A DNA stretch of 64,000 nt from Gallionella sp. (GTDB taxonomy: Bacteria; Pseudomonadota; Gammaproteobacteria; Burkholderiales; Gallionellaceae), in contig JADGRL010000004.1 in NCBI GenBank assembly GCA_017880865.1, positions 35,511 to 99,510 on the forward strand, given 5' to 3'. The notes beneath the pieces were generated by a model, which saw only the letters and a program-made list of their open reading frames with translations, was not told the origin of the DNA and made no database searches. Numbering within the stretch: the first letter of the stretch is position 1; every line of letters begins with the position of its first letter. Below, piece by piece: positions 1 through 64,000 of this stretch. The translations under genes and the position numbers were made by a program.

Positions 1-1374
1 CACCGCATCAATTGCCTTCTGCACTTCACTAGGAAGAACGACAGATTTTGCTGCGGCGAGTGCTTTCAGAATTTGTGCCAGATTATTCAACAACTCGCTT
101 GGCACGACGATGGACTTGTTCGTCACCGGCATCAGCAGGTCATCATCACTTGAATGAACGATGTTGGCTTGAGCGCCCTTCTTGACTGCCTGTCTTACGC
201 GTTGCGCCAGCAGCGGATGGTCTTTGCGCAAAAAGCTGCCGACGATCAGAAAACGGTCACGGGTATTGATCTCATTGATGGGCATACCCAGCCATGGTGC
301 ACAGGATTGTTTGCCGTCCGCACTGAAGTCGGACTGGCGCAATCGAAAATCGATATTATCGCTGCCGATGCCGCGCATCAGTTTTTGCAGCAAATAAAGC
401 TCTTCCAGCGTGCTGTGCGGTGTCGCCAGCGCGGCGATCTGCTCTGCTCCGGCGGCATTGGCCACCTGGCGCAAACCATTCGCCACATATTCGAGCGCGG
501 CTTGCCATTCGACTTCGATCCACTTGCCGTCTTGTTTGAGCATCGGGCGGGTCAGACGCTCAGGCACATTCAGGCCTTCGTAGCTAAAGCGGTCTTTATC
601 GGAAATCCAGCATTCGTTGATGGCTTCGTTTTCAATCGGCACGACGCGCAGCACCTTGTTGTCTTTCACCTGTATCGCAAGATTGGAACCCAGACCATCG
701 TGCGGGCTGACTGAACGACGACGCGACAATTCCCAGTTGCGTGCGGTGTAACGGAACGGCTTGCTGGTCAGCGCGCCGACCGGACACAAATCGATCATGT
801 TGCCGGACAACTCGGAATCCACCGAGCTGTTCACAAAGCTCATGATCTCGGCATGCTCGCCACGGAACGCCATGCCCAGTTCCATCACCCCGGCGATTTC
901 CTGTCCGAAACGCACACAGCGCGTGCATTGGATGCAGCGGCTCATCTCTTCGGTGGAGATCAGCGGGCCGATGTCCTTGTGCATCACGCTGCGCTTTTCC
1001 TCGTGGTAACGCGATGCGCCACCACCATAACCCACGGCCAAATCCTGCAACTGGCATTCGCCACCCTGATCGCAAATCGGGCAATCGAGCGGATGGTTGA
1101 TCAGCAGAAATTCCATCACGCCTTTTTGCGCCTTGACCGCCATCTCCGAATGAGTGCGTACCTTCATGCCTTCGGCAGCTGGTGTCGCGCAGGCTGGCAG
1201 CGGCTTGGGCGCCTTCTCCACTTCCACCAGACACATACGACAATTGGCCGCGATGGAAAGTTTTTTGTGGTAGCAAAAATGCGGGATGTAGACACCGGCC
1301 TGGTGCGCCGCGTCCATCACCGTGGAACCGCGCGCGGTCTGAACCGACTTGCCATCAATTTCAATGTTAATCAT
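1..1374 (-). CDS. nuoG: NADH-quinone oxidoreductase subunit G, partial (runs off left edge)
   Basis: Reverse-strand translation from ATG at 1374: MINIEIDGKSVQTARGSTVMDAAHQAGVYIPHFCYHKKLSIAANCRMCLVEVEKAPKPLPAC...; 2Fe-2S and HxxxC cluster motifs; directly downstream of nuoF. Missing from the ORF track because there is no stop codon inside the window. Confidence 0.95.
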   Translation of the reverse strand, partial: MINIEIDGKSVQTARGSTVMDAAHQAGVYIPHFCYHKKLSIAANCRMCLVEVEKAPKPLPACATPAAEGMKVRTHSEMAVKAQKGVMEFLLINHPLDCPICDQGGECQLQDLAVGYGGGASRYHEEKRSVMHKDIGPLISTEEMSRCIQCTRCVRFGQEIAGVMELGMAFRGEHAEIMSFVNSSVDSELSGNMIDLCPVGALTSKPFRYTARNWELSRRRSVSPHDGLGSNLAIQVKDNKVLRVVPIENEAINECWISDKDRFSYEGLNVPERLTRPMLKQDGKWIEVEWQAALEYVANGLRQVANAAGAEQIAALATPHSTLEELYLLQKLMRGIGSDNIDFRLRQSDFSADGKQSCAPWLGMPINEINTRDRFLIVGSFLRKDHPLLAQRVRQAVKKGAQANIVHSSDDDLLMPVTNKSIVVPSELLNNLAQILKALAAAKSVVLPSEVQKAIDAV

Positions 1375-1395
1375 TGCTCACCTAATCCGTCAGCT

Positions 1396-2676
1396 TCACA
1401 CCAAGCAGCGCTTGTGTTCGATGTGATATTCAAATTCGTCGCGAAAATGCCTGAGCATGCCCTGCACCGGCCACACCGCGGCTTCACCTAATGCGCATAT
1501 CGTGCGCCCGGCGATGTTGTCGCCGATACTCAACAGCAAATCCAGATCTTCGGGGCGGCCCTCGCCGTGCTCGATGCGATGCACGATGCGATACAGCCAA
1601 CCAGTGCCTTCGCGGCACGGCGTGCACTGCCCGCAGGACTCCTCAAAATAAAAATACGACAGCCGCTCCAGCGCACGCACCATGCAGGTCGTCTCATCCA
1701 TCACGATCACCGCACCGCTGCCCAGACCGGAACCGGCCTTCTGAATGGAATCGTAATCCATCGTCAGTCCCATCATAATCTCGGCGGGCAACACCGGCAT
1801 CGACGAACCGCCCGGGATCACCGCCTTGAGCGTGTGTCCGTGGCGCACCCCGCCGGCCATTTCCAGCAACTTGGCAAAGGGTGTGCCCATCGGCACCTCA
1901 AAATTGCCGGGATTGTTCACATGACCGGACACGGAAAATAACTTTGTGCCGCCGTTGTTGGGCTTACCTAATTCCAGAAATTTTTGACCGCCGTGATTGA
2001 TGATGTACGGAATGCTGGCAAAAGTTTCGGTGTTGTTGATCGTGGTCGGCTTGCCATACAGACCGAAGCTCGCCGGGAACGGCGGCTTGTAACGCGGCTG
2101 GCCTTTTTTGCCTTCGATGGATTCGAGCAATGCGGTTTCTTCGCCGCAGATATACGCGCCATAACCCAGATGATTGTGCAGATCAAAACTAAAATCCGTG
2201 CCCAGGATGTTGTCGCCAAGATACCCCGCAGCACGCGCCAGCTCGCAGGCTTCTTCCATGCGCTCGTAGGCTTCGAATATTTCACCGTGCACATAGTTAT
2301 AGCCGGTCTTAACGCCCATCGTGTAAGCGGCGATCGCCATGCCTTCGATCAGCAGATGCGGGTTATAGCGCAGGATGTCCCAGTCTTTACAGGTACCCGG
2401 CTCGCCTTCGTCGGTGTTGCAAACGATATATTTATCGCCAGTGTAGTTCTTCGGCATGAAGCTCCACTTCAGGCCAGTTGGGAAACCCGCGCCTCCACGC
2501 CCGCGCAATGCCGATGACTTGACCTCGGCGATTATCACATCGGGCGACATCTTTGTGGTCAGCACCTTACGCAGCGCCTGATAACCGCCGACCTTGAGAT
2601 AGTTCTCCAGCGTCCAGGGCTGGTCGAAATCCATCGTGGTGAGAATGACCGGGCCCTTCATGCCAGTGTCTTTCAT
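1396..2676 (-). CDS. nuoF: NADH-quinone oxidoreductase subunit F
   Basis: ORF with [34 protein letters not shown] and [12 protein letters not shown] motifs; nuo operon context. Confidence 0.97.
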
Positions 2677-3152
2677 AATTGGTCCAGTTCCGCCAAAATT
2701 TGATCAATCTTTGCAGGTGTCATGCGTGCACAGATTTTTTTGTTGTTCAATGTGAACAGCGGCGCATCCTTGCACGCGCCCATGCATTCGCCCTCGCGCA
2801 AGCCATACTTGCCGTCCGCAGTCACCTCATTAAAACCGATGCCCAGCTTGTCTTGCAGATAATCCACGACCTCTCCAGCCCCGCCCAGCGTGCAGGAAAG
2901 ATTGGTGCACACCGTGATGGTGTTTCGGCCCATCGGCTTGAGGTTATACATATGGTAGAAGGTCGCGACTTCAAACACCGCCATCTGCGCCATGCCCAGA
3001 TAGATAGCGATATCCGCCATATCATCGGTGGCAATCCAGCCTTTTTCATCTTGCACGAAACGCAATGCGGCCATCACCGCAGACTGCCGCTGATCCGCCG
3101 GATACTTCTTCAGCTCACGGTCGATCTTGACTTGTATTTGTTCAGTTAACAT
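2673..3152 (-). CDS. nuoE: NADH-quinone oxidoreductase subunit E
   Basis: Thioredoxin-like 2Fe-2S subunit ([11 protein letters not shown]...[11 protein letters not shown]); operon context. Confidence 0.96.
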
Positions 3153-4405
3153 TAACGGTCTACCTCACCAAAAACGATGTCCTGGGTGCCGATGATGGTC
3201 ACCACGTCCGCAATCATATGACCGCGCGCCATTTCGTCCAGCGCGGCCATGTGGGCGAAGCCCGGCGCGCGTATCTTCAAACGATAGGGTTTGTTCGCAC
3301 CGTCAGAAATCAGGTAAATGCCGAACTCCCCCTTGGGATGTTCGACGGCCGCGTAAGCCTCTCCGGCCGGCACATGCATCCCTTCAGTGAACAGCTTGAA
3401 GTGATGGATCAACTCTTCCATGTTTTCTTTCATGGCTTCGCGCCGAGGCGGCGCAAATTTATGGTCGCTGGTCATCACGGGTCCCGGGTTGGCGCGCAAC
3501 CAGGTGATGCACTGCCCGATGATACGGTTGGACTGCCTCATCTCTTCGACGCGCACCAGATAACGATCATATGAATCGCCGGTCTTGCCAACCGGAATAT
3601 CGAAATCCAGGCGGTCATAAACTTCATAGGGCTGCTTCTTGCGCAGATCCCACTCGATGCCCGAGCCACGCAGCATCGGTCCGCTAAAACCCAGCGCCAG
3701 CGCGCGTTCCGGCGTGACGATGCCGATATTGACGGTACGCTGTTTCCAGATGCGGTTATCCGTCAGCAGGGTCTCGTATTCATCCACACACTTGGGGAAG
3801 CGGCGGGTGAAGTCTTCGAGGAAATCGAGCAACGAACCCTGACGGTTTTCGTTGAGTCTTTTTACCGCTGCGGCGTTATGAATTTTGGAAGCCTGATATT
3901 GCGGCATGCTGTCCGGCAGATCGCGATACACGCCACCCGGACGATAGTAGGATGCATGCAGCCGCGCACCGGATGCGGCTTCGTACGCATCCATCAAGTC
4001 TTCGCGCTCGCGGAAGCAATACAGGAATACGGTCATCGCACCGATGTCCAGCCCGTGCGCGCCCAACCACAGCAAATGGTTCAGCACACGGGTGATCTCA
4101 TCGAACATCACGCGGATATATTGCGCACGCAATGGCACATCGATACCGGCCAATTTCTCGATCGCCATCACATAAGCATGTTCGTTGCTCATCATCGAGA
4201 CGTAATCCAGCCTGTCCATGTAGGGCAAGGCTTGAAGGAAGGTTTTGTGCTCGGCCAGTTTTTCGGTAGCGCGATGCAGCAATCCGATATGCGGGTCGGC
4301 GCGCTCGATCACCTCGCCATCCAATTCCAGCACCAGACGCAACACCCCGTGCGCGGACGGATGCTGCGGGCCAAAATTCATGGTGTAGTTTTTAATTTCA
4401 GCCAT
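3152..4405 (-). CDS. nuoD: NADH-quinone oxidoreductase subunit D
   Basis: [31 protein letters not shown]...; the ORF-track start at 4441 is probably too far upstream; ATG at 4405 preferred. Confidence 0.96.
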
Positions 4406-5084
4406 GTTTACGCTCCATGTTACTGGCGTAATTTTCTTCACGCACGATGCGCGGTGTCACTTCGCGCGGCTCGATCGAGACCGGCTGGTACACCACACGC
4501 TGCTGCTCGGGGTCGTAGCGCATTTCCACGTGACCTGACAGAGGGAAGTCCTTGCGGAACGGATTACCGACAAAACCATAATCGGTGAGCAGGCGGCGCA
4601 GATCGGGATGCCCGGTGAACACGATGCCATACAGATCGAAGGCTTCGCGTTCATACCAGTTGGCGGCTGGCCAAATTTCGATCACCGATGCCAGTACCGG
4701 AAAATCATCTTCCTCGGCAAACACGCGCACCCGCAAGCGCTGGTTATGCGTAATCGACAAAAGATGGTAGACCACCGCAAAGCGGAGCGGGAAAGTTGCA
4801 GGCACGTCTTCCGATTTCAGATAGGCGCCCCCCTCGCAGATATCGCTGCCGTAAGTGGAGTAATCCACACCGCACAGATCGACCATTTGCTCGAAACGAA
4901 AATCCGCATCATCGCGCAACAGGGTCATCACCTGCAGCACATCGGTGGCGCGTATCGCCACGGTCAGTTCACACAGATTGACAACCGAGCTCACCAAACG
5001 CTTGCCGAACTGGCCGACAAGCTTGTCTTGCAGCGCGAATAATTTATTGTCTTGTAAATTGCACAAATCAGCCGTCATGTTCAC
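4398..5084 (-). CDS. nuoC: NADH-quinone oxidoreductase subunit C
   Basis: NuoC-type sequence ([42 protein letters not shown]). Confidence 0.96.
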
Positions 5085-5560
5085 CCGCGCGCAATCGTGT
5101 TGGTACGTTTGATTTTATTCTGCAACTGAATGATGCCGAACAGCAAAGCCTCAGCCGTCGGAGGGCAACCGGGCACATACACATCCACCGGCACGATGCG
5201 ATCACAGCCTCGCACCACCGAATAGGAATAGTGGTAGTAGCCGCCGCCATTCGCGCAGGAACCCATCGAAATCACCCAGCGCGGCTCGGCCATCTGGTCG
5301 TAGACCTTGCGCAAGGCCGGAGCCATTTTATTGCACAGTGTGCCGGCCACGATCATCACATCCGATTGACGCGGGCTGGGACGAAACACGATACCGAAGC
5401 GGTCCAGATCGTAACGCGCCGCACCCGCGTGCATCATTTCCACCGCGCAACAGGCCAACCCGAAGGTCATCGGCCACAGCGAACCAGTACGCGTGTAATT
5501 GATGATGGTGTCGAGCGTCGTGGTGACGACACCTTTTTCCAGAATACCTTCTATTCCCAT
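5081..5560 (-). CDS. nuoB: NADH-quinone oxidoreductase subunit B
   Basis: [43 protein letters not shown]...; start at MGIEG preferred over the ORF-track start at 5581. Confidence 0.95.
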
Positions 5561-5907
5561 TCCAGAGCCCCTTTCATCCATTCGTAGATAAAGCCGACCA
5601 CCAGAATGGCCAGAAAGATCATCATCGAAACGAAACCAAAAGTGCCGATTTCCTTGAGCACGATCGCCCAGGGAAACATGAACGCGATTTCGAGATCGAA
5701 CAGAATAAACAGGATGGCCACGAGGTAATAGCGCACATCAAATTTCATGCGCGCATCTTCGAAGGCCTCAAAACCGCACTCGTAAGGAGAGAGTTTTTTG
5801 CTGTCAGGCCGATTGGGCGAGACCAGCTTACCCAATATCACAGGCACCACGCCCATCGCGATACCGACACATATGAACAACAGCACCGGGAAATAATTTT
5901 CCAACAT
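5551..5907 (-). CDS. nuoA: NADH-quinone oxidoreductase subunit A
   Basis: NuoA-type membrane protein ([40 protein letters not shown]). Confidence 0.96.
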
Positions 5908-6020
5908 TGGGCTACGCCCCCTCTGTTTATGGTTAGTGAGTTAACCCAGAATTACTTTTGAATCGCATTGCTTGTTGAACCGATTATCTGGCCAACACGC
6001 GCATGCATCTACTTCAATCT

Positions 6021-6107
<87 letters not shown>

Positions 6108-6122
6108 AATACCGCTATAAAT

Positions 6123-6491
6123 CTATTTTGGAATGTCCTTGGACTTCGAGTCGTCGACCGGGCTAGTCGGCTTGGTCTCTGCCGGACTTGCCGCTGGCGC
6201 GACGGGAGCCGCTTGAGTGGCCGCCGGATTCACTTTATCCATCAAACCCTGCTGCTGCGCGGGATGAGAATAAAGGTAAGTCAGCGACAAGCTGGTAATA
6301 AAGAACAGCGTCGCGGCGACTGCCGTACTGCGACTGAGGAAATTTGCGGAACCGCTGGAACCGAACAGACTGCCTGCCGAACCCGTGCCAAACGCTGCGC
6401 CCATATCGGCACCTTTACCGTGTTGCATCAACACCAAGCCGATCAACACCACCGCTGTCACAACGTGCACTACCCAAACTAATGTTTCCAC
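6123..6491 (-). CDS. secG: Preprotein translocase subunit SecG
   Basis: VVHVVTAVVLIGLVLMQHGKGADMGAAFGTGSAGSLFGSSG; tpiA-secG-tRNA-Leu-nuo synteny. Confidence 0.95.
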   Translation of the reverse strand: METLVWVVHVVTAVVLIGLVLMQHGKGADMGAAFGTGSAGSLFGSSGSANFLSRSTAVAATLFFITSLSLTYLYSHPAQQQGLMDKVNPAATQAAPVAPAASPAETKPTSPVDDSKSKDIPK

Positions 6492-6540
6492 TTACGACCC
6501 CTCACACACTACGCCAATGACAAAATTACCAATGACAAAA

Positions 6541-7293
6541 TTAAATTTGACCCGCGCGACAAATTGCCAAAAACTCGTCCGCCACCAAGGATGCGCCGCC
6601 GATCAGGCCACCATCAATATCCGGCATCGCAAACAACTCTGCTGCGTTATTCGCCTTCACACTGCCGCCGTAGAGTATACACAACCCGGACGCGATTTGA
6701 CTATCGCCAGATGCGACACGCTGCCGGATAAACGCATGAACCGCCTGCGCCTGCGCAGAACTTGCCGTTTTTCCGGTGCCGATTGCCCATACCGGTTCGT
6801 AAGCCACCACCGCGTTGCGCAATGCCTGCACACCACCCAACCTAATCAGCGCATCCAACTGTCCGGCAACCACTTCTTCGGTTATACCGCTCTCGCGCTG
6901 CTCCAGCGATTCTCCAACACACAGGATAGGTGTTAACCCAGCCCGTTGTGCGGCCAAAAATTTCTCGGCCACCAGTTCGCTGCTCTCGCCATAATAAGCG
7001 CGACGCTCCGAGTGCCCGACGATCACATAACCACAACCAAAATCGCACAACATCGCGGCCGACACTTCACCGGTATAGGCGCCTTTGTCCAACTGATGCA
7101 CATCCTGCGCGCCCCACTTCACCTGACTACCGGACAGCTTTTGCTGCGCCTGGGCCAAATAAGGGAACGGCACACAAACCACACAATCGACACCGGGCAT
7201 CGCGGCTATCCCGCTACGCACCGCATCCAGCAACTGGGCGTTCTGAGCCAGTGCACCCTGCATCTTCCAGTTTCCGGTAACCAATTTGCGACG
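6541..7293 (-). CDS. tpiA: Triosephosphate isomerase
   Basis: MRRKLVTGNWKMQG..., VIVGHSERR, AYEPVWAIGTGKTAS, YGGSVK motifs; start trimmed from 7329 to MRRKL. Confidence 0.96.
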   Translation of the reverse strand, partial: RRKLVTGNWKMQGALAQNAQLLDAVRSGIAAMPGVDCVVCVPFPYLAQAQQKLSGSQVKWGAQDVHQLDKGAYTGEVSAAMLCDFGCGYVIVGHSERRAYYGESSELVAEKFLAAQRAGLTPILCVGESLEQRESGITEEVVAGQLDALIRLGGVQALRNAVVAYEPVWAIGTGKTASSAQAQAVHAFIRQRVASGDSQIASGLCILYGGSVKANNAAELFAMPDIDGGLIGGASLVADEFLAICRAGQI

Positions 7294-7402
7294 CATCGTC
7301 ATCAATCCGCTAAGCATCAAAGCGCGCAATCGTAACCGCGAACCGTCGAATGGTCAATGAAACAAACAGAACATCGCAGGAGCGCCCTTAATACATGGGG
7401 AG

Positions 7403-8374
7403 CTAGAACGGATCGGCGAAAATATCGCGCATGGAAGCGCCCGCAAAGAAAGTTTTCTGCTTGGCCGCATTGACCATGTCCGGATTGCCGCATAAGAAAA
7501 CACGCCAGCCGGAAAGATCCGGATGATCAGCCAGCGCCACGTCCAGCACCATCCCTGACGCATAGCCCGCCCGAGCTTCAATCTCACCCTCGCCTGAGCC
7601 TTCGGATACGCAGGGAACATAACTGAAATTGCGATGCGCCAGCGCAAGCTTCTTCAATTCCTCGACCAGATAAAATCCGTCCGGGTTATAGCTGCCATGG
7701 TAGAGACTGAGCTTGCCTTGATGGCCGTTCAACAGCGCGTCGCGGATGATGCCATACAACGGCGCGAGTCCCGATCCGGTCGCAATCAGCAGAATATTCT
7801 GTTCCGGTTTGCCCTCAACGTAAAAACAATCGCCGGAAGCTTCTGAAATCGTGATGGTGTCCCCGGCCTTCATGTTCGCAAAAACCCAGCCGCTCACCAG
7901 TCCGCCCGGCACCTTCCGCACATGCAATACAAGTTCTTTGTCGAGCGCGGGAACACTCGCCAATGAATAGCAGCGCGCCGTGGTTTCGTCCTTGAACAAA
8001 TTGATGAACTGCCCGGCCTTATATTCCAGAGGGCGGGAAGGTTCTAGCCGGATGCCGAGAATATCGGCGTTGAGATATTCGACACGGGTGACCGTGGCCT
8101 CAAGCTTGCCTAACCCCGCCTCGGGCATAACAACCTCGATATCTTGTTCAGGAAAACAGGAACAAGCTAAAAAATAATTCTGGGCCGCGAGGGTCGGCTT
8201 CAACCCCGCGCGGGCTTTTTCAGGCACCTCGCCCTTGACCGCGCGCATCAGACAGGTCTGACAAACACCGGAGCGGCAAGAAGAAGGAACAGCAACACCT
8301 CGGGCAGTCAAACAGTCGAGTACGGAGTTTTTCCCGCACTCATATGACTGCCCGCCATAAATAACTTTAGGCAT
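7403..8374 (-). CDS. 2Fe-2S ferredoxin-type / FAD-NAD(P)H oxidoreductase
   Basis: N-terminal plant-type ferredoxin motif (SCRSGVCQTCLMR), FAD (RCYSLAS) and NAD (GSGLAPLYGI) motifs. Confidence 0.88.
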   Translation of the reverse strand: MPKVIYGGQSYECGKNSVLDCLTARGVAVPSSCRSGVCQTCLMRAVKGEVPEKARAGLKPTLAAQNYFLACSCFPEQDIEVVMPEAGLGKLEATVTRVEYLNADILGIRLEPSRPLEYKAGQFINLFKDETTARCYSLASVPALDKELVLHVRKVPGGLVSGWVFANMKAGDTITISEASGDCFYVEGKPEQNILLIATGSGLAPLYGIIRDALLNGHQGKLSLYHGSYNPDGFYLVEELKKLALAHRNFSYVPCVSEGSGEGEIEARAGYASGMVLDVALADHPDLSGWRVFLCGNPDMVNAAKQKTFFAGASMRDIFADPF

Positions 8375-8386
8375 AGGTGTTTAGGC

Positions 8387-8749
8387 TTATTTGCCCAGAA
8401 CGTCGTTTCGGGTACTTTCGGCGATTGCAGCAGCTTGTGCAATCAAATGGCCGGGGACTTTGAGTTCCGTCAGCGTGGCGCCGAGGTTCTCCATCACCGC
8501 GTCAAAATGGCTATCGTTAAGACCCTGGGCCACGAGATGCGCATGACCTCTTCTCATATCCGCGCCGGTATAGTTGTGCGGTCCGCCAAAGGCCATCGTC
8601 AGAAAAGCTTTTTGCTTGGCGGCCTGCTTGTTCATATCCACGCCCTCGAAGAAACGCTTGATACGATCATCCTGCAGCACCTTGCGATAAAAAATGTCCA
8701 CTGCGGCATTAACAGCACCTTCCCCACCAATTTCGGTATACAGACTCAT
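8387..8749 (-). CDS. Group 1 truncated haemoglobin
   Basis: MSLYTEIGGEGAVNAAVDIFYRKVLQDDRIKRFFEGVDM...KAFLTMAFGGPHNYTGADMRRGHAHLV. Confidence 0.93.
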   Translation of the reverse strand: MSLYTEIGGEGAVNAAVDIFYRKVLQDDRIKRFFEGVDMNKQAAKQKAFLTMAFGGPHNYTGADMRRGHAHLVAQGLNDSHFDAVMENLGATLTELKVPGHLIAQAAAIAESTRNDVLGK

Positions 8750-8855
8750 TTTTATTTCTCCAGGTTATTTTGATCTGACTGCCAGAATGTTCCGGCAATT
8801 GTATAAATGCCTCATTAGGATGTATATTCGAGCCGCTCTAGACATGAGCAACATT

Positions 8856-8878
8856 AATATATATCCTGAATGCATCTT
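8856..8878. promoter_or_regulatory. NsrR-like operator (imperfect)
   Basis: AATATATATCC-T-GAATGCATCTT compared with the published NsrR consensus AAGATGYATTT-N-AAATRCATCTT: right half 10/11, left half about 7/11; lies between the globin and the Rrf2-family gene; a further half-site AGGATGTATAT is at 8817-8827. Confidence 0.5.
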
Positions 8879-9070
8879 ATTGTCCGTCCACAACCCTGTC
8901 AAGTGTCATGTTTGAACAGGGCGAAAACTATGTCGACGAGCATCAGGCAATACGAAAAATGGCGAACCTGCGCAGCCTACATAGATCAGATGTGCATCTG
9001 GTCTGGCTTCCCGGCGCGGCCATCACCCCGTTGTAGTTTTCAATAATCCGCTCACCCGGAAAGGTACGAA

Positions 9071-9520
9071 ATGCGTTTAACCCTGTACACCGATTATTCG
9101 CTGCGCGTCCTGCTTTATCTTGCCGACAAGGAAGGTGAAATCGTGACGATCAGTGAACTGGCCGACTTTTTCAAGATTTCGCGTAACCATCTGGTCAAAG
9201 TGGTACACAATCTGGGACTCAAAGACTACATCCTGACCACACGGGGGCGGCACGGCGGACTCAAACTCGCCCGTCCGGCGAAAGAAATTCTGATCGGCGC
9301 GGTGGTGCGCGCGACTGAACCCGATTTCGATTTGCTCGAATGCTTCAATCCTAAAACGGATCATTGCGTGATCACCCGCTCCTGCTCGCTGAAATCCGTG
9401 ATATTCAACGCGCAAGCCGCCTTCCTGGGTGAACTCGACAAATATACGCTGGCCGACATGGCCAACGCACCCAAGAAAGCCTTGCCCTCATTCAAATCCA
9501 TCCCGATCGTGCACAGCTAA
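9071..9520 (+). CDS. nsrR: Rrf2-family transcriptional regulator, NsrR-like (nitric oxide sensing)
   Basis: MRLTLYTDYSLRVLLYLADKEGEIVTISELADFFKISRNHLVKVVHNLG...GGLKLARPA...LLECF...C...C; three-Cys [Fe-S] pattern; divergent from truncated haemoglobin. Confidence 0.85.
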   Translation: MRLTLYTDYSLRVLLYLADKEGEIVTISELADFFKISRNHLVKVVHNLGLKDYILTTRGRHGGLKLARPAKEILIGAVVRATEPDFDLLECFNPKTDHCVITRSCSLKSVIFNAQAAFLGELDKYTLADMANAPKKALPSFKSIPIVHS

Positions 9521-9626
9521 GAAACGCCGATTAAACAAACCGTTCCCGGACCCTTCGGATTATGGCCGGGAAAAATGTTATTGAAGGGGTAGCGGCCTAT
9601 CAGACTTAAGGGCGCAGCTGTTTCAT

Positions 9627-10562
9627 TCAAGCCAGACAGGCCGCCAGCATTTTCCTGACTGCAATCGGATCGCGCTCTGTGCGCAATGTCCGGTACAGTG
9701 TTTCCGCTTCCGGGTAGCCAGCGCGCAACATTCCCAGCCATTGCTTGAGCCGCCCCGGCGCGTGCCTCGGGTCCATCCGGGCACATAACAGGTCGTAGTA
9801 ATCGATCACCCAGGGCAGCAGTTCCGGCCAGTGCATGGCCTCCTCCCCGGTTTTGATGCGCCGCATCAGGTCCGGGCGGACGATGGCGCCGCGCCCGATC
9901 ATCACGTCGGTGCAGCCGCTGATCTGGCGAATTTTTTCACTATCCTTGGGGGTCCACACCTCACCGTTGGCCACCACCGGCAGCTTCACGGCTTCGCGGA
10001 TATGGGCGAGCCATTCCCAGCGCGCAGGAGGGCGGTAGCGGTCGGACCGAGTGCGTGCATGAACGGTGAGTTCATTGGCGCCGCCCGCTTCGATGGCTCG
10101 GGCGCAATCGAGCGTCAGCGAGGTATCTTCAAGGCCCAGACGCATCTTGGCGGTGACGGGAATGTGTTTCGGCACGGCGCGGCGCGCAGCAGTCACGATG
10201 GCGTGGATTTGCTCCGGGAACTGCAGCAGGACAGCGCCGCCGCCGTGACGATTCACCGTGGGTGCGGGGCAGCCGAAGTTGAGGTCGATGCCCGGTGCAC
10301 CCAGGGAAGCGGCGAATGCGGCATTTTCTGCGAGGCAGACCGGGTCGCTCCCCAGCAACTGCACGCGCACCGGCACCCCGGCGCGCGTACATCCGCCGCT
10401 GACCAGCTCAGGCACGGTGCGCAGCAGCTTTTTCTCAGTGAGCAGATGGTTGGTGACCCGCACAAATTCGGCCACGCACAGGTCGATGCCGCCCAGACGC
10501 GTCAATATGTCGCGCAGGCTATGATCGGCCAAGCCCTCCATCGGGGCGAGAATCAGGCGCAT
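9627..10562 (-). CDS. dusC: tRNA-dihydrouridine synthase (DusC type)
   Basis: MRLILAPMEGLADHSLRDILTRLGGID...LNFGCPAPTVNRHGGGA...MIGRGA. Confidence 0.9.
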   Translation of the reverse strand: MRLILAPMEGLADHSLRDILTRLGGIDLCVAEFVRVTNHLLTEKKLLRTVPELVSGGCTRAGVPVRVQLLGSDPVCLAENAAFAASLGAPGIDLNFGCPAPTVNRHGGGAVLLQFPEQIHAIVTAARRAVPKHIPVTAKMRLGLEDTSLTLDCARAIEAGGANELTVHARTRSDRYRPPARWEWLAHIREAVKLPVVANGEVWTPKDSEKIRQISGCTDVMIGRGAIVRPDLMRRIKTGEEAMHWPELLPWVIDYYDLLCARMDPRHAPGRLKQWLGMLRAGYPEAETLYRTLRTERDPIAVRKMLAACLA

Positions 10563-10687
10563 GGGTATCTGGACGGTTGCGGGGCGTTTATTTTAGAAAA
10601 AATACACATAAGTTCAGACTCGATTTATCTTTATTCTGTTGATGGAGGTGCCCCGAACGGAGTGCCTCCTGATTCATCATCGCCAAA

Positions 10688-11509
10688 TCAGAATGCGTAC
10701 CCCAACCCAAGTCTAACCGTGGTGTAATTTGTCTTGCTGTCCGGCTCCCAGGTGACGAGGCCGCCAGCTAAGGGATACAGCGCGCTGATGCCATACTTGA
10801 AGCTCTTATAATCGACACCGACGTTGCCGTGGAAGGTTTTGGTAAATGCATAATCGGCGCAGGCGCCCACCTTGTACCGGCTGGAGTTGCCGAGTCGGCC
10901 CGTGAATCCAGCAGGGCCTTCGACCACAATATTTGATCCGAATGTACGCCCGAACACGGCATTGATTGAAACTACCAGTTTGGCGACAGGCGAATACTGG
11001 CCCAGCGCACCGATCCCATAATAATGGTGAGTGTAGGTCTCACCATAATTGATCAACCTGTCCCATTTATGATGGCCGAGCTCGGCGTAGGGTGTCAGCA
11101 TCAACTCGTCGTTAACTACGAAACCTCTTCCGTAACGGGCGCTGTAATTATCCAGTATCGCACCGGAAGGTTGAACGACCGAACCATACACTCCGCCTTC
11201 CTGAAGGGAGCCTACATATTTCGTGTTGCCGGAGGAATGGTCGTATTCGGCTTCGAAATAATCGTTTCCGAGCCACCAATCCTTCATCGCGGATAAGGAC
11301 AGCGCCGCACCCGGCACCCAGCCCGTCGCCGTGTCTATCGTTCCGGTCGTCGTGCCCAGAATTCCATTGCCCGTTTCCGTGTAATCGACATACGTCGCAA
11401 TGATCTGGCTGCCGATCTGGTTATTGGATGCCATGATGTCGGATGTGCCCGCAAACGCTGTTGCAGAGCACATCAAGCAGCCCATCAGCAAAGCGACTTT
11501 ATGCAACAT
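10688..11509 (-). CDS. Putative outer-membrane beta-barrel protein
   Basis: Signal peptide, alternating aromatic/hydrophobic strands and C-terminal ...TTVRLGLGYAF ending in aromatic residue. Confidence 0.65.
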   Translation of the reverse strand: MLHKVALLMGCLMCSATAFAGTSDIMASNNQIGSQIIATYVDYTETGNGILGTTTGTIDTATGWVPGAALSLSAMKDWWLGNDYFEAEYDHSSGNTKYVGSLQEGGVYGSVVQPSGAILDNYSARYGRGFVVNDELMLTPYAELGHHKWDRLINYGETYTHHYYGIGALGQYSPVAKLVVSINAVFGRTFGSNIVVEGPAGFTGRLGNSSRYKVGACADYAFTKTFHGNVGVDYKSFKYGISALYPLAGGLVTWEPDSKTNYTTVRLGLGYAF

Positions 11510-11722
11510 AAAATCCTCTCTAATTCACGGGATCCAGATTCGTCGCACATCATATGACAGAAACGGGCGCAGCGTGCCTTGCACCTCATTTTCTTGCGCC
11601 GAATCCCAAGGAGGCAAAGTGAGCTATTTCAGCCTACTGATTTTTTGTAGAAGGCCTGCCACGACGCCCATGCATCCAATCAACCTGGATGTCGCAGCAG
11701 TGCTCGGAACACGCCTGCGAAG

Positions 11723-12103
11723 CTAGGCGGCCTGTACCGGAATCTGTTCGCGTTGCGCGATGATGCGGTTGTGCTCGTCCACATAGACGAGCTGCGGGTG
11801 GAATTTTTGCAGCTCCAATTCGGAATACATCGCGTAAGTGGCGATGATGATGATGTCTCCCGGATCGGCCTTGTGCGCCGCCGCGCCATTCACGGAGATC
11901 ACGCCGGAACCGCGTTGGGCGCGGATGGCGTAGGTGGTGAAACGCTCGCCATTGGTGACATTGTAAATATCGATCTGCTGATATTCTTTGATGTCGGCGG
12001 CATCCAGCAAATCGTCGTCGATCGCGCAGGAACCCTCGTAATGCAACTCGGAGTGCGTGACATGCACCCGGTGCAACTTGGCTTTAAGCATGATTCTTTG
12101 CAT
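11723..12103 (-). CDS. panD: Aspartate 1-decarboxylase
   Basis: [43 protein letters not shown] self-processing site; next to panC/panB. Confidence 0.96.
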
Positions 12104-12156
12104 TAGGACACCTCTTATTTCAGTGGGCGCGGATTATATAACACCCGGCCCAATAA

Positions 12157-13004
<848 letters not shown>

Positions 13005-13008
<4 letters not shown>

Positions 13009-13796
13009 AAGCTGTGTTCCTGCGCAGGAAAGCTACCCGCCTTCACTTCGGCGACATAGTTCGCCACCGCCGCCGCGATACTGGACGCGCCCTGCATGTA
13101 GTTCTTCACGAAGCGCGCCTTCTTGCCGGGAAATGCATCCAGCATATCGTGCAACACCAGCACCTGACCGGAACACGCTGCACCCGCGCCGATGCCGACC
13201 GTGGGAATGGTGAGCTGCGCGGTGATTTCCGCTGCCAGTGCAGCAGGCACGGCTTCCAGCACCAGCATGCCCGCGCCAGCCAGTTCAAGCGCCAGCGCAT
13301 CCTGCAATAATTGTTGCGCGGCGGCGGATTCTTTACCCTGCACGCGATAACCGCCCAACTGATGCACCGACTGCGGGGTCAGCCCGATGTGTCCGCACAC
13401 AGGGATGCCGCGAGAGGTTAAGAAGCGCACCGTTTCGACCATAGCCGCACCGCCTTCTAGCTTGACCATCTGCGCGCCCGCCGCCATCAGCTGCGCGGCA
13501 TGTTCAAACGTTTTTTCCGGGCTGATCTGGAACGTGCCGAACGGCATATCGCTGATGATAAAAGCCTGTTTCGAGCCCCGTGCCACACAGGCGGTGTGGT
13601 AAACCATGTCGGTAAGCGTAACCGGCAGCGTGGTTTCGTGTCCCTGCAACACCATGCCGAGCGAATCGCCGACCAGCAGCGCGTCGACACCTTGGGCTTC
13701 GAGTAGCGCGGCGAAGCTCGCGTCATAACAGGTCAGCACGGCAATTTTCTCGCCCTTGCCGCGCATGGCTTTCAGTGCAGTCAGTGTGGTACGCAT
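13005..13796 (-). CDS. panB: 3-methyl-2-oxobutanoate hydroxymethyltransferase
   Basis: [12 protein letters not shown]-type N terminus, [35 protein letters not shown]. Confidence 0.96.
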
Positions 13797-14440
13797 CAGC
13801 TCCCCCTGCTAAAAAATTCGCGCGGCCCGCGCATTTCCTCGATGCGGCTCAGCAGCAATTTGAAATCTTCATCGCCATCCACGAAGTTCAGATGCTCGCT
13901 GTTCACCATCAGCACCGGAGCCGCGTCGTAATGATAGAAGAAATCGCTGTAGCTTTGTGACAGACGCAACAAATAACTTTCGCTGATGCCGAATTCATAA
14001 GGCTGTGCGCGGCGCTGCACGCGCTCTGCCAGAATATCCGGCGCGGCCTGCAAATAAATCACCAGGTCCGGCACGGGCGCCTGCAATTGCAGCGAGCTGT
14101 AAATTTGCTGATAGAGCGCGAACTCTTCTTCATTCAGATTGAGCCGCGCAAACAGCGGGTCCTTGTCGAACAGATAATCCGACACGGTGCTCTCGCGAAA
14201 TAAATCCATTTGCGCCAGATCACGCACTTCGTTGCTGCGCTGGAACAGGAAGAACAATTGAGTCGCCAGCGCATAGCGCGGCGGGTCCTGATAAAACTTG
14301 GCGAGAAAGGGATTTTCGTCGGGCTTTTCCAGCAGCGTCCCGGCACCGATGTGTTGCGAGAGCCGATGCACGAGGCTGGTCTTGCCGACGCCGATCGGTC
14401 CTTCCACGACGATGTAGCGATACTTATCAAGCAGCATTGA
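13796..14440 (-). CDS. Deoxynucleoside kinase family protein
   Basis: [25 protein letters not shown]-loop and [23 protein letters not shown] track starts at 14476, ATG at ~14440 (MLLDKYRY) plausible. Confidence 0.88.
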
Positions 14441-14939
14441 GCATCCTCTCCAATACCTGACCCTGACATCCTGCAAGCGCCAGCTCGGCCCGACCTACTC
14501 CGGGTATGCTGATATCCGGCGCGATTTCCAGCAGCGGCTGCAACACGAACGCACGCAAGTGCATCTGCGGATGCGGGATGGTCAGGCCATGCTCGTGCAG
14601 TTGCACATCGTCATACAGCAGCACGTCCAGATCCAGCGTGCGCGGCGCGTTGCGATAGGTACGCTCGCGACCGTGCTGATGCTCGATGTGTAACAACGCT
14701 TGCAGAAAGGCATGCGGCATCAAGGTTGTTTCGATTTTCGCCACCGCATTCACGAAATCCGGCTGGCTTGGTAAATCGGTCTGACCCGGATAGCCTATCG
14801 GCGCGCTGCGATACAGCGAAGAGCGAGCAACCAGACTCGTATCCGGCAGCTGATCAATGTCGGCAAATGCACGTCGCAATTGGCCGAGCGGATCTTCCAG
14901 ATTGCTGCCCAGCCCGATAAAGGCGGTGTGTCGCGTCAC
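14427..14939 (-). CDS. folK: 2-amino-4-hydroxy-6-hydroxymethyldihydropteridine pyrophosphokinase
   Basis: AFIGLGSNLEDPLGQLRRA..., APRTLDLDVLLYDD. Confidence 0.95.
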   Translation of the reverse strand: MTRHTAFIGLGSNLEDPLGQLRRAFADIDQLPDTSLVARSSLYRSAPIGYPGQTDLPSQPDFVNAVAKIETTLMPHAFLQALLHIEHQHGRERTYRNAPRTLDLDVLLYDDVQLHEHGLTIPHPQMHLRAFVLQPLLEIAPDISIPGVGRAELALAGCQGQVLERMLNAA

Positions 14940-16366
14940 TCGTATGCCCGGCCCGTATCCTGTCGGCCAGTATGCTCGTCCGCCGAGTGTTCACCCGATG
15001 ACTCGCCCACTGACCCAGTGGCCGACTCGCTGGCTGGTTTTTTCTTGCGCGGCTTCCGGCGGCGTTTCTTGTCTCCCGCACCTTCAGGCTGCAACATTTC
15101 CACACGGCGCTCTTCGCTGGCATCTTGAAACTCGTCCCACCACAATCCCAGCTCGTCATCCACTTCGCCGCTGGCGCAACGCAACAACAGGAAATCGAAT
15201 CCGGCACGAAAGCGCGGTTGCTCCAGCAAACGGTACGGACGTTGTCCGGCGCGCTGATCAAAGCGTTGTTGCAACAACCAGATTTCTTTCATCACCGCAT
15301 CCTGGCGGTGCGGGATAGCCAGCTGCGCTTTTTGTCTGGCCAGCACTTCATCCATCGCCTCGTGCATCGCGCCTATCGGACGCCCGCCTTGCTGCACGCG
15401 CAAATTCCACGCCGCCAACACCTCATGCCACAACAGCGCGGCGAACAAAAACGCGGGAGAAACCGTCTTGTCCTGGCTGAGACGCTCGTCGGTATTGCGC
15501 AACGCCAGCATGATGAATTTTTCGCCCATCGGCTGTTCCCAGATCACATCCAGCAGCGGCAGCAAGCCGTGATGCAGATTCATCCGGCGCAACTGCTGGA
15601 TGCACTCCAGCGAATGCCCTGACAACAGCATTTTCAACACCTCGTCGAGCATGCGCGCCTTCGGCACGTTGTCGAGCAAATTCTTCATTTTGGCGATCGG
15701 TGCTGCGGTCGCCGCATCCAGCTCGATGCCCAGCTTGGCGGACAAGCGCACCGCGCGCAGCATGCGCACCGGGTCTTCGCGGTAACGCACTAGCGGGTCG
15801 CCGATGATGCGCAACAGACCATTGCGCGTATCGGCATAGCCGCGGTGATAATCAAAAATCTCCTGGGTGGACGGATCATAGAACAGCGCATTTGCGGTGA
15901 AATCGCGCCGCGCCGCATCCTGCTCCTGATCGCCGAATTCATTGTCGCGCAGCAAACGGCCATGCTCGTCGGTCTGCGCATCTTCGGCCTCGATCATGCG
16001 GCGGAAAGTAGACACCTCGACCACCTCCTCACCGAACATCACATGCACCAGCCGAAAGCGCCGACCGATGATGCGCGCGCGGCGAAACACGCGGCGCACA
16101 TCTTCCGGTGTGGCATCGGTCGCGATGTCGAAATCCTTAGGTGTGCGCTCCAGCAACAAATCGCGCACCGCACCGCCCACCACATAGGCCTGATAGCCTG
16201 CGGCTTGCAAGCCGTCGGTGACTTTCAGCGCGCCGTAGCTGATCTGCTCGCGCGCCACGCCATGCAATTTGAACGGGATCACCTGAGCATTTCCCACCGT
16301 TTTGGTTTTGGCAGGTTTACGGAATACGCGCTTGAAAAATTTTTTGATCATGCAGTGTTTAGGCAA
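14936..16366 (-). CDS. pcnB: Poly(A) polymerase I
   Basis: YVVGGAVRDLLLERTPKDFDIATDATPEDVRRVFRRARIIGRRFRLVHV; basic C-terminal tail. Confidence 0.94.
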   Translation of the reverse strand: MPKHCMIKKFFKRVFRKPAKTKTVGNAQVIPFKLHGVAREQISYGALKVTDGLQAAGYQAYVVGGAVRDLLLERTPKDFDIATDATPEDVRRVFRRARIIGRRFRLVHVMFGEEVVEVSTFRRMIEAEDAQTDEHGRLLRDNEFGDQEQDAARRDFTANALFYDPSTQEIFDYHRGYADTRNGLLRIIGDPLVRYREDPVRMLRAVRLSAKLGIELDAATAAPIAKMKNLLDNVPKARMLDEVLKMLLSGHSLECIQQLRRMNLHHGLLPLLDVIWEQPMGEKFIMLALRNTDERLSQDKTVSPAFLFAALLWHEVLAAWNLRVQQGGRPIGAMHEAMDEVLARQKAQLAIPHRQDAVMKEIWLLQQRFDQRAGQRPYRLLEQPRFRAGFDFLLLRCASGEVDDELGLWWDEFQDASEERRVEMLQPEGAGDKKRRRKPRKKKPASESATGSVGESSGEHSADEHTGRQDTGRAYE

Positions 16367-16415
16367 TTGAACGCGACAAGATCGCGCAAGGAGCGCGGAT
16401 TATACAGCCCCAAAG

Positions 16416-16441
16416 AAAAACGCGCCTTGCGGCGCGTTTTT
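16416..16441. terminator. Rho-independent terminator candidate
   Basis: AAAAACGCGCCTTGCGGCGCGTTTTT hairpin downstream of the psiF-like gene. Confidence 0.75.
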
Positions 16442-16482
16442 AACGAAGCGATTAACGCCCGTCGACTGCGCTCAGGACAGGC

Positions 16483-16821
16483 TTAGGCCTTGAGACAGGA
16501 GCTCATGAACTTCTTGCGCTCGTCACCCTTGAGTGCTTTGGTCTTGGCGTCTGCATTGCAAGTCTTCATCTTATCTTGTTGCTTGACCGGAGCGGCAGCG
16601 CTGGCGACAGGCTTGGCATCGGTCTTCGCGGGAGCCGCAGCAGACTTCAACACGTAATCCTTTTTCAGGCATTTGCTCATGAACGCCTTGCGCTCATCGC
16701 CCTTCATGCCTTTGGCTTCTACGTTACAGCCCTTCATTTTTTCCTGTTGCGCGCCCGCGAAAGCCGGAGCCGAAACAGCGAATGTAAAACCCAAACATGC
16801 CAATGCGATCAGTTTTTTCAT
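16483..16821 (-). CDS. PsiF repeat protein (periplasmic, two repeats)
   Basis: Signal peptide; two copies of the QQ(E/D)KMK-C-N-(x)-A-K...GDERK-FMS-CLK motif. Confidence 0.85.
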   Translation of the reverse strand: MKKLIALACLGFTFAVSAPAFAGAQQEKMKGCNVEAKGMKGDERKAFMSKCLKKDYVLKSAAAPAKTDAKPVASAAAPVKQQDKMKTCNADAKTKALKGDERKKFMSSCLKA

Positions 16822-16913
16822 GGAATTCTCCTTGGTTTAAATCGTTGATTTTGTTCCCCATGCGGCGGAAGCGCGCGCATTATAGCGAAAGCTAGGCATT
16901 CAATCAGCAACAT

Positions 16914-17636
16914 TTATCGGCTATCTCTTCCAGCCCGCACACCCTTAAGCCAGCGCTCGTACAACCGAGTCGCCACGCTGTTCAAGCGCGACAGTTCGTC
17001 CGTCATGCTCCGCTGTATCTCAATCGTCGATTGCACCGCCGGACTGGCGCTGCTGGTCTTTACTTCATCGGCGCCCACCTCACACCAAATCGCGATCATC
17101 TCAACGGTCATCTCGATGTGGCATTGCAGCGCAAGATGACGGCCTATGGCGTAGGCTTGATTAATGCAATAGGCGCTGGACAGCAGGTGCGTCGCCCCTT
17201 GCGGCAAACTGAAGGTTTCGCCGTGCCAGTGAAACGCCTGAAAGTTTTTAATATCGCCAAACCAGCTGCGCGCGATGTCGTTGTTTGAAACCTGCACCTC
17301 GCCCCAGCCGATTTCCTTGACCGGATTGCGCATCACGACACCGCCCAAGGCCTTGGAGATCAGTTGTCCGCCGAGGCAATGCCCCAACAGCGGAATGTCT
17401 AGCGCGACGGCATCTCGGATCAATGTCTCAACTTTCGGTATCCACGGCAGATCGTCGTTGACGCTCATCGGCCCACCCATGAACACCAGTCCTGAGTAGG
17501 CCGTTGCGCTGGGCGGCACGACATCGCCAGCATCGATTGCGATCAGTTGCCACGGGATACCGCGCTCGTCGAGAAATTCGGCGAAATATCCGGGGCCTTC
17601 GGTTGAAGCATGGCGGAATATCGCGACAGGTTTCAT
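16914..17636 (-). CDS. Class I glutamine amidotransferase
   Basis: GLVFMGGPMSVNDDLPWI, LLGHCLGGQLISKALGG. Confidence 0.88.
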   Translation of the reverse strand: MKPVAIFRHASTEGPGYFAEFLDERGIPWQLIAIDAGDVVPPSATAYSGLVFMGGPMSVNDDLPWIPKVETLIRDAVALDIPLLGHCLGGQLISKALGGVVMRNPVKEIGWGEVQVSNNDIARSWFGDIKNFQAFHWHGETFSLPQGATHLLSSAYCINQAYAIGRHLALQCHIEMTVEMIAIWCEVGADEVKTSSASPAVQSTIEIQRSMTDELSRLNSVATRLYERWLKGVRAGRDSR

Positions 17637-17640
17637 GTCA

Positions 17641-17730
17641 TGTAGGGGCGTATGCCATAACCAGCGACTTAGTTGGTGTTTTTTGCCAACCTAGTCGAAT
17701 GGCTAGTTGTTTCATCAATACGCCCCTACA
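17641..17730. repeat. ~90-bp imperfect palindrome with 13-bp perfect terminal inverted repeats
   Basis: TGTAGGGGCGTAT (17641-17653) and ATACGCCCCTACA (17718-17730), with partly complementary interior. Confidence 0.7.
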
Positions 17731-18517
17731 ATGTTTTGTCCCGCTCGATCAGCGCATAGGCCGAATGGTTATGTATCGACTCGAAGTTCTCAGACTCGAC
17801 GATATAGGTATCGATGCGCTCATCGGCATCCAGCACCGCCGCCACGTCGCGCACCATGTCTTCGACGAATTTCGGGTTGTCGTAGGCGCGTTCGGTGACG
17901 AATTTTTCGTCGGGGCGTTTGAGCAAACCGTACAGCTCGCATGAGGCCTGCTCTTCGGCGATGCGCACCACGTCTTCGATCCAGACAAAACGGTTGGTGC
18001 GCAGCGTGAGCGTGACATGCGAACGCTGGTTATGCGCACCGCGCTCGGAAATCTTTTTCGAGCACGGGCACAGACTGGTAACCGGCACCAGCACCTTCAT
18101 CGTGACGCGCGGTTTGCCGTGTACCGTTTCGCCGATCAGCGTGACATCGTAATCGAGCAGGCTTTGCACACCCGACACCGGCGCGGTCTTGTTCACAAAA
18201 TACGGGAAGCTCATTTCGAGGTAGCCGGACTGCGCTTCCAGACGCGTCACCATTTCGCGCAGAATGCTCTCGAAGGATTCCACGGAAATCTCGCGCTCGT
18301 GCTCGTTGAGTATCTCGACGAAGCGCGACATGTGCGTGCCCTTGAAATTGTGCGGCAGGTGCACGTACATGTTGAATGTGGCGACCGTGTGCTGCACGCC
18401 GACGCTCTTGTCCTTCACCTTGATCGGATGGCGGATGCCTTTGATGCCGACGCGATCGATCGCCAGATGGCGGGTATCGGCGGAACTTTGCACGTCGGCA
18501 ATAGCGGGTACATTCAT
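17726..18517 (-). CDS. folE2: GTP cyclohydrolase FolE2
   Basis: [25 protein letters not shown]..., [28 protein letters not shown]. Confidence 0.95.
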
Positions 18518-18575
18518 GGCAAGCTTTCTATCGGGTTGCGATTATGCGAGATTATAACCAATCCCGACCAATTTA

Positions 18576-20444
18576 CTAGGTTGGATAATTTTTAATGCTG
18601 GCAATCAGGCCTTTGGCATCCAGACCGCAATCCGCCAGCATCTGCCCGTGTTCGCCCTGCTCGATGAATCGGTCCGGCAAGCCGAGTTGCAGCAGCGGAA
18701 TAACGATGCCGTGCTGTTGCAAACATTCCGCCACCGCGCTGCCCGCACCGCCTTGTATTGTGTTCTCTTCCACGGTCACCAGCAGCTCATGTTCGCGCGC
18801 CAGACGAAGCACCAATTCGGCATCCAGCGGTTTGACGAAACGCATGTTCGCCACCGTCGCATCAAGTTGTTCTGCCGCAGCCAGCGCAGGCGCCAGCATG
18901 GTACCGAATGCCAGTATCGCCACTCGACGACCCTCACGGCGCAACTCGCCACGACCGACAGGCAGAGCACTCATTTCGTTTTTGATCGCCACGCCCGGCC
19001 CGGTGCCGCGGGGATAACGCACCGCGCTCGGCGTGTTCAACAGCATGGCGGTATATAACATTTGACGGCATTCGTTCTCGTCAGCGGGAGCCATCACCGT
19101 CATGTTCGGGATGCAGCGCAAGAATGACAGATCGAAACTGCCCGCATGGGTCGCGCCATCCGCGCCGACCAGCCCGCCGCGATCGATCGCCAAAATCACA
19201 GGCAGGTTCTGGATCGCGATGTCGTGTATGAGTTGATCGTAAGCGCGCTGCAAGAAGGTCGAATAGATCGCCACCACCGGCTTGTAACCATCGCAGGCTA
19301 ATCCAGCGGCGAATGTCAGAGCGTGCTGTTCGGCGATGCCGACATCGAAATAACGTGCAGGAAAACGCCCGGAAAATTCCGCCATGCCCGAGCCTTCGCA
19401 CATCGCCGGGGTAATGCCCACCAAACGTTCATCCTGTGCCGCCATGTCGCACAGCCACTGTCCGAACACTTCGGTATATGTTGGATTCGCAGTCAGCCCT
19501 TCGACGTGGTTAGGGACAGGCTTGGCGGTGATACCCTGAATGCGGTCGAACTTGCCCACGCCGTGATACAGCAGACAATCCTGTTCGGCCAGCGCGTAGC
19601 CACGGCCCTTTTGCGTGACGATGTGCAGAAATTGCGGGCCTTCGAGTTGGCGGATGTTGCTCAAGGTATCCAGCAATACGTCCAGGTCATGACCGTCGAT
19701 CGGTCCGATATAGTTGAAACCGAATTCCTCGAACAGGGTACTCGGTGTCACCATGCCTTTGACGTGTTCTTCGGCGCGCTTGGCGAATTCCAGCACCGGC
19801 GGCATACCCTTCAACACCTTTTCGCTGCCGCGCCGCACCGCCGCATAAAATCGACCCGACATCAGACGGGCCAGATAATTGTTCAGCGCGCCTACGGGGC
19901 GCGAAATCGACATATCGTTGTCGTTGAGTATCACCAGCAGATTCGCATCCATCGCACCGGCGTTGTTCAGCGCCTCGAACGCCATACCGCCGGTCAGCGC
20001 GCCATCGCCGATGATCGCCACAGAACGGCGCTCGGAGCCTTGCAGTTTTGCCGCCACCGCCATGCCCAGTGCCGCCGAAATCGAGGTGCTGGAATGCCCG
20101 GTGCCGAAGGTGTCATACGGGCTTTCTTCGCGCTTCGGGAAACCGGCGATGCCGCCCGCCATGCGCAAATGGCTCATCGCCTCGCGCCGTCCGGTCAGAA
20201 TTTTGTGCGTATAGGTCTGATGGCCCACATCCCAGACCAGCTTGTCTTCCGGCGTATCGAAAATGGTGTGCAGCGCGATGGTCAACTCGACCGTGCCCAG
20301 ATTGGAGGATAAATGCCCGCCGGTATGGCTGACCGATTCGACCAGAAATTCGCGCAACTCACTCGCCAATTGCGGCAACTGCTCGCGCTCCAACGCACGC
20401 AGCTCGCCGGGGGTGTTGATGGTATCAAGTAAGGTGTACATCAA
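18576..20444 (-). CDS. dxs: 1-deoxy-D-xylulose-5-phosphate synthase
   Basis: [74 protein letters not shown]. Confidence 0.97.
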
Positions 20445-21352
20445 AACTTTCGCAATACGATGAAGTCGGCAAGTTCACGCAAACGCTGTGCGGAATCGCC
20501 GAATTCAGCCAGTGTTTCCAATGCTTCCCTGTGCAGGCGACTAGCCATGTTTCGAGCCTCATTTATTCCCAGCAGGCTGACGTAAGTCGGCTTGTCGTTG
20601 TCGGCATCCTTGCCCGCCGTCTTGCCCAGCGTGGCGGTATCCGCCTCGCAGTCCAGCACATCGTCCACCACCTGAAACGCCAGTCCGATCAGCTTGCCGA
20701 AACGATCAAGCTGGGCTAATTGCGCAGGCGAGACAGAACCGCATTGCGCGCCCAGCATCACCGCCGCACGGATCAACGCGCCGGTCTTGTGGATGTGCAT
20801 GAATTCCAGTTCAGGGAGTGTGAGCGACTTGCCCACGCTGGAAAGATCGATCGCCTGCCCGCCCGCCATGCCGCGCGATCCTGTGGCCACCGCCAGCAGC
20901 TTGATCATTTCCAGCTGGCTGGCCGCGTCAGCGCTCAAACGATGTTCCGCGAGCAGCTGAAATGCCAGCGTTTGCAGGCTGTCGCCGACCAGCAACGCGG
21001 TCGCATCATCATATTGCACATGGCAGGTCGGTTTGCCACGGCGCAACACATCGTCATCCATGCACGGCATGTCGTCATGCACCAGCGAATAGGCGTGGAT
21101 CAGTTCGACCGCTGCCGCCGCGATATTGACACGCTTGACATCCGCACCCACCAGCTCGCCTGCGGCAAACGCCAGCAACGGTCGCACGCGTTTGCCGCCG
21201 TCCAGCACCGCGTAGCGCATCGCCTCATGCAAGCGCTGCGGGGCGACTTCAGCACGCGGCAACAGCTCGCGCAACACGCCCTCGAAGCGCACCTGATGGG
21301 CCGCGATCCAGCCTTGAAAATCAGAGGCCATCTTAATTTTGCCCAGCGTCAT
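20441..21352 (-). CDS. ispA: Polyprenyl (farnesyl) diphosphate synthase
   Basis: [40 protein letters not shown] motifs; xseB-ispA-dxs order. Confidence 0.95.
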
Positions 21353-21575
21353 TATTCGTTGAGAAATCTTTCAGCACGCCGTCTTCCAGCACGCGCACCT
21401 GCTGCTGCGCGTCTTCAAGACGGGTGCGGCAGAACGACAACAGCTCCGCGCCGCGTTTATAAGCCGCCAGCGAATCTTCCAGCGACAAATTGCCCGCCTC
21501 CATATCGGCGACGATTTGCTCAAGCTCGGCCATGGACGATTCGAAGCCCGGCGTTTTTTGCGATTTACCAGCCAT
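21333..21575 (-). CDS. xseB: Exodeoxyribonuclease VII small subunit
   Basis: FESSMAELEQIVADMEAGNLSLEDSLAAYKRGAELLSFCRTRLEDAQQQV. Confidence 0.94.
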   Translation of the reverse strand: MAGKSQKTPGFESSMAELEQIVADMEAGNLSLEDSLAAYKRGAELLSFCRTRLEDAQQQVRVLEDGVLKDFSTNNDAGQN

Positions 21576-21808
21576 AAAAAACCTCTATTTGTGGATACCG
21601 CTATAAATACAAACTCAAATCATGATGAAACCACGGGTGGGACTGAGCGATACCGTGTCGTGACGGGGTTTTGATTTAGCGAGCTACCCTTGAGAAAGAC
21701 CGGCATTTTACCCAACGCACTCCGACTGAGCCAATTTTTGTTGCCCCCCCCATTAATTTCGGGGACAATCCCTAACTTACGTCGCATCAGAATATAGAAT
21801 ATTAAGGC

Positions 21809-22906
21809 ATGTCCGATATCGCCCTCATCAATCAACTCACCCCGGCTCAGGTTCAACCGCCGCTAGACTGGTACTTTAACCCCAAGGCGCTGGAAGCAGA
21901 GCAGCGCCTGCTATTCGAGCAAGGGCCGAATTACGTCGGGCATGAGCTGATGGTTCCCAATCTGGGCGACTATCAGGTGTTGGCCGGCGAGGCACAGATG
22001 CTGGTGCGCAATCCGAACGGCGTGGAGCTGCTCAGCAACATCTGCCGCCACCGTCAGGCCACGATGCTGCAAGGGCGCGGCAACGCGCAACACATCGTCT
22101 GCCCGCTGCATCGCTGGACTTATGAAACCAACGGGAAGCTGCTCGGCGCGCCGCACTTCCCCGAAAATCCCTGCCTGCATCTGAACAAATCGCCGCTGCA
22201 AAACTGGAACGGCCTGCTGTTCTCGGGCAAGCGCGACATCGCAAAAGACCTAGCCCGAGTCGGCGTGATGCAGGAAATCGACTTCTCCGGCTACATGCTC
22301 GATCGCGTGCAAGTGGACGAATACGCGTTCAACTGGAAGACCTTCATCGAGGTGTATCTGGAAGACTACCATGTCGTGCCGTTCCATCCGGGCCTAGGCA
22401 ACTTCGTCGATTGCGACGATCTGAAATGGGAATTCGGCGAACAGTACAGCGTGCAGACCGTCGGCATCCGTAACGGCTTGCGCAAGACCGGCAGCGATGT
22501 GTACGGCAAATGGCAGGAACAAGTGTTGCGCTATCACGGCGGCAAGCTGCCCAAATACGGCGCGATCTGGCTGACCTATTACCCCAACATCATGGTCGAG
22601 TGGTATCCGGGCACGCTGGTCGTCAGCACCCTGGTGCCGCGCGGCGTGGATGCCTGCACCAACATCGTCGAGTTTTATTACCTCGAAGACATCGTTCTGT
22701 TCGAGCGCGAATATGTCGAAGCCGAACAGAAAGCCTATAACGAAACCGCCGTCGAGGACGACATCATTTGTCTCAGGATGCATCAGGGACGAAAATCGCT
22801 GTACCAGCGCGGCATCGAAGAACACGGCCCCTACCAGTCGCCCACCGAAGACGGCATGCTGCACTTTCACGAGTACCTGCGCCGCAATCTGAGTTCTCAT
22901 CTCTAA
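21809..22906 (+). CDS. Rieske [2Fe-2S] ring-hydroxylating oxygenase alpha-subunit-like protein
   Basis: Rieske CRHRQATMLQGRGNAQHIVCPLHRWTYE; mononuclear Fe motif EVYLEDYHVVPFHPGL. Confidence 0.9.
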   Translation: MSDIALINQLTPAQVQPPLDWYFNPKALEAEQRLLFEQGPNYVGHELMVPNLGDYQVLAGEAQMLVRNPNGVELLSNICRHRQATMLQGRGNAQHIVCPLHRWTYETNGKLLGAPHFPENPCLHLNKSPLQNWNGLLFSGKRDIAKDLARVGVMQEIDFSGYMLDRVQVDEYAFNWKTFIEVYLEDYHVVPFHPGLGNFVDCDDLKWEFGEQYSVQTVGIRNGLRKTGSDVYGKWQEQVLRYHGGKLPKYGAIWLTYYPNIMVEWYPGTLVVSTLVPRGVDACTNIVEFYYLEDIVLFEREYVEAEQKAYNETAVEDDIICLRMHQGRKSLYQRGIEEHGPYQSPTEDGMLHFHEYLRRNLSSHL

Positions 22907-22916
22907 ACCATTCCGC

Positions 22917-23771
22917 ATGGGCGCGTTGTGGATGCTGGTCGCCAGTTTGCTGTTCGCCTGCATGGGGGTGTTCGTCAAACTCGGCGCAGCGTATTTCTCT
23001 CATATTGAGCTGGTGTTCTACCGCTCGTTCTTCGGCTTGGTGCTGGTCTTTCTGATCATGCGTTCACAGTGCGTCGGCGTGGCCACACACTATTGGCGCG
23101 CCCACCTGTGGCGCGGCATTTCCGGCTCGCTCGCGCTGGCGCTGTTCTTCTACTGCATCACCGTACTGCCACTCGCCACCGCCGTCACGCTCAACTACAC
23201 CGCGCCGCTGTTTCTCACGCTGCTGACGATACTGGTGTTCAAGGATAAATTTCATCTGCCGCTGACCCTCGCGATCGCGCTCGGATTCGGCGGCGTGGTA
23301 CTGCTGCTGCACCCGACGTTGCAACGCGATCAACTGCTGCCCGGCCTGCTCGGCCTGATCTCCGGCTTGCTCGCCGCAGTCGCCTATCTCAACGTCAAAC
23401 AACTCGGCGTCATCGGCGAACCGGAAACGCGTACCGTATTTTATTTCAGCCTGATCGCCACGATCGGCAGCGGCGTGTGGATGCTGTTCGGCACGACGCA
23501 TACCATCACCCCACAAGGCGCAGCTATCCTGTTAGGTCTGGGCGGCACCGGCACCTTGGCGCAACTCGCGATGACCCGCGCCTATCGCATCGGAAACACG
23601 CTGGTGGTCGGCAGTCTGGCGTACAGCACTATCATATTCGCCAGCCTGTTCGGCATGATGCTGTGGCATGAAATATTGCCGCTGACCAGTTGGCTGGGCA
23701 TGGCTCTCATCATCGCGGGTGGTGTGTTAAGCTTACGCCTGACACCCAAACACCCGTCTCAAAAACCATAA
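22917..23771 (+). CDS. DMT-family (EamA) transporter
   Basis: Ten hydrophobic segments in two repeated EamA-like halves. Confidence 0.88.
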   Translation: MGALWMLVASLLFACMGVFVKLGAAYFSHIELVFYRSFFGLVLVFLIMRSQCVGVATHYWRAHLWRGISGSLALALFFYCITVLPLATAVTLNYTAPLFLTLLTILVFKDKFHLPLTLAIALGFGGVVLLLHPTLQRDQLLPGLLGLISGLLAAVAYLNVKQLGVIGEPETRTVFYFSLIATIGSGVWMLFGTTHTITPQGAAILLGLGGTGTLAQLAMTRAYRIGNTLVVGSLAYSTIIFASLFGMMLWHEILPLTSWLGMALIIAGGVLSLRLTPKHPSQKP

Positions 23772-23783
23772 GCGAGCAGAAAA

Positions 23784-24131
23784 ATGATCACCATCGAACA
23801 AACCGAAAACCTCGTCAACATCGCCGTGCTGGGCGAATTCACGATCGCCGACTTCAAGACGTTTGAAGAGCAGTCCTTATACAAACTGAAATTCCCCGGC
23901 GAACTGAACCTGCTGCTCGACCTGCGCGCGATGGTCAGCTACACCGTGGACGTGGCCTGGGAAGACATCAAATTCTTCAAGCGCGAACACGACCACGACT
24001 TCAGCAAAATCGCCATCGTCACCGACAACCAGTGGATCACCTGGGCAGCTTGGCTGTCGCGCACCTTCATCAATGCCGACATGCGCGTGTTTGCCGATTA
24101 CAAAGAAGCGCAGGCCTGGGTTCAAGGTTAA
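23784..24131 (+). CDS. SpoIIAA-like / STAS-fold protein
   Basis: VNIAVLGEFTIADFKTFEE...LNLLLDLRAMVSYTVDVAWEDIKFFKRE; SpoIIAA-like pattern. Confidence 0.75.
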   Translation: MITIEQTENLVNIAVLGEFTIADFKTFEEQSLYKLKFPGELNLLLDLRAMVSYTVDVAWEDIKFFKREHDHDFSKIAIVTDNQWITWAAWLSRTFINADMRVFADYKEAQAWVQG

Positions 24132-24186
24132 AAAAATCAGGCGGGCACGCTTCAGGGTGGCTACCTTACGTTAGAGAGCAAACATA

Positions 24187-24492
24187 ATGCTCATGGAATT
24201 TGCTCGGAATATTAGCAATGGCGCTCATCTCTACTGGCATCGCCGTATTTCCACATACCCTATTCGTTGGCTCGTGCTTCTTTTTGCGTTTTGTGTCGTG
24301 GAGGTACTTTTGGTCGCTGTCGTTAGCGGTGAGTTTGCGCTTGCGTGGTTTGCGATTGGGGTAAGTTTTTTGGTCGGTGACATCACCACTCTAATCAAAA
24401 TAGCGAGGTGTCGTAATTGCGGGTTTGTCGTTGTGCCTGCTCCAACGTATCGTAAAGCGTGCCCGTCGTGCGGTCACATAATGCAACCATGA
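24187..24492 (+). CDS. Cassette 1: small membrane protein with C-terminal zinc ribbon
   Basis: Two hydrophobic segments followed by CRNCGFVVVPAPTYRKACPSCG; 11 bp between the GTTAGAG core and the ATG. Confidence 0.7.
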   Translation: MLMEFARNISNGAHLYWHRRISTYPIRWLVLLFAFCVVEVLLVAVVSGEFALAWFAIGVSFLVGDITTLIKIARCRNCGFVVVPAPTYRKACPSCGHIMQP

Positions 24493-24502
24493 GCGCAGGG
24501 CT

Positions 24503-24566
24503 CTCTACCCCCGCGGTCAAGCTAGACTGCGCTGATAAAGCCCAGCGCAGCCCCTTCACGTTAGAC
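24503..24566 (+). repeat. attC site 1
   Basis: R'' CTCTACC (one mismatch to CTCTAAC) ... CTGCGC-tgataaagccca-GCGCAG stem ... R' GTTAGAC; 64 bp. Confidence 0.75.
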
Positions 24567-24586
24567 CACAGTACGAAACCTATGCC

Positions 24587-24934
24587 ATGTCGATAAACTG
24601 GAAAACACGCTCACCTTTTTTTGGGCTCATACTCATACTGATACTGCAATTGGCATTTTCTGTAAGTTGTTTCTATTTTCATTACAAGTTTCAAGCCATC
24701 GCCACTAATCGAGCCGCAGCAAACGAAAGGCTAGAAACGAAGTTTCACGACATCAATTGTGATCGTATCAATAAGGAAGCCGTCATCGAAGTGATAAAGG
24801 GTTCTGTTACAGATGCAGAAAGCATTTCAGAGCTTTTTTTATATTGCGGTATTTTTATTGGTTGGACAGCTGGCTTTGCTTTGTTATCGCTTCTCAGTCT
24901 AAGAAAGAAATATGTTGCGAATAGTCCAGTCTAA
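24587..24934 (+). CDS. Cassette 2: hypothetical two-TM protein
   Basis: Short ORF with N- and C-terminal hydrophobic segments; stop codon lies inside attC2 R'' box. Confidence 0.65.
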   Translation: MSINWKTRSPFFGLILILILQLAFSVSCFYFHYKFQAIATNRAAANERLETKFHDINCDRINKEAVIEVIKGSVTDAESISELFLYCGIFIGWTAGFALLSLLSLRKKYVANSPV

Positions 24935-24985
24935 CCCTGCGCTCAAGCGGGACTGCGCAAGAGCGCGCAGCTTAGCTCGTTAGAG
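24929..24985 (+). repeat. attC site 2
   Basis: R'' GTCTAAC; L'' GCT(C)AAG pairing L' CTTAGC with one extrahelical base; CTGCGC/GCGCAG stem; R' GTTAGAG; 57 bp. Confidence 0.88.
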
Positions 24986-25013
24986 TTACGGGACTATTTG
25001 AGGCGCTATCAAA

Positions 25014-25379
25014 ATGAAAAAACTTCTGTGGTTTAACGCAATTGTGACGGTGTTTTTTCTCCTCACCTCGCTAGGTATCTACGGATGGTGGAATTTTACC
25101 GCCTCACGACCACTCCTAAAACAGCTTCCGCAAGTCACAATCGAGAACGCCAAAACGATGACGGATTTGGATCATTTGCGAAAATTAAATCTTCTATTGA
25201 TCGACAAAAGTCGAATAGAGGTCGCTGGAATAAACGATGTTATAGAGAAATCTGTGAAAGCAAATGAAAGCCTTGCGCAAATGGTATTCATTCTTTTCCT
25301 AGTGAACAGCGTTTGGCTGTATCGGTTGCTGCATGCTCAGCCCCTTAATAAATCCGGCGATGATAGCTCTAACGCTTAA
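25014..25379 (+). CDS. Cassette 3: hypothetical two-TM protein
   Basis: Short ORF with N- and C-terminal TM segments; end overlaps attC3 R'' box. Confidence 0.65.
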   Translation: MKKLLWFNAIVTVFFLLTSLGIYGWWNFTASRPLLKQLPQVTIENAKTMTDLDHLRKLNLLLIDKSRIEVAGINDVIEKSVKANESLAQMVFILFLVNSVWLYRLLHAQPLNKSGDDSSNA

Positions 25380-25412
25380 ACGGAACTGGATACGCAGCCC
25401 CTCAATTTAAAC
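25367..25412 (+). repeat. attC site 3, degenerate/truncated
   Basis: R'' CTCTAAC, TACGCAGCCCCTCA resembling attC1 GCGCAGCCCCTTCA, R' degenerate TTTAAAC in place of GTTRRRY; 46 bp. Confidence 0.6.
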
Positions 25413-25434
25413 ACCCCCCCCTGAGAAACATAAA

Positions 25435-25983
25435 ATGACCCCAATACTTATTTTCGCCTTCGTTTCAGTCTTTTTTGTGTTTGTTTCCAGGAAGACGCTG
25501 CTCCGCCTTCAGTCGCACGGCTTCTACCGGTTCTTTGCGTGGGAGTGTATCGCGGCGCTGGTCTTGCTCAATTTTCCGCATTGGGTAAAAAATCCGTTCT
25601 CCCTGCTCCAGATCATTTCATGGCTGCTTATCGCCGCTTCCGTCTTTCTGGTGGTTCATGGCGTGCGCCTGCTTCAGATGATCGGCAAACCCGATCAGAA
25701 CCGATCTGATACCGAGTTGCTGGAATTTGAAAAAACCACTCAGCTGGTTACGGTGGGCGCCTACAAATACATCCGCCATCCGCTCTATGCTTCACTGCTG
25801 TTTCTCGCGTGGGGTGCTTTTCTTAAAGACCCCTCATGGATCGGCCTGCTGCTGGCCTCTATCGCTTCGTTTTTCCTGCTCCTGACCGCCAAGAGCGACG
25901 AATCCGAATGTCTGCGGCATTTCGGGAGCACGTATCAAACCTATATGCAGGGAACCAAAAAGTTTATTCCTTTCATCTTTTAA
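25435..25983 (+). CDS. Isoprenylcysteine carboxyl methyltransferase-family membrane protein
   Basis: Several TM segments, GAYKYIRHPLYASLLFLAWG motif typical of ICMT/PEMT-like proteins. Confidence 0.75.
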   Translation: MTPILIFAFVSVFFVFVSRKTLLRLQSHGFYRFFAWECIAALVLLNFPHWVKNPFSLLQIISWLLIAASVFLVVHGVRLLQMIGKPDQNRSDTELLEFEKTTQLVTVGAYKYIRHPLYASLLFLAWGAFLKDPSWIGLLLASIASFFLLLTAKSDESECLRHFGSTYQTYMQGTKKFIPFIF

Positions 25984-26035
25984 AAGAACCCGATGGGCCA
26001 GCATTGCCCATTACTCCAAAATTTCTCCGCAAAAC

Positions 26036-26060
26036 AAAAAACCCGCTCTCGCGGGTTTTT
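26036..26060. terminator. Rho-independent terminator candidate (likely bidirectional)
   Basis: AAAAAACCCGCTCTCGCGGGTTTTT hairpin between convergent genes. Confidence 0.8.
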
Positions 26061-26085
26061 CTTTGTACAACTAAGCCAGCCTGAA

Positions 26086-26244
26086 TTACTTCAGCTTGGT
26101 TTCCTTGTACATGACATGCTTGCGTGCCTTAGGATCGTATTTCTTCATTTCAAGCTTTTCAGGCGTGGTGCGCTTGTTTTTGGTCGTGGTGTAGAAATGA
26201 CCAGTGCCGGCACTGGATTCAAGTTTGATTTTTTCGCGAGCCAT
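26086..26244 (-). CDS. rpmG: 50S ribosomal protein L33 (52 aa, below the ORF-track cutoff)
   Basis: [52 protein letters not shown]. Confidence 0.95.
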
Positions 26245-26255
26245 TTTTTATCTCC

Positions 26256-26492
26256 TTAAACGTTTACGCCACGGGCGCGTACTTCAACCAGCACCGCGTC
26301 GATACCATTCTTGTCGATGGTGCGCAGCGCTGCATTAGTCAAGCGCAAGCTGACCCAGCGGTTTTCGCTCTCGACCCAGAAGCGGCGACGTTGCAGATTC
26401 GGCAAGAAACGACGCTTGGTTTTATTGTTTGCGTGGGAAATATTGTTTCCCGACATCGGGCCTTTGCCCGTCACTTGACATACACGTGCCAT
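26256..26492 (-). CDS. rpmB: 50S ribosomal protein L28
   Basis: [34 protein letters not shown]. Confidence 0.97.
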
Positions 26493-26585
26493 AGCTCTAC
26501 TCCAACCAATTTCAAAAGAGCGCGGATTCTACCTAATGAATCGGGAATGATCAACCTGAATTTTCAGCAAGGGTGACGTGACTCC

Positions 26586-26629
26586 CTGTAATCAATCTGC
26601 AACACAGCCTTAACCCAACTGAAACATCC
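26586..26629 (+). promoter_or_regulatory. Pho-box-like array (four 11-bp units)
   Basis: CTGTAATCAAT CTGCAACACAG CCTTAACCCAA CTGAAACATCC, followed by GGGAATTATG; CTGNAAC at 11-bp spacing; first 18 bp resemble CTGTCATAWAWCTGTCAC. Confidence 0.55.
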
Positions 26630-26671
26630 GGGAATTATGCTGCCGCGCATCCCACTCACAGGATATTTACG

Positions 26672-28465
26672 ATGAAAACGCTTCAGGACATACTACAGCA
26701 GCGCAACCTCTCTGCACTCTTCCAGCCGATCATGGACATTTCCAGCGGCACGTTTCTGGGCTTTGAGGGGCTGATACGCGGCCCGGCCAATAATCCGCTG
26801 CATTCGCCCATCAACCTGTTCGGCGCAGCCAAACAACAAGGGCTTTCACTGGAAGTTGAAATGTTGTGCAGACAGATTGTGCTGGAGTCCTTTGCCGCCC
26901 AAAATTTGCCCGGACATCTGTTCCTGAATGTCAGCCCGGAAGCGTTGACGCACCCCAGCTTTAAAAACGGACAGACTCTGTCCTACCTTGAAAATCTCGG
27001 CATCGACCCGAAACGGGTCATCATCGAAATCACCGAGAATCAGCCCACCTTCGATTTTGCGGGGATGCGCAATGCACTGCTGCACTACCGCAGCATGGGC
27101 TTCCAGATTGCAATCGACGATCTGGGCGAAGGCTTTTCGAGTTTGCGCTTGTGGTCTGAATTGCGTCCCGAATTTGTAAAGATAGACATGCATTTCGTGC
27201 AGGGCGTCAATTCCGACCCGCTCAAACAACAATTTCTGCGATCGATTCAAAGCATCGCGCTGAGCTCCGGCACACAAGTAATCGCGGAAGGCATCGAGTC
27301 GGCTGCCGAATTCAAATTCATCCGCGATATCGGGATCGCCTGCGGTCAGGGTTATTTCATTGCACGCCCCAATCACGTTCCGCCATTGAACGCATCCGCC
27401 GAAGTCGGGTGTCTGATCAACACGAACCACCCCGCAGAGCAACCCTATAGCAATGTCCGCAGCGTCACGGTCGAAACTATCTTGCGTTATGTTGAGCCCG
27501 TCCAGCCGGAAACCGAGATTGAAAAAATATTCGCCCAGTTTACCGAAGATAAAAACTTGCGCGCCCTGCCTGTCGTTAAAAATGGACGTCCGGTCGGATT
27601 GATCAACCGTTATGAGTTCGTGGACAACCTGGCCCAGCCATACCGCCGCGAACTGCTCTGCAAAAAACCTTGCTCGGACATGATGAATGCGCTGCCCTTG
27701 CTGGTGGAGAAATCGACGCCTATCCATGAATTGAGCGGGTTTTTGAGTGAATCAGAAATCCGGCATTTTACCGACGGCTTCATCATCACCGAGCAAGGCC
27801 GCTACATCGGGATCGGCTCGGGACAAGACCTGCTGCGCGAAATCACCAAGGCGCAGATCGAAACCGCGCGCTATGCCAACCCGCTGACCTTATTGCCCGG
27901 CAATGTCCCGATCAATGAGCACATCGAGCATTTGCTTCAATCCGAAAAATCATTCTCCGTCTGTTATGGTGACCTCGATAACTTCAAGCCCTTCAACGAT
28001 GTGTGCGGCTATCGCAAAGGTGACGAGTTGATCCAATTCACCGGCAAGCTGCTCGGCACTTTCTGCGACCCGGTGCACGATTTTATCGGCCATATCGGCG
28101 GTGACGATTTCATTATGGTTCTGCAAAGCCCGGATTGGGAGCAACGTTGCAATCAGGCACTGTCCGCTTTTGCGCGCACCTCAACGGCACTGTTCGACAA
28201 AGATCACCGCTCGGTCGGCGGTTATCTGAGCGGCGATAGACAAGGTCGCACCGTTCATCATCCGCTGCCCACGCTCTCGATCGGCGTAATCCGGGTTAAC
28301 CCGGAATTTTTCAGTTCGCACCATGAGGTGGCCGAAGCCGCCACGTCCGCAAAAAAAATGGCCAAGGAAAAACTCGGCAATAGTCTGTTCATCGAACGGC
28401 GTCGTCTGCACCCACACCAGATGGTAGAAAATCAACTCGATACTTTGGAGGTTCATTATGGATAA
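26672..28465 (+). CDS. EAL - CBS - GGDEF c-di-GMP signalling protein
   Basis: EAL-domain residues (EGLIRGP, LFLNVSPE, IEITENQ, IDDLGEGFSSL, VKIDMHF, IAEGIES), CBS pair, C-terminal degenerate GGDDF motif. Confidence 0.9.
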   Translation: MKTLQDILQQRNLSALFQPIMDISSGTFLGFEGLIRGPANNPLHSPINLFGAAKQQGLSLEVEMLCRQIVLESFAAQNLPGHLFLNVSPEALTHPSFKNGQTLSYLENLGIDPKRVIIEITENQPTFDFAGMRNALLHYRSMGFQIAIDDLGEGFSSLRLWSELRPEFVKIDMHFVQGVNSDPLKQQFLRSIQSIALSSGTQVIAEGIESAAEFKFIRDIGIACGQGYFIARPNHVPPLNASAEVGCLINTNHPAEQPYSNVRSVTVETILRYVEPVQPETEIEKIFAQFTEDKNLRALPVVKNGRPVGLINRYEFVDNLAQPYRRELLCKKPCSDMMNALPLLVEKSTPIHELSGFLSESEIRHFTDGFIITEQGRYIGIGSGQDLLREITKAQIETARYANPLTLLPGNVPINEHIEHLLQSEKSFSVCYGDLDNFKPFNDVCGYRKGDELIQFTGKLLGTFCDPVHDFIGHIGGDDFIMVLQSPDWEQRCNQALSAFARTSTALFDKDHRSVGGYLSGDRQGRTVHHPLPTLSIGVIRVNPEFFSSHHEVAEAATSAKKMAKEKLGNSLFIERRRLHPHQMVENQLDTLEVHYG

Positions 28466-29330
28466 GCATACGCAGCATTTGCCCGTCAGCCTGTTCCGGG
28501 GCAGCCGCCTCGCCCTGCACTTTTGTTATGGGATGCTGCTGGCCGTCATTTACCCGCATCTGAATCAAGCCCGTCGACGTCGCGCGATGAAGGCCTGGAG
28601 CCGGCAACTGCTGAGCATCCTCAACATCGGCATCCAGATCGAGGGTCCGCAACCTTCGCGCAGCGACGGCGGATGCCTGATCGTCGCGAACCATGTCTCG
28701 TGGCTGGATGTTTTAGTGCTGAATGCCATTTACCCTTCGCGTTTCATAGCCCAATCCGAGGTACGCAGTTGGCCCGTCATCGGCTGGCTATGCCGTCGTG
28801 TTGGCACGGTATTCATTGAGCGTGCGATGCATCAGGATGCCGCATCGGTCAATCGGCATGTGGGCGCACTGCTCAAACAAGACGTTTGCGTGGGACTTTT
28901 TCCGGAAGGCACCACGACAAACGGCAAACAGGTCGGACACTTTCATTCGGCATTTTTCCAGCCCGCGATCGACGCGGGGGTCAGAGTTTGCCCGATTGCA
29001 CTGCGCTACCAGGATAAAAATAGAGGGCCGAGCACCACGGCGGTTTTAACTGGTGACATGACGCTTGCTCAATCCATCTGGAAAATCCTGCGCTGCCCGC
29101 GTCTCAACGCATTGGTGGTGTTCACCCCCGCACTGCCAACCGCCAACGAGAACCGCCGCGTGTTGGCACGCGCCGCACAGGAATCCATCGCGCAAGGACT
29201 GAAAAATATTGGCTACACCCGGCAAGCCGTCACGCAACAGCCCGTATCCGCCTTTTCGCAAACCGTGCTTACATCACAGTCGGCTTATGCATTGCTTGTC
29301 GATCCGCTATTCAATCAGCACCCCAAGTAA
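28458..29330 (+). CDS. PlsC-family acyltransferase (OlsA-like)
   Basis: NHVSWLDVLVL (NHxxxxD), FPEGTTTNG motifs; followed by OlsB-like gene. Confidence 0.87.
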   Translation: MDKHTQHLPVSLFRGSRLALHFCYGMLLAVIYPHLNQARRRRAMKAWSRQLLSILNIGIQIEGPQPSRSDGGCLIVANHVSWLDVLVLNAIYPSRFIAQSEVRSWPVIGWLCRRVGTVFIERAMHQDAASVNRHVGALLKQDVCVGLFPEGTTTNGKQVGHFHSAFFQPAIDAGVRVCPIALRYQDKNRGPSTTAVLTGDMTLAQSIWKILRCPRLNALVVFTPALPTANENRRVLARAAQESIAQGLKNIGYTRQAVTQQPVSAFSQTVLTSQSAYALLVDPLFNQHPK

Positions 29331-29342
29331 AATTTAACAGTT

Positions 29343-29386
29343 CTTTCATATTCCCTTCATCTGGCTGCAACAAGACTCTCGTAACC
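29343..29386 (+). promoter_or_regulatory. Pho-box-like array upstream of olsB-like gene
   Basis: CTTTCATATTC CCTTCATCTGG CTGCAACAAGA CTCTCGTAACC 11-bp periodic units. Confidence 0.5.
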
Positions 29387-29417
29387 TGCATGCATCTTCA
29401 ACATCAAGGAGCATGAA

Positions 29418-30167
29418 ATGCACGGACTTAGCCTTAAAACACAAGCCACCGACCTATCCTATTTAACCACCTCTTTAGCGCGTGACGGTGATGAGATTCT
29501 TGAAGTGCAGCGCCTGCGCTACCAGGTGTGCTCTGAGGAAATGGGCGCACATCTATCCAACGCAGAAGAAAGTTTGTACTGTGATGCACAGGACAACTAT
29601 TGCGAACATTTATTGATGCGTGAAAGTGACGACAATAATGTAGTGGGCACTTACCGCATACTCTCTCCCGGCAGGGCAAAAAAATTCGGCGGCTACTTTT
29701 CGCAAACCGAATTTGATTTATCGCGCTTGCAGTCTCTGAGCGACCGGATGGTGGAAATCGGGCGCGCCTGTGTGCAATTGGATTATCGCGACACCGAAAG
29801 CATCAATTTTCTGTGGGGCGGCTTGGCCCAATACATGCAAGAAAACAACCACGAATATCTGATCGGCTGCGAGAGCATCAGCATGGCGGATGGCGGCCAT
29901 GAAGCGGCCAGCCTCTATCGCAAGCTGTGCCGGATCTATTCCGCCCCGATTGAATACACCGTGTACCCGCATCGCCCGCTGCCGCTGTACGCGCTGAATC
30001 AATATCTCGATGTGCCGATTCCGCCGCTGCTCAAGGGCTATCTGCGGATGGGCGCTTACCTCTGCGGAGAACCATCCTTTGATCCCGAATTCAATACCGC
30101 CAATTTTTTGATCCTGCTGCCGATGTCGCGCATGGGCAGCCGCTACGCCAGACGTTTTGTTAAATAG
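29418..30167 (+). CDS. olsB: GNAT-type N-acyltransferase, OlsB-like (ornithine lipid synthesis)
   Basis: EILEVQRLRYQVCSEEMGAHL..., VGTYRILSP, MVEIGRACVQLDYR, LIGCESISMAD; adjacent PlsC-family gene. Confidence 0.75.
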   Translation: MHGLSLKTQATDLSYLTTSLARDGDEILEVQRLRYQVCSEEMGAHLSNAEESLYCDAQDNYCEHLLMRESDDNNVVGTYRILSPGRAKKFGGYFSQTEFDLSRLQSLSDRMVEIGRACVQLDYRDTESINFLWGGLAQYMQENNHEYLIGCESISMADGGHEAASLYRKLCRIYSAPIEYTVYPHRPLPLYALNQYLDVPIPPLLKGYLRMGAYLCGEPSFDPEFNTANFLILLPMSRMGSRYARRFVK

Positions 30168-30208
30168 CGGACACTTGCCCAGACACACATTTTCGCTTTT
30201 TAACAAAT

Positions 30209-30241
30209 CTGTCATATTCCGTTCATCAATTCTTAACACGC
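30209..30241 (+). promoter_or_regulatory. Pho-box-like array upstream of porin
   Basis: CTGTCATATTC CGTTCATCAAT TCTTAACACGC 11-bp units; first unit matches the CTGTCAT half-site exactly. Confidence 0.55.
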
Positions 30242-30304
30242 GCTGGTTAATCTGCGCGGGTCGCACAAGGCGGCTTTATTAATAAAGACTAAGGAGTCAT
30301 CATA

Positions 30305-31537
30305 ATGATGCAAAAGAAAGTAATCGTTGTCGCACTGACTGCAGCTATCGCGTTGCCTGTATCGGCTTTGGCCGACAATGCGAACTTCACATTCTATGGC
30401 ACAGTTGACGTGTCTCACGACACAGTCAGAACCGGCAACGGTACTACTGCCGCTGTTACAACTGCTAGCCCTACCGGCAAAGCCGCTGTCGCCGGTGTGA
30501 CCAAGCAAGTCGTATCGAGCAACGTGTCCAAATTCGGTTTCAAGGGTTCTGAAGATCTGGGTGGCGGTCTGGCCGCGATCTGGCAGGTTGAGCAACAAAT
30601 CAACATCGACAACTCGTCAAACTCCTGCGCTGCGACAACTATACCTGCTGTTGCTGCTGGTGCAGCAGCGCCCGCTGTTACAGTTCCCGCTTGTACCGCC
30701 AACAACGGTATTTTCGCTACCCGCAATACGTTTGGTGGCTTGAAGAGCGACAGTTTGGGTACCGTGCTGATGGGTCGCCACGACACTCCGTACAAACTCG
30801 CTACACGCAAACTGGATGTGTTTGCTGACAACATCGGCGACAACCGTGCGTTATTGGGTAACAAGAGCGCTGCTGGCTTCGAACTCCGCGCAACCGATGT
30901 ATTGGCTTACATCAGCCCGGCATTCGCTGGTGTGACTGTAGCTGTTGCGACAGTCAATCTGACTGAATCCAATACCAATAATACTCAGAAGAATAACGGC
31001 GCGCTGAGCATGGCGGTAATGTATGACGCTGCTCCGTTCTACGCTTCTGTGGCGCATGAGTCGCACAAGCTGGAAACCACGTTATCTGGTGCAAATGAAT
31101 CCGCTAACCGCTTCGGCTTCGGCTTCACCCAGGACATGTTCACAGTGGGTTTGGTATATGAGAAGACCACCGACAACCTCGGCAACGGCGCACTGCAAAC
31201 CAACCTGTACGGTCACACTGCATTCTATGTGGGCGGCAAGGTCAAAGTCGGCAACGGCGCTGTGAAACTGGCCTACGGCAAGGCTGGTCAATTGGCTAAT
31301 ACGACTGTTGCGACTACTGTTGCGACTACGCCTACAGATACTGGTGCAAGCCAGATTTCTGTCGGTTACGACCACAACATGAGCAAGCGTACCACGCTGT
31401 ATGCCCTGTATACCAAGATAACCAACGGCCAAGGCATCAACTACGGCTTCTCGCAGAACTCCGGTGCGTCCAGCACCACTTCTGGCTACGGTACAACGCC
31501 TTCCGCGCTGTCCCTCGGTTTGAAGCATTCGTTCTAA
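30305..31537 (+). CDS. Gram-negative porin
   Basis: Signal peptide, NFTFYGTVDVSHD..., SKFGFKGSEDLGGGLAAIWQVEQQ, C-terminal LSLGLKHSF. Confidence 0.92.
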   Translation: MMQKKVIVVALTAAIALPVSALADNANFTFYGTVDVSHDTVRTGNGTTAAVTTASPTGKAAVAGVTKQVVSSNVSKFGFKGSEDLGGGLAAIWQVEQQINIDNSSNSCAATTIPAVAAGAAAPAVTVPACTANNGIFATRNTFGGLKSDSLGTVLMGRHDTPYKLATRKLDVFADNIGDNRALLGNKSAAGFELRATDVLAYISPAFAGVTVAVATVNLTESNTNNTQKNNGALSMAVMYDAAPFYASVAHESHKLETTLSGANESANRFGFGFTQDMFTVGLVYEKTTDNLGNGALQTNLYGHTAFYVGGKVKVGNGAVKLAYGKAGQLANTTVATTVATTPTDTGASQISVGYDHNMSKRTTLYALYTKITNGQGINYGFSQNSGASSTTSGYGTTPSALSLGLKHSF

Positions 31538-31597
31538 ATGAAATAACCAGCCACTTACCCACTGTATTTTGGTGGGTTAGTGGAATGGCTATGTAAT

Positions 31598-31630
31598 AAA
31601 AAGCGGGGCTCTTCGGAGTCCCGTTTTTTA
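31598..31630 (+). terminator. Rho-independent terminator candidate
   Basis: AAAAAGCGGGGCTCTTCGGAGTCCCGTTTTTTA. Confidence 0.75.
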
Positions 31631-31672
31631 TTGCACTGGTGTCGGGGCGCGATGAATCGAGCCCCTACCTAA

Positions 31673-32704
31673 TTATTTACTTTGCTTGCCAAGCTCATAC
31701 CAACCCTGCGTGGCATTGGCGATTTTCACCACCAGCAACATCACCGGTACTTCGACCAGCACGCCGACCACGGTGGCTAATGCCGCACCCGATTGAAAGC
31801 CGAACAGGCTGATCGCGGTGGCCACCGCCAGTTCGAAGAAGTTGCTCGCGCCGATTAAGGCGGACGGTGCGGCGATGCAATGCGCCACACCCAGACGACG
31901 ATTTAACCAGTACGCCAACCCGGAGTTGAACAATACCTGGATCAGAATCGGCACGGCCAGCATCGCGATCACCAGCGGTTGCGCGACGATGGCATTACCC
32001 TGCAAAGCGAACAGCAACACCAGAGTCAGCAACAGCGCGCCCATCGATAACGGTGCGATGCGCTCCATTGCCTGTTTAAAAACTACCTCGCCCTTCGCCA
32101 GCAAGCGTCGGCGCAATAATTGCGCGAACATGACCGGGATCACAATGTAAAAAATCACCGAGACGAGTAGCGTATCCCACGGCACGGCGATGCTGGCGAT
32201 GCCGAGCAATAAACCCACCAGCGGCGCGAAGGCGAAAATCATGATCGTATCGTTGAGTGCGACTTGCGACAGCGTGAAATACGGGTCGCCCTTCACCAGA
32301 TTACTCCACACGAACACCATCGCGGTACAGGGCGCGGCGGCCAGCAAAATCAGACCTGCTATATAACTGTCGAGCTGATCCTGCGGCAGATAGTCGGCGA
32401 ATACATGACGTATGAACAGCCAGCTGAGGAAGGCCATCGAGAAAGGCTTGACGCCCCAGTTGATGAACAGCGTGACAGCGATACCGCGGCTATGCGCCCG
32501 GACCTGATGCAGCGCGCCGAAGTCTATTTTCAGCAGCATCGGAATAATCATCACCCACACCAGTACACCGACCGGAATGTTGATTCGGGCAATTTCCAGA
32601 CCGGCGATGACTTGGAACACACCCGGGAAGAATTGCCCGAGCAGCACGCCTGCGATGATGCACAGCCCGACCCAGACGGTCAGGTAACGCTCGAATAAAT
32701 TCAT
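31673..32704 (-). CDS. arsB: ACR3-family arsenite efflux transporter
   Basis: ACR3/BASS-family TM protein with AAPCTAMVFVWSNLVKGDPYFTLSQVALND; next to arsC/arsR. Confidence 0.93.
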   Translation of the reverse strand: MNLFERYLTVWVGLCIIAGVLLGQFFPGVFQVIAGLEIARINIPVGVLVWVMIIPMLLKIDFGALHQVRAHSRGIAVTLFINWGVKPFSMAFLSWLFIRHVFADYLPQDQLDSYIAGLILLAAAPCTAMVFVWSNLVKGDPYFTLSQVALNDTIMIFAFAPLVGLLLGIASIAVPWDTLLVSVIFYIVIPVMFAQLLRRRLLAKGEVVFKQAMERIAPLSMGALLLTLVLLFALQGNAIVAQPLVIAMLAVPILIQVLFNSGLAYWLNRRLGVAHCIAAPSALIGASNFFELAVATAISLFGFQSGAALATVVGVLVEVPVMLLVVKIANATQGWYELGKQSK

Positions 32705-32734
32705 CTCGACTCCTTCAATGTGTGCGTTGAGGTT

Positions 32735-33082
32735 TCATGGTTTGGTTACCCGATCACCACAAGTTGTGATCGGCTGAGTAACGGCTGGAGTGGTTACACA
32801 ACAAGAGCTGGCACGAACTTTCGTTTCCGGCGTTGCAGGGCCGAGATAGCGTTCAGCAAGATTCAGCATGGCGTGCGCAGGAGTATCTTTGACTTTCTGA
32901 GCAAGATCGACGGCGTAACGCATATCCGAATTGCTGACACCGAGTTTTCGCGCCTGATCGTAATGGTATTTGAGACAAGGCTCGCAATTGCTGGCGATGG
33001 CCGCACCGATGGCAACCAATTCTGCAACTTGCTCGGTAAAAATCGAAGCGTCAGATGAATCCAATATTTTTGTTTTCTTCAT
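32735..33082 (-). CDS. Carboxymuconolactone decarboxylase/AhpD-family protein
   Basis: LVAIGAAIASNCEPCLKYHYDQARKLGVSNSDMRYAVDLA (CxxC...H). Confidence 0.82.
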   Translation of the reverse strand: MKKTKILDSSDASIFTEQVAELVAIGAAIASNCEPCLKYHYDQARKLGVSNSDMRYAVDLAQKVKDTPAHAMLNLAERYLGPATPETKVRASSCCVTTPAVTQPITTCGDRVTKP

Positions 33083-33092
33083 CGCAAATTCT

Positions 33093-33590
33093 TCAGTCTT
33101 GGATGCGACCGATTTCGGCGAGTTTTTCTTTCAGTGTGAGCTTGTCCAATTTTTCGATAGGCAAACTCAGGAACAACTGGATACGACGCGCCAGTTGCTC
33201 GGCGGCTTTCTTGAACGCAGCGCGCCGCGCTTCATCGCCATCGACATGCGCCGGATCGGGGATGCCCCAGTGCGCTGTGGCCGGATGTCCCAGCCACAGC
33301 GGGCAGGCTTCGCCAGCCGCGTTATCGCACACGGTGAAAATAAAATCGAATTGTGGCGCACCGGGTGCAGCGAACTCGTCCCAGCTTTTGCTGCGCAACC
33401 CTTCAGTGCTGTGCCCCTGCTCCTTTAACCATTCCAGCGCGCCCGGATTGACTCGCCCGGCGGGCTTGCTGCCTGCGCTGTAGGCCTTGAACCGGCCTTT
33501 GCCCAGACTGTTGAACAGCACTTCGCCCAGGATGCTGCGCGCGGAATTGCCGGTACACAACACCAGCACGTTGTATTTTTTGTCTTGCAA
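33093..33590 (-). CDS. arsC: Arsenate reductase, low-MW phosphatase type
   Basis: NVLVLCTGNSARSILGEVLFN; SAGSKPAGRVNP; ars context. Confidence 0.93.
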   Translation of the reverse strand: MQDKKYNVLVLCTGNSARSILGEVLFNSLGKGRFKAYSAGSKPAGRVNPGALEWLKEQGHSTEGLRSKSWDEFAAPGAPQFDFIFTVCDNAAGEACPLWLGHPATAHWGIPDPAHVDGDEARRAAFKKAAEQLARRIQLFLSLPIEKLDKLTLKEKLAEIGRIQD

Positions 33591-33615
33591 GATTAACTCC
33601 TTAAAAAAGTAACAA

Positions 33616-33933
33616 TTATTTGTTGTTCGGATTGCAGGCCTCAGGATTCCCGCCGCAGCAGTTTTCTGTCAGGTACGCCAGCATGTCATTCATCACCGTG
33701 AAATTCGCGGCGTAGTAGACAAAACGCCCGTCCTGCCTGCCCTCAATCAGCCCAGCATGATCCAGTGTTTTAAAATGGAACGACATCGTTGCCGGAGATA
33801 CTTTCAGCCTCTCGGCCACCTGCCCTGCCGCCATGCCCTCCGGCCCACGCTCCACCAGCAAGCGATAAATCGCCAAGCGTGTGGGTTGGGCCAGTGCTGA
33901 CAATGCTTTTACTACTTGTGCCGATTTCATCAT
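33616..33933 (-). CDS. arsR: ArsR-family transcriptional regulator
   Basis: ALSALAQPTRLAIYRLLVERGPEGMAAGQVAERLKVSPATMSFHFKTLDHAGLI. Confidence 0.92.
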   Translation of the reverse strand: MMKSAQVVKALSALAQPTRLAIYRLLVERGPEGMAAGQVAERLKVSPATMSFHFKTLDHAGLIEGRQDGRFVYYAANFTVMNDMLAYLTENCCGGNPEACNPNNK

Positions 33934-34077
33934 TTTATATTTCCATTATTAAACAAACATCAAAATGATGATGTGTGATTAAAACACCAAAATTGTGGTC
34001 AGGCAAGATGATCCCAACAAACAATACAAGGGATGAATTTAACTCCGGATAGACAGCACTCCGGAACACAGTAATAA

Positions 34078-34099
34078 TTGTAATAATCCTGTAACGCAA
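34078..34099 (+). promoter_or_regulatory. Pho-box-like site upstream of pstS
   Basis: TTGTAATAATC CTGTAACGCAA, two 11-bp units, about 13/18 to CTGTCATAAAWCTGTCAC. Confidence 0.45.
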
Positions 34100-34186
34100 A
34101 CACCCTAACATGCGCTCCGCAACAAGGCACTGTTGGTTTAATGGGCAACCGGCCGCAAGCTACAAATTCACCCCAATGGAGATATT

Positions 34187-35236
34187 ATGAATAGCAAACT
34201 GAAGCAACTCATCATCGGCATCACTGCTGCCACAGCGGTCGCTTATGCCGGCGCAAGTCTGGCAACTGGCATCACTGGCGCGGGCGCCACTTTCCCTTAC
34301 CCGGTCTATGCCAAATGGGCTGAAGCTTACAAAGCTCAAAGCGGTGTTGAGATGAATTACCAGTCCATCGGTTCCGGCGGCGGCATCAAACAGATCCAGG
34401 CCAAGACCGTGGATTTCGGCGCAACTGATGCCCCATTGAATCCAAATGAATTAGCACTCGGTGGCTTGGCTCAATTCCCAACCGTAGTCGGCGGCGTGGT
34501 ACCGGTCATTAACATCGCTGGCGTCACTCCCGGACAATTGAAGCTGGACAGTAAAGTGCTGGCCGATATCTACTTGGGCAAGATCACCAAGTGGAATGAT
34601 CCGCGCATCGTTGCAGACAACGCGGGTGTCACTTTGCCGGATGAGGCCATCACCGTGGTGCATCGCGCCGATGGTTCCGGCACCACCTTCATCTTCACCA
34701 CTTACCTGTCGCAAGTCAGCTTGGACTGGAAACGTAGCGTGGGCGGTGACAAAGCCGTAGCTTGGCCGGTCGGTTTCGGCGGCAAGGGCAACGAAGGCGT
34801 CGCGTCCTATGTGCAACGCCTCAAGAATTCCATCGGTTATGTGGAATACGCTTACGCGCTGCAGAACAAGATGACATACACCCAGCTGAAGAACCGCGAG
34901 GGTCTGTTCGTTCAGCCTGATAGCAGCACATTCAAGGCTGCCGCCGCGAACGCGAAGTGGGACAAGGACAACGGCTTCTACGAAATCCTGACCAACGAGC
35001 CGGGCAAGGATAGCTGGCCTATCACTGGCGCCACCTTCATCCTGGTCCACAAGTCTCCGGAAAAAGTGGAGAGCGCCAAGGAAGTATTGAAGTTCTTCGA
35101 TTGGGCCTACACCAACGGCGACAAACTGGCATCTGATCTGGACTATGTACCGTTGCCTGCCAACGTCGTGACAATGATACGCGACGCATGGAAAGCACAA
35201 ATCAAGGACGCCGCAAACAAGGCTATCTGGAAATAA
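34187..35236 (+). CDS. pstS: Phosphate ABC transporter substrate-binding protein
   Basis: ITGAGATFPYPVYAKWAEAYK, SIGSGGGIKQI, HRADGSGTTFIFTTYLS. Confidence 0.96.
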   Translation: MNSKLKQLIIGITAATAVAYAGASLATGITGAGATFPYPVYAKWAEAYKAQSGVEMNYQSIGSGGGIKQIQAKTVDFGATDAPLNPNELALGGLAQFPTVVGGVVPVINIAGVTPGQLKLDSKVLADIYLGKITKWNDPRIVADNAGVTLPDEAITVVHRADGSGTTFIFTTYLSQVSLDWKRSVGGDKAVAWPVGFGGKGNEGVASYVQRLKNSIGYVEYAYALQNKMTYTQLKNREGLFVQPDSSTFKAAAANAKWDKDNGFYEILTNEPGKDSWPITGATFILVHKSPEKVESAKEVLKFFDWAYTNGDKLASDLDYVPLPANVVTMIRDAWKAQIKDAANKAIWK

Positions 35237-35279
35237 GCTCACGGGTGTGGCTGACACAGCACGCCCTTAAGTTATAATC

Positions 35280-35305
35280 GCGGGGGCTGATGCCCCCGTT
35301 GTTTT
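35280..35305 (+). terminator. Intra-operon hairpin between pstS and pstC
   Basis: CGGGGGCTGATGCCCCCGTTGTTTT. Confidence 0.55.
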
Positions 35306-35341
35306 ATCCCCATTATTTTTCTGGCTAAAAAGTACCCGACC

Positions 35342-36304
35342 ATGCCGATGTTTTCAAACGAAGCGCGCCATAAACAACAAGCAGTGTTCGACTTGCTATT
35401 TCGCAATCTGACGCGTGTCTCCGCATTTGGAGTGTTGGCATTATTGGCCGCGATCATCGCATCTCTCGTGGTGGGCAGCATGCCCGCCATCCATGCATTT
35501 GGCTTTGGTTTTTTGACCAGTTCCGATTGGGACCCGGTCAACGATAAATTCGGCGCGCTGATTCCGATCATCGGCACGCTCATCACCTCTGGCATCGCGT
35601 TGATCATCGCGATTCCGGTCAGCTTCGGCATCGCAATTTTTCTGACCGAGCTCTCGCCGCGCATTTTGCGCCGCCCGCTCGGCATCGCGGTCGAATTACT
35701 GGCGGGTATCCCCAGCATCATTTATGGCATGTGGGGGCTGTTCGTATTCGCGCCGCTGTTCGGCGACTACGTTGAACCGTGGCTCAACAAACATGTCGGG
35801 ACCATGCCCTACCTCGGCCCGTTCTTCTCCGGCCCGCCGATGGGTATCGGCATGCTGACCGCCGGCATCATTCTCGCCATCATGGTCATCCCGTTCATCG
35901 CCTCGGTGATGCGCGATGTGTTTGATGTGGTGCCCACCCTGCTCAAAGAATCCGCATACGGTCTGGGCGCGACCACATGGGAAGTGATGTGGAACGTCGT
36001 GTTGCCCTATACCAAAGTGGGTGTGGCAGGCGGCATCATGCTGGGGCTCGGGCGCGCACTGGGCGAAACCATGGCCATCACCTTCGTGATCGGCAATGCC
36101 CACGAGTTGAGCCAGTCGCTGTTAATGCCGGGCAATAGCATTTCCTCCGCATTGGCCAACGAATTCACCGAAGCGGTCGGCGATCTGTACACCTCCTCGC
36201 TGATCGAACTCGGCCTGATCCTGTTTTTCATTACCTTTGTGGTGCTGTCCATCGCGCGCTACATGCTCTACAAGCTGGGGCAACGCGAAGGACAGGCTGC
36301 ATGA
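35342..36304 (+). CDS. pstC: Phosphate ABC transporter permease PstC
   Basis: PstC-type TM protein, [45 protein letters not shown]. Confidence 0.95.
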
Positions 36305-37155
36305 ACGCCATGCTGAATCTATACGCACGCCGCCGCGTCATCAACGCGGTGGGACTCTCCATCTCGGTGCTGGCCATGCTGTTCGGATTATTCTGGCTAT
36401 GCTGGATATTATGGACGCTGTTGGACCACGGACTGTCCGCACTCACCCCGGTGGTGTTCGCGCAAATGACGCCTCCGCCAGGTAGCGCGGGTGGCCTGCT
36501 CAACGCGATTGCGGGCAGCCTGATGATGACGCTGGTCGGTACGCTGATCGGCACACCCATCGGAATATTGGCGGGCACCTATCTGGCTGAATTCGGCCAG
36601 CGCGGCTGGATGGCGCCGATCACCCGCTTCATCAACGACGTGCTGCTGTCCGCCCCCTCCATCGTGATCGGCCTGTTCGTGTATGAAGTGTATGTGGTCA
36701 AGGTCAAACATTTTTCCGGCTGGGCAGGCGCGCTGGCCTTATCCATACTGGTGATTCCGATCGTGATTCGCACCACCGAAAACATGCTGCGCCTGGTTCC
36801 CAGCACGCTGCGTGAAGCCGCTGCGGCACTCGGCGCACCTCAGTGGAAGGTCATCAACTTCGTCACGCTGCGTGCCGCTCGTGCGGGCATCATCACCGGT
36901 GTATTGCTGGCCGTGGCGCGCATCAGCGGCGAAACCGCGCCGCTGTTATTCACCGCGCTCAACAACCAGTTCTGGAGCAGCAACATGAATCAGCCTATGG
37001 CCAATCTGCCTGTGGTGATTTTCCAGTTCGCGATGAGCCCTTACGCAGACTGGCAAAACCTGGCCTGGGCGGGTGCGCTGCTGATTACCGTCAGCGTGCT
37101 GACGCTCAATGTCCTGGCGCGCGTGCTGTTCCGTCAAAGCGCAACTACCCATTAA
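36301..37155 (+). CDS. pstA: Phosphate ABC transporter permease PstA
   Basis: PstA-type TM protein, [50 protein letters not shown]. Confidence 0.95.
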
Positions 37156-37181
37156 CATCTGGTCACTAACAAGGCTAACCC

Positions 37182-37955
37182 ATGAACATCGAAACCATCG
37201 CCAATCCGAAGATCATCATCAAGGACCTGAACTTTTATTACGGGAATTACCGCGCGCTCAAAGATATCAACTTGAGCATCGCGGAAAAAATGGTGACCGC
37301 CTTCATCGGCCCATCCGGCTGCGGCAAGTCAACGCTGCTGCGCACCTTCAACCGCATGTATCAGCTCTATCCCCAACAAAAAGCTACCGGGGAGATCATG
37401 CTGGATGGCGCGAATATCCTCGACAGCAAGCAGGATCTGAACATGCTGCGCGCCAAGATCGGCATGGTGTTCCAGAAACCCACGCCGTTCCCGATGTCCA
37501 TCTATGACAACATCGCATTCGGCGTAAAGTTATACGAGAATCTTAATAAGCATGACATGGAAGCACGCGTGGAATGGGCGTTAAAGAAGGCCGCGCTGTG
37601 GGGCGAGGTAAAAGACAAACTAAAACAAAGCGGCACTGGGTTATCCGGCGGACAGCAACAACGCCTGTGCATCGCCCGTGCGATTGCGGTCAAGCCGCAG
37701 GTGCTGCTTCTGGACGAACCGACCTCCGCACTCGACCCAATTTCAACCGCGCACATCGAAAAATTGATCGACGAGTTGAAGGAAGACTTCACGATCGTGA
37801 TCGTCACACACAACATGCAACAGGCCGCGCGCATCTCCGATTACACCGCCTACATGTATCTGGGCGACCTGATCGAACTGGGTGAGACCAGCACCGTATT
37901 CACCAACCCCAAGCGCAAGGAAACGGAGGATTACATAACAGGTCGCTTCGGTTAA
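37182..37955 (+). CDS. pstB: Phosphate ABC transporter ATP-binding protein
   Basis: [55 protein letters not shown]. Confidence 0.97.
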
Positions 37956-37974
37956 TTTGCCCGCACCTATCAAC

Positions 37975-38004
37975 AAAAAAGCCCGAAACAAGCCGGGCTT
38001 TTTT
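37975..38004. terminator. Rho-independent terminator candidate after pstB
   Basis: AAAAAAGCCCGAAACAAGCCGGGCTTTTTT. Confidence 0.85.
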
Positions 38005-38032
38005 AATTCTGCAACTCAGCGTCGTGGATCGC

Positions 38033-38680
38033 TCAAGCGGATTGATTGCTTTTGCGATGGCGAATGAATTCGCTTACCGCAGGCAGCAACGAAATCACGA
38101 TGATGCCGACGATGATCAGCGTGAGATTATTTTTCACCACCGGGATATTGCCGAACAAAAAGCCCGCTACGGTCAGGCTGCTGATCCACGCCACACTGCC
38201 CAGCGCGCTGAACAGCACGAACAACCGGTAGCGCATCAGCCCGATACCAGCGACAAACGGCGCGAAGGTGCGGATGATGGGCAGAAAGCGCGCAAGCATG
38301 ACGGTCTTGCCGCCGTGTTTTTCGTAGAAAGCGTGAGTCTTGGCCAGATGCTCGGGCCTGATGAGTTTTGCGTTGGCGCGATTAATCAGGCGCAGCCCAA
38401 TCAATCTGCCCACCCAGTAGTTGGTGTTGTCGCCGCAGAAGGCCGCCAGCACCAGCAGCGGAACCAGCCACTCAAGTTGTAGCGCCTCCATCCCGCACAG
38501 CGCACCCGCCACAAACAGCAGCGAATCGCCTGGCAGGAAAGGCGCGATCACAAGGCCTGTTTCAGCAAAGATGATCAGAAACAGAATGGCATACACCCAC
38601 ACGCCGTATTGCTGGGTCAGTGCCAGCAGGTGCGCGTCCAGATGCAGGATGATGTCTAAAAATGCGGCGAGTAAATCCAC
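38033..38680 (-). CDS. DedA-family membrane protein
   Basis: FAETGLVIAPFLPGDSLLFVAGAL...RFLPIIRTFAPFVAGIG. Confidence 0.93.
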   Translation of the reverse strand: MDLLAAFLDIILHLDAHLLALTQQYGVWVYAILFLIIFAETGLVIAPFLPGDSLLFVAGALCGMEALQLEWLVPLLVLAAFCGDNTNYWVGRLIGLRLINRANAKLIRPEHLAKTHAFYEKHGGKTVMLARFLPIIRTFAPFVAGIGLMRYRLFVLFSALGSVAWISSLTVAGFLFGNIPVVKNNLTLIIVGIIVISLLPAVSEFIRHRKSNQSA

Positions 38681-38683
38681 GGC

Positions 38684-39616
38684 TTAGGGCAACACTTCTT
38701 CGGTTTCGGTCTTTTCCGGCTTGATGAAATCTTCGCGCGACACACCGAACATCATCAGCAGCGGGCTGGCAACCAGCACTGAAGAATAAATACTGAACAG
38801 GATACCGATGGTCAGCGCCATCGCGAAATAGTGCAGCGTCTCACCGCCCAGGAACAGCATCGCGCCGACCATCATCTGTGTGCAGCCGTGCGTGATGATG
38901 GTGCGCGACATGGTGCGTGTAATGGCGTTGTCGATGATCTCATGCACTTCGGCCTTGCGCATCGTGCGGAAGTTTTCACGTATACGATCGAACACCACCA
39001 CCGATTCATTCACCGAATAACCCAGCACCGCCAGCACCGCCGCCAGCACGGACAGCGAGAATTCCCATTGGAAAAATGCGAAGAAGCCGAGAATGATCAC
39101 CACGTCATGCAGGTTGGCGATGATCGCGGCCAGCCCGAATTTCCACTCGAAGCGCAACCACAGATAACCGACTATCCCTAAGCTGACCAGCAGCAGCGCC
39201 AACTCGCCGTTGTCGATCAAATCGCGGCCGACCTGGGAGCCGACGAATTCCACGCGGCGTTTTTCCACAGTGGCATCCTGCTTGCGTAGCCCGTCTATCA
39301 CCTGCTCGCTCAATTTCGCCCCGGCGATATTCTGCTTGAATGGCACCTGGATCAGCACGTCATAACTGGATCCGAAATTCTGCACCTGAGCATCCGGCAA
39401 ACTCATTTCGGCTAACTGCGCGCGTATTTTGGGAAGATCGGCAGACTGCGCGTAATGCACTTCGATCACCGTGCCACCCGTGAAATCCACCCCGAAATTC
39501 AGTCCCTTGGTGGTGATAAAAAATACCGCGAACAAAAACGTCACCAGCGAAATCGCGGTGGTATAGCGTCCATAACTCATGAACGGAACGTCGTGCTTGA
39601 TCCTGAAAAATTCCAT
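38684..39616 (-). CDS. secF: Protein translocase subunit SecF
   Basis: GLNFGVDFTGGTVIEV, ALGYSVNESVVVFDRIRENFR. Confidence 0.96.
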   Translation of the reverse strand: MEFFRIKHDVPFMSYGRYTTAISLVTFLFAVFFITTKGLNFGVDFTGGTVIEVHYAQSADLPKIRAQLAEMSLPDAQVQNFGSSYDVLIQVPFKQNIAGAKLSEQVIDGLRKQDATVEKRRVEFVGSQVGRDLIDNGELALLLVSLGIVGYLWLRFEWKFGLAAIIANLHDVVIILGFFAFFQWEFSLSVLAAVLAVLGYSVNESVVVFDRIRENFRTMRKAEVHEIIDNAITRTMSRTIITHGCTQMMVGAMLFLGGETLHYFAMALTIGILFSIYSSVLVASPLLMMFGVSREDFIKPEKTETEEVLP

Positions 39617-39626
39617 TATATTTTCC

Positions 39627-41438
39627 TTAGCCTATCGCCACTTTGGTGAGCCGCGTCTTGCGGCCGTAAATCAAATTCACTAACGCGCGCGAAATCAGCA
39701 CCGCGCTGAACATCGAAGTCATGATGCCTAGACACAGCACTACCGCGAACCCTTTGATCGGACCCGAACCAAACATGAACAATGCAATTCCGGCGATGAA
39801 GGTGGTCACGTTGGAGTCGAGGATGGTGCCGAACGCGCGGTCATACCCGGCATGAATCGCGGCCTGCGGCGTGACGCCATTGCGCAGCTCTTCGCGGATA
39901 CGCTCGTTGATCAGCACGTTCGCGTCGATCGCCATGCCCAGCGTCAGCGCAATACCTGCCATACCCGGCAGCGTGAGCGTGGCTTGTATCATCGACATCA
40001 TCGCCACCAGCAACAGCAAATTCGCGGCCAGCGCCAGCACCGAGATCGTGCCGAACATCAGGTAATAGGCCATCATGAACAGAGCGACCATGATGAAACC
40101 GATCTTCGTGGAATTGAAGCCGCGCGTGATATTTTCTGCGCCCAGGCTGGGGCCGACGGTACGCTCTTCGATGATTTCCATCGGCGCCGCCAGCGCTCCG
40201 GCGCGCAGCAGCAGCGCAGTGTCTTGCGCTTCCATCGTATTCATGCTGCCGGTGATCTGCACGCGCCCGCCGCCGATCTCCTCGCGTATGACCGGTGCCG
40301 TGACGATTTCGCCATGGCCCTTTTCAAACAGAATGATCGCCATGCGTTTGCCGACATTCTCGCGCGTCGCGTCCTTGAACTGACGCGCACCCACGCCGTC
40401 CAGGTTGATATGCACCGCAGCTTCATTGGTGCGGGTATCGAAGCCGGGCTGTGCGTCGTTGATGCGTTCGCCGGTGAGTATCACCTGCTTCTTCACCAAT
40501 AACATTTTCCCTTCGCGATCCTTGAACATCTCGGAGCCGAACGGCGCGGCAGCACCCGGGGTTACTTGATGAGCCTCATCCACCATGCGAACTTCCAGCG
40601 TCGCGGTACGTCCCAGAATATCCTTGGCGCGCGCCGTATCCTGCACGCCGGGCAGTTGCACCACCACACGATCCGCGCCCTGCTGCTGGATCACCGGCTC
40701 GGCCACGCCGAGTTCGTTCACACGGTTGCGCAACGTGACCAGATTTTGCTGCACCGCAGAATCCTGAATGCGATGTTCGGCTTCCGGCTTGAGTGTGACG
40801 AGCAGGTTGTATTCGCTGCCTTCATTCTTGTCGTTCAATATGTAGTCGGAAAAACGCTGCTTGATTTCGGCTTCGCCCTTGCTGCGTGCCTCGGCATCGC
40901 GGAACTTCACCAACAACACCCGACCTTCGCGACTCACGCCGGAATAAGCGATATTCTGTTCGCGCAGCGCGCTACGTATATCGCCGGTGGCCGCTTCCTG
41001 CGCCTTGGTCAGCGCAGCCTCCATGTCCACTTGCAACAGAAAATGCACCCCGCCGCGCAAGTCCAGACCGAGATACATCGGCAACGCATTGAGCCCGGTC
41101 AGCCACTGCGGCGAGCGCGGCAGCAGATTGAGCGCGACCACATAATCTTCGCCGAGCTGGGCGATCAGTATGTCCTTGGCCTTCAATTGGCTGTCGGTAT
41201 CGGCAAAACGTGCCTTGACACTATTACCATCCAGCATAACCAGTTCCGAATTAAGGTTGGCTGCCTTCAGAACATTTCCGACACGTTCCAGCAATGCGGC
41301 ATCCGCCTTTAAGCTGGTGCGCAACGGCGACACCTGCACAGCAGGCGACTCACCGAAATAATTCGGCAACGCGTAAATCAACCCGGCCAGCAACGCGGCC
41401 AGAATCAGCAGATATTTCCACAACGGATATTGGTTCAT
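39627..41438 (-). CDS. secD: Protein translocase subunit SecD
   Basis: GLDLRGGVHFLLQVDMEAAL, GMAIDANVLINERIREELR. Confidence 0.97.
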   Translation of the reverse strand: MNQYPLWKYLLILAALLAGLIYALPNYFGESPAVQVSPLRTSLKADAALLERVGNVLKAANLNSELVMLDGNSVKARFADTDSQLKAKDILIAQLGEDYVVALNLLPRSPQWLTGLNALPMYLGLDLRGGVHFLLQVDMEAALTKAQEAATGDIRSALREQNIAYSGVSREGRVLLVKFRDAEARSKGEAEIKQRFSDYILNDKNEGSEYNLLVTLKPEAEHRIQDSAVQQNLVTLRNRVNELGVAEPVIQQQGADRVVVQLPGVQDTARAKDILGRTATLEVRMVDEAHQVTPGAAAPFGSEMFKDREGKMLLVKKQVILTGERINDAQPGFDTRTNEAAVHINLDGVGARQFKDATRENVGKRMAIILFEKGHGEIVTAPVIREEIGGGRVQITGSMNTMEAQDTALLLRAGALAAPMEIIEERTVGPSLGAENITRGFNSTKIGFIMVALFMMAYYLMFGTISVLALAANLLLLVAMMSMIQATLTLPGMAGIALTLGMAIDANVLINERIREELRNGVTPQAAIHAGYDRAFGTILDSNVTTFIAGIALFMFGSGPIKGFAVVLCLGIMTSMFSAVLISRALVNLIYGRKTRLTKVAIG

Positions 41439-41508
41439 GACAGCCTCTTAATGACTAGGGTTCGTGCCGACCGGGGACACGCGGAAATCCGATTACCAGG
41501 AAATCCAG

Positions 41509-41847
41509 TTACTTGATTGCCTTGATCGTGCCTTTAGGCAACACGCTTTGAATCGCGCTCTTTTGCACCGTCACTTCGAGGTTCTGAGCGATTTCCACGC
41601 CGAGATATTGCTCGTAAACCTTGCTGACCGTACCGACTTCACCGCCGACCGTCACGACTTCATCACCGCGTTGCAGGGCGGCGATCATGGCTTTCTGCTC
41701 TTTAGCGCGCTTGGTCTGCGGGCGCAATATTAAAAAGTAAAACACGGCGACCAATGCGATCAGCGGCAGAAAATTCATAATTCCGTTGTCCGGCGCGGCG
41801 GCAGCCGCTTCTGCGTAAGCATTACTGATAAACATATTCTTCTCCAC
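41509..41847 (-). CDS. yajC: Preprotein translocase subunit YajC
   Basis: FLPLIALVAVFYFLILRPQTKRAKEQKAMIAALQRGDEVVT. Confidence 0.96.
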   Translation of the reverse strand: MEKNMFISNAYAEAAAAAPDNGIMNFLPLIALVAVFYFLILRPQTKRAKEQKAMIAALQRGDEVVTVGGEVGTVSKVYEQYLGVEIAQNLEVTVQKSAIQSVLPKGTIKAIK

Positions 41848-42009
41848 GATAAATCAAAAGGCGCGCATTCTACCATGAAGCAGCAGCTGCTCACTCATCA
41901 CCAGGCACTTCTTCTGCGCACAACTCATCAACTCTCCTGCCTGAACCGGTAATTGAATTAAAATACGGCGACATCGCCCGTCGCAGACCAAACATCAACC
42001 TTTTACCTC

Positions 42010-42855
42010 TTGACCCACATGAACCTCATCATCCAAGCCACACACACCATCGCCGCGACGCAGCTCGACCACCTTGCCGGGCTGTCACAGAGCAGCAAAT
42101 GCGAGCAGATCGACGAGCGCGCCTATCGATTGACCGATGCGCTGGTGCATCCCGGGATCGCGCCTTACTGCCTGGCAAACCAACTCGATTACGGCTTCGT
42201 GCCGCGCAATCGTTCGTTGAAAGATATCGGGTTGGTGGTGATGGACATGGATTCCACGCTGATCACGATCGAGTGCATCGACGAGATCGCTGATATGCAG
42301 GGACTCAAACCGCAGGTATCGGCAATCACCGAGGCTGCGATGCGCGGCGAAATGGACTTTGCCGAAAGCCTGCGCCGCCGCGTCGCTTTATTGGAAGGGC
42401 TGGACGAACACGCGCTGCAACGGGTGTATGACGAGCGCCTGCAACTCTCCCCCGGTGCCGACATCATGCTCGAAGCGCTGCAATCGCGCGGCATCAAGAC
42501 GCTGCTGGTATCCGGCGGCTTCCTGTTTTTTACCGAACGGCTAAAACCCAGATTAAAATTGGATTACACCCATGCCAACACGCTGGAGATCAAGAACGGG
42601 AAACTCACCGGCAAGGTGCTGGGCCAGATACTCGACGCGCAAGGCAAGGCCGACTGGCTGGTGAAGATACGCGACGAGCTAAAACTCAAACCCGATCAGG
42701 TCATCGCGATGGGCGACGGTGCGAACGATTTGAAAATGATGGCGCAGGCGGGCATCAGCATCGCGTACCACGCCAAGCCAGTGGTGCGCGAACAGGCCAG
42801 TTATGCACTGAATTTTGTCGGGCTGGATGGACTGGTGAATTTGCTGGCTGATTAG
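42010..42855 (+). CDS. serB: Phosphoserine phosphatase
   Basis: VVMDMDSTLITIECIDEIAD, VSGGFLFF, AMGDGANDLKMM. Confidence 0.95.
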   Translation: MTHMNLIIQATHTIAATQLDHLAGLSQSSKCEQIDERAYRLTDALVHPGIAPYCLANQLDYGFVPRNRSLKDIGLVVMDMDSTLITIECIDEIADMQGLKPQVSAITEAAMRGEMDFAESLRRRVALLEGLDEHALQRVYDERLQLSPGADIMLEALQSRGIKTLLVSGGFLFFTERLKPRLKLDYTHANTLEIKNGKLTGKVLGQILDAQGKADWLVKIRDELKLKPDQVIAMGDGANDLKMMAQAGISIAYHAKPVVREQASYALNFVGLDGLVNLLAD

Positions 42856-42911
42856 CAAAATATGTGGTGGTACGATTACGCATTGCACTTACACTTATTT
42901 AGAGGGTTACC

Positions 42912-43562
42912 ATGAAAGACAATATACGTGAGATTCTTAAACAAATAAGCACCCTCGAAGCCGAACTGAACACGGCCATCGAAGCACAGGAAAGTCATGT
43001 GCGCTACCAAATCGAAGGCAAGCGCGTGGTGTTCGACCACGCCGTCAAGGAAGCTCATCTCAAGCTCAAGCCAAAGATGAATTTTTTAATGTGGTTTTTT
43101 ACCGTGCGCCCGCAAAATTTTCTCACCATGCCGGCCATCTACGGCATGCTTGTTCCGCTGGCCTTGCTCGATCTGTGCATCAGCCTCTATCAGCTGACCT
43201 GCTTTCCCATTTACGGCATTACTCGGGTTAAGCGCGCTAAATATATAGTTATGGATCGTCAATATCTGGCTTATCTGAATTTCATCGAAAAAGTGGACTG
43301 TGCGTACTGCTCGTATGCTGTCGGAATGATCGGTTACGCGAGCGAAATTCTTGCTCGCACCGAGCAATATTTCTGTCCGATCAAACACGCTCACAAAATG
43401 CTCAATTCGCATGCGCGCTATGCGCATTTTCTGAGCTACGGCGAGGCTGACGGTTTCCATGACAAGCTCGAAAAATTCCGCAGCGAACTTAGCGGTGACG
43501 CGGATCAACCAAGCAAGCCGAAAAGTGGCGGCTCACCAATAGAAAACGGTGCGGGCAAGTAG
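42912..43562 (+). CDS. Hypothetical membrane-associated protein
   Basis: Long uninterrupted ORF with coiled-coil N terminus and a central hydrophobic segment. Confidence 0.7.
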   Translation: MKDNIREILKQISTLEAELNTAIEAQESHVRYQIEGKRVVFDHAVKEAHLKLKPKMNFLMWFFTVRPQNFLTMPAIYGMLVPLALLDLCISLYQLTCFPIYGITRVKRAKYIVMDRQYLAYLNFIEKVDCAYCSYAVGMIGYASEILARTEQYFCPIKHAHKMLNSHARYAHFLSYGEADGFHDKLEKFRSELSGDADQPSKPKSGGSPIENGAGK

Positions 43563-43606
43563 TTCTTAGAATACTGTTATATAAAATTTTTTAGGGAACG
43601 ACCGTC

Positions 43607-46441
43607 ATGACGCAAGAAATCAGCACCGAAGTATTGTTGGAAAAATACGCTGAACCCGGCGAGACCTCCGTTGAAGATGTGCGCCGTCGTGTGGCACGCG
43701 GCCTGGCACTGGCCGAAAAACCGGATCAACGCGCTTACTGGGAAGAGGCTTTTTTTCTGGCTCAGGAAAACGGATTTGTGCCCGCCGGTCGCATCAACTC
43801 GGCGGCAGGATTAAAGAATCAGGCGACGCTGATCAACTGCTTCGTGCAGCCGGTGGGCGATTCCATCTCCGGTATCAGCGACGGTAAACCGGGGATATAC
43901 GATGCCTTGCAGCAAGCCGCCGAAACCATGCGGCGCGGCGGCGGAGTCGGCTATGATTTTTCCGAGATTCGTCCCGAGGGCGCGCAGGTCAGAGGCACGA
44001 ATTCGCGCGCCAGCGGCCCGATCTCCTACATGCGTGTGTTCGACCGCTCCTGTGAGACAGTCGAATCGGCCGGTGCGCGGCGCGGTGCGCAAATGGGCGT
44101 GTTGCGCTGTGATCATCCCGACATCGAAAAATTCATTCACGCCAAGGATCAAGGCGATCTGCGCAACTTCAATATTTCTGTCGGCGTGACCGATGCGTTG
44201 ATGCACGCCGTAGAGAACAATCAGGAATTCGAGTTGGTACATGCCGCTGAGCCCGCTGAAGCGCTCAAGTTGCAAGGTGCGACACGCCGCAATGATGGCA
44301 AGTGGGTGTATCGCAAAGTGCAGGCTGCAGAGCTATGGAAGCAGATCATCGCGAGCACCTACGATCATGCCGAGCCGGGCGTACTGTTCATCGACCTGAT
44401 GAACCGCGACAACAACCTCAGCTACATCGAAGTGATCGCGGCGACCAACCCCTGCGCCGAGCAACCGCTGCCGCCTTATGGCTGCTGCTGTCTGGGTTCG
44501 ATCAATCTGACGCGCATGGTGAAAAATCCATTTACAGCGCACGCGGGTTTTGACTACGAACCCTTCAAGCAAACGGTACGCGTCGCGGTGCGCATGCTGG
44601 ACAATGTGCTGGACGTCACCGCATGGCCGCTGCCCGAACAGCAACTGGAGGCGCAGAACAAACGGCGCATCGGACTGGGCTATACCGGGCTGGGCGACGC
44701 GCTGGTGATGCTAGGTTTGCGCTACGATACCGATGCGGCGCGCGCCTTCGCCGCAGACATCACGCGCATCATGCGCGACGAGGCCTATCTCGCATCATGT
44801 GATTTGGCCATCGAGCGCGGGGCGTTCCCGCTGCTGGATGCGGAACAATATCTGGCCGCACCGCGCTTCGCCTCGCGCCTGCCGGATGAGATCAAAAATA
44901 AAATCCGATCACACGGCCTGCGCAACAGTCACCTGCTGTCGATCGCGCCCACCGGAACCATTTCGCTGGCGTTCGCCGACAATGCATCCAACGGCATCGA
45001 GCCGCCGTTCTCGTGGTTTTATACGCGCAAGAAACGCATGGCAGAGGGCGGCACCAAAGATTATTCGGTTGAGGACCATGCCTGGCGGGTATACAAAAGC
45101 ATGGGCAGCGATATGGACAAGCTGCCACCCGCGTTCGTCACCGCATTGGAAATATCGGCGATCGATCACATGAAAATGGTGGCTGCCGTCGCACCGTTCA
45201 TCGACACTTCGATCAGCAAGACCGTCAACGTGCCCGCCGACTACCCTTACGAGGATTTCAAAGACCTTTACACCGAGGCGTGGAAAGCCGGACTGAAGGG
45301 CTTGGCGACCTATCGACCCAACAGCGTGCTGGGCTCGGTGTTGTCGGTCACGCCAGCAATTGCTTCAGAAAAAACAGAGGAACAGCCGCAGGATTTCGTT
45401 TTCGATCAGGACAGACGCATCGTGCTCGAAGCCACCCCCAAACCGGCGCTTGCCTCATTGCGCTGGCCGGGCCGCCCTGCACTTGCCGCAGGTAGTGAAG
45501 GTTGGGTATCGCAAGTGGTGAAACATCCGCTCGGCAGTTTCGTCGCGTTCGTATCGCACACTTCCAACGGTCACAATCATCCGTTCGAAGTCTGGGTGAA
45601 TGGCTCGGAGCAGCCGCGCGGGCTCGGTGCGCTGGCGAAATCGCTGTCGATGGATATGCGCACGCGCGATCCGGTGTGGGTGCGCATGAAGCTGGAAATG
45701 CTGATGAAGACCGCCGGTGACGACGCCTTCGACATGCCGATGCCGCCTGACGGTGAGATAAAACGCATGCCCAGTCTGGTGGCGGCGTTCGCGCATTTAC
45801 TGAAATACCGCATAGAACAATTGGGCGCGCTGGAAGTGAGCGAGGGGGTGACCACACCGATGATGGACGCGCTGTTCGCCAGGAAGGAGCCGAAGACCGG
45901 CACCGACGGCACGATGAGCTGGACGGTGGATATTTCCAATGCCGGCAGCGGCGACGACTTCGTGCTGGGCTTAAAAGAACTGGTGCTGCCGGACGGGCAA
46001 CGCCGCCCCTATTCGATGTGGCTGTCCGGCGTGTATCCGCGCGCGCTCGACGGACTGTGCAAGGTATTGAGTCTGGATATGCGTGTGATCGACCCGGCCT
46101 GGATAGGCATGAAATTGCGCAAGCTGCTCAATTTCGGCGAACCGCTGGGCGACTTCATGGCGCGCGTGCCAGGCAGCGTCAAGATGGAAAGCTACCCATC
46201 GACGGTCTCCTATGTCGCCAAGCTGATCATCCACCGCTACGCGATGCTCGGCATCCTCGACGAGCACGGCTATCCTGTTCAACAAATGGGCGTGCTGGAA
46301 ATTCCCGAAACGCAACTAAAATTCACCGGCATCAGACTGATTGCAGGCAAGGTCTGCAAAGAATGCGGTAACGCCACGCTGATCAAAAAAGATGGTTGTG
46401 AATTTTGCACCAGTTGCGGCGCAATCGGAGCGTGTGGATAA
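43607..46441 (+). CDS. nrdJ: Adenosylcobalamin-dependent (class II) ribonucleoside-diphosphate reductase with two TSCPD-like C-terminal repeats
   Basis: [51 protein letters not shown]; duplicated [15 protein letters not shown] / [27 protein letters not shown] blocks; C-terminal CKECG...CEFCTSCG. Confidence 0.92.
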
Positions 46442-46473
46442 TCCTTGTCCCCAATGAATAGGGATTATTAATT

Positions 46474-46590
46474 GTGGGTGCCTTGCTGGCATTGCGCGCA
46501 GCAGGAAAGAAAATTGACCGATTGTCGATCGATTTTAACGCAGGCCAGCTGACCCTGGGTTTGCTCGAAGGCGAGTCAAAAAATCCATGA
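46474..46590 (+). CDS. Possible small ORF or relic (38 codons, GTG start), ATGA-overlapped with the next gene
   Basis: VGALLALRAAGKKIDRLSIDFNAGQLTLGLLEGESKNP*; stop TGA overlaps the ATG at 46587. Confidence 0.35.
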   Translation: MGALLALRAAGKKIDRLSIDFNAGQLTLGLLEGESKNP

Positions 46591-47816
46591 ATAATATTGT
46601 TGAAGCCATCCTGAAATATAACGCAGGTCGCGAGCCGAAACGGGTTGCATTAAAGTATCGGGCAATGAGGCAGGATGCTTTTGCCTTCATGCGCGGGACA
46701 TGCCATTTGTTCTATCAAGACTGGCCCGTTGCCGATACACGCCTGAACGATGCGCCATTGGCATGGATTTGTGGCGATTTGCATCTGGAGAACTTCGGCT
46801 GTTACAAGGCGGACAACCGGCTGGTCTATTTCGATTTGAATGATTTCGATGAGGCGGCTCTGGCTCCGGCCACTTGGGAATTGGCACGCTGGCTGACCAG
46901 TATCATCGTGGCGGCCAAGTCATTGCAATTATCCAGAGGCGATGCCATCCATCTTTGCGAGGTCGGGCTGGGCAGCTACGCGGCAGCCCTGGTTGCGGGC
47001 AAGTCCCGGTGGCTGGAACGTGAGACCGCCAGCGGAATGATCAAGGAGTTGCTCAACCCGCTGAAATTGCGCAACCGTAAAACTTTTCTGGACAGCCGAA
47101 CCAAACTGCGCAAGGGAAAGCGCGCCATAAAAACAGACGGGAAGCGCGCCCTCGAATTAACACCACCTGAAAAAGACGCGGTCATGGCGTTTGCCAAAGA
47201 ATATGCACGGCAACAGCCCGATCCAAAATTCTTCCGTCCGCTCGATGCCGCAAAACGTATCGCGGGCACCGGCAGCCTCGGGGTCGCACGCTATGTCATT
47301 TTGGTCGAAGGCCATGGCAGTCCTGATTTAAACTACCTGCTCGACCTCAAGGAAGCGATACCGGGTTCTTTGCGACCTTACCTGAAGCATGAGCAGCCGC
47401 TTTGGGAAAGCGATGCCCACCGGATCGTCAATGTGCAACATTGGGCACAAGCAATCGCCCCTGCATTTCTGTCGGCCGTCACTTTTCAGGATCGCCCGTT
47501 CGTCTTCAAGGGGCTGCAACCCACGCAGGACAGGCTGGCGCTCAATGGTTGGAACGGCAAACTCAAACGCCTAGAGCAAGTGATACGCAGCATGGGTGAA
47601 GTCGCGGCCTGGAGCCATCTGCGCAGCGGCGGACGATCCGGTTCTGCCGTGACGGATGAGTGGATCGCTTTCGGCGAAAGTCGCGACTGGCAGACGCCCT
47701 TGCTGAAATACGCAACGGCCTATGCTTCCCATGTTGCGTCCGACTGGAAAAAATATTGCAGGGAATATGACCGCTCAGGTAGTGACTGGGGTGCAACATT
47801 GCTCTCAAGGATTTGA
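46587..47816 (+). CDS. DUF2252-family protein
   Basis: FAFMRGTCHLFYQDW, ICGDLHLENFGCYKADNRLVYFDLNDFDEAALAPATWELARW. Confidence 0.88.
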   Translation: MNNIVEAILKYNAGREPKRVALKYRAMRQDAFAFMRGTCHLFYQDWPVADTRLNDAPLAWICGDLHLENFGCYKADNRLVYFDLNDFDEAALAPATWELARWLTSIIVAAKSLQLSRGDAIHLCEVGLGSYAAALVAGKSRWLERETASGMIKELLNPLKLRNRKTFLDSRTKLRKGKRAIKTDGKRALELTPPEKDAVMAFAKEYARQQPDPKFFRPLDAAKRIAGTGSLGVARYVILVEGHGSPDLNYLLDLKEAIPGSLRPYLKHEQPLWESDAHRIVNVQHWAQAIAPAFLSAVTFQDRPFVFKGLQPTQDRLALNGWNGKLKRLEQVIRSMGEVAAWSHLRSGGRSGSAVTDEWIAFGESRDWQTPLLKYATAYASHVASDWKKYCREYDRSGSDWGATLLSRI

Positions 47817-47829
47817 GAGGTCGACCTCA

Positions 47830-48345
47830 TCAGTCGCCTGTCTGCAATGCTTTCACGGCAATTTGAAATTGGCCTGCAATCGTGTCAACTGCGGCGCGCA
47901 GCTTCTCCGGCCCCAGTTCATCCGCTGGCGCTGTGAATGGATGGTGCAGCAGCACCGACTCGGAAAATTCGCGCACAGTTTTGTAGTGACTGTCTGCATC
48001 GTGCAGCAATGGCTTTGGATTGACCGCCTGAAAATACAGTACCCCGCCGCGCAATGCGATCGCCAATAAGTAAGCGCTCTCTCCCCGAGAAAAAACCTTG
48101 GGGTCGCGCACTTCAAAATACTGGGTGTGAAGATCGCCCTGAGGCGGATGCGCTTGGGTAAACTGCTTGGCGATTTGTTCGATGAATGTTTGCGCACGGT
48201 TGAGTTGCGGCGCGAGGGTGATATGGTATTGCCCGGGGCGCTGGATGATGACCGGATTCTCCAGCACCACAGGCTTAGCCCGGCGTATTGTCAGAACCAC
48301 CAAAGTAATGATGGTAATGAGCAGCAGTGATTCACCCATATTCAT
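47830..48345 (-). CDS. Hypothetical protein with N-terminal TM segment
   Basis: Single long reverse ORF, MNMGESLLLITIITLVVLTIRR... Confidence 0.7.
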   Translation of the reverse strand: MNMGESLLLITIITLVVLTIRRAKPVVLENPVIIQRPGQYHITLAPQLNRAQTFIEQIAKQFTQAHPPQGDLHTQYFEVRDPKVFSRGESAYLLAIALRGGVLYFQAVNPKPLLHDADSHYKTVREFSESVLLHHPFTAPADELGPEKLRAAVDTIAGQFQIAVKALQTGD

Positions 48346-48349
48346 TTCC

Positions 48350-48383
48350 TAAAAAAGTTCGGGGGGCTTGCGCCCCCCGAAGA
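48350..48383 (-). terminator. Rho-independent terminator candidate for pbpG
   Basis: Reverse strand TTCGGGGGGCGCAAGCCCCCCGAACTTTTTT. Confidence 0.85.
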
Positions 48384-48395
48384 ATCAACTCAATA

Positions 48396-49260
48396 TCAGC
48401 CTCGCTGCAAACCTCGGCTATCCGCACTTTCCATCCACTTCTTGATGCGGTTGGCATCGCCGACGCGGGTACGTTTCCCCCATGAATCGAGCAGCACGAT
48501 GATGACCGGACGCTGTTTGATCGTCGCCTCCATCACCAGACACAGTCCCGCCTCGTGGATGTAGCCGGTCTTGCTCACACCGATATTCCACGAGGCATTC
48601 CTGACCAGCGGATTGGTGTTGCTAAAACGCATCGTGCGCCCTTTTAAACCTTCCACCGAATGTGATGTGCTGGTGGTGTATTGATGGATCAGGGCATAGT
48701 GGCGCGCGGCGGCAACCATCTTGACCAGATCCTGCGCGGTGGAAACGTTGTCGCTATCCAAGCCGGTCGGGTCGAAAAACTTGGTGTTCTCCATTCCCAA
48801 CACGCGCGCCTTGGCATTCATCGCCGCCACCACGGCCTCCGGGCCACCCGGATAACTTCTCGCCAAGGCCAATGCGGCGCGGTTCTCCGAGGCCATCAAC
48901 GCCAGCTTGAGCATTTCGCTGCGGGTGAGCGTCATGCCCACACGCAATCGCGAGCGCGCACGTCTGATTTTATTCAGATCGTCCTCAACAACGCTCACGG
49001 CTTCGTCCATCGGCAACTGCGCATCCAGCATGACCATCGCGGTCATCAGCTTGGTAATGGAGGCGATCGGCACAACCGTTTTGGTATTCTTGTTGTACAG
49101 CGGAAGCTGGGTCTCTTCATCGAAAATCAGCGCGATATGGGATTGCACCTTCAGCTGCGAAACCCTGTGCGCTTTTTGATGGTTGCCAGTCTCGGCGTGT
49201 GCTGCCTGTAATGCCAACGCAAGTGCGACTAACGCCAGCGTCCAGAATCTCATTTTCATT
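48396..49260 (-). CDS. pbpG: D-alanyl-D-alanine endopeptidase (PBP7-like)
   Basis: PIASITKLMTAMV (SxxK), SENRAALALARS (SxN-type), VSKTGYIHEAG (KTG); start near MKMRFWTLALVALAL preferred to 49364. Confidence 0.9.
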
Positions 49261-49318
49261 ATTTTCACTGCCCTGCAACGACTAAACACCGCGAAGCATA
49301 CCCTAAAACCAATATAAA

Positions 49319-51115
49319 TCAATCGGCAGGCTGCGTCTGCTCTTCCTGCTTCTGAAGATTCCACATTTGCGCATACAGCTTGTTCAGCGCCAGCAATTCT
49401 TTATGCGTGCCGCGCTCGACGATCTGCCCCTTGTCCATCACCAGTATCTGATCGGCATCCACCACAGTGGACAAACGATGCGCGATCACCAGCGTGGTGC
49501 GGTTTTGCGCGATCGTGCGCAGTTCGGCCTGGATCGCTTTTTCCGATTTTGAATCGAGCGCAGAAGTCGCCTCGTCGAAAATCAATATCGCCGGATTCTT
49601 CAGAATCGCGCGCGCAATCGCGACGCGCTGCTTCTCGCCGCCGGACAGTTTCAAACCGCGCTCGCCCACCATGCTGTCGTAACCTTGCGGCAGTGATTCG
49701 ATGAAATCATGAATGTGCGCGGCCTGGGCTGCGGCGATGATTTCGTCGCGCGACGCCTCGGGACGGCCATAAGCGATGTTGTAATAAATCGTATCGTTGA
49801 ACAGCACGGTGTCTTGAGGCACGATGCCGATCGCCGCGCGCAGGCTGCTTTGCGTCACCGAGCGTATATCCTGACCATTGATGGAAATGCGCCCCTGATG
49901 CACATCATAGAAACGGAACAGCAGGCGCGACAGCGTGGACTTGCCCGCGCCGCTAGAGCCCACCACCGCCACCTTGTGTCCGGCCGGAATCGCAAAACTC
50001 ACGCCGAACAGAATCTGCCGGTCGGGCGCATAGGAAAAACTGACCTGCTCGAATTGCACCGCCGCGCTGCCCACTTGCAAGATGGTCGCATCCGGCGCGT
50101 CGGCGATTTCTCTGTCCTCATGCAGCAGGCCGAACATCTTCTCCATGTCCGCCAGCGCGTGGCGGATTTCGCGATACACGAAGCCCAGGAAATGCAGCGG
50201 CATGTACAACTGGATCATGAACACGTTTACCAGCACCAGATCCCCGACGGTCATTTTGCCCTTGGCCACCTCGTCGGCGGCGAGCAGCATCAGCGCGGTG
50301 ATGCCGATCGCGATAATGATGCTCTGCACTGAATTCAACCAGGCCAGTGAAGTCTGATTGCGCACCGCAGCGGTTTCCCAGTGTTCCATGTTGTGATCGT
50401 AGCGGCGCGCCTCGTATTGCTCGTTGCCAAAATACTTCACCGTCTCGTAATTGAGCAGGCTGTCGATCGCGCGCGTGTTGGCCTTGGAATCCAGATCGTT
50501 CATCGTGCGCCGCACCACCATGCGCCACTCGGTGATGAACAGCGTGAAGGCGATGTAAATCACCAGCGTGATGAACGTGATGATCGCGAACCACACGTTG
50601 TATTTTTTGAGCAGAATCGCCGCGACCAGACCGATTTCCAGCAGCGTCGGCAAGATGTTGAACAGCGTGAAGTTCAGCAAGAAACCGATCCCGCGCGTGC
50701 CGCGCTCGATGTCGCGCGACACCCCGCCGGTCTGCCTGTCCAGATGAAAGCGCAAGCTCAGGCTGTGCAGATGCTCGAACACCTGCAGCGCCACGCGCCT
50801 TATCGCGCGTTGCGTCACATTGGCAAACACCGCATCGCGCAATTCGCCAAACAGCGTGCTAAACAGGCGCAGCAACCCGTAACCTATGATCAGGAATACC
50901 GGCACCACCAGCACCGCATGGCTCTTGTCCATCGCGTCGATGATTTCCTTGAGCACCAAGGGTACGGACACATTGGCGAGCTTGGAAAAAACCAGCAAAC
51001 TCATCGCAACGATCACGCGCCATTTGAATTCCAGCAGATACGGAATCAGGGAGCGCAGGGTCTGCCAATCGGCGCGGTTGGCAGCATTTGCCGGTTGAAT
51101 CGGGGATGGGCGCAT
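49319..51115 (-). CDS. Atm1-type (heavy-metal/Fe-S) ABC exporter
   Basis: TM domain plus VGSSGAGKSTLSRLLFRFYD, LSGGEKQRVAIARAILKNPAILIFDEATSALD. Confidence 0.9.
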   Translation of the reverse strand: MRPSPIQPANAANRADWQTLRSLIPYLLEFKWRVIVAMSLLVFSKLANVSVPLVLKEIIDAMDKSHAVLVVPVFLIIGYGLLRLFSTLFGELRDAVFANVTQRAIRRVALQVFEHLHSLSLRFHLDRQTGGVSRDIERGTRGIGFLLNFTLFNILPTLLEIGLVAAILLKKYNVWFAIITFITLVIYIAFTLFITEWRMVVRRTMNDLDSKANTRAIDSLLNYETVKYFGNEQYEARRYDHNMEHWETAAVRNQTSLAWLNSVQSIIIAIGITALMLLAADEVAKGKMTVGDLVLVNVFMIQLYMPLHFLGFVYREIRHALADMEKMFGLLHEDREIADAPDATILQVGSAAVQFEQVSFSYAPDRQILFGVSFAIPAGHKVAVVGSSGAGKSTLSRLLFRFYDVHQGRISINGQDIRSVTQSSLRAAIGIVPQDTVLFNDTIYYNIAYGRPEASRDEIIAAAQAAHIHDFIESLPQGYDSMVGERGLKLSGGEKQRVAIARAILKNPAILIFDEATSALDSKSEKAIQAELRTIAQNRTTLVIAHRLSTVVDADQILVMDKGQIVERGTHKELLALNKLYAQMWNLQKQEEQTQPAD

Positions 51116-51207
51116 AGCGGGATGACGGAAATGACAGTTGCGGATTATAGCGCGTGCGCTAACCTGCCACCTGGCAACCGTATTTTGTAATCAATGGTGC
51201 AAACGGC

Positions 51208-52386
51208 TCAGATCGATCGGCCATAGCCCAACAGGCCGATCAACAGGCGAACGATCCCGTAGCTGATGTGTGCGACCAGTTTGCCTATCCAGTTGCCCGA
51301 CACGCCATAGCCATCCCCGACACGAACCGCATCGTCGGCAATCGCGGCAAGCAGGCTTGCGCGCAACTCTCCGGCAAACCCGGCATCCCTCACCTCCAGA
51401 TTGGCTTCTCTGGCCAGCAGCAAACTGAACGGGTCGATGTTGGATGAGCCAACCGTCGCCCACAGTCCATCCACCACCGCCACTTTGGCGTGCAAAAAAC
51501 TGGCCTGATATTCGTAGATCTCGATTCCTGCGGCCAATAATTGATCGTAGAGTGCATGCGTCGCATAGTGCTGCAGGCGATATTCAACCCGGCCTTGCAA
51601 CAGCAGCACCACACGAATGCCGCGCTGTGCGGCTTGTATCAAGGCCTGCCGAAAAGCGCGTCCGGGTAAAAAATATGCGTTGGCAATGATGATTTCTCGT
51701 TGCGCCTCGGCAATCGCCTTCAGGTACGCGCCTTCAATATCACGACGATGACGCAAATTGTCGCGCAATAACAAAGAGATTTCCGGTGTGGCAGCAGGCT
51801 TCGCCCGCTCCAGAACGAAGTGCCGGATTTCCTTGCCGCGCTGGCGAAAGTTGGCCCATGTCACCACCCCCCACAAATGCCGCATCGTCGCGTGTATTTC
51901 ACCCACCGCCACACCTTGTACCCGCACCGCATAATCGAGACGGGGAAAACTGAAACTCTCGCGGCTTGAAACATCGTTGATGATATTGATGCCCGCGACA
52001 AAAGCCACCTCGCCATCCATCACCGCCAGCTTGCGGTGCAAACGAAGCAAGCGACGCATCCGGCTGCGGCGCAACGTGAATGGGGAGATTTCGCGCCTGA
52101 ACCATTGCACTTCGACCTTGGCCGCGAGCAATTCATCCAGCCAGGACAGAGGCAATTCTGCCGAGCCATAACCATCGAGCAACACGCGCACCACCACCCC
52201 GCGCCCAGCTGCGCGGCACAATGCATCGGAGACCATGCGGCCGGTCTCGTCGGCTGCGAGAATATAGGTTTCCAGATAAATAGAATGCTGTGCGGCGTCG
52301 ATATCCGCGCACAATTGCGGGAAATACGCCACGCCGTTTTGCAGCAGCATCAACTGGTTTTCGGCCACCTGAAAAACGCGTGTCAT
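51208..52386 (-). CDS. clsB: Cardiolipin synthase B-like (phospholipase D superfamily)
   Basis: Two HKD-type motifs (HRKLAVMDGEVAFVAGINI; HAKVAVVDGLWATVGSSNID). Confidence 0.9.
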   Translation of the reverse strand: MTRVFQVAENQLMLLQNGVAYFPQLCADIDAAQHSIYLETYILAADETGRMVSDALCRAAGRGVVVRVLLDGYGSAELPLSWLDELLAAKVEVQWFRREISPFTLRRSRMRRLLRLHRKLAVMDGEVAFVAGINIINDVSSRESFSFPRLDYAVRVQGVAVGEIHATMRHLWGVVTWANFRQRGKEIRHFVLERAKPAATPEISLLLRDNLRHRRDIEGAYLKAIAEAQREIIIANAYFLPGRAFRQALIQAAQRGIRVVLLLQGRVEYRLQHYATHALYDQLLAAGIEIYEYQASFLHAKVAVVDGLWATVGSSNIDPFSLLLAREANLEVRDAGFAGELRASLLAAIADDAVRVGDGYGVSGNWIGKLVAHISYGIVRLLIGLLGYGRSI

Positions 52387-53186
52387 AGGCTACTCAGTTG
52401 CGCGGAAAGTGCGGCATGATCCGACAGGCGCTGCCAGGCACCCCCAGTATGCACGCTGCTGTGCAGCACGTTAAATCCACGCACGTAAATGCGATCCAGA
52501 CGCAGCATAGGCAGCCGGGATGGAAAACTGCGCGCCGGTTTGCCGCGATGCAGATGGAACACATCGTGGATATTTAATTCGCTGGCCAAAGTCTTGCTCA
52601 ACTGATTGCGCCAATCGTTGAAATCACCCGCGATGATCAGCGGCGCATCAGGCGGAATCTCATTGCGCACATACTCAATCAATGCACCGGTTTGCTCACG
52701 GCGGCCCTTGGCAAACAACCCAAAATGCGCGCACAGGCAATGCACGCCCTGCAGTCCCTTTTCGTTCTGCTGGTCAGGTAAATCGATCTCGCAGTGCAAC
52801 AGCCCGCGACTCTCGAATCTGTGCGCGGAAACATCCGTGTTCAAGGATTGCAAGATCGGAAAACGGCTCAGAATCGCGTTGCCATGATGCCCCGCCTCAT
52901 ACACCGAATTTTTGCCATACACAGAATGCGGCCAGACTTCCGCCGCGATGAATTCGTGCTGCGCACCTTCTGGGTAATTGAGATATCGCTCGCCGTGATG
53001 CGTGTGCTCGCCCTGCACCTCTTGCAGGAACACGATGTCGGCATTCAGCTCGCGCAGTCGCTCACGCAACTCGTGTAGTACCACACGGCGATTGAAATAG
53101 GAAAGGCCTTTATGAATATTATAGGTAGCGATTTTCAGGGTAGTCATGGTGTGCATTCTACCCACAATAATTGCCGGGGGTAGCAC
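52383..53186 (-). CDS. Endonuclease/exonuclease/phosphatase family protein
   Basis: LKIATYNIHKGLSYFNRR, FLQEVQGEH, IAGDFNDW, LSDHAALSAQL. Confidence 0.9.
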   Translation of the reverse strand: MLPPAIIVGRMHTMTTLKIATYNIHKGLSYFNRRVVLHELRERLRELNADIVFLQEVQGEHTHHGERYLNYPEGAQHEFIAAEVWPHSVYGKNSVYEAGHHGNAILSRFPILQSLNTDVSAHRFESRGLLHCEIDLPDQQNEKGLQGVHCLCAHFGLFAKGRREQTGALIEYVRNEIPPDAPLIIAGDFNDWRNQLSKTLASELNIHDVFHLHRGKPARSFPSRLPMLRLDRIYVRGFNVLHSSVHTGGAWQRLSDHAALSAQLSSL

Positions 53187-53194
53187 CCGTAAGG
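53177..53194. repeat. 18-bp inverted repeat, left copy
   Basis: GGGGTAGCACCCGTAAGG; exact reverse complement at 54147-54164. Confidence 0.8.
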
Positions 53195-53353
53195 GTACGG
53201 AACACGACAGCTAGTCACCACACCTCATTGTGCAATGCTACGAAGCCACAAGCATTGCAAACCATTCAACTACCAATATGTCCGGGAAGCGTTTATGCGA
53301 CATTATGCAATTGCCAAACGCTCCACCCGTGGCACTAGCCCTCAAGGTATGGT

Positions 53354-53728
53354 TCAGAGTACCGTAAAGCTCACGGTACTGGTCGTGCCTGCCACTGCTT
53401 TATTGGCATCTTGCACCGAGAAGACAAGGTTTGCTGTTGCATAAGTAGCGGTCGGTGTTCCTGTCACAGCGCCCGTGCTGGCGTTAAAGTTCAAGCCTGC
53501 TGGTAATGTGCCGGTGTAGCTGTAGGTATAAGGAATTGCGCTACCACTGGGCGTTAAGGGTGAAAAGCTGACCATAGCCACTCCAACGGTCAGATTCTGT
53601 GCGGTGGTGGTCGCTGTGGCGCTAATCGCACCGCCACCCGCACCACCTTCGCTACCCTCACCACCGCCACAAGCTGCAACAGTAATGCCGAAAAGTATGA
53701 CCAACAGAAATTTAAGCATCTTCATCAT
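53354..53728 (-). CDS. Lipoprotein with putative Ig-like domain
   Basis: [29 protein letters not shown] lipobox; [45 protein letters not shown] (putative Ig/cadherin-like). Confidence 0.7.
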
Positions 53729-54146
53729 TATCTGAACTCCATAGAATGGTTGTGTAATCGTAATTCTATATCGGCTCGGTTTATGCATCGAAAAATTGCG
53801 ATGCATAACGAAATGCGCAGAATAAAAACTAAAAACAGATTTTTTCCTGAACCAAAGTCGAATATAAAGACTCGATCAGGGTTTTATCGTATGTCTGATT
53901 TTGAACACTCTAGCGCTAGCACATCAGATCCGTTTTGTGAATTTTCACCGCACTGAAATTCACGTCTCGCAATACGCCCCTAAAAAGTCGAAGTTGGAGC
54001 ATTGCGAACAGAATAAGTTCAGGTCACCCGAAAGCTGCACGTCGCCTCGATCAGTTGAAAACAAACGAAGGTTTATGTGAAAACACGCCGCGCAGCGGTT
54101 TGCAGCGTCAAGACCACCCGCAAGGGCGAGTGTCTTGCTGCATACT

Positions 54147-54164
54147 CCTTACGGGTGCTACCCC
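54147..54164. repeat. 18-bp inverted repeat, right copy
   Basis: CCTTACGGGTGCTACCCC. Confidence 0.8.
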
Positions 54165-54171
54165 GGCGGGG

Positions 54172-55269
54172 TTACGCGTTCCCTATCCCGCGCGTCGGCA
54201 GATTGATCTGTTTCGCAAATACCAGCATGCGTTCTATCGGCAGCACCGCGCGCTGAATGATCGCCGGATCAACGTATATCTCATTGCGCCCCGCTTCCAA
54301 CACTTCTGCCAGATTGAGCAGGCCGTTCATCGCCATCCATGGGCAGTGGCTGCAACTGGTGCAGTTTGCACCGGCGCCAGCCGTCGGAGCTTCGAGGAAG
54401 AGCTTGTCCGGGCACAGCGTGCGCATCTTGTGCAGGATGCCGTTGTCGGTAGCGACGATGAATTCTTTCACGTCAGAGTTCTGCGCGGCCTTGATCAGTT
54501 GCGTGGTGGAGCCGACCACGTCCGCCAACTTGACCACCGCGCGCGGCGACTCGGGGTGCACCAGCACGAGTGCGCCGGGATGCTTTGCTTTCAGTTCGAT
54601 TAATTCTTTGGACTTGTATTCGTCGTGCACGATACACGAGCCTTGCCATAGCAGCATGTCCGCACCGGTCTGTTCCTGCACGTAGCCGCCCAGATGTCGA
54701 TCCGGCGCCCAGAGTATTTTCTTGCCCTGCTCCATCAGATGTTTGACCACCGGTAGCGCGATCGAGCTGGTCACCATCCAGTCTGCGCGCGCCTTGACCG
54801 CCGCGCTGGTGTTGGCATACACGACCACGGTGCGGTCGGGATGCGCATCGCAGAACGCGGCGAATTCGTCGGCCGGGCAACCCAGATCTAGCGAGCATTC
54901 GGCCTCCAGATCGGGCATCAGCACGCGTTTTTCCGGATTCAGAATTTTCGCGGTCTCGCCCATGAAGCGCACACCGGCGACGACGATGGTCTTGGCCGGA
55001 TGCTGGTGGCCGAAGTTCGCCATGTCCAACGAATCGGAAACGATTCCGCCGGTGGCTTCCGCGAGATCCTGCAAATCTGGATGCACGTAATAGTGCGCCA
55101 CCAGCACCGCGTCCTGTTCACGCAACATGCGCTTGATACGCGCGATCAGCTCCGGCTTTTCGGCTTTACTAGGTTCATGCGGAGCCTTCGCCCACGCCTT
55201 TTCCGTACTGCAACTGGTTTGCGCAGCATCGGGGTGATCGTAGGCAATGTGGACACGATTCTCGTTCAT
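54172..55269 (-). CDS. nadA: Quinolinate synthase
   Basis: [62 protein letters not shown]; start at [10 protein letters not shown] near 55269 preferred to 55383. Confidence 0.95.
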
Positions 55270-55763
55270 TGGTGTTTCCTCGGTACGCGCGAACTCGTCT
55301 GTAAACGCTGGGGCAATTCTAGAATCGCCGCGCAATTGCTCGGTGAAAAAACTTTTTCGGCGGCATCTTGCCACGCCAGCCACTGATAGTTCAGATGCTC
55401 ACGCGGCGCAAGTTGGATGGGTACAACACCGGGGAGTTCCAGACCGAACACATGCTCGGTGTTGTGGGTGATGCCAGGAGGGTAGCGGTGCCGCCAGTGC
55501 GGATAAATCTCGTAGACGTTTTGCGCCTGCCAGTCGGTCAGCTCATATTGCCCTGCATCCAGCCCGGTCTCCTCGAACACTTCGCGTAACGCGGTCTCGG
55601 TCAGCGTTTCACCGGCTTCACGACTGCCGGTGACCGATTGCCAATAGCCCGGATGATCGGCGCGTTCCAGCAACAGCACCTTCATGTCTTGAGCCCGTCC
55701 TGAGCATGTCGAAGGAGTGTAAATCACCACCAGCACCGAGACCGGCTGTTTATTGCCTGACAT
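55266..55763 (-). CDS. nudB: Dihydroneopterin triphosphate diphosphatase (Nudix)
   Basis: Nudix box [23 protein letters not shown]; near aspS. Confidence 0.9.
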
Positions 55764-55766
55764 TTG

Positions 55767-56162
55767 CTAAACGTAGAATATCCAGAAAGCTTTCTTGTGC
55801 TGCCGCCAATACACCACCGTATCTGCAAAAATATCCAGCGCGATTTCCCGGTCGTTGGCGGAAAGGCCGAGCGTGTCGCTGACATTGCGCAACAGCAGCA
55901 CATAGCCGCCAGATTGATGCCACGACAAGTCGCACAGCGCGTCGGCCAAGGCATCCCAGTTTGCGCCGAATTCCGGCGGAAATTGGGCCGCGACTGCCAG
56001 CGCATTGAGCAAGTTCTGCTTGCCTTTGATGCCTTTGAGATCGGTATCGAACAGCGCAAAACCGGCTGCCTCAGCCGCGCTGCGCAAGGTTTCCACGCTG
56101 CATCCCAGCGTATAGCTGCCCGCTGCGTCCCTGTTGCCCAGTTGTTGTGCCAGTGCGTCCAT
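55767..56162 (-). CDS. Barstar-family ribonuclease inhibitor
   Basis: FDTDLKGIKGKQNLLNALAVAAQFPPEFGANWDALADALCDLSW. Confidence 0.88.
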   Translation of the reverse strand: MDALAQQLGNRDAAGSYTLGCSVETLRSAAEAAGFALFDTDLKGIKGKQNLLNALAVAAQFPPEFGANWDALADALCDLSWHQSGGYVLLLRNVSDTLGLSANDREIALDIFADTVVYWRQHKKAFWIFYV

Positions 56163-56164
56163 GG

Positions 56165-56547
56165 CTACTCCTGAATTCGTTTGAAGGTTTTGTAATGATC
56201 GGAGGTGTAATAATACTCGCGGGGCTCGCCGCTGATAATACGGCGCGCGCCGCGATTACGCGAACCGGGTGTTTTCACGGTGTACTCGTGATAATAGCCG
56301 CGCTGGTGTTTTGGCAACACCCGCTCGAAATTACCGAACACCACGCCATCACGCGGGTAGGCGAACGGCCCGCCCTGTTTGATGGCGCGCAGTGTGTCGC
56401 GCGCCTCTGGCGGTAATGCAGCGACGCCGATTGCCGCCAGATCGGCATGCGCATTTTGCGCGGCGTGGTGCGAGTGCGCCTGTGCTGGCAACCATGACAT
56501 CGCCAGCAATACGAACAGCCCCGCGCGTAGTAACTTTTTCAGCATCA

Positions 56548-56548
<1 letters not shown>
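56165..56548 (-). CDS. Secreted guanyl-specific ribonuclease (barnase/RNase N1-T1 family)
   Basis: Signal peptide; LPPEARDTLRAIKQGGPFAYPRDGVVFGNFERVLPKHQRGYYHEYTVKTPGSRNRGARRIISG...YYTSDHYKTFKRI. Confidence 0.9.
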
Positions 56549-58362
<1,814 letters not shown>

Positions 58363-58389
58363 GGTTCAGTTTCTAAGAAAATACTAAGG

Positions 58390-59019
58390 TTAGTTTGATT
58401 GAGAATTGGGGGTATAGGCGCGATGCTTACCGGTTTCTGAGGAAGCGGCCACACCCATCGAAACGATGGAACGCAACGCCACATCCACCGTCATATCCAG
58501 CTCTATAATGTCGGCGCGGCGCACGAAGAAATAAAATCCGTTCACAGGACTGGGCGTGGTGGGAATAAACACCGCGACGTATTCCTCGTCGAACATATCG
58601 ATCACCTCACCCGGCACACTGGTCTGAAACGCCAGCGACCAAGCCTCGGGATGAGGATAGCGCACCAGCAACACCTTGCGAAAGGATTTGCCGTTGCCCG
58701 ACAACAAGGTATCGCTGACCTGTTTGACGCCCTTGAAAATACTGCCCACGAAGGGCACGTGCAGCATCGCCTTTTCCCATTGCACCCACAGGCGCTGGCC
58801 GAATACGTTGCGCATCAGCAAACCGGTCAGCAATACCACCGCAAAGGTCAGGATGATGCCCAAGCCGGGAATGTGGATGCCCAACACGCGGTCGGGATGC
58901 CAGTATTCCGGCAACAACAACAGCGTTCTATCCATCGTGGCGATGGTCAGATTCAGCACCCACAGCGTAATGCCGAGCGGAACCCAGACCAGCAGGCCGG
59001 TGATGAGATATTTTTTCAT
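58390..59019 (-). CDS. DUF502-family membrane protein
   Basis: KKYLITGLLVWVPLGITLWVL...VPTTPSPVNGFYFFV-like pattern; conserved placement next to aspS. Confidence 0.9.
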   Translation of the reverse strand: MKKYLITGLLVWVPLGITLWVLNLTIATMDRTLLLLPEYWHPDRVLGIHIPGLGIILTFAVVLLTGLLMRNVFGQRLWVQWEKAMLHVPFVGSIFKGVKQVSDTLLSGNGKSFRKVLLVRYPHPEAWSLAFQTSVPGEVIDMFDEEYVAVFIPTTPSPVNGFYFFVRRADIIELDMTVDVALRSIVSMGVAASSETGKHRAYTPNSQSN

Positions 59020-59022
59020 GGC

Positions 59023-59295
59023 TTAAGCGTTACCGCTCGCCACAGGACAGGAACCCGCTGCGGCGCAAGGCGCACAAGCGGCTTCAGCCTTCGGCGCATT
59101 CTTTGACTGGGGGCCATTCTTGAAATCGGTCACGTAATAGCCGTTGCCCTTCAATTGAAAACCGGCGGCGGTCAATTGCTTGGAGAAAGTCTCTTTGCCG
59201 CATTCAGGGCAAGTGCTGAGCGGAGCATCGCTCATTTTCTGCATCACATCATTCTGGTGATCGCAACTGCTGCAACGATAAGCATAAATAGGCAT
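59023..59295 (-). CDS. FmdB-family zinc-ribbon protein
   Basis: MPIYAYRCSSCDHQNDVMQKMSDAPLSTCPECGKETFSKQLTAAGFQLKG. Confidence 0.93.
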   Translation of the reverse strand: MPIYAYRCSSCDHQNDVMQKMSDAPLSTCPECGKETFSKQLTAAGFQLKGNGYYVTDFKNGPQSKNAPKAEAACAPCAAAGSCPVASGNA

Positions 59296-59639
59296 CGCAT
59301 CTCCCTATCGGTAATTTTCAAAGGCGCGCATTATAGCAAAGGGGGTGAACAAACATAAGGAAATTGGCATATGCAATTGACGCAGCACTCAAATTATGCA
59401 GCTGCTTATTGTTGCGTTTCAAATTCAAGTTTGCGACAACCGAATGAAATGGCTGAGGTTTTTAATAATAATTCCATCAGTGGTTGTATCAGGCTCAAGA
59501 CAGGTATAATGCGCCACCCTGCGCCAAACCAATCAGCGTAGCGGTCTCTATAATTCACTCCCGATCTTTTCGATCACTTATTCGTCAGCCTTGATTGGTG
59601 CAGCTCTTGTGAGCGGCAGGCCGTCGCAGGAGCCTAGCT

Positions 59640-61142
59640 TTGTCAAAAAATGAAATTACTTTCGCCAGCTTGAATCTGGCAGAACCCCTGATGCGCGCAA
59701 TTGCCGACGCAGGTTACACGACACCCACCCCGGTGCAGGCGCAAGCGATCCCGCTGGTATTGGCCGGCGGCGATTTGCTGGCCGGCGCGCAAACCGGCAC
59801 CGGCAAGACCGCAGGCTTCACGTTGCCGATCCTGCATCTGCTCACCGCTAAACCCGCCACGAATCCGCGCCCCGGTCGTCCGCGCTGCCTGATTCTGGTC
59901 CCGACGCGCGAACTCGCAGCTCAGGTTGAACAATCGGTGCAGACCTACGGCAAATATCTCTCGCTGAAATCGATGGTGATGTTTGGCGGCGTGAACATCA
60001 ATCCGCAGATGAAGGCCTTGCGCGGGCATGTGGATATCCTCGTGGCTACGCCGGGACGGCTGCTCGATCACGCTGGGCAAAAAACGCTGGATCTGTCCGG
60101 TGTCGAAATTCTGATACTGGACGAAGCCGACCGCATGCTGGACATGGGCTTCATTCGCGACATCAAAAAGATTCTCGCTCTGTTGCCCAAGCAGCGCCAG
60201 AACCTGTTATTTTCGGCGACCTTCTCCGACGAGATCAAAACGCTTTCCGACGGACTGCTGCACAACCCCGGCTTTGTCGAAGTGGCGCGCCGCAACACCA
60301 CGTCGGAACTGGTGGAACAAAGCGTCCATATGGTGCCGCAAAAACTGAAGAGCCACTTGCTCTCGCACCTGATCAAACATAACGACTGGAAGCAAGTGCT
60401 GGTGTTCACCCGCACCAAACACGGCGCAAACCGGCTGACCGAAAAATTGATCGCGGACGGCATTCCCGCCGCCGCGATCCACGGCAACAAGAGCCAACCG
60501 GCGCGCACCAAAGCCTTGGCGCAATTTAAGGACGGCACATTGCCGGTGCTGGTCGCCACCGACATCGCCGCGCGCGGGCTGGACATCGACATGTTGCCGC
60601 ATGTGGTGAATTTTGAATTGCCGAATGTGCCGGAAGATTACGTGCACCGCATCGGTCGTACCGGACGTGCGGGCAGCAGCGGCGCGGCCATCTCGCTGGT
60701 GGACAAAGAAGAATTATCGTATCTCAGAGACATTGAGCGACTGATCAAGCGCGAGATTCCGAAAGTGGCGATAGACAGCTTTGTACCTCCCACCAACATC
60801 GCCGAGGAAGCGCCGCGCGCGCCACGCCCGCCACAAGGACAAAGACGCAATAGCGGGCCACGCACCGCAGGCACCGGCAATCGCAACCAGCCGCCGCGTG
60901 AGGGTCAAGCGCGTGATGGTCAGGGTCCAAAGCCACGCCAACAACGCGAACCGCGCAATCCACAACAGCGGGAACAGCAACCGCGTACCGGATCGCAACC
61001 GAGAAATAGCCAAACCTCCGCCAAGCCGCGCCCACCACAGAAGCCCGCCGATCAACAGCATCTGTCCGAAGCCGCGCGTCATCAAGCCATGCCGCAACCG
61101 GCGCTGTTTTCGCCGAAGCCGGGTGTGCGTCGGGGCCGCTAA
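59640..61142 (+). CDS. rhlE: DEAD-box RNA helicase (RhlE-like), TTG start
   Basis: [53 protein letters not shown]-rich C-terminal tail. Confidence 0.93.
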
Positions 61143-61153
61143 TACTGGAGATT

Positions 61154-61190
61154 AAAAAACTTCAGCGCAGCGATTTGCTGCGCTGAAAAC
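61154..61190 (-). terminator. Rho-independent terminator candidate
   Basis: Reverse strand CAGCGCAGCAAATCGCTGCGCTG followed by AAGTTTTTT. Confidence 0.7.
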
Positions 61191-61217
61191 CAGTGAGTGT
61201 GCGGGGGCGAAAAATTG

Positions 61218-61562
61218 TTATTTTCGTCCCCGCCGCTGGCGTGTATAAACAGTCGCCTTGCCGTGCTCCGTCAAGGTGAGCTTGCCGCCGGCGAACTGAT
61301 AAGGAATCGCATTCGAGCTGTATTTTCCGCTGAGCTGTATCATGCCGCCGTTGGAAATGGCATAGAAGTATCGCCTACCCTTGTAGTGGATGGTCCCGTT
61401 GTCCTTGAACGTGATGGCACCTTTCGTGCTGTACCAAGTGCCTCGTAACGATTGCTCCGCTTTAGTGACTGTGCTGTGAGATCGTTGTGCGGCGAAGCTG
61501 CCTCCGGATAGCCCCGTCAGCAAAAGCGCTGTCAGCAGCAAAAAACAGCGTGAAAAAGTCAT
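61218..61562 (-). CDS. Hypothetical exported protein
   Basis: Signal peptide MTFSRCFLLLTALLLTGLSGGSFAAQ; basic C-terminal tail. Confidence 0.65.
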   Translation of the reverse strand: MTFSRCFLLLTALLLTGLSGGSFAAQRSHSTVTKAEQSLRGTWYSTKGAITFKDNGTIHYKGRRYFYAISNGGMIQLSGKYSSNAIPYQFAGGKLTLTEHGKATVYTRQRRGRK

Positions 61563-62091
61563 GGTGGCCTCCCGAATTTAATAATGCGGCACACGTTAAA
61601 AGCCCCCGCATTGTTTGTCAACCCCATTGATCGCGCCCACTATAACCCTTACGAAGAATTTGCCCGATTCGGATCGGAAAGGTAAGTTGACTGTCTCCAA
61701 GCTCTACTGTGAGTCAGGCACTGCACCTTGTCAGTATCAATTATCGGGTGCGCTGAATAAATTGATGAGTGCGCAACGTTTCAACGACTGGTTCTAGGAA
61801 GGCAATCAGCACGATCGATGGGCAGGTCTGTGCTGCGGATTCAACCGGTCGATGAGGCGCGAAATTGTAACCTGAGGAAAGTCAGGCGCTAGATGATGTG
61901 GTCGGCGAGCTTGGAGGTTGTTTCCACCATTCGCAGTGTGTTGCAGAATAGGCAGACGCTCCGGCCTTTGCATGAGTATTCGCCAAGCACTTAAATTTTC
62001 ATCATTATCAAAAGCATAAATTATTAATGAACGTGGAAAAGCCTAAGGCGAATTGAAGTTAATCAATCTTCTTCGATGTTATGTTTGCGTT

Positions 62092-62286
62092 TTATGGGGG
62101 GTGATCGACCTGATCACTGCGAGCCGATTGTTGTACCTCGACGGGCATGGGTAGCTGACGCGTTGCGGGTTGAGGTTCGGCGTCACTCTTGTGAACTCCT
62201 GGCGTAGCACCATTTGCGCCGCCCGCTTTATGAGCGCTAGCACAGGCAGGCAGCAGCAGTACTAACAACAAAACAGAATTCCTCAT
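62092..62286 (-). CDS. Small putative lipoprotein
   Basis: MRNSVLLLVLLLPACASAHKAGG lipobox. Confidence 0.5.
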   Translation of the reverse strand: MRNSVLLLVLLLPACASAHKAGGANGATPGVHKSDAEPQPATRQLPMPVEVQQSARSDQVDHPP

Positions 62287-62474
62287 GCTACATCTCCCAC
62301 AGCAAAAATTTAGTCTTCGTGATGACGGTGATTACCAGACTCTGCATCGCACATGAACACGATCAACAGCGTGTACACCGATTGCCTCCCCTTTAAATAA
62401 ACACTGCGGCAATTGGTTTAACGACGTGCGAGTTTAGTTCCTAATCACGATTGTCGGCAATCGGAATCAGGCGA

Positions 62475-62531
62475 ATTCAAGTTCGAAGTGCAACAGCTAA
62501 TAGTTTGCGGATTCAACTCTGAAGTGCAACA
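62475..62531. repeat. Two 21-bp direct repeats (18/21 identical) resembling IS30-type termini
   Basis: ATTCAAGTTCGAAGTGCAACA (62475-62495) and ATTCAACTCTGAAGTGCAACA (62511-62531). Confidence 0.55.
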
Positions 62532-62722
62532 CACCATCGACATCACTGACCGTACTCACGCAGGTCTCTCCATTGCGTTAAATGGGGCGGCTCATTCCAA
62601 CCCATATAATCATTCATTCAGACCTGCAAAGTGTTCGTTACCACACAGACCGGCGGCAACATTAAGTTCAGTCTTCAGTCGTTGCCGGAATAACCTGCCA
62701 ACTTAAATGAAGGAGTATGAAA

Positions 62723-63154
62723 ATGTACAAAGATCAAGTCACAGAAGTTTCAACTGACGCAGTTGATTTACCGCAAATCCGTTTTCCCGTCAAAGGAAGA
62801 AAAAATGCGGCTGAACTGGCTGGCGAACAGGACGATATCAAAAAGCTCACTAAGATTGTTGCAGATGCTTTTGGGGCGATTGCGAATGCAACGGGGCTTT
62901 CTGAAAAAGAGGTGCTCCACGTTATTGAAGATATCCATGTGGAGATGCTTAAGGATGTGCTTAAGGGTGGTATTCATATGGATGTGCTTAAGAAAGGCAT
63001 TCAAGATGCTATCAAGGTAATTGCACTTGCAACCGATCTTGATACGCAGCAAATTTCCGAAATATTCACAGCGAAGAAGAATACCAACATTAATGACATC
63101 GTTAGTCGGCTTCATGACAAAAGCCAAACTAACAGATGGAAGTTTGGGGATTAA
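62723..63154 (+). CDS. Hypothetical helical protein
   Basis: MYKDQVTEVSTDAVDLPQIRFPVKGRKNAAELAGEQDDIKKLTKIVADAFGAIANATGL...; RBS-like GAAGGAG upstream; ORF track starts at 62717. Confidence 0.65.
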   Translation: MYKDQVTEVSTDAVDLPQIRFPVKGRKNAAELAGEQDDIKKLTKIVADAFGAIANATGLSEKEVLHVIEDIHVEMLKDVLKGGIHMDVLKKGIQDAIKVIALATDLDTQQISEIFTAKKNTNINDIVSRLHDKSQTNRWKFGD

Positions 63155-63734
63155 GCTCCAAAGTCAAAAAGTACCGAAGTCGAATTATTTTATGTTTCGA
63201 CAAATGGTCAGGCAGCCATGAAGCTTGGAAATTTGGCTCTAAGGAAACGCAGATTAAATCGAAGTTATCATCAGCGATCCCCCGTGATTAAATTTCACGT
63301 GAATTTTTCACGGGTGCGATTTTGTTTTTCTGTATTCTGTTGTCGACATTCCTTTTTAGGCACTTCCTAGAGGGATTTTTCCCTCGTTTTACCTACTATG
63401 AGCACAGTTGAATTCATCGTAGTTCCGCTTTCGAAATGAATGTTGCATGGAGCAGTATTCTGCAAGGTGTACGTGCGTTAGCGAACGGAACGTTCTTGAT
63501 ATAGAGGAGGATACTCATTCCATCTGTAGATAGTGATCAGGTAGGTTTTTTGTGTGTATTCATCGCCCACATTACTAGAGCAGGTAGGTTAAACGACAGC
63601 TTGACTGGCTATTGAAATATTTCTGCAACACTATTGTATCAACATAAACTTATCAGTTTAGCGGAATATTTACCAAAGCAGCCTATGTGGATCAATATAA
63701 AAGGTGCATTACAAAATGAGAAAGAGTGAATGAA

Positions 63735-64000
63735 ATGTCGTTAGTGATTGATATGCTGCGCACCTCAACAGTTACCGATGAGTTGAGTGATTCTGAAGTG
63801 CAAATTATTCATGGATTGTTTGATGTTCAAGAATACAAATCTGGCGAGGTCATAGTACAGCCGGAAGATGTGCAGTCAGACAGCCTGTATATTTTGGCGC
63901 ATGGCGATATTGAAGTAAAGATCGAAAGTGGAGAAGGAGAATCCATCATCCATGTGCTTAAGCCTGGTGATCTTGCGGGTATGATTGCGTTTGTTGGTGG
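63735..64000 (+). CDS. Cyclic-nucleotide-binding domain protein, partial (runs off right edge)
   Basis: MSLVIDMLRTSTVTDELSDSEVQIIHGLFDVQEYKSGEVIVQPEDVQSDSLYILAHGDIEVKIESGEGESIIHVLKPGDLAGMIAFVGG; not in ORF track because there is no stop in the window. Confidence 0.82.
   Translation, partial: MSLVIDMLRTSTVTDELSDSEVQIIHGLFDVQEYKSGEVIVQPEDVQSDSLYILAHGDIEVKIESGEGESIIHVLKPGDLAGMIAFVG

Follow-up and report, generated by a model that had tools for sequence, protein, structure and literature searches.

An integron cassette array without intI in Gallionella, headed by the end of an attI and probably a remnant of a chromosomal integron

The window analysed here, a stretch of 64,000 nucleotides on contig 19 of the draft genome of an iron-oxidising Gallionella bacterium (2.85 Mb in 84 contigs), bears a short array of gene cassettes between two chromosomal flanks. 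The left flank is a SpoIIAA-like (STAS-type, PF11964) gene at 23784–24131 on the plus strand (Pfam, E 1.8e-25), co-directional with the array, and the right flank is rpmG-rpmB at 26086–26492 on the minus strand, identified by tblastn synteny. Within the interval the GC content falls to 42–49%, compared with 55–60% upstream. The three small same-strand open reading frames (ORFs) claimed in the initial annotation are found here, all on the plus strand, at 24187–24492 (cassette 1, 101 aa), 24587–24934 (cassette 2, 115 aa) and 25014–25379 (cassette 3, 121 aa). The boxes that it had read as cassette boundaries are also in place, namely GTTAGAG at 24170, CTCTACC at 24503, GTTAGAC at 24560, GTCTAAC at 24929, GTTAGAG at 24979 and CTCTAAC at 25367. 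It had not seen the attI remnant at the left edge of the array, the intact intI elsewhere in the genome and the possible fourth gene at 25435–25983.

We scored the sites behind the ORFs with a covariance model (R1) that uses the known attC pairing and whose training set, 13 attC sites in all, came from relatives and from the genome's other contigs and included no site of the window. In an unfiltered scan of positions 14000–34000, attC2 (24929–24985, plus strand, R'' GTCTAAC, R' GTTAGAG) scores 47.9 bits (E 3e-11) and attC1 (24503–24566, plus strand, R'' CTCTACC, R' GTTAGAC) scores 28.7 bits (E 7e-6), and the third-best match reaches 10.2 bits. A palindromic element had been proposed after each ORF; the model bears this out for attC1 and attC2 but gives no match in the same scan for attC3 (25367–25412, plus strand). 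Relative to the genus consensus, five bases are missing from attC1, and attC2 shows internal deletions of CCC and two or three more bases. The third site is heavily decayed, and its alignment with the flank of a relative (L126, ...GACGTTGACCCATGAGAAACATAAAATG) shows that R'' CTCTAAC is intact and the GTTG of R' is gone. Folding of the bottom-strand DNA, a check suggested with the initial annotation, supports attC1 (z -2.2) and, weakly, attC2 (z -0.9), but not attC3 (z +0.9). No attC family is listed in the window by Rfam at the gathering score. Across the whole genome, R1 finds 26 attC sites, the best of them mostly in the apparent main array on contig 74, which is broken over contig ends at attC repeats, and the two window sites score below most in the same genome (28.7 and 47.9 bits versus typically 50–87 bits). 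Thus, attC1 and attC2 are real attC sites that have decayed. IntegronFinder 2 defines a CALIN by at least two clustered attC sites (PMC9024848), and the window has two, 426 bp apart, by a genus model rather than IntegronFinder's own; a TIGR02249 search of the whole genome places no integron integrase nearby. The earlier label "CALIN-like" is therefore right by definition, this being a real cassette array with no neighbouring integrase.

The cassettes encode small membrane-like proteins for which Pfam, NCBIfam and PADLOC provide no helpful family. The protein of cassette 1 has hydrophobic stretches and a zinc-ribbon-like C-terminal end with Cys pairs, its only family matches being weak, sub-threshold ones to zinc ribbons. 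The cassette 2 ORF, whose stop codon lies inside R'', has one homologue (57% aa identity, L198) among the 76 genomes of the genus, and this homologue is itself a cassette in another Gallionella genome, flanked by attC sites that score 80 and 87 bits. Cassette 3, which also encodes a small membrane-like protein, has no homologue in the other genomes among these 76. Behind the array lies a gene for a PEMT/ICMT-like methyltransferase of 182 aa (25435–25983, plus strand, PF04191/PF04140). This gene may be the fourth and last cassette, now deprived of its attC, because in L126 it occupies the same position directly after a half attC. However, it has no attC of its own and none lies near its homologues in two other genomes, and its status as a fourth cassette is thus unproven. 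The NG86 dN/dS is ~0.28 for the methyltransferase and also for cassette 2, where dS is near saturation; these values are consistent with selection on both proteins.

The array opens with the end of an attI. About 30 nt of it remain at 24143–24172 on the plus strand, starting 11 bp past the stop codon of the SpoIIAA-like gene, and they contain the G|TT crossover (24170/24171). An nhmmer search with 10 intI-linked attI sites as the query recovers this remnant (E 0.0015) in register with R'. At ten related intI genes the attI terminates in ...AGGGTGTCTACTTTACGTT or close variants, and the counterpart in the window is CGCTTCAGGGTGGCTACCTTACGTT; because the attI-like sequence ends at 24172, cassette 1 has this GTT as its R'. 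Among the 22 bases before the GTT, 18 are identical with the genus attI in register, whereas none of the 1,864 other GTTs on the two strands of the window matches it at more than 13 of 22. The intI side of the attI and the entire intI are gone from the window, with no intI codon left. As in a complete integron, the attI lies beside the first cassette, though cut to about 30 nt. An attG site would show an unrelated left flank and a match at GTT only, but here the attI similarity reaches ~30 nt leftward. No promoter-like site was found between the attI and cassette 1.

To place the array among relatives, we compared 80 named loci bearing the SpoIIAA-like gene, with as much as 7 kb of sequence to either side, all from drafts or metagenome assemblies; the window locus has its nearest named relatives in metagenome assemblies of Gallionella and Gallionellaceae. 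The gene order in relatives is EamA, SpoIIAA-like gene, a variable interval and rpmG-rpmB, and in many of them the SpoIIAA-like orthologue adjoins the array site or rpmG. Four loci (L166, L171, L184 and L196) are uninserted, with the flanking genes adjacent at 78–116 bp, and cassette content varies by species, which is what the initial annotation had suggested looking for in related strains. In 13 of the 80 relatives there is an attI relic behind the SpoIIAA-like gene, and attC sites were detected in four of these 13 (two each in L120 and L122, one each in L124 and L136), where the ORFs behind the relics differ among species. In L156 and L154, about 10 and 18 of the 5' codons of intI are kept, antisense and directly abutting the attI (int5 model, E 0.0008 and 0.009). 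These show that intI, or at least its 5' end, was once present at the SpoIIAA-rpmG site. An intact intI was not found at this site in any of the 80 loci as far as the contigs reach, and none of the intI places examined in the genus is near the SpoIIAA-like gene.

The nearest relatives on a tree of SpoIIAA and EamA show three different states: L125 has an attI cut short and no cassettes, L126 has a half attC (16.6 bits) followed by the methyltransferase, and L136 has an attI with a different cassette. The attI relics form no clade on this tree, on which they require 11 changes and are weakly more clustered than chance. A single clean origin is not shown, and either many losses or several insertions are required by the scatter. 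Judged from the tree, such a pattern would be as expected of an old feature lost many times, with repeated insertion as the alternative. In two of these relatives, a MITE-like insertion with inverted ends AAGACCTCTG...CAGAGGTCTT lies between the SpoIIAA-like gene and the attI (L125:1664-1806 and L136:7348-7490). Elsewhere, two adjacent ORFs behind the attI relic of L122 (8063-8583) resemble, by eye, an antitoxin and a ParE-type toxin; toxin-antitoxin pairs are common in cassette arrays.

The absence of intI noted in the initial annotation holds within the window but not for the genome. Contig 74 bears an intact integron integrase (TIGR02249, 494.7 bits versus a cut-off of 265) with attI and attC beside it; this is the sole full match to TIGR02249 in the genome, and contig 19 has none. 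An intI adjacent to both an attI and an array, as in a complete integron, was found neither in the window nor in the loci of the 80 named relatives, as far as their contigs reach. The same genome has a second attI without intI, located after rsmI (L293, G000 contig 46:8800-14000) and accompanied by two attC matches of 29.9 and 22.9 bits. In another genome, G079, rsmI likewise has an attI without intI (L286).

A DNA search for attI over 76 genomes of the genus gave matches in 38 of them. Among 51 places examined, an intact intI accompanies the attI at 14, a partial one at 9 and first codons only at another 9; 17 places show no trace of intI, and 2 run into contig ends. The 35 attI copies without an intact neighbouring intI thus form a series from internal deletions (in two of the 9 partial genes, codons 1-71/75 are joined to 296-331) to bare attI ends, and the attI end at GTT is retained in nearly all of the 51 places. 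The attI copies lie beside glmU, rsmI, argA, argJ, ackA, der, hemH and other genes (names read from translations), and at the glmU site intI is intact in some species and truncated in others. Behind several of the copies that lack an intact intI there are attC sites that share their orientation. In L289, an attC of 83.4 bits stands 305 bp behind an attI reduced to ~39 nt, and its good preservation suggests a possible recent insertion in trans.

Intact intI genes (L001 and L060-L088, gene names read from translations) are located at several loci, 5' of nagZ, glmU, an ABC transporter gene, hemH, ruvA and others, which implies that the integron, or copies of it, moved between chromosomal sites. 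The left ends of intI-less attI copies cluster at model positions 62-75, just outside the repeat AAGGTGCCTTT; the clustering would be explained if function constrains attI or if the inverted repeat CACCTCGAAGGTG is a deletion hotspot, and alignment edges could be another source. It is also seen that elements start exactly at the attI crossover (GTTGAACT...) in L012, L066, L068, L088, L255, L260, L261, L265 and L281. The one on contig 74 of the same genome (L012:1318-2483) encodes an IS91-family transposase (NF033538, E 2e-86), and L302 has at the crossover a tyrosine recombinase ~34% identical to IntI. IS91-like elements seem to have been inserted repeatedly at attI.

Very probably, the array descends from a chromosomal integron that lost intI and decayed in place, since it starts with the attI of the genus and since the same site in relatives has attI together with the first intI codons. 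The initial annotation had offered either a remnant or a capture in trans; the attI remnant and the intI codons of relatives speak for the remnant, whereas capture at an arbitrary site is disfavoured. Such a capture would mean that the IntI of contig 74 put cassettes into an ordinary GTT, of attG type, after the SpoIIAA-like gene. The genome does have an intact IntI (494 bits), the array lies far from the contig 74 integron, and the use of attG sites by IntI is known (PMC12444791, PMC12901181). An attG insertion, however, predicts no attI sequence, whereas 18 of the 22 bases left of the crossover are those of the genus attI, a count that reaches no more than 13 elsewhere, and attI relics, some with intI codons, recur at the same site in 13 of the 80 relatives. 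We consider this origin very unlikely, and off-target attG insertion was rejected because the left flank matches attI. A rearrangement, in which homologous recombination detached part of the main array of contig 74 or an assembly mis-join placed it here, might be suspected in a draft of 84 contigs whose main array is broken at attC repeats. Yet the array sits in the interior of a long contig, between the genes that flank the site in relatives too, opens with its own, diverged attI end, and has attC sites that have decayed further than most others of the genome (28.7 and 47.9 versus mostly 50–87 bits), which leaves a rearrangement scarcely credible.

A closer competitor supposes that the 5' end of intI, the attI and the cassettes arrived together as a translocated fragment, with no complete integron ever at this locus. 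It would agree with the many loci that carry attI copies without an intact intI, with the lack of an intact intI at the SpoIIAA-rpmG locus in every genome examined, and with the known movement of partial attI in delta-attI-type cassettes of mobile integrons (PMC12901181). But left endpoints vary among species at this one locus, and the glmU site bears intact and truncated intI, both of which fit decay in place; moreover, the known delta-attI cassettes have the partial attI after the ORF and not before it, as here. This explanation is improbable, though not to the degree of those above. As for ordinary small genes followed by chance palindromes, attC3 alone would be unremarkable, but chance is excluded for attC2 at E 3e-11, the attI register count (18/22 versus at most 13/22) speaks against it as well, and the homologue of cassette 2 sits between high-scoring attC sites in another genome. 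The probability of this reading is close to nil.

If the array is a remnant that lost intI, an integron would have stood in an ancestral Gallionella, flanked by the SpoIIAA-like gene and rpmG-rpmB. Its intI, convergent with the former gene, would have been followed by attI and by cassettes toward rpmG. Because no genome examined has an intact intI at this locus, the complete ancestor is only inferred. The cassettes presumably entered as circles by IntI-mediated attC × attI recombination, with the integrase in cis or in trans, as judged from cassette structure and known integron biology. Comparison with relatives suggests that a deletion from the SpoIIAA side would then have taken away the whole of intI and the greater part of attI, leaving the crossover-proximal ~30 bp of attI and at least three cassettes. 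The attC sites would have decayed since then, and this decay indicates that the array is now probably fixed and argues for low activity with IntI in trans. The IntI of contig 74 might in principle still use the attI remnant or attC1 and attC2 at low efficiency, but the array is probably inert as far as its sequence tells, and expression of its cassettes may rely on read-through from upstream genes that run in the same direction. A broader and rather doubtful reading is a distributed integron, in which one integrase would serve in trans scattered attI-headed arrays without their own intI, the window array being a decayed member. If this is true, each array would keep a functional attI end after losing intI.

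Three routes to CALINs have been proposed, namely off-target insertion, loss of intI and rearrangement (Cury et al., as presented in PMC8618304), and among these, as they are set out there, loss of intI fits best. This route has itself been proposed in the literature before, and the genus-wide series supports it for the SpoIIAA-rpmG locus. With the CALINs of Cury et al., in the form described in PMC8618304 and PMC9024848, the array shares two scoring attC sites, small same-strand ORFs and the lack of a nearby intI. It differs in that a recognisable attI end is kept in the window and intI 5' codons are kept in relatives, so that loss of intI as the route of origin can be read from the sequence. 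The array is thus a CALIN of integron-remnant type with an unusually clear origin, and it is the recognisable attI of Gallionella that makes the route readable. The graded left ends, from intact intI to bare attI, make the intI-loss route directly testable, and screening CALINs for attI remnants can tell remnants from off-target insertions. To our knowledge, CALINs outside the classical classes have seldom been examined for attI. A limited literature search, with most subscription papers outside its scope, found no report on integron structure in Gallionella or on attI-headed arrays without intI.

In the delta-attI-type cassettes of class 1 and class 2 integrons, the partial attI is the crossover-proximal end, as in the window; there, however, it replaces attC downstream of the ORF (PMC12901181), whereas in the window it stands at the head of the array and precedes the first cassette. 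The degenerate chromosomal integrons of Xanthomonas, a close precedent, have intI at ilvD, often inactivated, and CALINs at conserved loci (PMC12444791). The Gallionella integrons resemble them in the genus-wide platform, in the inactivation of intI by deletions among other lesions and in the conserved positions of CALINs (PMC12444791). Unlike Xanthomonas, Gallionella has intact intI at several loci, and its attI copies outnumber its intact intI genes.
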